Positions 1 to 37,818 of a stretch of DNA of 37,818 nucleotides are shown in pieces. The stretch's first letter is position 1. Each line of letters opens with the position of its first letter. The position numbers and the translations under genes are program-made. The notes beneath the pieces were generated by a model. The model was not told the DNA's origin and ran no database searches. It saw nothing but the letters and a program-made list of their open reading frames with translations. The stretch comes from Candidatus Obscuribacterales bacterium (lineage in GTDB: Bacteria > Cyanobacteriota > Vampirovibrionia > Obscuribacterales > Obscuribacteraceae): contig JAGVKB010000151.1 of the NCBI GenBank assembly GCA_020050835.1, forward strand, positions 1-37,818. The letters are read 5' to 3'.

Positions 1-837
1 GTTGAACTGTCCTTGCGCTTCATTTAAATCTACTTTCGCAATTCCGTTTCCGGAAAACAGATTCAGTTGGCGGGCTACAACGTCTCCGCCAGCGATATTC
101 AAATTGGCTTTATCGGTAAAAAGCGAATCTCGAACATTGAATGTTCCTTGCAGCGCTTCGAACCTTCCTCCGATATTATTTACAACCAGGTCATGAATAA
201 CTTGTGAAGCTATGTTGATGTTTCCAGCCGTCGCAGTGATTGTGCCGCTGTTTACGATATTGCCTAAATTGGAGGTCAAATTGACGTTGTTGACTGCCTG
301 CATGATTGGAGCAGAGCCGGTGACGCCTGGTGCGAGCGCATTGGTAATTGAGCCGCCGGCGGTGGCGGTGAGATTGCCGGAACTCGAGATTGTTCCTTGA
401 TTAATAATGTTTTGGACGGCGTTCAAAATTAAATTCAGGCTGGATATTGCACTGGGAAAGCTCTGTCTTAAGTCAGATGGTAAAGAAGTAGAGAATTCCG
501 CGCCATGATTTACGACAAAGTTTGAGGCTGAAAAAGAGGCTGTCGAGAATTCCGAATTAGTAGACATTCCGTATAGCTTTCCAGCTACATTGACATTGCC
601 GGGGATGGTTACTGACTCGGAATTGGAAAAATCAAGCACGACTACTTCATGTTGTCCGACGTTGAGTTCGGCGGCATGGTCGAGAGACGATGCATTGAGC
701 ACAACTGGAACAGGCGTCCCGGTAGCCATCGGTACCTCGGCGGCGGCTGGTAGTATCATCAGCAGTGGCTGGCTGAGAATGCTCAGTACCAGCAGTAAGA
801 TTCCAATCTGACTCCGCAATCTCGCTGAAGGGTTCAT
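1..837 (-). CDS. Exported filamentous-haemagglutinin-like repeat protein, 5' part only
   Basis: Reading the minus strand from the ATG at 837, the frame stays open for 279 codons and runs off the window at base 1, so only the N-terminal part is seen. Residues about 10-33 form a hydrophobic signal peptide ending in AAAE. After it come short beta-helix-type turns rich in Asn, Gly, Ser, Thr and Ile, for example NSGTITATAGNINIAS and SGNLTATAGGSITNA, as in filamentous haemagglutinin and other two-partner-secretion or autotransporter passenger domains. A GAGGA Shine-Dalgarno lies about 7 nt before the ATG. It is probably a large surface-exposed adhesin-like protein. The secretion route cannot be judged without the C-terminus. 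It lies downstream of the histidine kinase on the same strand, with a 304 nt gap that suggests its own promoter. Confidence 0.72.
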   Translation of the reverse strand, partial: MNPSARLRSQIGILLLVLSILSQPLLMILPAAAEVPMATGTPVPVVLNASSLDHAAELNVGQHEVVVLDFSNSESVTIPGNVNVAGKLYGMSTNSEFSTASFSASNFVVNHGAEFSTSLPSDLRQSFPSAISSLNLILNAVQNIINQGTISSSGNLTATAGGSITNALAPGVTGSAPIMQAVNNVNLTSNLGNIVNSGTITATAGNINIASQVIHDLVVNNIGGRFEALQGTFNVRDSLFTDKANLNIAGGDVVARQLNLFSGNGIAKVDLNEAQGQFN

Positions 838-1141
838 GGTGGATCCTCGCGGGGAAATAAAGCATCTAAATCAGGACGAAACCGAGTCCGGCTGATTTGA
901 GCAAGATTACGTTCAGCTTGTGCCAATGTTGTGCCGTTCTGCCTCGGGCGTGATTCTGAAGACCTGAAATTGTTCGAAAACAGCACTGCCTAGATGTTAC
1001 TTAGTGCCAAAACAATTAGGATCGCGCCCGTGCTGTCGGCGTCTATGCAGCAACGCTAACCGACAGGGAGCAACTGATTATGCCGAGGGTAAATTAAGTG
1101 GATTCCGCTTAGTCGAATCAAACTCTAGTTTGAGCGGCGAC
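838..1141. other. Intergenic, 304 nt, upstream of the exported repeat protein
   Basis: No convincing gene was found on either strand. The stretch separates the kinase stop from the start of the repeat protein and should hold the latter's promoter, but I could not fix a -35/-10 pair. On the minus strand TTGGCAC occurs twice (complement of 919-926 and of 1003-1010), without the downstream element needed for a sigma-54 promoter. Confidence 0.4.
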
Positions 1142-2974
1142 TCAATTTTGAGCTGCGTCGATGGCTTGCCTGGCGTTGCTTGGAATTCGAAACCAGATAG
1201 TTGTTCCTTTCCCTTCTTCGCTTTCGACTCCGATTGTGCCTCCATGAGCATCAACGATTGCTTTACAAATTGCCAATCCGAGACCGGTTCCGCCCTTTTG
1301 AGTGGAGTCGGTTACCTTCACTTGCTCGAATCGCTCGAAGATTCGCTCTTTGTAAGATGCCGGGATGCCGCGTCCCTGGTCTGACACTTTCAACTCGACA
1401 GCCTCAGACAAGCTCAATGCTGAAACAACCACACTACTTCCTTGCGGCGAGAACTTTACGGCATTGGTAATCAAATTTACCAGGACCTGAACCAATCGAT
1501 CTGCATCCGCATACAACTCAGCATCGGTGGGCGCCCGTTTCAACTTTACTTGATGAGCCTGGGCGTAGTCTTCTACTGCTGATACCGCTCGATCTATGAT
1601 CGACGTGACTGGCAGATGATCCAACTTTAGCTCCATCTTTCCAGCTTCCAGTTTATCGATGTCGAGCAGGTCGCTGATTAGATCGATGAGCCAATCAACG
1701 CTTCGTTCGACGGTCACAATCTTTTGATGTGCCGAATCTGGCAGCTCACCGCAGATGCCCTCGGATAGCATTGCCATAGAGCAGCGAATGGACGTAAGTG
1801 GTGAGCGGAGATCGTGTGTGATCATGTTCATGAATTGCTGTTTGAGGCGCTCCAGCTCCTTGCGTTCAGTTACGTTGTGAGCAACGCAGAAGAGTGCCTT
1901 TTGCTCGTGCGACCAGCGGGCTGACCAGAGGGCATCAATCAGTTGTCCGTCCTTTCTTTCAACACGGCATTCAAATGGCGGCCTTGCGATTCCTTCAAGC
2001 AGTGGGTGGAATTCCGTTTCGGCATATCTTTGGTCTTCCGGGGCCAGCAGGCGAAAGTAGTGCTTGCCGATCAGCTCGTCGGGGGTGTATCCGAAGACAT
2101 TCAAGCAAGCTGGATTGAGTGTCAAAAAGATGCCATCCTCGTCGACCGAACAAATTACATCTTGGGCATTCTCGATTGCAGCTTGCTCTTTACGGATCGC
2201 TTCCGCCAGCGCAGCGGACATCTTATGAAATGAATCATCCAGATGTGCAAGCTCGTCAGTACCGGTGATCGGCGAATTGAGAGGGTCTCTTTTGGCAAGA
2301 CGGACAGTATTGTCGAGCAGCACACGCAATCTCTTGACCGTACCAAGATTGAAGTACGCTGCTAGAGCAACTGCTAACGCAATGCTTAGCAGTACGCCCG
2401 TCAAGATAAGGCGCTTGAGTATGTCGATCAGACGCTCGGACTCCTCCGGAGAGTTTTTTTCAGCCGAAGCCTGCTCTATCTTCAGTACTCTTTCGAGCTC
2501 AGCAGTAAGCTCGTCGACGCCATGACCGAATTCTGCTGTATAGCTGAGAATTCCGACTTCACTCAAGGATTTCTTTTGCTTGATAAGTATCTGGACTTCT
2601 TCCATAACATGCAGAGCTCTGTTGGCCAGGAGCTCAATCCGTTTTAAGGCTTGCTGGCGCTGCGGGCTGCTGTCGGACAATGAGGAGAGTATCCGAAGAT
2701 GTTCCGGAATCTCCAGTGCTGTGCTTTCGAAGCGTTTGGCAAATAAGTCTTGTTTGGTAACATTGTATGCCACCAAACAAGATGCAGCGCTGTAAAAGAT
2801 ATTCTCCAACGTGGAAATTTCCCACATGATTGCCCGCGACCTTTCAGCAGCTTTGGTTTTGTCTTCGGCTTGAGCGAGCATCCAGCTAAGCGTACCGAGA
2901 AGAATTAACTCGAACAAAAGCGGAACGGAAATGAGAAAGAAGCCTTGATGGGTGAGCTTGAGATTGAGGGGCAC
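1142..2974 (-). CDS. Membrane-bound PAS sensor histidine kinase (set A)
   Basis: A 610-residue sensor kinase with a GTG start and an AGGA about 10 nt upstream. Membrane segment 1 is at about residues 11-34 and segment 2 at about 190-210, enclosing a helical extracytoplasmic sensor of about 155 residues. A HAMP-like linker (about 211-262), a PAS domain (about 263-370), a HisKA domain with H-box MITHDLRSPLTS (phospho-acceptor His387) and a HATPase domain follow. The ATPase carries the N box (NLITNAVKF), G1 (DQGRGIP), F box (ERIFERFEQ) and G2 (GGTGLGLAICKAI). All catalytic boxes look intact and there is no receiver domain. It should autophosphorylate and pass phosphate to a separate regulator, most likely the OmpR-type protein at 5187. 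It is closely paralogous over its whole length to the kinase at 19447. It lies 50 nt downstream of the TPR gene on the same strand, so the two are probably co-transcribed. Confidence 0.93.
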   Translation of the reverse strand: MPLNLKLTHQGFFLISVPLLFELILLGTLSWMLAQAEDKTKAAERSRAIMWEISTLENIFYSAASCLVAYNVTKQDLFAKRFESTALEIPEHLRILSSLSDSSPQRQQALKRIELLANRALHVMEEVQILIKQKKSLSEVGILSYTAEFGHGVDELTAELERVLKIEQASAEKNSPEESERLIDILKRLILTGVLLSIALAVALAAYFNLGTVKRLRVLLDNTVRLAKRDPLNSPITGTDELAHLDDSFHKMSAALAEAIRKEQAAIENAQDVICSVDEDGIFLTLNPACLNVFGYTPDELIGKHYFRLLAPEDQRYAETEFHPLLEGIARPPFECRVERKDGQLIDALWSARWSHEQKALFCVAHNVTERKELERLKQQFMNMITHDLRSPLTSIRCSMAMLSEGICGELPDSAHQKIVTVERSVDWLIDLISDLLDIDKLEAGKMELKLDHLPVTSIIDRAVSAVEDYAQAHQVKLKRAPTDAELYADADRLVQVLVNLITNAVKFSPQGSSVVVSALSLSEAVELKVSDQGRGIPASYKERIFERFEQVKVTDSTQKGGTGLGLAICKAIVDAHGGTIGVESEEGKGTTIWFRIPSNARQAIDAAQN

Positions 2975-3024
2975 TGGCTGAACTTCCTTTGACTGTGCCG
3001 TTACCGTTTCGGGAGAGTTGCTAT

Positions 3025-4860
3025 TTAGAGTGAAGACGGCCGGTCGCTTGGTCTGTCCTCTTTAGGTTTTGCGGAATTTACTCCCGGAGTTGTTCTCTTC
3101 AGCATTGATGCGTATTCTTTGGCAAGAATTGATGTATCTGGATGACTGTGCCGTTCGTAAAGCCTAAGTGCTGTTTCGTAATTCGCTGCTGCCTGCTTGG
3201 TCTTGCTCTGGCACGAGTAAAGTCTAGCAAGCGTGATGCAAGGTCCGGCCATGCTCAAACAGTTCTGCCCTTGTTTTGCCAGCACGATCGATTGTGCCTG
3301 CTTGGCCGATGTTTCAGCTTGGGAGAGCTTCCCGAGCTTCTGATACACCGTCGCTTGTCTCAAGAGCAACCGAACTAGGAGCGCTTGATCGTTACTTGCT
3401 GTCTTGGCTATTGCACGGTTGAGTATGGCAAGCGCCGCGACATTTTCATCGCTGTCGATCAGTGTCTGGGCCAGCGGTAAAGCTGCCTGCGAACTTTCCA
3501 AATCGTCAGTTTTCAGGCTAGTGTATCGACTCAAGGCTTTTAACTGTTGCTGGATAGAGACTACTTCTGGATGGTTTAAGGTTCGAAAAATTTCCAATGA
3601 GTTTGTCAGATACTCAAGCGCTACAGGAAATCTGTTTTGAATTACGTATACATTGGCCAGAGAACGAAAGGCAACAGCTTTTCGAAGTTTCGCTGGGAAA
3701 GTATTGCTTTGCGAAAGGGCAATCACACGATTGAAGTTTTGCTCAGCTTGTCCGTATGAGCCAAGCTTCTCCTGCGCTTTCGCGACCGATAGTAGGTGGC
3801 TAGCTAGTCCCGGATCTGATGGGCCGAGCAGCTGCTCGGCGATCTGGAGAGATTTCGTGAAAAAGGCCAGCGCTTTAGTGTTTTGACCGATACTCAAGTA
3901 AAATTGTCCAACTATACTTGAGACTGTGGCGATTTGCTGGTCCTTTGGCCCCAAGCTGTCTATTCTCATAGCGAGGCTTTCGAGCAGGAGCTTCTCGGCC
4001 TGATAGTTTTCTCCTCTGGCTGCATAACATTGCCCCATTCCCATCACTGCATCTGCAAGGTCGATACTGTGGCGTCCTGGATAAAGCCTTCTACAGTCGA
4101 TCGCTTTTTGAAACAGTCCCTTTGCCTTTTCAAGCTCCTGGTTCTCCAGGTATCGCTTGGCGAGGCGATAGGTAATAGTAGCCACGTACGGATCGCATTT
4201 TCGGTTCGGGATATTTACCTCCTTTATCTGTAGAATTCTCGAATAGAGTGCGAGAGCTTCTTTCTGTCTCTGGTTCCTTTCATAAAAGGCAGCGAGATCA
4301 TTCAGGCTGCGAGCGATCTCCGGATTATCGGACCCAAGAGACTGTTCCTCGATTGCTAGCAGGCGCTTGTACATCGATTCAGCCGCAGGTAGACGATTTA
4401 ACTTTTCATAAAGAGAAGCGAGATTGAGGTACGCGCGCATTACATCGGGATGACTCGAGCTTGTTTTATCTAGTGCAAGAAGCTCCCGCCAAGTACACTC
4501 CGCCTCTAGCAGTTTATCAGCGCGTTGGTACGACAACCCTAGTTGATAAAGGCTGCCAGTCAGGCACTCGGGAATTAGCTTTTGTAATTTCGCTCGCTTA
4601 ACCGCGGACTGGAAAGAATTTATAGCTTGCAAGTAATCGCCGCCGCGATAGAACTCCAATCCGTCCTTCATGCTCTTCTTCCAAATCGCGTCTTCTGTTA
4701 ACGGGCGTTGCCACGGCAGGTCTGCTCTTCCTCTAATGGAAGCTCCACTGGCTGCTTGATTCAAGAAGGATTGCGGCTGTCCGGATGTGCCCGTGCCGAA
4801 TACTATTGAGAGGCACAAGGCAAGACCAGGCTTAATTTTGCTCGTAATTTGAGTAGACAA
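3025..4860 (-). CDS. Exported tetratricopeptide-repeat protein (set A)
   Basis: A protein of about 611 residues with an N-terminal hydrophobic stretch (about 12-27) that looks like a signal peptide. Serial TPR motifs cover most of the rest, such as YLQAINSFQSAVKRA, LEAECTWRELLALD and AESMYKRLLAIEEQSLG. The series resembles the kinesin-light-chain type of TPR, with 40-45 residue spacing and paired tyrosines. TPR arrays bind other proteins; no enzyme domain is visible. The start is a TTG at 4860 with only a weak AGG upstream. No ATG lies close by, so the start is uncertain by a few codons. It is immediately upstream of the kinase and divergent from the response regulator, and has a counterpart in set B (16901). 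This context suggests a periplasmic partner or signal-input protein for the kinase, which is an inference. Confidence 0.88.
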   Translation of the reverse strand: MSTQITSKIKPGLALCLSIVFGTGTSGQPQSFLNQAASGASIRGRADLPWQRPLTEDAIWKKSMKDGLEFYRGGDYLQAINSFQSAVKRAKLQKLIPECLTGSLYQLGLSYQRADKLLEAECTWRELLALDKTSSSHPDVMRAYLNLASLYEKLNRLPAAESMYKRLLAIEEQSLGSDNPEIARSLNDLAAFYERNQRQKEALALYSRILQIKEVNIPNRKCDPYVATITYRLAKRYLENQELEKAKGLFQKAIDCRRLYPGRHSIDLADAVMGMGQCYAARGENYQAEKLLLESLAMRIDSLGPKDQQIATVSSIVGQFYLSIGQNTKALAFFTKSLQIAEQLLGPSDPGLASHLLSVAKAQEKLGSYGQAEQNFNRVIALSQSNTFPAKLRKAVAFRSLANVYVIQNRFPVALEYLTNSLEIFRTLNHPEVVSIQQQLKALSRYTSLKTDDLESSQAALPLAQTLIDSDENVAALAILNRAIAKTASNDQALLVRLLLRQATVYQKLGKLSQAETSAKQAQSIVLAKQGQNCLSMAGPCITLARLYSCQSKTKQAAANYETALRLYERHSHPDTSILAKEYASMLKRTTPGVNSAKPKEDRPSDRPSSL

Positions 4861-5186
4861 TTCAATTGCCTGGAAAGTTTAGGACCGAATGCATGCAATT
4901 TACACTGCCATGAACCTACCCGGCTTAAGCGGGCGTCGCGTTAAGAATCCATGCGGAGAGAACTGTTTGCCAAGATCGACTATACCCAGTTTAGGGAGAG
5001 TGGCAATGCCATCGGCCGACCAGTGGTGGCCGCTAACAGTAGGGGTGTTGCGGTCGGCTCCTGGCGGTTGGCTCCTGGCGAGCTTCGCAGACTGATCGCC
5101 TGAGTTTGATTACTAGCGCAGGAACTTGGGCATTAAGCGATTGTCTGGCAGTATCTCCCAAGTTGGTTGGTTGATTGGTTGGTCAA
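4861..5186. promoter_or_regulatory. Divergent control region between TPR gene and response regulator
   Basis: These 326 nt separate two divergent genes and must contain both promoters. An 11-bp direct repeat, GGCTCCTGGCG, occurs at 5056-5066 and 5070-5080 (14-bp period). Just before the regulator start, 5163-5183 is a run of TTGG/TTGA tetranucleotides. OmpR-family regulators bind direct repeats, so the 11-bp pair is a possible autoregulatory site, although its spacing is unusual for the family. No clear -35/-10 could be assigned. Confidence 0.35.
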
Positions 5187-5879
5187 ATGGCGAAAATTCT
5201 AGTGGTAGAGGACGATCCGGCAGTCGCTAACAGCGTTAAGGAATGGCTGGAGCATGAGCGACATCTCGTTGAGTTGGTTGGCAACGGATTGGAAGCTATG
5301 GATCTTTTGTTCACGTTCGATTATGAACTGATAGTGCTCGACTGGAATCTCCCAAAACTAAGTGGGTTGGATGTCTGCAAGCAATATCGCTCAAGGCGAG
5401 GGAAAGTTCCGGTACTGATGCTGACCGGCAAAGGAGCAATTAGCGAGAAGGAAGAAGCATTCGACTGTGGGGCTGATGACTACTTGACCAAGCCGTTTCA
5501 CCCGCGTGAGCTTCTAGCCAGGGTGAAGGCTCTGCTTCGCAGACCCTCTGAGATTCGTCGAAACGTCTTGGAGGTTGGTAGTGTCACGCTCGATCCGACA
5601 TCGCGAAGCGTTACTGTCGGAAATAGGGAAGTTAACCTTGCACCAAGGGAGTTCGCGCTGCTGGAGTTTCTAATGCGTCATCCCAATGAGGTTTTCTCTG
5701 ACGATGCCTTGGTTAATCGCGTCTGGGGATCATTTTCAGAAGTGTCCCCGGATAATGTGGTGCGCAAAACGGTCAAGCGGGTTCGCGAAAAATTGAGTGT
5801 TGATGGCGATACAACGATCATAAAAACGGTTTATGGTGTGGGCTATCAACTGGTCGCACCAGAGAAGGGATCCGGGTGA
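5187..5879 (+). CDS. OmpR/PhoB-family response regulator (set A)
   Basis: A 230-residue two-domain regulator. The receiver (1-120) has the acidic pair Asp9/Asp10, phospho-acceptor Asp52 in IVLDWNLPK, Thr80 and Lys102 in DDYLTKPF. The C-terminal winged helix (about 130-227) ends with the usual KTVYGVGYQL strand. It should be phosphorylated by the nearby kinase and bind DNA. I chose the ATG at 5187 because the frame then starts MAKILVVEDD, exactly like the paralogue at 18627-19319. A TTG at 5175 in the same frame is possible but adds only four residues. No strong Shine-Dalgarno precedes either. It diverges from the TPR/kinase pair. There are very few differences from the set B regulator in catalytic residues, so cross-talk between the sets is possible. 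Confidence 0.93.
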   Translation: MAKILVVEDDPAVANSVKEWLEHERHLVELVGNGLEAMDLLFTFDYELIVLDWNLPKLSGLDVCKQYRSRRGKVPVLMLTGKGAISEKEEAFDCGADDYLTKPFHPRELLARVKALLRRPSEIRRNVLEVGSVTLDPTSRSVTVGNREVNLAPREFALLEFLMRHPNEVFSDDALVNRVWGSFSEVSPDNVVRKTVKRVREKLSVDGDTTIIKTVYGVGYQLVAPEKGSG

Positions 5880-5927
5880 GACTTCAATTAGCGTTGACTG
5901 ACGCTGTAGTTGAGAACCACCGCGCCT

Positions 5928-6263
5928 TTATCGAAGAGACATATTGCACGCATCCGCTAGCTTTTCTAAATGGGTTAAAGTTGCCCTTTCAGTAAATTTC
6001 AGCTCTTGTCTGAGCATTCGCTTCCACACTTTATGACGCATCTTCTGATCGTTAGCTACAGATATCAGTCGATGGAGCGAACCCCTTACGTTGCATGCGA
6101 TCCTGCGGTCGTTACTAACAAGGTCGGCAAACAGTTCAATCCTCGGCTGATTGGTAACTTCGATGCGAGCCGATAGGCAGGTATTAGCTCTGGCAGTTCC
6201 ACCAGAAAGAATGAGTATCGTAAAAAGGACAATTGTGGTTTTGATCATTGTATGTGAAGGCAA
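5928..6263 (-). CDS. Small exported protein of unknown function
   Basis: About 111 residues. A hydrophobic segment (IVLFTILILSGGTARA) forms a signal peptide, followed by a helical basic domain with two Cys residues (NTCLSARIEV and RRIACNVRG) and a third near the C-terminus (ADACNMSLR). The best Shine-Dalgarno in the area, AAGGAGG, sits 8 nt before a TTG at 6263, so I favour that start. An ATG at 6248 would remove five residues but lies about 23 nt from the AAGGAGG. I recognise no family. It converges with the response regulator, 48 nt from its stop. Confidence 0.6.
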   Translation of the reverse strand: MPSHTMIKTTIVLFTILILSGGTARANTCLSARIEVTNQPRIELFADLVSNDRRIACNVRGSLHRLISVANDQKMRHKVWKRMLRQELKFTERATLTHLEKLADACNMSLR

Positions 6264-6897
6264 GGTGTAATCCTCCTTGATGAGAATGGAAGTCAAGCCG
6301 CGGCAAAAATGAGCGAGCACGGTTGCAAACCGTGGTTCGGTGTTCTAGCGAGCGACAGACTTTTGCCGGGTCGGTCGAAATCAGTTGTACTTGCTACCGA
6401 CGAATTTCACGCTTGATCCATGGCAGCACGTTTTAGTGCGAGCGTCTACGCTACCAGTCTATGAAAGACTTGTTCCAAAGTAGGGACAAGCGGCAGCTCA
6501 TATTTGTTTCAACCTAGCGACATCCAGGAACTCACCATCGCTTCACACTCGAGACGCTCAAGAACACGTGTTTGGTATTTTGGAACGCTACTGTTTACTT
6601 CCCATCTCTGTGAGTCAGCGTGTTGCCTAGCGCCGGCTGGGGTTCGATCGACCTGGCCTTTCGACCGGCACAAACAAAATCTGCAGAGCGGGCGCAATAG
6701 CTGAGCATCCATTTAGTTACTGCAAAATTGTCGGCAGCCGGGTCCGAATTGATTGAAAGAATATGGCGGCAGCGCTCAGTAGTAGATTGGCGGTATTTGG
6801 GACAACTTTGGAACAAGGTCTCCCTAAACTGGCATTCAGCTGGTGGTTCGACCAAGGTCACACTAGCGATTCAAGAGAAGTAGGAGGGTTGCTACTA
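6264..6897. other. Intergenic, about 630 nt, no convincing gene
   Basis: Short reading frames exist on both strands but lack ribosome-binding sites and protein-like composition. A perfect 7-bp inverted repeat with a 3-nt loop, CACGGTT-GCA-AACCGTG, lies at 6318-6334, about 55 nt upstream of the minus-strand gene's start. It could be an operator or RNA hairpin for that gene. Confidence 0.4.
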
Positions 6898-7392
6898 ATG
6901 AATGAGCAGGCATGTTATGCAGAGAATGTAACGATCGTTGGCGCGGAGGAGATGCGAACTAGACCACTGGTAAATCTTCCAGGCGGACCACACTTTACCG
7001 TTTCGAGATGGGGTGACAATCTCAGTAATGCTCAGAGAACATCTGCCGTTACGAGATTGAATTCACAAATTGAGTTTCTCGAACAACATGTCGAGGCATT
7101 CTGGGCAACCAAGGACGGACGACATGTCCTTCAGATCTTGAACGAGAGCCTTTATGGCTATTCCCTGGTTCCAAAGCTCTTCGATTGCTACGGCAGATTG
7201 ATTGACTACAACACCTACTGGATCAATCTCCATCTGCTTCATCAATTCGATCCGGAAGCTGCGCATGAATATGATATGGCCTGGCAGCTCCTCGAAATCC
7301 TGGGTAATGTGCTTGATGCGCTCTTCGATCTTAGATGCCACAGGAAACAATTGCTCTCTTGCCGATTCAGTTCGATCGAACCAGCCGCATAG
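6898..7392 (+). CDS. Hypothetical protein, 164 residues
   Basis: The ATG at 6898 is preceded by AGGAGG about 10 nt upstream, which decides both strand and start. The product has no signal peptide or membrane segment. The middle and C-terminal part is helical and rich in aromatic residues (IEFLEQHVEAFW, DCYGRLIDYNTYWINL, DMAWQLLEILGNVLDALFDL). I do not recognise the family. An antisense frame of 126 codons in the same register (7063-7443) is also open, but it has no comparable ribosome-binding site. The gene is followed on the same strand by the unknown gene at 7468, 75 nt away, so the two may form a unit. Confidence 0.55.
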   Translation: MNEQACYAENVTIVGAEEMRTRPLVNLPGGPHFTVSRWGDNLSNAQRTSAVTRLNSQIEFLEQHVEAFWATKDGRHVLQILNESLYGYSLVPKLFDCYGRLIDYNTYWINLHLLHQFDPEAAHEYDMAWQLLEILGNVLDALFDLRCHRKQLLSCRFSSIEPAA

Positions 7393-7467
7393 CTGTGAAA
7401 GCCGTTTAGAGTATTGCCTGACGGAACTTCGTAATGGTATCAAACACGGTGGTATATAGGGATGGAA

Positions 7468-7917
7468 ATGTTGAGGCTAGAATCAAACGACGGCAGCATT
7501 CAGTACTTGATTGGATCGCCAATTCGGGCCGGCGCCACGGTCGTACTGTGGCAGTTCGGGCAAGTTGGTGCCAGAACGCTACAGTTGTTAGCAACGATCA
7601 AATTGAAAGGACAAAGTTGCCTGGTGCTCTATGACGAAGCTGCTGTTTACAAGCAGGACAAACAAGGCCGGGTGGATTCCGGGATGGCGCGGTACTATAA
7701 GTTGCAAATTGACGGCGATTGGCAGGCAAAACTTGATCGTTCGTTGGATTACTTTACCGACGATGCCGGCAACATCTACTCGCGTGAACCGGGCGACTGG
7801 GGAATTGAAGAGGCTATGCGCTTCTGGCTAGTGCCGAATCTGCTACTTAGGGCGATTCATCAAGAGCCTGGACTCGTGCAGCTGCTCAGAGGCTATGGCA
7901 GCAGTGTATCGCAGTAA
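7468..7917 (+). CDS. Hypothetical protein, about 149 residues
   Basis: An open frame with two possible ATG starts, 7462 and 7468. The AGGG at about 7457-7460 fits the second better, so I use 7468. The sequence looks soluble and mixed alpha/beta: a hydrophobic strand region (GATVVLWQFGQVGARTLQLL), a strand (CLVLYDEAAVY), then an acidic aromatic region (LDYFTDDAGNIYSREPGDWG) and an amphipathic C-terminal helix (RFWLVPNLLLRAIHQEPGLV). I recognise no domain. It sits between the unknown gene at 6898 and the exported FecR-like gene at 8019. Confidence 0.55.
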   Translation: MLRLESNDGSIQYLIGSPIRAGATVVLWQFGQVGARTLQLLATIKLKGQSCLVLYDEAAVYKQDKQGRVDSGMARYYKLQIDGDWQAKLDRSLDYFTDDAGNIYSREPGDWGIEEAMRFWLVPNLLLRAIHQEPGLVQLLRGYGSSVSQ

Positions 7918-8018
7918 GTCTTAGCTCTTCATATGCACTTTCATTCGAGTCGTTGCTGGTGGGCGGCGATTTTGAAATTGGCGCGTAATGAGTTGTCGAA
8001 ATCAGGAGTGATGAGATT

Positions 8019-8837
8019 ATGAAACTTGAAAAGTACACGCTAGCTCTTTTAGTGATTCAACTTCTGTCTGTGCCGGTTGGATTCGCCGCTGAAAGTCTAA
8101 ATGTCGACCGGCTGACAACTATGCGGACAGCGCCCATTAAAGGTTCGGGTGATTACGTCGTCGGGACGGCCGGACTCAGGCACGGACAAAGTCTTGAGGC
8201 TGAGAACGTAATGCAAACACCGTCAAATTTACCTCCCGAAAATGTCTTTAACCCGAAGAATTCTCTGCGGTCGATTTTTGGTCCGGACAGTTTGATCAAG
8301 TTGGCTAACGATACCAAGGTGACCGTCGAATCCGACAATCACATTGACTTTCACAGCGGCGAGATGCTTGTGTGGGCAATTGGAGAGACACGGATAAAGT
8401 GTCTTTCCGGGGTGATTACGATCGCTCCTCAAACTGTTGCACTGTTTCAGGGAAACGATTCGGCTGTCTCAGTATCTAATGTTTACGAGTGCAACGGGAA
8501 ATCTACAGTGTTGGAAACCGTTGATGGACAGGAGATTTATGTCAGTGCCGGAAATAGCCTTGCTTTCGCGAACAACGACGATAATCTAAAGTCACTTCTG
8601 TGTGCCCAGCAGTTCGGACGAAGGAACATCCGAACCTGGAGAGGAGCTGATGACAAAGACTATCTTCGCTCAGAGATTTCACTCGTATCGCTGTTGCATG
8701 AAAGTAAGCTGTTGCACGAGCTGACCAAAAGGCCGACGAAGTCCGAACAGGTCATCGTGGAAAGGATCATGAAGATGGCGGCCTGTCTTCACGTAGCAAC
8801 CAGTCATCACGGTCCCTACACAAGTGTGAAATTGTAG
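8019..8837 (+). CDS. Exported FecR-like domain protein
   Basis: 272 residues starting with a clear signal peptide (LALLVIQLLSVPVGFAAES, cleavage about residue 24). The middle part reads like the beta-rich FecR/FecR-like fold. It begins LRSIFGPDSLIKLANDTKV, continues with a strand ending SGEMLVWA, and then SVYE-type strands (VSNVYECNGKSTVLETVDGQEIYVSAGNS). This resembles exported FecR-like proteins that carry the domain without a sigma factor. The C-terminal 70 residues are helical and basic. No FecI-type sigma factor or TonB receptor is nearby, so iron-citrate signalling is unlikely. The gene stands 280 nt upstream of the TadG-like gene of cassette A on the same strand, and a surface or envelope role is plausible. 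The FecR assignment rests on pattern only. Confidence 0.62.
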   Translation: MKLEKYTLALLVIQLLSVPVGFAAESLNVDRLTTMRTAPIKGSGDYVVGTAGLRHGQSLEAENVMQTPSNLPPENVFNPKNSLRSIFGPDSLIKLANDTKVTVESDNHIDFHSGEMLVWAIGETRIKCLSGVITIAPQTVALFQGNDSAVSVSNVYECNGKSTVLETVDGQEIYVSAGNSLAFANNDDNLKSLLCAQQFGRRNIRTWRGADDKDYLRSEISLVSLLHESKLLHELTKRPTKSEQVIVERIMKMAACLHVATSHHGPYTSVKL

Positions 8838-9117
8838 TCCGAGCAATTTAAGTAATTGATGAGTAAGGAAAGCTTCCTGCTTAGAACAGGTATCCAATTC
8901 ATTCGGTCGGTATTGCTGCATGGAAATAGGGATAAAGCGTTGCCGGGTTTTCAGTTGTTTCAGGTGGTTTGGAACGACTTTGGCACAACTTCGGACTAAC
9001 TTGTTATGCATCGGACATTCTAGTGTCAGCCAGAGGCGACTTTCACTAATGCGACAGGGAAAATGCTAACTGCTGTTGCGTGATCCGCTCCAATGGTTCT
9101 TTCAGGGGGACGGTAGT

Positions 9118-11250
9118 ATGGGAAAACGTCAACAATCAGGACAAAGTACGGCGCTTGTTTGCGCTTGCCTTATGTTCATTGTCGTTCTTGGTCTTGGTTT
9201 ATTCTCGATTTTTAAGTTTCTCGGAGGCGCAAAGGAGTCGCAGAATGCGGCAGACTCGGGATCGCTGAATGTTGCCAGAGAAGTCGCGAAGAATGTTGGA
9301 GTGCCACTGTCGGCTGGAATTGAACTAGACAACTTTTCGCCGTTGGTTGATAAGGATACCGGCAAGATCAATCTATTGAGCTATAACCGCTTGGTCGGAC
9401 AAGTCTTGATGGTGGCGCTTAACGCCCAGGACGAAGGTACTGCGCTCGCTCAGCAACGGGCGAGGCAGCTGCTGGAGTCCGTACAATCTGGCTCTTCAAG
9501 CCTGTCGGCACGCCTTCATAGAGAGCTTTCGAGGCAAGATGGTCCGGCTGCCGGATACTTTAATCAGATGGCTGGTCGCAATTCCTTGCGCATGTTGGAT
9601 GGGGGAGCGGCTCTTGCTTACAATAAGAACGGCTATAAGGTAGCGTACCTTAGTCGCTACTCTGCTAGCAATCCGGATGGGGCAACAAATGTTTCCATCA
9701 ATCCGGCGGATCTTCCGACCGGCATGAAAGGGATACTCACAGATGTTGAAGATAAGAACAATCCCGGGTGCCGCTTCATAAAGGGCTATTCGGCTCTCAA
9801 TTTGCCTGATGTGGGCACTCTCTATGGTGTCACTACAAATCCAGGTCAGGGAGCACATCTGGTCTCCGTAAAGAGTTTTGAGGCAGAAAACGAATCGCCT
9901 GTGCCGTCTGGTTTTGTGCCTCCAAATTGTTTTCAGGCGGTGGCGAAAACGGGTGGTGAAAGGGGCCTGCTCAATGTTGCAATTGCTGAGATCGGATCTT
10001 TGACTAAGACGTTTAAGGCCGGAATTCCCGGAGGGTACATCAGAGTGAGAAATGAGGGTGGCATAGACTGGTTCGGTACTAACAACGCTTCAGTGGAAAA
10101 CCCCCTAAACAATGAACTGGTTGAGGGCATCTACCTGACCGCAGTGGCTAACGGCAGTCCAAGCAGTGCTGCTGGACCAATCTTTGCTATGGATAAGAAT
10201 TTGTTGAATGATTGGATCACTTACAACCAGAGTTTGGAAGCAGCAGGTACGCATCCGTGGGAAATGACGGATTGGCCTGAGGTCAACGGTAGAGCTTTAT
10301 CTGGAGAAGGCATCTTCAATGCCCAGGGAAATCCGGTCAGCCGGCAAGAGCTAGGCAGTATCTTAAGTTGGTATGGCAATGCGGGCAACAGCGAAGCTCA
10401 AGCGCCTCACAAATACGATTACCTGGACCTTGATCCGCGCGCCAATCATCCAGAGCTGGTGCAGTTGTATCAAAGCGGCGCGATCTTGAAAGCCTATACA
10501 AACAATCCGAATGCTAGCTTGGGCCGGGACAGCCTGCTCGCTGCAGAGTTTGCCAAGGCGCAGTTGATTGAGTCCTATTTTTCGTCCTGGAGTCATGATG
10601 GCGGACCTCGAACAATCAATGCAAGCAAGATAATGAGGACCGGGCTTAGAATATTCGATCGCGGGCTTATTTATATAACGATACCGCAGGGTATACCGAC
10701 TAATCCACTTCCGGCGCAGTCGATGCTGAGCGAGGGCACCATCAAATTTAGCCGACCAGGTACCGTCAATCAGTATCTAGACAAGGTCGATGAGGGTAAA
10801 GGTGCAGCAGGTTCTACAGCCAAGGCAACCATCAAGAACTTACTGTTCAAGCGATTGAGACAGGTAAGCCCAGGTCTGACAATGGCGAAGCTGAACAAGG
10901 CCTTGAACAAGATTGCACTTGATCTTGGCGAGACTGCATTCATCTACGCCGGGCAGGATGGTGAGCTAACCATGACAAAAGCGCCTCCGCCAGGAGCCAG
11001 ACAAAATGTGCCACCACCTGATGGTGCGCCGCAGATATTCAGCTCTCAAAAATATTCTCTGATTAACAGGGTGGTCAATCCACCGCACGAGCTGAACATT
11101 CACCACAAGCTGTTTGCTGCTTCGACCGGCCGAATTTATGGACAAGATCAGGTGCAGTTTACGCCCAACAGCGGTTTCGGCAATAGTCTCGGTGACCTGG
11201 TCTTCTACAACAGAGTCGAAGGTACTGCTACTTTCAGTGCACCTAACTAG
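9118..11250 (+). CDS. TadG-like long pseudopilin (cassette A)
   Basis: A 710-residue protein. The N-terminus has a short polar leader (MGKRQQSGQST) and one membrane helix (about 12-33). A KESQNAADSGSLNVAREV motif follows, equivalent to the NAADAAALAGA region of the TadG-like Flp pilus-assembly family. The rest is a long extracytoplasmic domain without recognised enzymatic motifs. The ATG at 9118 has AGGGGG 8 nt upstream; an in-frame TTG at 9076 is disfavoured. TadG proteins are thought to act as minor pilus or envelope-anchoring components. The paralogue at 26144 aligns along the first two thirds (shared blocks such as FIKGYSALN versus FLRGYEPLT and GYIRVRN versus GFIRIKL). This copy carries about 170 extra C-terminal residues. 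It heads a four-gene plus-strand run with gaps of 16, -1 and 10 nt. Confidence 0.82.
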   Translation: MGKRQQSGQSTALVCACLMFIVVLGLGLFSIFKFLGGAKESQNAADSGSLNVAREVAKNVGVPLSAGIELDNFSPLVDKDTGKINLLSYNRLVGQVLMVALNAQDEGTALAQQRARQLLESVQSGSSSLSARLHRELSRQDGPAAGYFNQMAGRNSLRMLDGGAALAYNKNGYKVAYLSRYSASNPDGATNVSINPADLPTGMKGILTDVEDKNNPGCRFIKGYSALNLPDVGTLYGVTTNPGQGAHLVSVKSFEAENESPVPSGFVPPNCFQAVAKTGGERGLLNVAIAEIGSLTKTFKAGIPGGYIRVRNEGGIDWFGTNNASVENPLNNELVEGIYLTAVANGSPSSAAGPIFAMDKNLLNDWITYNQSLEAAGTHPWEMTDWPEVNGRALSGEGIFNAQGNPVSRQELGSILSWYGNAGNSEAQAPHKYDYLDLDPRANHPELVQLYQSGAILKAYTNNPNASLGRDSLLAAEFAKAQLIESYFSSWSHDGGPRTINASKIMRTGLRIFDRGLIYITIPQGIPTNPLPAQSMLSEGTIKFSRPGTVNQYLDKVDEGKGAAGSTAKATIKNLLFKRLRQVSPGLTMAKLNKALNKIALDLGETAFIYAGQDGELTMTKAPPPGARQNVPPPDGAPQIFSSQKYSLINRVVNPPHELNIHHKLFAASTGRIYGQDQVQFTPNSGFGNSLGDLVFYNRVEGTATFSAPN

Positions 11251-11266
11251 TGAGGGAACCTTCCAA

Positions 11267-11746
11267 ATGAAATTCAATATTAGTGCATTTCTAGCAGTGC
11301 TATCAGCATTACTGAGTGTCACCACAGGTAATGCCCAGCAGGCGGAAATTGCCAAATCTACTTCTAGCCGGCAAGCGCAATGGCGGTACATCCGAAATGC
11401 CGAGGAGTTTCGGTCTGTTGATTTGACTGCGCTGCCGCGGCTTCCAGATTTACCGGGTTACACCGGACGGTCATACCTCTTCGTAGCCGGACAGGAATTC
11501 CCGAACATGCGGACAGGAAGAGTCGTCAACCTTGAGTTCTGCACCTTGGAAGGTCCGGCAGTAGTGAGTCAATGGTATCGGACGGTGCTGCCGCAATACG
11601 GCTGGACAATGGAGCCGGCTGCTTCTACAAGCTTGAAAATTTCCGCCAGAAAAGACAACAAATCTTGCCGAGTATCGGTATCGGATACCGGCGAGGAGGG
11701 ATACGCCGGTCAGGTAACCATTATCTATAAGGAGGACAAAGGTTAA
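11267..11746 (+). CDS. Small exported protein with a QWYRxxLPxxGW motif (cassette A)
   Basis: 159 residues. The ATG at 11267 has GAGGGA about 9 nt upstream, 16 nt after the TadG-like stop. Residues 1-22 are a signal peptide (LAVLSALLSVTTGNAQQ). The mature part contains a proline-rich entry (LPRLPDLPGYTG), a strand/turn region and the block VVSQWYRTVLPQYGWTMEP. This block resembles exported proteins in which 'WYR..L...GW' is followed by a beta-hairpin. The gene at 27789 has the same layout (FPVPVYPGN, then AFAWYQTYCIKQKW) and also sits next to a TadG-like gene, so the two are probably counterparts. The stop codon overlaps the next ATG by one base, so translation is probably coupled. Function is unknown; a periplasmic chaperone or stabilising partner for the pseudopilins is a guess. 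Confidence 0.72.
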   Translation: MKFNISAFLAVLSALLSVTTGNAQQAEIAKSTSSRQAQWRYIRNAEEFRSVDLTALPRLPDLPGYTGRSYLFVAGQEFPNMRTGRVVNLEFCTLEGPAVVSQWYRTVLPQYGWTMEPAASTSLKISARKDNKSCRVSVSDTGEEGYAGQVTIIYKEDKG

Positions 11747-12234
11747 TGCGCTCACCGAGCTTCACCGCACAATGCAAGCGACGGCAATCCGGGTCGGCAA
11801 TCGCGGAGTTCGCTCCTTGTCTGGGCGTTCTGCTTTTTCTTGTCTTCTTTCCGGTCGTTAATCTGATGTCTGTGACTTTCTCCTATGGTTGCGGGTGGTA
11901 TCTCAATTATTTGCAAACGAGGGAGGCTGCCATCACAGCCAAAGTTAGACAGGGGGAGATTAGGAATCGCTCGACGATTTCTGCGGTTCTTCAGCAGGTA
12001 AGGCAAGACTGGAGCAGAACCGGACTCGGACGATTCACGCATGCTTCTGATACTTCCGAGCGGTTTTTGCTCACCGCTGAGGTACCGAACATCGACCGTG
12101 CATTGACGGTTACCACAAATGTCACGGTCTCTCCGTTGCTGATAGTGCCGTTTCCCGCAAGGGTTCCTGGTCTCAATGCTCCTGTGGCATTCTCCTACAG
12201 AGCTCAGCGCCAGGTCGAGAATCTTCTTTACTGA
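11746..12234 (+). CDS. TadE-like pseudopilin 1 (cassette A)
   Basis: 162 residues. A basic leader (QCKRRQSGSAIAEFAPCLG) is followed by a single N-terminal membrane helix (about 25-48). The acidic SAIAEFAP motif matches the G-S-x-x-x-E-F pattern of TadE-family pseudopilins, where the Glu corresponds to Glu+5 of type IV pilins. The globular part is beta-rich and ends with a PFPARVPGLNAPVAFSYRAQRQVEN block. The paralogue at 25081 shares this in PLPIVNAPGLNGPMTFTI. The start is fixed by the TAATG overlap with the upstream gene. No prepilin peptidase is present in the window to process it. Confidence 0.82.
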   Translation: MRSPSFTAQCKRRQSGSAIAEFAPCLGVLLFLVFFPVVNLMSVTFSYGCGWYLNYLQTREAAITAKVRQGEIRNRSTISAVLQQVRQDWSRTGLGRFTHASDTSERFLLTAEVPNIDRALTVTTNVTVSPLLIVPFPARVPGLNAPVAFSYRAQRQVENLLY

Positions 12235-12244
12235 GGTTTGACAA

Positions 12245-12676
12245 ATGAAAATGGGAGTTGCGCAGCAGCGCTTTCAGTCTGGACAGGGGCTTGCAGAGTT
12301 ACTTTGTGGCATGACTATCCTCGTTCTTGTGGCCTTATTCTTGATTGATCTCTTTGCGCTAGCAGTTGGCGCTAGCTTTAACGACGAGCTTGCCAAACGA
12401 GCGGCTCGGGCGGCGGCCAGCAAAGCCAGTGGGAATGAAGCTACCGTTGTAGTAGACCAGGTAAGGAGAAGCTGTCCGACAAACGGTATTGTCGAAAAGG
12501 TAAATACACTTCGGGTCAGCAAGTTCGATGCCCGTCCCGGTGGCGGCGTCCGCGTAAGGTCGGTTGTTTCGATTCGGCTACCTATTCCAGTTCCGTTTTG
12601 CCGCTCGTTAGGCGACGTATCTTTCCGCGCTGAAGCCGAAGAACCGATTGTTGGGCTAGAAGCGAGAGCGATGTAA
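12245..12676 (+). CDS. TadE-like pseudopilin 2 (cassette A)
   Basis: 143 residues, 10 nt after the previous gene. The N-terminus (QQRFQSGQGLAELLCG) carries the TadE-type G-Q-G-L-x-E motif before a membrane helix (about 20-42). FNDELAKRAARAAASKA then corresponds to the ND..A..AARAAA region of TadE proteins. The C-terminal half is beta-rich with IPVPFCRSLGDVSFRAEAEEPIV. The gene at 25689 is its counterpart (GQGLVEAIAAAF, NSMNDTAAKNAARAAA, VPFPGYSHVTFVAQDVEPIV). It is the last gene of the run and converges with the aldehyde dehydrogenase. The likely location is the cell envelope. Confidence 0.82.
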   Translation: MKMGVAQQRFQSGQGLAELLCGMTILVLVALFLIDLFALAVGASFNDELAKRAARAAASKASGNEATVVVDQVRRSCPTNGIVEKVNTLRVSKFDARPGGGVRVRSVVSIRLPIPVPFCRSLGDVSFRAEAEEPIVGLEARAM

Positions 12677-12699
12677 CTTAGCCGGACTCTGACGGCGAG

Positions 12700-12730
12700 C
12701 AAGCCGGTACGACTGCACCGGCCCCGCTTG
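12700..12730. terminator. Possible bidirectional hairpin between convergent operons
   Basis: GCCGGT (12703-12708) and ACCGGC (12717-12722) form a perfect 6-bp stem with an 8-nt loop. CAAG (12700-12703) and CTTG (12727-12730) offer an alternative outer stem. It lies 24 nt after the cassette A stop and before the convergent aldehyde dehydrogenase stop. There is no T-tract, so it is only a weak intrinsic-terminator candidate. Confidence 0.35.
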
Positions 12731-12806
12731 ATGTGCTGAATTAGGCGACCTCAAGATGGCGGTAGAAGAGGTTCTTGTCTGTCGGTGCGTTGTATAGCGC
12801 TTGCAG

Positions 12807-14342
12807 TCAATCTATTTTTAGCCAGACTGATTTGAGCCGGGTGTATGAATCTAAGGAATGCACCGCCATCTCCTTTCCCCAGCCGCTTTGCTTGAATCCG
12901 CCAAACGGGCTGGCAAAGTCGTAGCAGCCATACTTGTTGATGAAGATCATTCCGGCATCCAGTTTGTCAGCCATCCGGTGAGCTCGAGAGAGATTGGCGG
13001 TCCAAACTCCGGCAGCCAAGCCGTAAGTCGTTTCGTTGGCCATTTTGACCACTTCATCCTCATCGGAAAATGGGGTAACTACCAGCACCGGACCAAAAAT
13101 CTCTTCTTGGGCGATCGGCAGACGATTATCGACATCGGCAAAAATGGTCGGTCGTACGAAGAACCCCTGTTCATTGTCTCCGCTCACATCTCGGTGCCCA
13201 CCGGCAACTAGCTTGAGCCGATCTTTCTTTCCTTTCTCTATGTAATAGAGAATCTTGTTCAATTGCTGCTCGTTGCATTGGGCGCCCTGGGTGGAGCGGC
13301 TGTCGAAAGGGTCTCCGCAAATGGTGGCTTCGGCTCGACTTGAGAGCTCCGCGAGGAATTGATCGTAAATTGACTTATGCAGGAAGAATCGTGTGGGCTC
13401 CGAGCACTTCTCGCCTTTGTGAGAGAACATGGCGTCAAAAGATCTCTGAATGGCAAAAGCGAGATCGGGAGCATCTTCGAAGACGATGTTGGGTGACTTG
13501 CCGCCGAGTTCGAGAGAGATAGTTTTGAGATTCGAATCAGCCGAGCCGTGTACGACTCTTTTTCCGGTTGCGGTGCTGCCGGTAAAAGAGATTTTGTCGA
13601 CGTCCGGATGCTCTGTCAGCAACTTTCCTGTTTCGGCCCCGCCAGTGACCAAATTAATCACTCCGGCCGGGAGATCTACCTCGTTCTGAACGATCTCCAT
13701 GAAGCGAAGGATGGAAAACGGAGTGAACGGTGATGGTTTGACCACGACGGAATTGCCCATTGCCAGTGCTGGAGCGATCTTCCAGGCGGCAAGCAAGAGC
13801 GGAAAGTTCCAGGGAACGATCAGCCCGCAGACGCCTAGCGGCTCTCGCTTCGTGTAGTTGAGAAAGCCTGCGTCGACCGGGCAATTTTCAGAATAATACT
13901 TATCGATCCAACCGGCATAGTACTCGAAAACCTCCCACACTTCCGGAATGTCGTCGTTGAACGCTTCTCTGTATAGCTTGCCGTTATCCAGGCATTCTAG
14001 AGTAGCCAACTCAGCGTGATGGCGACGCACCACAGTAGCGATCTGCCTGAGCAACTCGGCCCGTTTACGGCGACTCATCGTTCGCCAGCTTTCGGAGCTG
14101 AAGGCGCTGCGGGCGGCGGATACGGCTGAATCAACATCGATTTTGCTTGCTTCGGCAAAATGTCCGAGCAGCTTTCCGGTGGCTGGATTTGTAGACGAGG
14201 AGTATTCTTCGCCGGCTGGTTTTCTCCAGGTTCCACCGATGAATAACTCCTTCCTTTCGCTGAGCCATGCAGTAGCCCAATTGACGGTGGGAGCGGTGGC
14301 GTCATATCCGGTGCCGGTTGTGTCTTCTAGTAGTATGGTCAT
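12807..14342 (-). CDS. NAD(P)-dependent aldehyde dehydrogenase
   Basis: 511 residues, full length for the classical ALDH superfamily, which oxidises aldehydes to carboxylic acids. Visible motifs are the NAD-binding PWNFP (about 177-181), VVKPSPFTP (about 200-208) and FTGSTATGK (about 253-261). The general-base Glu278 lies in LELGGKSPNIV, the catalytic Cys313 in GEKCSEPTR, and EEIFGPVL and GGFKQSGWGKE lie toward the C-terminus. The block around the nucleophile reads EKCSEPTR rather than the common QCCxAGTR. The nucleophile is conserved but its neighbours are unusual, so substrate preference may differ. The ATG at 14342 has GAGGA about 8 nt upstream. It is the last gene of a minus-strand set with the lyase (36 nt gap) and the oxygenase, which suggests it oxidises an aldehyde made by that pathway. 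Confidence 0.93.
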   Translation of the reverse strand: MTILLEDTTGTGYDATAPTVNWATAWLSERKELFIGGTWRKPAGEEYSSSTNPATGKLLGHFAEASKIDVDSAVSAARSAFSSESWRTMSRRKRAELLRQIATVVRRHHAELATLECLDNGKLYREAFNDDIPEVWEVFEYYAGWIDKYYSENCPVDAGFLNYTKREPLGVCGLIVPWNFPLLLAAWKIAPALAMGNSVVVKPSPFTPFSILRFMEIVQNEVDLPAGVINLVTGGAETGKLLTEHPDVDKISFTGSTATGKRVVHGSADSNLKTISLELGGKSPNIVFEDAPDLAFAIQRSFDAMFSHKGEKCSEPTRFFLHKSIYDQFLAELSSRAEATICGDPFDSRSTQGAQCNEQQLNKILYYIEKGKKDRLKLVAGGHRDVSGDNEQGFFVRPTIFADVDNRLPIAQEEIFGPVLVVTPFSDEDEVVKMANETTYGLAAGVWTANLSRAHRMADKLDAGMIFINKYGCYDFASPFGGFKQSGWGKEMAVHSLDSYTRLKSVWLKID

Positions 14343-14378
14343 CTGAATTGTCCTCGATTTTTTTTCACTTTTCTGTCT

Positions 14379-15659
14379 TCAACCTTTGAGCGGTGCAGCC
14401 TGGAGTTTGGACGGATGCGACTGTTCTGCCAGTTGCGTGCAACGCTCCTTGTTGGCGCTAATGCCTGAAATACACTTATCTGACAACAGCGTAATCGACG
14501 TCGCCATCATGTCAATGGCATCCAGCATGTTCTTTGCCATTGCCGGCTCGAAGATGTTGAGATTTAACTCGCAATGTTCGAGTGCGGCTTGTACTGCGGT
14601 GTCCGCTCCGAGCACTTGCATGCATGCCTGAATTACGGTTTCAGGCACAACGGGATTGACCTTCAGGTGGAAAAAGGATGATCCCTCCTGCAGTGCCGGC
14701 AGCGTTATCTCGCCGAATCCACCATTTGGACCGGAAGAAAGCAACCTCAAGTCTTTGCAGATTTTGATCAGGCTCTGCGCAAGCAAGCGTAATTGTGCCG
14801 ATACGTTGCCGATATCGTCGCTATTTTGAGCGGCGTCGAAGAGGTTTTCTCTTGTGCCAAAGCTTACCGATGAATAATCAGACAAAATTCCAATTACGAC
14901 TGCTCTGTAAGTTTGGCTTGCGCCATCGCCGGAACCGATTACGGTGCCACCAAGATTGACTCTTTCCAGCTTGTTTATGCTATTGCAAAGTTCCTTGCGC
15001 CTTCGTTCAATCACCGCATCGAAGGCGCCGAATGTTTCTCCGAGGGGGACAACCAGCGCGTCCTGCAGGCAAGTGCGAGCGAGCGTCTTGATTGGCAGGA
15101 ATTCGACTTTCTTTAGACAGAGAGTCTTCGACAGCCTTTTGAGAGCATTGTCAAGGCGAAGCGAGGCCTTGATGATCGCCAGGCGCACTCCGGTGTGGCA
15201 GACGTCAGCGGTAGACTGACTGAGATTGACGTGTTTGGTCGGATGGACTGGAGAGAACTCGCCAGGTAACCGTCCAAACTGCACATTTGCACTGTTGGCG
15301 ATTACCTCGTTTAGATTTACATTGAAGGCGATGCCACCGCCGCCGTGCAACATATCGACCGGAAAATGGCATCTTTGATCATGGTTTGCCAAATTGATAC
15401 AGGCGCTCTCAATGGCACGATGAATGCTCTCAGTTAGAAGACCCGACGCGAGATTTGCCGCAGCGCAGGCGCGTTTTACAGTCAGTAGCGCTGCCAGGAA
15501 GTCTGGATAATCACTCAACGGAGACCTCGAAAAACTGAGATTTTCAAGGCATCGTGCCGTCCCCACGCCGTAAAGGCAAGTGGACGGCAAGCTAACTTCG
15601 CCGAAGCGATCGCTTTCGATGCGCACCGAGCGCTGTTTTTCTTCAGACGGTGCGGCCAT
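14379..15659 (-). CDS. Divergent aspartase/fumarase-superfamily lyase
   Basis: 426 residues, somewhat short for aspartate ammonia-lyase (about 470). Family landmarks are ESDRFGEVSLP near the N-terminus (compare E-x-D-x-x-G-x-x-x-V-P), VHPTKHVNLSQSTADVCHTG (131-157 region, compare VHPNDHVNMSQSTNDVFPT) and the C-terminal signature loop. That loop reads GSSFFHLKVNPVVPE (326-340) where the family has GSSxMPxKVNPVxPE. The Ser pair and Lys333 are kept but the Met-Pro is lost, and the Asn of STND is Ala. Superfamily members cleave C-N or C-O bonds to release fumarate-like products. The altered residues imply a different substrate, possibly a modified amino acid, or loss of activity. It overlaps the upstream oxygenase by 17 nt, so the two are almost surely co-expressed. 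Confidence 0.8.
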   Translation of the reverse strand: MAAPSEEKQRSVRIESDRFGEVSLPSTCLYGVGTARCLENLSFSRSPLSDYPDFLAALLTVKRACAAANLASGLLTESIHRAIESACINLANHDQRCHFPVDMLHGGGGIAFNVNLNEVIANSANVQFGRLPGEFSPVHPTKHVNLSQSTADVCHTGVRLAIIKASLRLDNALKRLSKTLCLKKVEFLPIKTLARTCLQDALVVPLGETFGAFDAVIERRRKELCNSINKLERVNLGGTVIGSGDGASQTYRAVVIGILSDYSSVSFGTRENLFDAAQNSDDIGNVSAQLRLLAQSLIKICKDLRLLSSGPNGGFGEITLPALQEGSSFFHLKVNPVVPETVIQACMQVLGADTAVQAALEHCELNLNIFEPAMAKNMLDAIDMMATSITLLSDKCISGISANKERCTQLAEQSHPSKLQAAPLKG

Positions 15660-16587
15660 ATCTTATGTTACGCAGATAGTTGCTGCTAACAACTCCGGGA
15701 CGGGTGTCGTATCCGAGCAGAGCGATTAGTCTCAGGCGCTCTCCTTCAATCGGAGTGACTCTGTGTAGCGAATGGCGACCTTCGAAAAGCACTAGTGAAC
15801 CTGGCGAGATGTCCAGCCGGAGAACGCCTTCGGTAGAACCGTTCAATATCTTCTTGACACTTTCGTAACTTTCATTGTCCGGAGTTCTTATCATCGGTAC
15901 AAACTCGTACTCACCGCCACCTTGAGATTCCTGGAGCAAAATAGTGGTGACGAAGTCGGTTTGATCGAAGTGCCACCGCAGGTGATCTCCCTTCTTCATT
16001 ACTGCTATGTTCAGTCCTCCCATCGGGTCTGCATAGCGGTAAAAGGTCTCCTTATTAAGAGCGTCTTTCAGGAACAGCATCAGTCCGTCCCATTCGTATA
16101 ACTGGCGAATGAGTGCTTGCTCTGGAATTAGATCGTAAGCCACCGCCCCTAGTGCGGTAGTGCTCGTCCAATTCCGAGGATGGTCGGACGGAAGGGATTG
16201 ATCCAGTTCAGTCAGGTAGGCATTGCCAGTCAGAGTGTTGTGATAGGCCTTTGGAGCCATGTCCTCTGCCTCTTTAGCCAGCGCCGCTACCGCCTCGGTC
16301 TTAATAAAGTCGGGCAGGACGCAAGCTCCGACGGATTTCAGCTGTTTGCGGCAGCTTGCAACCAGCTGCTGATAACTTTCACTGTCTTGCGCTACGATCG
16401 GGTAGCGATCAAGGTCGATCAACTCAGATGGACAAGAGATCGATAAGCCTGTCGCTTCGTTTGGTTTGACGAGCGTTCCGGAGTCGCTTTGCACCTTACT
16501 GTACCTGTGTTTCACCGGGGATAACGGCAATATCTTAACGCCGCCCTTCCGAGTACATAACAGGTACGCAGTTAACATCGCTATCAT
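15643..16587 (-). CDS. 2-oxoglutarate/Fe(II)-dependent oxygenase, amino-acid-hydroxylase type
   Basis: 314 residues. The iron-binding triad is visible: His206 and Asp208 in RWHFDQTDF, and His275 in GRHSLHRVTP, followed by the co-substrate-binding region GERLRLIALLGYD (Arg284/Arg286). The surrounding pattern (HFDQTDFVTTILLQ, GGGEYEFVPMIR, SPGSLVLFEGRHSLHRVTPIEG) resembles the family that contains free-amino-acid hydroxylases and the BesD-type amino-acid halogenases. Halogenases replace the Asp of HxD with Gly or Ala; here Asp208 is present, so hydroxylation is expected. The N-terminal 50 residues are poorly protein-like and no strong Shine-Dalgarno precedes the ATG at 16587, so the true start may lie downstream. 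First gene of the oxygenase-lyase-ALDH set. Confidence 0.85.
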   Translation of the reverse strand: MIAMLTAYLLCTRKGGVKILPLSPVKHRYSKVQSDSGTLVKPNEATGLSISCPSELIDLDRYPIVAQDSESYQQLVASCRKQLKSVGACVLPDFIKTEAVAALAKEAEDMAPKAYHNTLTGNAYLTELDQSLPSDHPRNWTSTTALGAVAYDLIPEQALIRQLYEWDGLMLFLKDALNKETFYRYADPMGGLNIAVMKKGDHLRWHFDQTDFVTTILLQESQGGGEYEFVPMIRTPDNESYESVKKILNGSTEGVLRLDISPGSLVLFEGRHSLHRVTPIEGERLRLIALLGYDTRPGVVSSNYLRNIRYGRTV

Positions 16588-16900
16588 CTATTCTCTGGTC
16601 TGGTCTGTTCGTGTTGAAATACTTTCTTTAGAATGAAATACCGGCACAAGAGTTAGTGACCGGATATGTCCGGTCGTAGGGCTTAGAAATAGCGTAACGG
16701 GCAGGAACATACGAACCGCAGCGGTGCTTGACAATGGGGCGATCGGTTTGGATTCAGGGTTAACACCTGCTACTTCAATCGGTCCTGAGCTGCAATTGGC
16801 CGATGGTCTCAGCATCCGCTCGATTCCAAGGTTTCTGGCGGAAAGGCATATTGTTGAGCTTGTGTCGGGTAGAGAGTCGTGATTGCTTAGAAGTACGTAC
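16588..16900. other. Intergenic, 313 nt, upstream of the oxygenase operon
   Basis: No supported gene was found. It separates the stop of the set B TPR gene from the start of the oxygenase, all on the minus strand. The operon's promoter should lie here, but I could not assign -35/-10 boxes confidently. Confidence 0.35.
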
Positions 16901-18634
16901 TCACTTCTGTGACCTTTCTTTAGCCGTGCTCTGGATTCTAGCCAGTCGAGCCCTTGCACTTTCAATCTCGTCGTTGCGCTGGAGCGCGCTCAGAGTCTCG
17001 AGATAGTACGGACCCCAGTACCTGGTTGGGCAACGGTCGTAATCTCCTCTTTCCTCGGCGAGCTTGATCGCCCTCGCAAAAAGTGGCTCTGCCTCAGCGA
17101 ATTGTTTGAGAGCAGCCAAGTCGACCGCAGTATGCCCGAGATATTGGAGCAGGATTTGCTGGTTCGGACGGTAATGGGTCTCAGCCAGTGTCAAGGCTTT
17201 CCTGGCTAGCGGCAGGGCCAGGTCGAATTTCCCTTGCCAATTGTATTCGTATCCCCAAGAGTCGCAGACTTCGGCGATCTTGGCTGTGTGATTGCCTGGA
17301 GCAGTCAAAACAACTGAGAGGGCTTTCTTGTAATAGGTTTCTGCTTCAGCAAACTTCTTCTGCCGGCAGTATGCGCTGGCAAGCAGCATCCAGCTATCAG
17401 CAATCGGCTCACTTTGGTCTGGGAAAGCCTGTTTGATGGCAATCGACTTTTTTATGTATCGATCTGCCTCTGCCAGCTGTCCGGTGTAGAGATAAGCCTC
17501 GCCAAGCAATTGTAGGTCGATGACAAAATTTGGCTCGGAGAATGTGGGGGCATTCGGGCTCTGGTTTGTTAGTTCCTTGTAAAAGGATATAGCTTTGCCC
17601 AATTGGTCGCGGTTTCCAGTGGCCTTGCCGGTAATCAAGTAAACTTTTGCCAGTATGCGAGCGCTGGAAGTTGGTTCCATTCCTATATCCGGCCCAATCT
17701 TGGCCAGTTCTTTTGCAGTTGAAAGTGCTTCCGGCCACTCTGCTTGTCTGAGCAAGACTTCAATCAGATTGGACTGGCAGAGGAGCCGGGAAGAGTTGTA
17801 CTTGCGGCCAGTCCTTGCGTATATGGCTAGCGCGCGCTTGTAAAACTGCGCGGATTCCTGGTAGAGACCATTGTGATCGTATAGTGCGGCCGCCTTCTGA
17901 AAGACGGCGGCGACGTTGGGATCTTGAGCCGGCAAGCTGTTTTGCTGAATGGAAAGGATCTGATCTATGATCGGTTTTGCTTTGAGGAAATTCCCTTGGG
18001 CGAGGAATAAGGCCGCTCGATTGTTCAGGATGGTTGCGACTACCAGTGGAGACGTTCCAGACTCTTGCGCGGACTTTAGCTGATGCTGGAAAAGTTCATC
18101 CGCTTTACTGGAGTCGCTTTTGCTCGAATATAAAGCGGCAAGCTCTGATTGGGCCGCCAGAATGGTCGGATGTTGGGACCATAGTCTATATTTCTTAAAG
18201 TCCATTGCTGTGCAAAGAAGCTCTTTAGCACTCTGAAAGTCTCCGTTCTGCCGTCTGATTGCGCCCAGCTTGTATCTGCTGGTTGCCACGCGCTCGTCGG
18301 TGGGCGAAATGCGCTCGGCCAACTTGAGAGAATGCTCGTACAACTTATCGGCCAGTTGATAGTCTTGCACAATCGCTGCTGTTTGTGCTGCTTCGTATGA
18401 CTGTCGCCAGGCAAAAAAACGACCGCCTGGACTCTCTTCGGGATCGGCCGGGCGGATAGTCTCACTGTCAATCTCGATTCGCCGAAGTCGCTCTTTGTCT
18501 GTTGAGTTCGACTCTCGCTCTTTCGAGATCGCATTTTCTGCAGCTAGTGCCAGCAATGGTGGGTGCCAACCGGCAAAAGCAATCGAAAGAAAAAGGATCG
18601 ATTTTAGCCGGTGCGCCGCTGTCATTTTATTCAT
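16901..18634 (-). CDS. Exported tetratricopeptide-repeat protein (set B)
   Basis: 577 residues. The signal peptide spans about 12-31 (ILFLSIAFAGWHPPLLALAAE). TPR units fill the chain, for example YQLADKLYEHSLKLAERIS, LYQESAQFYKRALAIYARTG, LAEADRYIKKSIAIKQAF and FAEAETYYKKALSVVLTAPG. It is the counterpart of the TPR protein at 3025 in length, secretion signal and genomic company. The ATG at 18634 lies inside the last codons of the response-regulator gene (8-nt overlap), so the exported protein and the regulator are translated from one message. That coupling suggests the TPR protein belongs to the signalling pathway, either as a partner of the kinase sensor domain or as an output. This is inferred from context. 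Confidence 0.9.
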   Translation of the reverse strand: MNKMTAAHRLKSILFLSIAFAGWHPPLLALAAENAISKERESNSTDKERLRRIEIDSETIRPADPEESPGGRFFAWRQSYEAAQTAAIVQDYQLADKLYEHSLKLAERISPTDERVATSRYKLGAIRRQNGDFQSAKELLCTAMDFKKYRLWSQHPTILAAQSELAALYSSKSDSSKADELFQHQLKSAQESGTSPLVVATILNNRAALFLAQGNFLKAKPIIDQILSIQQNSLPAQDPNVAAVFQKAAALYDHNGLYQESAQFYKRALAIYARTGRKYNSSRLLCQSNLIEVLLRQAEWPEALSTAKELAKIGPDIGMEPTSSARILAKVYLITGKATGNRDQLGKAISFYKELTNQSPNAPTFSEPNFVIDLQLLGEAYLYTGQLAEADRYIKKSIAIKQAFPDQSEPIADSWMLLASAYCRQKKFAEAETYYKKALSVVLTAPGNHTAKIAEVCDSWGYEYNWQGKFDLALPLARKALTLAETHYRPNQQILLQYLGHTAVDLAALKQFAEAEPLFARAIKLAEERGDYDRCPTRYWGPYYLETLSALQRNDEIESARARLARIQSTAKERSQK

Positions 18635-19319
18635 GCGGACTTGACTGTGGTGGAATCAATTGATAACCGAGCCCAAAGACTGTGTGAATCAGGGCCGGGA
18701 ATTCAGCCCTTTCAATTTTCTGGCGCAATCGAGTGATGTTCTTTCGAACCGTATCTGGTGATGCATCCGACTCGGCAGTCCAAACTCTCGTCAATAATGC
18801 ATCGGCACTGAATACCTGGTTGGGATGGCGCATCAGGAACTCGAGAAGCGCCAGCTCCTTGGGCAGGAGTTTTGTTGATGCTCCATTGACGCTGACACTT
18901 CGCGAAGCTGGTTCTAGCGTGACGTGCCCAGCGACCAGTGCATCCGTTCGCAGTGTATGCGGTCGGCGCAAGAGAGCTCTGACCCGTGCGGCAAGCTCTC
19001 TGCCTTCAAATGGCTTGGTCAAGTAGTCGTCGGCGCCGATGTCGAAGGCTTGCTCCTTTTGATCTACTGCATTTTTTCCCGTTAACATCAACACCGGTGC
19101 TTTGCCGCTGTCTGCACGATACTTCCTGCAGACTTCCAGACCGCTTTGTTTGGGAATGTCCCAGTCGAGTATTACCATGTCATAGCCGGACAAGCATAGT
19201 AGGTCAAGGGCATAGGTCCCGTCCGTCGCTTTATCGACTACGTGATTGAGGCTTTCCAACAGCTGTGCGACGTTCTCGAGAACGCCGGGATCATCTTCTA
19301 CGACCAGGATCTTTGCCAT
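18627..19319 (-). CDS. OmpR/PhoB-family response regulator (set B)
   Basis: 230 residues from the ATG at 19319, starting MAKILVVEDD like the set A regulator. A longer frame back to a TTG at 19376 is open but not aligned in the paralogue. The receiver has Asp9/Asp10, Asp52 (VILDWDIPK), Thr80 and Lys102 (DDYLTKPF). A winged-helix DNA-binding domain (about 130-228) ends IHTVFGLGYQLIPP. It should be phosphorylated by the divergent kinase at 19447. The gene order is the reverse of set A: here the regulator leads the TPR gene and the kinase diverges, whereas in set A the TPR leads the kinase and the regulator diverges. Targets are unknown; adjacent promoters are obvious candidates. Confidence 0.93.
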   Translation of the reverse strand: MAKILVVEDDPGVLENVAQLLESLNHVVDKATDGTYALDLLCLSGYDMVILDWDIPKQSGLEVCRKYRADSGKAPVLMLTGKNAVDQKEQAFDIGADDYLTKPFEGRELAARVRALLRRPHTLRTDALVAGHVTLEPASRSVSVNGASTKLLPKELALLEFLMRHPNQVFSADALLTRVWTAESDASPDTVRKNITRLRQKIERAEFPALIHTVFGLGYQLIPPQSSPHE

Positions 19320-19446
19320 TACTAGCGAAATGGGCAGTTTCAATTTAGACACATTGGACGCTAGTTTTATTCCCAAACCCTGCTCACAATAATCCGAGCC
19401 AGGGTATTACTAGAATTGGCGATACCGTAACTGTCATCCCCAAGTT
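19320..19446. promoter_or_regulatory. Divergent control region between regulator and kinase (set B)
   Basis: These 127 nt separate the divergent regulator and kinase and should carry both promoters. The 12-mer TTCAATTTAGAC occurs at 19339-19350 and again, just inside the kinase gene, at 19477-19488. It could be a binding-site pair, but part of it is coding, so chance or ancestral duplication is also possible. Confidence 0.3.
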
Positions 19447-21291
19447 GTGCGATCAAAGCAGTTGAAACCTTGGAAGTTCAATTTAGACCTCAAACAGAAG
19501 GGATTGATCTTAGTTTCAGTTCCGCTTATCTTCGAGCTGATCTTGCTGGCAACACTGTCCATTTTGCTTTATCAGTCTGAGCTGGAAACCAGGAGGGCGG
19601 AGCATGCGCGGGCTGTCGTCTGGTCGCTCAACTCCTTAGGTGCGGCTTTCTATGATTCTGCCAGGGCGTTGTTTGCCTACAGGCTTACAAAGAGTGAGTC
19701 GTTTGCCCGGCAGTATCGTACACGCCGGCAAGATGCTTTCGAGGAGTTGCGAACGCTTAATCGGTTGGCTGAAAGCGATGCTGACGAGTTTGCTGCTGCC
19801 AAGCGCGTGACGCTTACTGCCAGCACTATCTTGTCCGAGATGGACCAGACCAGCAGAGCTTTGGAGGGCGACGCTGCTGTGGAGCAAGGACTGCTCGACA
19901 AACGCCCGGAGTTCGAACACTTGTCAGCCATACTATCGCAAGAGATGGCCGGGTTGTTCCGTACTGAAAGAGAATTGGCCAGCGCGAAAAATTTAAAAGC
20001 GCTTGAACGAACGCGGAATCTCGTTAAGCTCTCAATTCTGGTTGGAGTCGCGTTAAGTATTCTATTGGCAGTTGCCCTCGCAACCTTCTTCAATACTGGC
20101 ACTACCAGACGACTATCTGTGCTGATGGATAATACCAAGCGTCTGGCCGGTCGCCGGCAGCTCAATCCTGCGCTCGATGGGACCGATGAAATTGCCCAAC
20201 TGGACAGAGTCTTCCGGGAGATGGCGCAACAGTTGGAAGAGGCCATGCGCAAGTTGCAAGCGACAATTGAGAATGCTCAGGACGTTATCTGCACGCTTGA
20301 TAAAAACGGTCGTTTCACCTTCTCGAGCGCAGCTTCGAGCAAAGTATGGGGATACGAGCCGGAGGAGCTTGCCGGTATGCAATGGCTGGAGCTGCTGAGT
20401 GGAGATGATCGCCAGGCTGCCGAAGGGCAGTTTACCGAGCTTGTCGCTGGGCGGGAGCGACCGGTTCGCGAGCTTAGAATGATTCGCAAAGACGGCACTG
20501 TCGTTGATATTCGTTGGTCGGCCCATTGGTCGGATCAGGAAGGCACGCTTTTTTGCGTTGCGCATGATGTAACCCAACAGAAAGAGCTGGAGCGATTGAA
20601 ACAGCAGTTTATGAACATGGTGACGCACGACCTGCGCTCGCCATTAACATCCCTGCAATTGGCGATGGAGCTCTTGAATGATGGACTGTGCGGTGAGTTG
20701 CCAGATGCCGCACAGAAAAAGCTAATGACTATGACCAGGAGTGTTCTCTGGTTGATAGATCTGATTAATGACCTGTTGGACATAGACAAGATGGAAGCTG
20801 GAAGAATGGAGCTGAGCCAAGACTGGCAACACCTTTACCAGATTTTCGAGCGAGCTTACAATACTGTCACTGACCTGGCGGCCGACAACCAGGTCGATCT
20901 CGACTTTCAAAGCACAGAGCTCCAGATTTTCGGAGACGGCGACCGAATTCTGCAGGTGTTGATCAATCTGCTCGGAAACGCCATCAAGTTTTCTCCGGCG
21001 GGAAGCACAGTTAGAGTAAGGGTGGAAGCAGCGGCTGACTCAATAAAGGTAAGCGTGATCGACCAAGGTCGTGGCATTCCAGCTAAGTATAAAGAGCGGA
21101 TCTTCGAGCGATTTCAGCAGGTCAGCGTATCAGATGCTACTGTTCAGGGCGGAACCGGGCTTGGACTGACTATATGTAAGGCGATTGTTGATGCTCATGG
21201 CGGCACGATTGGTGTTGAGAGCGAGGAGGGCAAAGGAACCGAAATATGGTTTCGACTGCCGCTGCCGGAAAGGAGGTTGAGCAAAGCCTGA
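19447..21291 (+). CDS. Membrane-bound PAS sensor histidine kinase (set B)
   Basis: 614 residues from a GTG at 19447. A TTG at 19462 would fit the paralogue's start slightly better, and neither has a clear Shine-Dalgarno. Order of parts: membrane segment 1 (about 18-42), helical extracytoplasmic sensor, membrane segment 2 (about 194-215), HAMP-like linker, PAS domain (about 268-377), HisKA with phospho-acceptor His394 (MVTHDLRSPLTS) and HATPase with NLLGNAIKF, DQGRGIP, ERIFERFQQV and GGTGLGLTICKAI. It is strongly similar to the kinase at 1142, including VPLIFELILL in segment 1 and the last 60 residues. The sensor domains differ much more, which suggests the duplicated kinases sense different inputs but keep similar outputs. 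It diverges from its regulator. Confidence 0.93.
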   Translation: MRSKQLKPWKFNLDLKQKGLILVSVPLIFELILLATLSILLYQSELETRRAEHARAVVWSLNSLGAAFYDSARALFAYRLTKSESFARQYRTRRQDAFEELRTLNRLAESDADEFAAAKRVTLTASTILSEMDQTSRALEGDAAVEQGLLDKRPEFEHLSAILSQEMAGLFRTERELASAKNLKALERTRNLVKLSILVGVALSILLAVALATFFNTGTTRRLSVLMDNTKRLAGRRQLNPALDGTDEIAQLDRVFREMAQQLEEAMRKLQATIENAQDVICTLDKNGRFTFSSAASSKVWGYEPEELAGMQWLELLSGDDRQAAEGQFTELVAGRERPVRELRMIRKDGTVVDIRWSAHWSDQEGTLFCVAHDVTQQKELERLKQQFMNMVTHDLRSPLTSLQLAMELLNDGLCGELPDAAQKKLMTMTRSVLWLIDLINDLLDIDKMEAGRMELSQDWQHLYQIFERAYNTVTDLAADNQVDLDFQSTELQIFGDGDRILQVLINLLGNAIKFSPAGSTVRVRVEAAADSIKVSVIDQGRGIPAKYKERIFERFQQVSVSDATVQGGTGLGLTICKAIVDAHGGTIGVESEEGKGTEIWFRLPLPERRLSKA

Positions 21292-21312
21292 GGTTGGACT
21301 GAGCAGCAGTAC

Positions 21313-21341
21313 CACGCAACCGGCGGACTTCTCCGGTCGTG
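21313..21341 (+). terminator. Candidate terminator hairpin after the set B kinase
   Basis: CACG (21313-21316) with CGTG (21338-21341) encloses ACCGG (21319-21323) with CCGGT (21333-21337), leaving a 9-nt loop and a 2-nt bulge. CTTTCT follows immediately. It is 22 nt after the kinase stop and before the convergent gene at 21408. Confidence 0.5.
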
Positions 21342-21407
21342 CTTTCTAAGACATTGCAACAACTTTGGAAGCTTGCTTCCGGTGAGTTGTGTCGGTCTGA
21401 CCGAACG

Positions 21408-22484
21408 TTAATGGCTATTGTTGAGCGTGCCAACCGGTCCAAATATATCTAAATGCTTCTTCAGTCGTCCAAGTGCTTTGTCTTGCTTCTCCACCGATCG
21501 CAATGGTGCTCGGAGATTTGCCAGCTGCTGCGCCTGCTCCGCTAGTCGCGGCGAGATGTGATTGAGCAAGAACTGGCAGACTACCGGATCGTTCTGCTTC
21601 TTCGGCTCACAAAGATCTGAGATCAACTGACGCGCTTCAGCCTGCTTTTCGATTGGTAACTCTTCGATTTGTAATTCCAGTGCTGATTCGAGTTGTTGAG
21701 CTCGGGCTTGCACTTCCGGATTCCAAAGTTCCCAATAGTTTTGAAAGATACCGTTGCGTGACTGTTGCAGTCTTTCGTCGAGCTGCTTAGCTTGCTCTGG
21801 AGACAAGCGGGAGAACTGCCTGTTTAGCTCCCAATCCGAAAATTGAGCAGCCATTTCAGTTAAATGCTGAGCGGATTCGACTGCATCCGGCGTGGTTAGG
21901 ACCAGCGACAGTCGCCCCTTGAAAGGCAGGTCCTTGAAGCCTTTGAGCAATTCTATCTCGTCGCTGCTGGTGATCCGGTCGATCTGTTCTTGCTTCCTGG
22001 CCAAAGTCGGAGCAAGTTTCTTCAAGTCGGTAGTTAGCTTGGCGATCACACAATCCATGAAAGGAGAGGGCGGCTCGAGTTTAGCTTTTTCAAGCAGGCT
22101 GGCTAATGCTGCCGCCTCCTGCCTTATCTCCGGGCCGGGAAGGTCAGCAAGCGAAGCATCGCGTTCGGAGACCAAAATACCAATTTTCAAGCTGTTGGCT
22201 GCTTTCAGTTGATCTTCGAGCTTGCGAATGTGCGATTCGACTTGTTGAGCGGTTAGATTGTCCGCTCGTTTCAACAGTCCCTGCAACGCCTTTTGTGCGT
22301 CGTTGCCTGGGTTTTCGGACAGTTCCTTCTGCGCCGCCTGAAGGCTTTTGCAAATGCTTTCTGGCTGGCTGTCTGCTTCCGGCTGCTTGATTAGCGGTTT
22401 GCTGTCAACCGGGGGACGGAAGGATTGCCCGCCGCCGAAAAAATCCTGACTTCTGTCAATGTTTGAGCTTCTACGGAGGTCCAT
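21408..22484 (-). CDS. Helical cytoplasmic protein of unknown function
   Basis: 358 residues from the ATG at 22484, which has AAGG about 9 nt upstream. An open frame extends back to a TTG at 22571 and would add 29 residues. There is no signal peptide or membrane segment. The first 55 residues are polar and probably disordered. The rest is nearly all helix, with charged heptad-like stretches (AQQVESHIRKLEDQLKAA, QARAQQLESALELQIEELPI) that suggest coiled coil. I recognise no domain. It follows the spermidine-synthase-like membrane gene on the same strand by 186 nt and converges with the kinase. It might be a scaffold or regulatory protein, but nothing in the sequence proves a role. Confidence 0.7.
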   Translation of the reverse strand: MDLRRSSNIDRSQDFFGGGQSFRPPVDSKPLIKQPEADSQPESICKSLQAAQKELSENPGNDAQKALQGLLKRADNLTAQQVESHIRKLEDQLKAANSLKIGILVSERDASLADLPGPEIRQEAAALASLLEKAKLEPPSPFMDCVIAKLTTDLKKLAPTLARKQEQIDRITSSDEIELLKGFKDLPFKGRLSLVLTTPDAVESAQHLTEMAAQFSDWELNRQFSRLSPEQAKQLDERLQQSRNGIFQNYWELWNPEVQARAQQLESALELQIEELPIEKQAEARQLISDLCEPKKQNDPVVCQFLLNHISPRLAEQAQQLANLRAPLRSVEKQDKALGRLKKHLDIFGPVGTLNNSH

Positions 22485-22670
22485 ACTGCCAGCCTTCTGC
22501 GAAATTTTAGTAAATTTGGTCCGGGCTTCGCTTGAAAGTGGCGGATTAGTGCCCGGTACCTTGGCGCGCAACGCGGTAAGTTAAAAAGCGAGAAAGACGC
22601 TTCAACACTGTCCTGGCAACGCAATGTCAGAGTACAAAATGGTTGTGAAATTTTCGGGGAATCAAACTGC

Positions 22671-24878
22671 TCAACAGCAAGTCTTTCCCTGGCTCGCTTG
22701 CTTATCGCTGGAGAGCTTTCCGATTGAAAGCGTGAGCGCATAAATTGCGACGGCGATCCAGCCCAAAGCTCTCACGCCCAGCCACATCGAGAGATACTCC
22801 AAACAAACTCCGATCAACCCGCCGACCAGGTTGAACGCGAAAGCCGAAGTGGGCTTGCTACTATCCTTGAAAAGAAGAGCAAAGATGGTCGACGAGAAGA
22901 TCAATGGAAACAGGTACATAACAGTGCCGGCCAAACCGCCCAGAGCAGATCCGAGCGAGGATAGGTCATCCGGTTTGATCGCAGTGGTTAAGGCCAGGGA
23001 CAGCAGAAGCCCACCGCCTGCCCAGCTAATTCGTCGAACACTGATCCGGGCCGCAAAGTAATTAGCGATCAGGACCACCACCATCACGCCCGAGATGATT
23101 ACGCTGTTGATTATCCACGTCGAGCCGAATAATAGGGAGAGGTCGGCCATCGCTCGTACTTCCAGCAACATGAACCCCATGCCCAACCCGAACATCTGCC
23201 AGTTGATCGGGTCGCTCGCCCCTTGCCTGAGCTGGCTGGCGACCGGCAGGAAGCCAAGCAGGAGGACGGACAGAATTGGCAGAATATAGAGGGTAGGAAT
23301 CTCCTTCTTGGGTAGGAAAAGGAAAGGCCAGTCGTCAGCCGTCTCCGCTGTGCTGGCGTCTGTTATAGCCGTCCTAGTAGGCCAATCGAGTTTCAAATCA
23401 GCCTGCGTCTTGCCGGCCAGACCGGGGCCGGCAAGCAGGAGTCCGTCCACCTCTTCCATGCGCACGCAGTATCCGAGCGGCTGCATGCCGGTTGCGCCGG
23501 CGAGAGTTTTTGCCTGCTTGTTCCACAACCAATCGTCTATCACTACGAACTTCAAGGAGATATAACCGTCGGGAGATAGCAGACGGGCTGCCTCCTTCAT
23601 CGCCTCTTGAGTAAAGACGTAGTTGTCCAATCGCAAGGAAGACAGGGAGGAGAAAGCGGCATGGCTGTCGAGAGCTGCAAACACGACGATGTCATAGGTG
23701 TTCTTGCTGTTCTTCAGAAATGTGCGTGCATCCATTACGTGCAGGGTAACCTTGTCGGAATCGTAAGGTTTCTCCGGATGCAGTCGACGGCCGATTTCCA
23801 CAATTGCAGGGTCGATCTCGACCGCGTCGATCTGTTGAGCTCCGCATCGCAGTGCTGCTGCCACATCATTTCCGGTGCCGCTGCCCAGCACGAGCACCCG
23901 TGAAGGATGCTTCGGTAATACCGTAAATGGTATCGAAAACGTATTCAGCATCGTTCGCTGAACCTCAGGCGGAAAGCGCGATATGGACGCAGAAGAGCAG
24001 TCTAGAATTGATTGGAATGAATCGTAATTGATGTAAATGTTGTAGCCCAGCTTGGCTCCTTGAAATGGCCCGGACGGCTGGCGGTAAGGCAGAACATCGA
24101 TTCGATAGTAAGGGGACCAGACGGTGGAATGATCGGGTCCGAAATTACGATCTGAAAGATAGCCGGCAAGTAAGAAGGAATAAGTCAGCCCTAGACCGAT
24201 TAAAAGGAAATGAGCAGCCTTTCGCTGCACGGATAAGTAGAGCACGCCGGCGGCGCACAACCAGATGCCAGGGTCGGTCCTTAACCAACTCAAAAGAGAA
24301 AACAGAGCGCTTCCGGCCAGGCTGCCGGCGATGTTAATTGAGTATGCCTCCAGCGGCTTGAGCCTGGCGAAAGTCTTGCCCATGCGCTGCCCCAATCCAA
24401 CGAAGATGGAGGTGGTCAGTGCGAACAGAGCAAGCATAATCGCCAAACTGCGGACAGTCGTCCAGGCTGATGATGCTTGCTGTCCGGCATTAAGCGCCTG
24501 GAGTCCGAATAGCATGAATTGGCGAGGGTCTACAAAGGTAAGGTAAGTCAGACCAAGACCGAAGGCGCAGATCAAAATAGCGCTCAGATAAAGCAGACCA
24601 AATGCCGACCAGCCGAAGCAGTCGCGTTTTCGGTCGGACCAGAGGAAGCCGAGCCCGAGGCCCAGAAAGGCCGACATCAAAGGAAGGTTCTTGAAATAGG
24701 CAAAGACTCTTACTTCAGTGGCCAGCCAGCGGATAATCAAGAGTTCGCAAAAGAGCGCCAGTACACTGACGATGAACAGGTCTCTTTGCAGGCAGCGTGA
24801 GCTTGGTGGAGCCGGCATGCCGACAGCCGTGTTTGTTCGCTCTGGATGCTCGTCCGACGGTACATTGTTGGCAACCAT
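22671..24878 (-). CDS. Polytopic membrane protein with spermidine-synthase-like core
   Basis: 735 residues from the ATG at 24878, with AGGAG 4 nt upstream; an open frame extends 36 codons further. There are about seven membrane helices in residues 30-245, a soluble Rossmann methyltransferase/aminopropyltransferase-type domain in about 255-520, and about six more helices to the end. The core has the nucleotide-binding loop VLVLGSGTGND (about 328-338) and acidic VEIDP (about 353-357), as in polyamine aminopropyltransferases. The catalytic DSxDPxGP loop of true spermidine synthases is replaced by VVFAALDSHAAF (about 398-409), so polyamine synthesis is doubtful. Similar membrane-fused 'spermidine synthase-like' proteins are widespread and uncharacterised. 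A small-molecule-binding or transferase role at the membrane is an inference. Confidence 0.82.
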   Translation of the reverse strand: MVANNVPSDEHPERTNTAVGMPAPPSSRCLQRDLFIVSVLALFCELLIIRWLATEVRVFAYFKNLPLMSAFLGLGLGFLWSDRKRDCFGWSAFGLLYLSAILICAFGLGLTYLTFVDPRQFMLFGLQALNAGQQASSAWTTVRSLAIMLALFALTTSIFVGLGQRMGKTFARLKPLEAYSINIAGSLAGSALFSLLSWLRTDPGIWLCAAGVLYLSVQRKAAHFLLIGLGLTYSFLLAGYLSDRNFGPDHSTVWSPYYRIDVLPYRQPSGPFQGAKLGYNIYINYDSFQSILDCSSASISRFPPEVQRTMLNTFSIPFTVLPKHPSRVLVLGSGTGNDVAAALRCGAQQIDAVEIDPAIVEIGRRLHPEKPYDSDKVTLHVMDARTFLKNSKNTYDIVVFAALDSHAAFSSLSSLRLDNYVFTQEAMKEAARLLSPDGYISLKFVVIDDWLWNKQAKTLAGATGMQPLGYCVRMEEVDGLLLAGPGLAGKTQADLKLDWPTRTAITDASTAETADDWPFLFLPKKEIPTLYILPILSVLLLGFLPVASQLRQGASDPINWQMFGLGMGFMLLEVRAMADLSLLFGSTWIINSVIISGVMVVVLIANYFAARISVRRISWAGGGLLLSLALTTAIKPDDLSSLGSALGGLAGTVMYLFPLIFSSTIFALLFKDSSKPTSAFAFNLVGGLIGVCLEYLSMWLGVRALGWIAVAIYALTLSIGKLSSDKQASQGKTCC

Positions 24879-25080
24879 GTCGCTCCTGTCTAAGACGCTT
24901 GCGTAACTGGACTTCACGATAACAGAAGCATTCTGCTCATGGAGGTCGGCCCCAAAATTTACTATTCCACGCTGGTTGAAAACCACCTAATAACTTTCTT
25001 TCATGAGTCAATTAGGATTGGGCGGCAGATTGCATCTGACAGCAGCGTTTACTTGTCTAGAGTAGGTACGGAAAAACGAT

Positions 25081-25575
25081 ATGACAATACGAAGAGGTAG
25101 TGGTGAGCGCAAGCGGACCGGGTCGTCAATCACCGAGTTTGGACCGGCGATCGGGCTGCTATTGCTCTTCTTTTTCCTGCCGCTGGTAGACATGTTGAGT
25201 ATGTGTGTGGCGTACGGCTGCTGCATGCTGCTCAATAACATGCAGGTTCATGAGGCCTCGCTCATTCCCTGGGCGGACGCGGAAAACGCTGATGGGCCAG
25301 TCAGAAAGAACATCCCAATTCAGTGGAAGACCTCTGGATTCGGTCAGTATGTGAAGGTTGTCGGCGATGTCCAGTCGGTTGTTGACTACCGACATGGCGA
25401 GAGCGTTTCGGATGGTGTTACCGATAAGATCGTGTCGGTCAAGACGACGGTAACTTGCAGTCCGTTTTTGCCGATTCCGCTGCCGATCGTAAACGCACCG
25501 GGTCTAAATGGTCCAATGACTTTTACGATTTTCTCGGAGCGGCCGATGGAGAATCCCGATTACGGCAAACCATAA
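25081..25575 (+). CDS. TadE-like pseudopilin 1 (cassette B)
   Basis: 164 residues. A basic leader (RRGSGERKRTG) is followed by SSITEFGPAIG, the TadE-type motif with its conserved Glu, and one membrane helix (about 22-44). The rest is extracytoplasmic and beta-rich and ends with PLPIVNAPGLNGPMTFTIFSERPMEN, matching the end of the cassette A protein at 11746. The N-terminal helix regions also share the unusual YGC block (VAYGCCMLLNN versus FSYGCGWYLNY). It is the first gene of cassette B, divergent from the membrane protein at 24878, so its promoter should be in 24879-25080. The Shine-Dalgarno is weak. Confidence 0.82.
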   Translation: MTIRRGSGERKRTGSSITEFGPAIGLLLLFFFLPLVDMLSMCVAYGCCMLLNNMQVHEASLIPWADAENADGPVRKNIPIQWKTSGFGQYVKVVGDVQSVVDYRHGESVSDGVTDKIVSVKTTVTCSPFLPIPLPIVNAPGLNGPMTFTIFSERPMENPDYGKP

Positions 25576-25688
25576 TGCGAAGCTGGCGCTTGAAATTGAG
25601 CGATCTTAAACAGTTTCCTACTTCTACCGCCTAATTTTCGGCGATCCTCAAGTAAGATTATCAAGCGCTCGAAATTGGGGGTAGCAAG

Positions 25689-26078
25689 ATGAGAGTCGGT
25701 AAGAAATCTGAAAAAGGTCAGGGACTAGTCGAAGCGATAGCCGCAGCGTTCATTCTCATCCCAATTGCGCTTTGCTTGTTGGATTTGATCGTAGTGGTTA
25801 TGGCTAATTCCATGAATGACACAGCTGCTAAGAATGCGGCGCGGGCTGCTGCAAATCAGGGAGATCAAGCATCTGCGTCTCTGGCTGCGGAAAAATCCAT
25901 TCAGTCCTTCAAAAGCTCGGCGATTGTAAGCTCAATCGTGCTAGACAGTGTTGATTATCCGCCGAGCAAGGATGGCGTGACCGTTCGAACCAAAATGGAA
26001 GTAAATCTACCGGTCCCCTTTCCCGGATACAGCCATGTCACATTCGTAGCGCAAGATGTCGAGCCGATCGTCTATTAA
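25689..26078 (+). CDS. TadE-like pseudopilin 2 (cassette B)
   Basis: 129 residues. The ATG has GGGGGT about 6 nt upstream. The N-terminus KSEKGQGLVEAIAAAF carries the G-x-G-L-x-E pseudopilin motif, followed by a membrane helix (about 16-38) and NSMNDTAAKNAARAAANQG, the conserved TadE follow-on helix. The beta-rich C-terminal half ends VPFPGYSHVTFVAQDVEPIVY, closely matching the cassette A protein at 12245. It lies 113 nt after pseudopilin 1 and 65 nt before the TadG-like gene, on the same strand. Confidence 0.82.
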   Translation: MRVGKKSEKGQGLVEAIAAAFILIPIALCLLDLIVVVMANSMNDTAAKNAARAAANQGDQASASLAAEKSIQSFKSSAIVSSIVLDSVDYPPSKDGVTVRTKMEVNLPVPFPGYSHVTFVAQDVEPIVY

Positions 26079-26143
26079 GAGCGCCTGTCGCTTCAAACAG
26101 GCTGGCTCACAATTTAGAAGTTAGTTATTAAGGGTATGTTTTC

Positions 26144-27766
26144 ATGACGGTGAGCCCCAGCAAGTCTTTGGCAAAGAATCAACTGCAACGTGACAAAGGG
26201 TCGGCGATCGCTTTTAGCGCAGTGCTGGCCCTGATATTGGTACTGCTCGGAGTGGCATTCGTAGTAATCTCCATGTATATGGGTGGGGGCAAGGAGATTA
26301 AGAATGCAGTCGATGCCGGAGCGCTCAATGTCGGACGGAAAGTGCTCGATGAGGAGATCGTCTCGGTCAATTTGAGCGCTGATGCAAATCAACAGTTTTT
26401 CCGAGATGTTACCGATACCGGCACGGTTGACGGGAAAGTTACCCTGCGCAATATCAATCGAGTCTGGGCCAAAGCGCTGTTTGTGGCTCTCAATGCTGAC
26501 GCAGCCGGCGGCGATGCCGGCCCAACCGATGCCAGTGTTCAGGCTGCACATGACGGTGCCCTGGCTATTAGCAACGGTCTCGCTGAAAAACTTACTACTG
26601 CAGCAAACCTTGAAGGATTTTTCACCGATTTCGCCCAGCGCAATTCTGTTCGAATGATCGGTACTGATGTCAGCGTCACTGTGATTCCCGGTGCCGGCTG
26701 GCAGACCTCTTTGATGAATCGAGCCGCAGAGAGCAACATTGAGATAAAAGATAACTTGCCGTCGGCCATTGGAGGAGCACTGGTTACCGCCTGTACGCGC
26801 AACCCGGCGCCTGCCGGGGCGGCCGGCAAGACATTCTTGCGTGGCTACGAGCCTTTGACGGCGGCGGGATTGACCTTCTGGCAGGTGCCGTTCCAATACG
26901 AAGAGAAGCCGCATCTTGTTGCCAGATCGACCTTCGATAACGGAAAGCAGCCGCCGAATATGCTGCCGGCGGTCTGGGACAATCCGCCTCCGAATGCCTT
27001 CTCGGTCGAAGGAAAGGCCGTCAAGGCTGGCTCAACAGGTGAGCTGGCGATGTCCTGGGTGCTGACTAATCCCAAGCAGACCTATCCGATGCAGTTTCCG
27101 CTTGGATTCATAAGAATCAAGCTGGCCAGGAACATCGTGCAGTGGTATCCGGATGGAATTGCCGCCGGAGAAGACCATTACAAATTTGAATCGGATACCG
27201 TTACGAGCCCGGCTTATCCGGCCCCACCATGCGGACTTTGTGTCGCTACAGCTTATGTTGGCAATGAGTACTTTCCACCGAGTTTGTACAAAGCTATCTG
27301 TGCTATCGAGCCGATTGGGGGAGAAGCTATGAATCGGCTGCTACAGCGAGTCAAAGAGATGAATCCGGATTTTACTATGAACAACCTTGAGACTCTGCTG
27401 GATGAATGCTTGATGCTGGACACTGAAGATGCAGATCATGAGTTTCTTCTGTGGTCTGACGGGCAAGGGCACATGTCTGTTCAAGAGTTGAGCGCGGCTG
27501 TCTTGCCGCCCGGTTTGGACGCGTCGCAACATCCAGAGGGAACCGACCTGGTCGTTGATGTCGAGCCGGGAGTGCCGCTCTACAATAACGCTGATTTCGT
27601 TATTAAATGCCCGGGTGACTTCGGTCCGTTTCCGGCAGTAACCGAGCTTTCCGGTACTCGTACATGGTATGCGGGCACCGGCTTCAAGGGTGGATGTTTG
27701 GGTGAACTGGTGATTCAAAGGAAGACCGATGTCTATTTCGGTGGCATCTGTCCCTGCGCACCTTAA
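26144..27766 (+). CDS. TadG-like long pseudopilin (cassette B)
   Basis: 540 residues. The N-terminus has QRDKGSAIAFSAVLAL and a membrane helix (about 20-44), followed by GGGKEIKNAVDAGALNVGRKV, the TadG-type block after the helix. The extracytoplasmic part matches the cassette A protein in several places (ALFVALNAD / LMVALNAQD, RNSVRMIG / RNSLRMLD, FLRGYEPLT / FIKGYSALN). It lacks that protein's long C-terminal extension and instead ends in a Cys-containing tail (GGCLGEL and GGICPCAP), which may be disulphide-bonded outside the cell. It is the last gene on the plus strand of cassette B, and its stop is 22 nt from that of the convergent small exported gene. Confidence 0.82.
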   Translation: MTVSPSKSLAKNQLQRDKGSAIAFSAVLALILVLLGVAFVVISMYMGGGKEIKNAVDAGALNVGRKVLDEEIVSVNLSADANQQFFRDVTDTGTVDGKVTLRNINRVWAKALFVALNADAAGGDAGPTDASVQAAHDGALAISNGLAEKLTTAANLEGFFTDFAQRNSVRMIGTDVSVTVIPGAGWQTSLMNRAAESNIEIKDNLPSAIGGALVTACTRNPAPAGAAGKTFLRGYEPLTAAGLTFWQVPFQYEEKPHLVARSTFDNGKQPPNMLPAVWDNPPPNAFSVEGKAVKAGSTGELAMSWVLTNPKQTYPMQFPLGFIRIKLARNIVQWYPDGIAAGEDHYKFESDTVTSPAYPAPPCGLCVATAYVGNEYFPPSLYKAICAIEPIGGEAMNRLLQRVKEMNPDFTMNNLETLLDECLMLDTEDADHEFLLWSDGQGHMSVQELSAAVLPPGLDASQHPEGTDLVVDVEPGVPLYNNADFVIKCPGDFGPFPAVTELSGTRTWYAGTGFKGGCLGELVIQRKTDVYFGGICPCAP

Positions 27767-27788
27767 TCAAGATAGCTAACTCAATCTA

Positions 27789-28340
27789 TTACTTGCTCTT
27801 GGTGGTCCAACTTACATTGATTAGAGTAGCGGCACCCTTTGTGTCTTTGGCGCAGGAGATGATCATGCGCTCGTTGCCCTTTGTGGCCATCAATCTATAC
27901 AGTCGTCCTTCCTCTTCCATTTTGTTACGAGCTTTCCCTTTTGGTACTTTCACAGCCCATTTCTGCTTGATGCAATATGTCTGATACCAAGCAAATGCTG
28001 TATCGGCTGCGTCTTTCGTAATGATGGTCGCTGCTGCCGCCGGATGACCTTTAGTCGTGGCGACGAAATGCTTCGAAGTGACATTGCCCGGATAAACCGG
28101 CACTGGAAAGTTGGAAGGGATCTCATCGGACTGCTGAAGTCCGTCTATCTTGGGGTGGAAGTCACGACGTGGCGATCTTTCTGTTGGTAATTTCTTGCCG
28201 GCTTGAGAGCTGCTCTCTTCATCCGCAAGGCTTAACTGCCCGCTGCTTGCCAAAAGAATAAGCAGCAACAATGATGATGCCGCTTGCGTAAACCTCGGCT
28301 CTGCAGCTGGTTGCGTGGCTCGGAAGAGTCGGTTTGTCAT
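27789..28340 (-). CDS. Small exported protein with AWYQxxCxxxxW motif (cassette B)
   Basis: 183 residues. The ATG at 28340 has GGGGAGA about 6 nt upstream. A signal peptide spans about 19-39 (SSLLLLILLASSGQLSLADE). A polar linker is followed by IPSNFPVPVYPGNVTSKHF, then AAATIITKDAADTAFAWYQTYCIKQKWAVKVPK and a beta-hairpin end. The layout, prolines then a helix ending in WY....W then strands, resembles the cassette A protein at 11267 and a broad family of small exported proteins of unknown function. It is on the opposite strand to its cassette, unlike in cassette A, so it would be expressed separately. Function is unknown. Confidence 0.72.
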   Translation of the reverse strand: MTNRLFRATQPAAEPRFTQAASSLLLLILLASSGQLSLADEESSSQAGKKLPTERSPRRDFHPKIDGLQQSDEIPSNFPVPVYPGNVTSKHFVATTKGHPAAAATIITKDAADTAFAWYQTYCIKQKWAVKVPKGKARNKMEEEGRLYRLMATKGNERMIISCAKDTKGAATLINVSWTTKSK

Positions 28341-28760
28341 GTTTGTCTCCCCAGAATTGTAGATAGCATAGCAGCGATTTGAGTCTGTCTGGGTGCTGGC
28401 GGAATCACAACTTATCTAAGTATTCGGACAGCAAAGGTACTAGCATAAAAGCCTGTTTAGTGGCGGCTCTCGTGGCCGCCCGCTGCGTGTCGGCGCCAGT
28501 CCGGATTCAAAGCTAAGTGGTTGGGCGGCGGCCAGAGCCGTCGTTACGAAATTTCCTACTTGGACTGACCTCATACTTACCAACTTGTCGACTCCGCTTA
28601 CCTGCGATAATAGGAGAGCAGAAGCAAGGATTTCAGACCGCCGCCCGGGTTGTCTGAGCATTTGTCAAAGCAACATAAATCTGGTTCTCCTAAACTTGAG
28701 CAGAAGTCGGTTGATATCTAATTTAGGGTTGTTGGAAATGGGGTGGGAGTGCAAAATAGT
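28341..28760. other. Intergenic, 420 nt, divergent
   Basis: No gene was supported. It holds the promoters of the divergent genes at 28340 and 28761. Two inverted repeats are visible: GGCGGC/GCCGCC with a 7-nt loop (28462-28480) and TCAGAC/GTCTGA with a 13-nt loop (28633-28657). Neither is followed by a T-tract in a useful position. Confidence 0.35.
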
Positions 28761-29801
28761 ATGACGCAAGGATCTGGCAGTGGAATTCCACAACCGGAGC
28801 AAGACGGCAGCGGCGCTTATGCTCAGCCGGAAGGCGAGCATGAGCAGACCACAAATCATGAGTCCGCCACCAAAGCAGGCGGACCGGAACCAAATGCTGT
28901 CGGTCCAGTCTCAGCAGCGGCAAGCGGAGCTAAGGTTGCGAAAACTTTGATCGATCAACCGCTGGAAAGTGAGCCTGTAAAGAATGTAGTGAGCCAATCG
29001 GAGGCGACTTCCGATCGAAATACCAGCGCGGGGTCAAGCCAGTCGAATCCGCCGATGATGAATCGGGAAGCTGAGTCTGCGCCTGCCTCCATCGAGCCGA
29101 GCAAGAAGGCTCCTAGAGTTATGAAGACGATGCTCGATCATGCTGTACTGCGCGACACTGTGGCTAAAGTGGCTTCCGAGCTGGAAGTAAAAGTGGCCGA
29201 GCAGTTGAAGGAGAGAGCAAACGAACCGGTAAAGCCTTTTGTTGCAATCGAAAAATTCAAACCGGCGACTCCTTGTTCTGCGGTCTGGGATAAGTCGTCG
29301 GAGCAAGATCGATTCCAGTATTGCGCGCAATGTCAGCTGCATGTTTATGATTTCAGCGGCATCGAGCTGCCCGAGGCCGAAGAGCTGATTCTCAAGCGAG
29401 AAAATCGCAAGAATGTACAGCTGTTCAAGCGGGTGGACGGAAAGTTTTTGACTTCTGATTGTCCGGTCGCGGTTAAGCGAAAGCAGACTTTGTTGTTTGC
29501 AAAGATCGGAGGAGTATTGCTTGTTCTTTGTGTTTTGGCATTACTATTGATGCTTCCGAAGCAAGCTCCCACTGTTGCTGACGACGATCGCTTCGCTCAA
29601 AACAGTAAATTCGCTGAGAGCCGTCCGGACCGCAGCGCGTCGAGCGAGAGAGCGCCGTCGCTTCAGCCGCCGGCACCGGCTGCGCAACCTGGTGCTCCCG
29701 TTCTCTTTGAGCCCAGCAAGAGTGCTGCCGCAAACAGCTCCACGCTGGAGCCGGGGCAGAGCGAGAAATACTGGGAATCCCAGAGCAGCGAAGGTCAATG
29801 A
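28761..29801 (+). CDS. Membrane protein with a four-Cys 'CxxC...DFS...DCPV' domain
   Basis: About 346 residues from the ATG at 28761; in-frame GTG codons at 28743 and 28749 are alternatives. The order is a disordered Ser/Pro/Glu-rich N-terminus (1-125), a helix, then a small Cys domain with Cys172, Cys188, Cys191 and Cys234 (PCSAVWDKSSEQDRFQYC, CQLHVYDFSG and FLTSDCPV). One membrane helix (about 246-266) and a Pro/Ala/Ser-rich tail follow. This domain pattern (C..xW....RFC..C...VYDLS..........DCPVG) recurs at the front of many envelope proteins in several phyla and probably binds a metal; its function is unknown. It is usually N-terminal, but here a long polar region precedes it. The N-terminal domain should be cytoplasmic and the tail periplasmic, as there is no signal peptide. 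Confidence 0.75.
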   Translation: MTQGSGSGIPQPEQDGSGAYAQPEGEHEQTTNHESATKAGGPEPNAVGPVSAAASGAKVAKTLIDQPLESEPVKNVVSQSEATSDRNTSAGSSQSNPPMMNREAESAPASIEPSKKAPRVMKTMLDHAVLRDTVAKVASELEVKVAEQLKERANEPVKPFVAIEKFKPATPCSAVWDKSSEQDRFQYCAQCQLHVYDFSGIELPEAEELILKRENRKNVQLFKRVDGKFLTSDCPVAVKRKQTLLFAKIGGVLLVLCVLALLLMLPKQAPTVADDDRFAQNSKFAESRPDRSASSERAPSLQPPAPAAQPGAPVLFEPSKSAAANSSTLEPGQSEKYWESQSSEGQ

Positions 29802-29808
29802 TTGGCCC

Positions 29809-29836
29809 GCTGCCGCTGCCGCTGCCGCTGCCGCTG
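29809..29836 (+). repeat. GCTGCC hexanucleotide tandem repeat
   Basis: GCTGCC is repeated 4.7 times without error, starting 8 nt after the stop of the Cys-domain gene. The length is a multiple of three, so slippage would not shift a frame; as placed, it is non-coding. It could change spacing or RNA structure in the 3' end of that transcript. Confidence 0.85.
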
Positions 29837-29891
29837 ACCGTGCTCCGGCAACAGACGCGATTCGGCACCATATAAGGTGTCAGATTCAGCA

Positions 29892-29910
29892 GGCGATTCG
29901 AGGAATCGCC
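29892..29910. other. Perfect 8-bp hairpin with 3-nt loop
   Basis: GGCGATTC (29892-29899), loop GAG, GAATCGCC (29903-29910). It lies 91 nt after the stop of the Cys-domain gene and 157 nt before the tRNA-Ile. It may end transcription of that gene, although no T-tract follows, or serve as a protein-binding site. Confidence 0.5.
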
Positions 29911-30045
29911 CGCAACCAGCAAAGATGCTACTTGAATGCTGAACAAATCCGATCTGCCGGTGCTCGCCATTGCAGGTTTTGCGGCTGCCCCGAGTGCATA
30001 GTTTCATGACGCTTTCGTCTGCTGGGTGCACTTCCGAAGCGAAAG

Positions 30046-30054
30046 TGGTACAAT
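30046..30054 (+). promoter_or_regulatory. Extended -10 promoter for tRNA-Ile
   Basis: TGGTACAAT matches the extended -10 form (TGn followed by 5 of 6 bases of TATAAT). It sits 12 nt before the first base of the tRNA, which puts the start of transcription around 30061, right at the tRNA. No good -35 box is seen, as is common for extended -10 promoters. Confidence 0.5.
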
Positions 30055-30066
30055 TTCCGATGATTT

Positions 30067-30140
30067 GGGCTATTAGCTCAGGTGGCTAGAGCGCACCCCT
30101 GATAAGGGTGAGGTCCCTGGTTCGAGTCCAGGATGGCCCA
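30067..30140 (+). tRNA. tRNA-Ile (anticodon GAU)
   Basis: 74 nt folding as a full cloverleaf. The acceptor is GGGCTAT with ATGGCCC (one G-U pair) and discriminator A. The D arm is GCTC/GAGC. The anticodon arm is CACCC-CTGATAA-GGGTG with anticodon GAT. The T arm is CCTGG-TTCGAGT-CCAGG. CCA is not encoded. tRNA-Ile(GAU) is normally in the 16S-23S spacer; here it stands alone between protein genes, with its own candidate promoter and terminator. Confidence 0.97.
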
Positions 30141-30222
30141 TATTATTCTCTTCCTTCGCGTGTAGCTTAAAATCCTTTATCAATAAGGTTGATCGAGGAA
30201 AGCGACTAAAGCACGTGAGGGC

Positions 30223-30250
30223 GGCGCAAATATTCCAAGTTAAGAGCGCC
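30223..30250 (+). other. Hairpin in the tRNA-Ile trailer
   Basis: GGCGC (30223-30227) pairs with GCGCC (30246-30250) across an 18-nt loop. It lies between the tRNA and the terminator at 30268, so the primary transcript would have a structured trailer of about 150 nt. Confidence 0.35.
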
Positions 30251-30267
30251 ATAATAAATGATTCGGC

Positions 30268-30292
30268 ACCTGGCTTAGTTAGTCAGGTTTTT
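30268..30292 (+). terminator. Intrinsic terminator after tRNA-Ile
   Basis: ACCTGGC (30268-30274), 7-nt loop, GTCAGGT (30282-30288) with one G-U pair, followed by TTTT at 30289-30292 and a T-rich stretch. It is oriented to end plus-strand transcription 130 nt after the tRNA. It would separate the tRNA-Ile from the downstream tRNA-Ala and 23S genes. Confidence 0.75.
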
Positions 30293-30412
30293 CGTTTGGT
30301 CTGCTGGAGTCCTTCGGTTTTAGACTGCACCAAGGTGGCTCAATTTTGAGGTAGTCGCAGCTAGGTTGCCTTACGTCTGGTCAAGAGATCGCCATCTCTT
30401 GCGCTGGGATAG

Positions 30413-33400
30413 TCAGGCTCTCATCGATGTAATGACAGGTGGAATTGAACCAGGTGCCAACGATTGGACCTGGGTCAGCGCCGCCGATGATACAGGCGCA
30501 CCGCGCGATTCGCCAGACAATTCCTGCCAGCAGGAGACAAGGTTCTTAAACACATCCAGGCTTCGGAATTGCCCGTGGGCCCGGTCCACTGAGCGACAAA
30601 ATGCAGCTTGCCATTCAGCCTCCGACCAGATTTGGGTTTCCCTTATGAATTTTGCTGCATCTTCTGCGCTGCTGTAATAAAAGGCAGCTTCGCCTGCATA
30701 CGCACGAATCTCTGGTCTGTCGCAGACCACGAGCACGGCTCCTGTGGCCATCGCCTCGGCAATCGAGATCGACATGCCGAATGGCTCATCTTTGCCGATC
30801 GTGTGCATGTAGATGCCGGACTGTTTTACGATGTTCTTGATCTCTTCTGGTTGGATATCGTGAAGGATCTTTACAGGGCTTCCCAGGGCCCGGTTGGCTT
30901 CGACGATCTCCTCGACCATGAATTCTACTTTGTAAGCGGTGCCCAGCACCAAGACAAACTCATGCTCAGGACACAGCAGTGCGGTCTCCATAAAAGTCCG
31001 ATAGTCCTTGGTCCTGATCGCCGCTCCGACGCGCAGCACCATCGTTCGCTTCTTCTTGAAGCTTGGAGCATAAAGGCTTTCGTTGAATGCGGCAGTAATT
31101 GTCTCCAGTTTGTCAGACCGGTAGCTTAACTGCTCGAGCTGGTGAGGGAACAGAAACACCTTTTGAATTGTGTCACTACTATTGAGCGCATAAACGAGTT
31201 CGGGAGTCATTTCGAACCCGTGAGACCGGACGGTTGCCGGAATCTTGTTTGCCTTGAGCAAAGGCTCGTAGTTTTTTGCGATATGAAGCCAGTGCGTATG
31301 AATAACCTGTGGGCTGACTTTGGTGATCGCCTCTTCGAGTGTTCCTCTGTGAATGCGAACTTCGGATTCATGTGGTACGGCTACATCTTCTTCAGACCAA
31401 ACCTCGACGTGAACGCCCAGCTTCCTGACGGCGCGAATTTCGGTTTCAACATAGGATTCGGTTAACTGCGGGTAGTGCCACATGGCATACAGCACGCGTA
31501 CGGTGCCATTGGCGACTCCACCGGCGGTGCTTTTGGTTATGAGCTGCCGGCTCTTTCGATGGTCTGCCACCTTTGTAATTCTGTTGTCAGCGTCGGAAAA
31601 GTAGAGCGAACCGATAAACGGTAACGACAAGACCGCGCCGTCTCTGGTATATCTGAGCACAAGGTCCCAGTCGACGAGACTTTGCAGGCTCTCGTCAAAC
31701 GGACCGTAACAGTCTACTAATTGTCGCCGATGAGAAAAAACGTTCAAATCAATATAGTTGTCTACCCGCAGTTGGAGCGGATCCCAATCCTGGAACCTGG
31801 TCCGGAAGGTCTTTGGCGAATGTGGGTCTTGCACTAATTGAGCGGTGTAAATCGACTGTACTTCAGGCGCGTTCGCAAAGGCAGTCACTATGCGCTCTAG
31901 GTAGTCCGCAAACCAGATATTGTCCGAGTCGAGATAAGCGATAATACTTCCCCTGGCGATCCGGAGTCCGGCATTGCGAGTGGCGCATACGCCGCTGTGC
32001 TGCCTGCGCACGTACTTGAAACGAGGATCGCTTAGAAAGTCTTCGACAATTTCAGCCGTGTTATCCACGCTGCCATCATCGACGACAATGCATTCCCAAT
32101 TTACATGACTCTGGACTCGCACACTTGCCAGCGCTCGTTTGAGAAGGTTGGCGCGGTTCCAGGTGGCAACAATGACACTTACAAAAACATCCTTTGAATG
32201 CAGCTTTTCGGCTGCTCTTTCGATTTCGCTGTAGTTACCCGGCGGTGGTGGCAACTTTGGCGCTGGCGTTCGGCCGGTTTGAGCACTGCTGGTACTTGGC
32301 GAAAGCCTCGCTTCCAACCAGCGAATCGGTGCAGTTAGTTGCCAGGATTTGCTGTGTCGGACCTGCCGAATCAATTTCCTCAAATAGAGCAGGTAGCTGT
32401 CAGCGTCTACAGAACTGGTCGAAGAGTTGGAGGGAAGGCTGATGATCTCCGGTGTTTGGACCCTTTCAGCGAAATCAGGCAGACGCAAGCGGGAATTCAA
32501 TTCGCGTAATCTCTTGGTGAAGCGCCATGACGCACTGTTGAGATACCGGCGCAGCTCACGCTCTTGTGACTCGATGCGGAGCTGCATCCTGAGATTGGTG
32601 AAGCTGCCGTCTGCGCGCTCCGCCAGGGTGGTTAGCGCGCAAGCCGCGATTCGGCGAAAGCCGAGCGGATCGTCCTTGCCGAACTCTGGAGAACTAGCTT
32701 CAATCAGCTCGGCTGGACTGTTGTAATAAACCATCCGGGATAGTGTATCGACGGCACATTCAGTAAAGTCCCTTTTGGTTCGGCCAATCCGCTCGAAAAA
32801 CTCCGAGTATTTGTCTCCCAGGGCAAACATGTCCGGTGCATAAAGGATGTCTTTCATATTGCGGGAGGTACAGCTCTGCTCGTGGTGACGAAAGCCGCAC
32901 AGTTCATCGTCAATGTGAAAGTATCTGGTTTGAAGAGCGATTCTCAGCCAGTATTCCAGATCACCGATATGAAAGAAATTCGCATCGAAGCCCTCTCCTG
33001 CGTACTCTTTGCGAAAGATGACGCAGGTCGGTTCGCCGATGAAATTGACTACAGGAAAGAGACTTTCCTGTAGTAGCTCCAGTCCTGAGATGGGAATGCC
33101 GGCACGGAGACTTTCCGGACGTGGCGGCACCGGCGGATTGATTCGGCGACCTAAGTCGTCCAACTGGAGCCGATCTGTGCTGACCAGACCCACGTCCGAA
33201 TGACTCTCGAGTACGGAAATAGTCTTGGAAAGAAATTCGGGAAATAGCAGGTCGTCCTGCGCGAACGGCTTTACCAACGCACCGCGAGCCTGGCTCAAAC
33301 AGATGTTGTAATTCTTGAATAAGCCGACATTAACCGAATTCCGTGACAGTTTGACCCGTTTGTCGATGCGGGCGAACTCGGAGGCGATCTCTATGGAAGA

Positions 33401-33544
33401 GTCTGATGAGCAGTCATCGTTAATCAGTAACTCAAAGTTGGAATAAGACTGTCCGAGGACACTTTCGATCGCCGCAGCGAGAAAGCGCTCACCGTTAAAG
33501 ACCGGCATACAAACGGACACAAAATTTGGGGCGGTTTCACTCAC
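30413..33544 (-). CDS. Three-domain glycosyltransferase (GT2-GT2-GT4)
   Basis: 1043 residues from a GTG at 33544, with AGG about 8 nt upstream. Domain 1 (about 8-260) is a GT2 GT-A fold with INDDCSSD (Asp43/Asp44) and AQDD (about 95-98). A linker (about 320-450) holds two SW(R/Q)(F/L)T motifs (NSASWRFTKRLRELN, SKSWQLTAPIRWLEARL) often seen after such domains. Domain 2 (about 453-660) is a second GT2 with VVDDGSVDN (487-495) and DSD (539-541). Domain 3 (about 683-1010) is a GT-B/GT4-like domain whose acidic pair is Glu920 and Glu930 in EPFGMSISIAEAMATG. The usual pair is spaced E-x7-E; here nine residues separate them. No membrane segments. The enzyme probably adds several sugars in turn to a cell-surface polysaccharide or glycan. 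It stands alone on the minus strand between two tRNA genes. Confidence 0.9.
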   Translation of the reverse strand: MSETAPNFVSVCMPVFNGERFLAAAIESVLGQSYSNFELLINDDCSSDSSIEIASEFARIDKRVKLSRNSVNVGLFKNYNICLSQARGALVKPFAQDDLLFPEFLSKTISVLESHSDVGLVSTDRLQLDDLGRRINPPVPPRPESLRAGIPISGLELLQESLFPVVNFIGEPTCVIFRKEYAGEGFDANFFHIGDLEYWLRIALQTRYFHIDDELCGFRHHEQSCTSRNMKDILYAPDMFALGDKYSEFFERIGRTKRDFTECAVDTLSRMVYYNSPAELIEASSPEFGKDDPLGFRRIAACALTTLAERADGSFTNLRMQLRIESQERELRRYLNSASWRFTKRLRELNSRLRLPDFAERVQTPEIISLPSNSSTSSVDADSYLLYLRKLIRQVRHSKSWQLTAPIRWLEARLSPSTSSAQTGRTPAPKLPPPPGNYSEIERAAEKLHSKDVFVSVIVATWNRANLLKRALASVRVQSHVNWECIVVDDGSVDNTAEIVEDFLSDPRFKYVRRQHSGVCATRNAGLRIARGSIIAYLDSDNIWFADYLERIVTAFANAPEVQSIYTAQLVQDPHSPKTFRTRFQDWDPLQLRVDNYIDLNVFSHRRQLVDCYGPFDESLQSLVDWDLVLRYTRDGAVLSLPFIGSLYFSDADNRITKVADHRKSRQLITKSTAGGVANGTVRVLYAMWHYPQLTESYVETEIRAVRKLGVHVEVWSEEDVAVPHESEVRIHRGTLEEAITKVSPQVIHTHWLHIAKNYEPLLKANKIPATVRSHGFEMTPELVYALNSSDTIQKVFLFPHQLEQLSYRSDKLETITAAFNESLYAPSFKKKRTMVLRVGAAIRTKDYRTFMETALLCPEHEFVLVLGTAYKVEFMVEEIVEANRALGSPVKILHDIQPEEIKNIVKQSGIYMHTIGKDEPFGMSISIAEAMATGAVLVVCDRPEIRAYAGEAAFYYSSAEDAAKFIRETQIWSEAEWQAAFCRSVDRAHGQFRSLDVFKNLVSCWQELSGESRGAPVSSAALTQVQSLAPGSIPPVITSMRA

Positions 33545-33883
33545 AACGGCGCCTACTGCATACTGAAATGGAGATAGCGAAATTCTACCAAGTAGTACCG
33601 GCGAGACCTGAGAAGTGTGTCACTCCTGCCATTGTGTGTTAACCGGTCTACAGTGTTAGACCTTAATAAATGCATAGGCAGACATGCTTGCCGTTTACAA
33701 GATCTGATTACACAGGTCTTGTGCAGCAGACCTCAGAGGGAGTCCGAAATGGCGCATTTATTGCGGATTGGCGACCAGAATGGACTCATTTGGTACAGAG
33801 ATGACCGCCAAGCCCACAAGTGGTCGTAAAGTGGGTATGTGATAGTTTAGCTGGCATTAATCGGACGGGGGAGGGCGATCACT
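33545..33883. other. Intergenic, 339 nt, divergent
   Basis: No gene was supported. It separates the glycosyltransferase from the polar repeat protein and should contain both promoters. A 10-bp inverted repeat, ACAAGATCTG (33697-33706) with CAGGTCTTGT (33713-33722; one G-U if RNA), has a 6-nt loop and could be an operator. Confidence 0.4.
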
Positions 33884-34723
33884 ATGAGCGAGCGCGAAGG
33901 AGATTCAGAAGAGCAAAGAGCGGTAGAACGGCCGCCCGAAAGAAGAACGGAAGCAGCGCAGCGGGAGTCCATGGGAGCGGCCGTTGACCATCTTGAGCGC
34001 ACGCGCGCGCAAGCCACCCATCAAAAGGATACCGAAAATCGGCTGCCCAAGCCGACCACGAAAGCTCTTGGTAGACCAGAAATTGTAGGCGACGGCGGAA
34101 AGGTGCTAGTTAAGGGAGCGGAGCCGTCAATCAAAGACGAGAGTAGAGAAAATGTTAGAGAGGGGGCGAAAGGAGCGTCGCATAGCGCGGACGGGCAAGC
34201 TCGCATCGCACAGGTTCAGACTCCGCTTAGCTCTTTTTTTGCTGGAAGAATGGACGCCACTGCCGATCAGGCTCAAAAGGTAATGAACGCAGCCGAAAGC
34301 GGTGAACTTTCCGCGGATCAGGCTGTTTTGCGGCTGCAGAACTTAAATGACGAAATGGGACACTTAAGCGACTTGAAAGGTGCATCGCGCAGTGCTGCCT
34401 CCGCGTCGGCCGAAGCTGCCGAATCCGAGCCCAAGGTTAAGGCGAGTGAGGCTCCTGCTGCCGGTCAATCTGGAGATAGCAGCAAGCAAGATGACTCAAG
34501 CAAGCAAGATGACTCCGGTCAGCAGGATGACTCCGGCGTCTCTATCCCTTCTAAGGAGCTAATGGATGCTTACGGTAGTCTCAATCCCGACGACATCTGG
34601 AAACAAATGGGCGAGATGGCAGATCAGATCGATGGTATGCCGTCGGGCCCCGAAAAGGACGCGAAGGCGCGACAGTACAATGACATGAATAGCGTGTACC
34701 GGTATTTGAGAAGCCGGCAGTAG
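33884..34723 (+). CDS. Polar, low-complexity protein of unknown function
   Basis: 279 residues. The ATG has GGAGGG about 10 nt upstream. There is no signal peptide or membrane helix. The first 150 residues are highly charged and probably disordered (Glu/Arg/Lys/Ala). A helical part follows (AQKVMNAAESGELSADQAVLRLQNL), then a Ser/Ala linker with three 6-residue repeats (SSKQDD, SSKQDD, SGQQDD; DNA 34478-34531), and a C-terminal helical segment (LNPDDIWKQMGEMADQIDGM). I recognise no family. It lies 235 nt upstream of tRNA-Ala on the same strand. Confidence 0.7.
   Translation: MSEREGDSEEQRAVERPPERRTEAAQRESMGAAVDHLERTRAQATHQKDTENRLPKPTTKALGRPEIVGDGGKVLVKGAEPSIKDESRENVREGAKGASHSADGQARIAQVQTPLSSFFAGRMDATADQAQKVMNAAESGELSADQAVLRLQNLNDEMGHLSDLKGASRSAASASAEAAESEPKVKASEAPAAGQSGDSSKQDDSSKQDDSGQQDDSGVSIPSKELMDAYGSLNPDDIWKQMGEMADQIDGMPSGPEKDAKARQYNDMNSVYRYLRSRQ
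34478..34531 (+). repeat. Three 18-bp tandem repeats inside the polar protein gene
   Basis: Three in-frame 18-bp units encode SSKQDD, SSKQDD and SGQQDD. The first two are nearly identical in DNA (AGCAAGCAAGATGAC shared). Repeat number changes would keep the frame, so length variation between strains is expected. Confidence 0.8.
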
Positions 34724-34957
34724 CTTTTCTAAATGTAATAACCGGCGCGCTTGAAATCCTTGTGACAAGACTACTGCTTGATCGGTGTCCGAAGGCGCCT
34801 CATTGCTTCTATAGGACCTTAAGAAATGCCTACTAACTTCCGGCGCATTTCACTGGCAATAGGTACTATTAGATAGGACTGGTGTTCCGTCTGTGAAATT
34901 TCCAACGATCGGGAGACAAACGGGATTCAAAAAGGTCCGAGACCGTCCAATCATGAC

Positions 34958-35030
34958 GGGGGCTTGGCTCAGTTGGTAGAGCGTCTCCTTTGCACGGAGA
35001 AGGTCAGCGGTTCGAATCCGCTAGCCTCCA
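34958..35030 (+). tRNA. tRNA-Ala (anticodon UGC)
   Basis: 73 nt with a full cloverleaf. The acceptor is GGGGGCT with AGCCTCC, which includes the G3-U70 pair that identifies tRNA-Ala, and discriminator A. The anticodon arm is TCTCC-TTTGCAC-GGAGA with anticodon TGC. The T arm is AGCGG-TTCGAAT-CCGCT. CCA is not encoded. It is in the same order as in a normal rRNA spacer, after tRNA-Ile and before 23S, but separated from them by 4.8 kb and 1.6 kb. I found no good promoter of its own, so it may be read from upstream. Confidence 0.97.
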
Positions 35031-35156
35031 GATTTTGAAAATAGAACGATTACACGCGGACAAGTGCGAGGATTTGCTCTTATCCCTCGGGTAGATTGGC
35101 TAATCTTCATACCTTCCATCAGGACAGGTCTGATACTATCTGCCAATCTCAGGAGA

Positions 35157-35190
35157 GCGCCGCTGCTGCCGAGCAGGTTATGGCTGGCGC
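35157..35190 (+). other. Structured leader upstream of the methyltransferase-like gene
   Basis: GCGCC (35157-35161) pairs with GGCGC (35186-35190), enclosing CTGCT-GCCG-AGCAG (35163-35176). It lies 45 nt before the gene's start. I could not match it to a known riboswitch class. It could equally be the end of a tRNA-Ala transcript. Confidence 0.4.
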
Positions 35191-35235
35191 AGGTAACTTG
35201 CCAACTTCGAAAGCAATTCTTCTACATAAAGTACG

Positions 35236-35970
35236 GTGACTAAAGCAGTGACGACCAATCAGATCTCGCCTCCGCCTTCAGTTCGATTTGTCGAGCGGGA
35301 CTCTAAGTTGAAAATGGTTCTCAAGAGACTCGATCCGCTCCGGGCGATCAATGATTGGATGCGGGGGACTGACTACTATCCGGCTTACAAGGCATTCGGG
35401 CATCGGCCTTCCTATTGGTACTGGCTGCTGAGAGGGAAGCCTGCACGAATACCTCATCGCTTGAAGCAATTGACGGTTGAGCAATATGCCAGGGAGTTCA
35501 GACTGGCAGTCTTGATCGAGTCCGGAACTTATTACGGTGAAATGGTAGAGGCAATGAAGTCCAGATTTCAGGAGATCTTCTCCATTGAAATCGACAGTGG
35601 ACTGGCCCGTTTGGCCACTAGGCGCTTTGCGCGCTACAAGCACATACACATACTTGAGGGCGATAGCCAGCAGTTAATCCAAGAATTGTTGGTAAAACTC
35701 AATCGTCCGGCACTGTTCTGGCTGGATGCGGGTTATTACGGCTTCGGGAATCAAGAAAGCAATCGCGATCGGCTGACGGTTGAGCTTGAGTCGATTCTCA
35801 AACATCGAATCAAGGAACATGTAATTGTGATGGATGATTGCCATGGCCTCAATGGTGAAAATGGCGTGCCTACCCTTGCCGAACTTATCAGCCACCTCAA
35901 CGCGAGCTTTCCGGATAGAAAAGTCGCAGTGGAGCACAACCTGCTTCGCATTACGCCGAGCAAGAAGTAG
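35236..35970 (+). CDS. Small class I methyltransferase-like protein
   Basis: 244 residues from a GTG at 35236. The ribosome-binding site is weak, and an ATG at 35314 is an alternative. The N-terminal 90 residues are basic and aromatic (DYYPAYKAFGHRPSYWYWLLRG). From about residue 90 the pattern follows a Rossmann methyltransferase fold: LAVLIESGTYYGEMVEAM (the motif I position; the glycine-rich loop is short), IFSIEIDSGLARLATRRFA (acidic end of strand 2), HIHILEGDSQQLI, then ALFWLDAGYYG and HVIVMDDCHG. FkbM-like or small-molecule methyltransferases look like this. The substrate is unknown. It lies between tRNA-Ala and the 23S gene on the same strand, which invites the idea of an RNA target, though nothing in the sequence demonstrates it. 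Confidence 0.68.
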   Translation: MTKAVTTNQISPPPSVRFVERDSKLKMVLKRLDPLRAINDWMRGTDYYPAYKAFGHRPSYWYWLLRGKPARIPHRLKQLTVEQYAREFRLAVLIESGTYYGEMVEAMKSRFQEIFSIEIDSGLARLATRRFARYKHIHILEGDSQQLIQELLVKLNRPALFWLDAGYYGFGNQESNRDRLTVELESILKHRIKEHVIVMDDCHGLNGENGVPTLAELISHLNASFPDRKVAVEHNLLRITPSKK

Positions 35971-35977
35971 TCTTGAT

Positions 35978-35999
35978 AATGCTATGAATTCATAGCATT
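35978..35999. repeat. 22-bp perfect palindrome
   Basis: AATGCTATGAA followed directly by its reverse complement, TTCATAGCATT, with no spacer. It starts 7 nt after the methyltransferase-like stop. As RNA it would fold to a stem of about 9 bp with a 4-nt loop and could end that transcript, but no T-tract follows. As DNA it is a perfect dyad of the kind bound by dimeric proteins. Confidence 0.9.
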
Positions 36000-36180
36000 G
36001 ATTGCAGTGTCAAACGCATCAGTTGGCAGTCATGTACAGCTTGCGATCTGGCGACGTACCGGTCTGCATCATCTGCTTGAGCCGGTTTCGGACACAAGAA
36101 AAACTTGATCGCATCCTTACTATATAGATGATCGTCGTTAGATTCGGCGGCAAATCTGAACAAAAGATTGACGCTGCGGG

Positions 36181-36342
36181 GTGAAACCCGCATTGCAGGC
36201 TGGTTTTCGAGTGTTGATCTGTCGTCCTCTCAATGGTGGCAGACGCTGAAATGTTGCAGAGCTTGTAACAAAAGTGGCTGGCAAGACTGGTTTCGATTGT
36301 CGGAGCGAAGTGTGAAAACCCTGATTGCTGGCTGGTTTTGAG
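36181..36342. repeat. Imperfect 31-bp direct repeat, 131 bp apart
   Basis: 36181-36211 (GTGAAACCCGCATTGCAGGC, then TGGTTTTCGAG) and 36312-36342 (GTGAAAACCCTGATTGCTGG, then CTGGTTTTGAG) differ at a few positions and by small gaps. Similar bases (GATTG...GCG) also precede both. The role is unknown. Confidence 0.6.
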
Positions 36343-36404
36343 GTTCGGCTGGTTACTAGCTTTGTTCTTCCCGGGCAAAAAGAGTCAGTTGAGATACAAT
36401 TCAG

Positions 36405-36427
36405 TTACAGACTGGCGAAGTCTGTAA
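36405..36427 (+). other. 9-bp hairpin upstream of 23S rRNA
   Basis: TTACAGACT, loop GGCGA, AGTCTGTAA is a perfect stem-loop 200 nt before the 23S start. It has no T-tract. It may be an operator, an antitermination structure or part of the rRNA leader. Confidence 0.5.
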
Positions 36428-36433
36428 GTTATC

Positions 36434-36442
36434 TGGTATCAT
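36434..36442 (+). promoter_or_regulatory. Possible extended -10 promoter for 23S rRNA
   Basis: TGGTATCAT fits TGn plus 5 of 6 bases of TATAAT. No -35 box is seen. If used, transcription would start about 180 nt before the 23S gene, just ahead of the structured leader. Confidence 0.3.
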
Positions 36443-36532
36443 TGTCATTCCTGGGGTTGAGAAACACCCCGAGGCGGCCAACCGTGAGGCCGAACAATTC
36501 CGGCCCTGTACCCTGAAAACTGCATATTGAGT

Positions 36533-36624
36533 GTCCGTAATTCACCAATGTGTCCGGACGATTTGGCGGTGTCCTGCCGCTAAATTTGGATGCTAAACAT
36601 AAGAAGCATCCTTAAGTCACGGAC
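36533..36624 (+). other. Pre-23S leader with nested hairpins
   Basis: GTCCGT (36533-36538) pairs with ACGGAC (36619-36624), enclosing two hairpins. ATTTGGCGG/CCGCTAAAT (36561-36569 with 36577-36585) has 9 bp with one G-U. GGATGCT/AGCATCC (36588-36594 with 36605-36611) has 7 bp. The closing stem ends just before the mature 23S 5' end at 36628. Such leaders usually guide processing of the rRNA precursor. Confidence 0.6.
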
Positions 36625-36627
36625 GTT

Positions 36628-37818
<1,191 letters not shown>

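Follow-up and report, generated by a model that had tools for sequence, protein, structure and literature searches.

Multi-copy TadG/TadE cassettes as probable exchangeable tips of a Tad pilus in an uncultured member of the Obscuribacterales

Introduction

Why would a bacterium encode TadG-like and TadE-like proteins in a tight run of genes that has no Tad machinery next to it? The question arises from contig C77 of a 7.0-Mb assembly (154 contigs) of the Obscuribacterales (Melainabacteria). The entire contig, 37,818 bp in length, is the window, that is, the stretch of DNA that was analyzed. A preliminary description of the window proposed that the run encodes a distinct envelope structure made from pseudopilins. 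We have followed the run through the rest of the genome and through a collection of genomes, apparently mostly MAGs, of which 53 represent the order and 187 the rest of the class. The reading that we favor, with a probability of about 0.7, is that the four-gene cassette specifies one of several exchangeable tip complexes for a Tad (Flp) pilus whose engine is encoded elsewhere in the genome. This uncultured bacterium appears to combine a single pilus machine with a whole series of tips that can be exchanged. A literature search returned no prior report on Melainabacteria and Tad pili, and among the literature compared, genetic proof of exchangeable Tad tips comes from Myxococcus only (PMC12075869).

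The cassette encodes TadG-like and TadE-like proteins of the pilin type

The cassette consists of four open reading frames on the forward strand at positions 9118 to 12676, with gaps of 16, -1 and 10 nt between them, and the coordinates agree with the order and spacing given in the preliminary description. The first reading frame (9118..11250) encodes a predicted TadG-like large minor pilin of 710 amino acids and starts with an ATG at 9118 that is directly preceded by GGGGG. It is followed by the gene for a small exported protein of 159 amino acids with a signal peptide, here called EXP (11267..11746), and by the genes for two predicted TadE/F-like minor pilins, TadE1 (11746..12234, 162 amino acids) and TadE2 (12245..12676, 143 amino acids). 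Because homologues of these genes recur side by side in many genomes, the run is more than a chance arrangement.

The family names TadG and TadE are assigned on the basis of weak, below-cut-off matches in Pfam and NCBIfam together with transitive homology. For the TadG-like protein of the window, the matches to PF13400 (E 0.067) and TIGR03816 (E 0.006) both lie below the cut-off, and a paralogue encoded on contig C52 reaches E 7.7e-4 and 20.2 bits against PF13400, compared with a cut-off of 22.3. The TadE-like proteins of the window give no direct match to PF07811 or to any other Tad family in Pfam or NCBIfam. TadE2 is, however, homologous to a lone TadE protein encoded on C52 (BLAST 1.5e-12) that scores above the Pfam TadE cut-off, and the profiles of TadE1 and TadE2 match each other with an E value of 2.9e-11. 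Searches of the TadG and TadE2 profiles against PDB sequences returned no relatives.

Both TadE-like proteins carry the conserved glutamate that had been reported to follow the leader, within the motifs SG/SAIAE and SG/QGLAE, where the slash marks the cleavage site after Gly. Across the aligned families, Glu is found at position +5 in 22 of 23 TadE1 and in all 19 TadE2 sequences, and residue -1 is Gly or Ala in every one of these proteins except a single TadE1. The TadG-like proteins share the Gly at -1 (46/49), but none of the 49 has Glu at +5; in 48 of them this position is occupied by Leu, Phe, Ile, Met or Val, and the TadG-like protein of the window has Leu. We judge the earlier assignment of these proteins to a pseudopilin type to be right.

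The same sites bear on which pilus the cassettes might serve. A type IVa pilus locus with PilB, PilT, PilC and PilD is present on contig C26, so the cassettes could in principle supply minor pilins to that pilus and not to a Tad pilus. We consider this very improbable, as the cassette sites G/SAIAEF and G/QGLAE are of the Flp/TadE type, like the site of the Flp protein of this genome (G/QGITEY), and not of the GFTLIE type, and the TadE2 family includes a Pfam-positive TadE in the C52 protein.

The TadG-like protein resembles a pilin frame with a variable middle domain

The hydrophobic residue at +5 of the TadG-like proteins invites comparison with type II secretion. In most type II secretion and type IVa systems a hydrophobic residue 5 is found in just one minor pilin, and in type II secretion and Gram-positive type IV pili this minor pilin is also oversized (PMC5207764). 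The bulk of GspK, together with its missing Glu5, would restrict GspK to the tip (PMC5207764). The cassette likewise combines an oversized pilin that is hydrophobic at +5 with smaller partners that carry Glu+5, an arrangement that resembles GspK-GspI-GspJ. By analogy with GspK, the lack of Glu+5 would place the TadG-like protein at the end of the filament. The families are different, the sequences showed no relation to GspK, and the filament expected here, unlike that of the GspK tip complex, is a Tad pilus.

The predicted structure of the TadG-like protein of the window has an N-terminal helix of 52 residues and a long C-terminal beta hairpin, with pLDDT values of about 88-93 across most of the hairpin. 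Confidence is lower in the middle, and the mean pLDDT is 72.8; with a model of this low overall confidence, Foldseek found no relative in the PDB. The alignment of TadG-like proteins shows the same division, in that the ends are conserved and the middle (residues about 331-570) is variable and rich in gaps. From the model and the alignment we infer that the TadG-like protein is a pilin frame bearing a variable tip domain.

EXP is the conserved partner encoded directly downstream of TadG-like genes and is marked by the motif LPxLPxYTG...WYxxALxxxGW. Its predicted structure is a small alpha/beta domain, confident over the core, for which a structure search gave just weak, unrelated matches; likewise, neither Pfam nor NCBIfam holds a family that fits it. 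The constant position of EXP behind TadG points to a role as a dedicated chaperone or as a partner in the tip, and the protein is best read as an undescribed secreted fourth partner of the tip cassette.

A Tad engine without tadEFG lies on other contigs

Whole-genome searches for T2SSE, T2SSF, A24 peptidase and secretin families gave nothing on C77, so the earlier statement that Tad machinery is missing holds for the window. It does not hold for the genome, in which a Tad locus and a prepilin peptidase of the TadV type were both found on contig C114. This locus encodes Flp, CpaB, TadZ, TadA, TadB, TadC, a short conserved gene read as DUF192-like, and the TadV-type peptidase; Flp is named by its G/X4-EY site and its size and gives no Pfam match. 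TadE, TadF and TadG are missing from the locus. Two tandem genes for RcpA/CpaC-like secretins that carry the pilus N-terminal domain PF13629 lie on a different contig from the engine, C88 (locus L125, 4927-10077). Three further ATPases of the T2SSE family are encoded on C73 and C38 (loci L017 and L018), contigs that gave no match for a T2SSF platform gene.

We also read the engine loci of six relatives (G051, G020, G014, G002, G016 and G024), all of which keep the Flp-CpaB-TadZ-TadA-TadB-TadC synteny. None of the six contains TadG, and only in G016 does a TadE1-like gene adjoin the engine. The six-contig assembly of G016 places TadA on contig 4, apart from the listed TadG matches, which fall on contigs 1, 2 and 5. 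A complete Tad locus that lies beside the window and takes in the cassette genes in other strains, an arrangement contemplated in the preliminary description, was not found; the engine is elsewhere and is without them.

An orthologue of the engine TadA (at least 733 bits) is present in 47 of the 53 genomes of the order, with an identity of about 79-93% across the order, and the best match outside the order scores 446 bits. The TadG copies, by comparison, share about 25-40% identity with the TadG-like protein of the window. A TadG-like profile, made from a closer subset for the scan of the collection as the full alignment is too diverged, detects 52 of the 53 genomes of the order and none of the 187 others in the class. 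Six incomplete genomes of the order contain TadG-like genes and lack the engine TadA orthologue. Many relatives also encode a second type of TadA, with about 45-50% identity, and TadAs at a similar distance occur in the rest of the class. This second type is absent from the present genome, which has one TadA at E<=1e-80, and there is thus a single Tad engine for the cassettes to use. At two loci of relatives (L133 and L135) the second TadA is accompanied by its own CpaB/TadZ/TadB/TadC-like genes.

These results can be set against the proposal that the cassettes form a pseudopilus-like envelope structure separate from any Tad pilus. The proposal draws on the position of the cassettes outside the engine loci that were read, save for one TadE1, and on the extra partner EXP, which is not described in Tad systems. 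Yet neither an assembly ATPase nor a platform gene turned up next to the cassettes, and both the TadG family and the engine TadA orthologue have a distribution restricted to the order. The engine lacks tadEFG in this genome and, apart from the TadE1-like gene in G016, in the six relatives, which makes a separate envelope structure less likely than Tad minor pilins or tips; we regard it as unlikely. For the Tad tip reading, we infer that several paralogous TadEFG clusters serve the engine on C114.

The cassettes recur in diverged copies throughout the order

A complete second set of these genes, which the preliminary description did not include, lies in the same window at 25081-28340, about 12 kb from the first. 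It comprises TadE1 (25081..25575), TadE2 (25689..26078) and a TadG-like gene of 540 amino acids (26144..27766) on the forward strand, and an EXP homologue (27789..28340) on the reverse strand.

A profile search identified nine distinct TadG-like loci in the genome, two on C77 and one each on C62, C13, C32, C44, C52, C114 (partial) and C151 (weak). The gene order of the first cassette, TadG-EXP-TadE1-TadE2, is repeated on C13, and the TadG copies on C62 and C52 have no TadE within the stretch examined. The lone TadE gene on C52, the only Pfam-positive TadE of this genome, is located between genes for ribosomal protein L1 and a dnaJ-like protein (locus L016, 9305-9826).

In the order as a whole, a search with the TadG-like protein gave matches in all 53 genomes, mostly several per genome, with nine in this genome and up to 18 in G024, counts in which a single gene may appear twice. 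TadE1-type genes and EXP are likewise found in 53 of 53 genomes (17 and 6 matches in this genome, respectively). The TadG-like, TadE-like and EXP genes of the order are usually present in multiple diverged copies and away from the engine. In loci fetched around TadG matches, EXP lies within 300 bp of TadG for 20 of 27 TadG-like genes, and TadE1 and TadE2 each lie within 6 kb for 16 of 27. Distances among TadG proteins correlate with those of EXP (Mantel r 0.87), TadE1 (0.78) and TadE2 (0.54), values that include the shared ancestry of the genomes and offer support rather than proof. Two loci (L063, 6099-10971, and L065, 4407-9430) contain tandem TadG-like duplicates upstream of a single EXP gene, which suggests recent tip duplication.

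The number of copies could also reflect redundancy, in which case the cassettes would provide Tad minor pilins whose sole role is in DNA uptake or the initiation of pili, and not different tips. There is a precedent in Micrococcus luteus, in which tadE/F/G genes of a second cluster are required for Flp pili and transformation (PMC4322843). The copies are nevertheless old and strongly diverged, at about 25-37% identity, and TadG varies most in the middle; specialization fits this pattern better than redundancy does, and we find the redundancy reading quite unlikely.

Comparison with known Tad tips and a proposed mechanism

The closest counterpart is the Kil system of Myxococcus xanthus, in which four paralogous TadE/F/G-like clusters (KilL/KilM/KilN) act as tips that can replace one another on a single Tad pilus (PMC12075869). 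Any single tip cluster is enough for piliation, and its loss requires the removal of all four (PMC12075869). As in Kil, a TadE/TadF/TadG-type trio occurs here in paralogous clusters that lie mostly away from a single Tad engine, and the distal domain of the large third protein is variable and has no known fold. Given these likenesses, Kil tips are the best model for how the cassettes work. They differ in belonging to another phylum, in their higher copy number (about nine TadG-like genes, and as many as 18 matches in one relative) and in the additional conserved exported protein EXP; the Kil tip profiles themselves matched Myxococcota only (PMC12075869). Kil is linked to a needleless type III secretion system and to predation.

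A likeness is also seen to CpaJ/CpaK/CpaL of Caulobacter and TadE/TadF/TadG of Aggregatibacter, in which two small TadE/F-type pilins and a large TadG-type protein are proposed for the tip. A model of the Caulobacter proteins joins them in a trimer at the tip, to which CpaL contributes a vWA domain (PMC12607857). Unlike CpaL, the TadG-like proteins here show no vWA domain by Pfam among 22 members, and unlike both systems, the trio is multi-copy and located outside the tad locus.

We propose the following mechanism for the Tad tip reading. The TadV peptidase would cleave TadE1 and TadE2, which would form the base of the tip and attach it to the filament. The TadG-like protein would cap the very end of the filament with its variable middle domain exposed, and EXP may act as its periplasmic or secreted partner. 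The single engine (Flp, CpaB, TadZ, TadA, TadB, TadC and TadV, together with the RcpA secretins) would assemble the pilus and fit it with the tip of whichever cassette is expressed, and different cassette copies may confer different binding or sensing specificities.

On a wider scale, it is quite possible, though somewhat less likely than not, that the order as a whole holds an arsenal of interchangeable Tad tips (TadG, two TadE-type pilins and EXP) served by one strongly conserved engine, with a repertoire that differs by species and sets the targets of adhesion, sensing or attack. With multi-copy tip cassettes throughout the sampled part of an uncultured order near the Cyanobacteria, tip exchange would be a more general route to pilus diversification. 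The variable domains of TadG also form a large natural collection, and EXP is a new candidate component.

Surroundings of the cassettes in the window

Promoter and terminator scans gave signals that were not clearly above those of shuffled sequences. Consecutive genes for an aldehyde dehydrogenase, a Lyase_1-family lyase and a HalD-like member of the Fe(II)/2OG halogenase family lie at 12807-16587 and may form a small cluster for amino acid halogenation. The window also encodes two similar sensor kinases (1142-2974 and 19447-21291), each in the neighborhood of an OmpR-type regulator and a TPR protein, and these two regions near the cassettes (1142-5879 and 16901-21291) look like a duplicated regulatory block.
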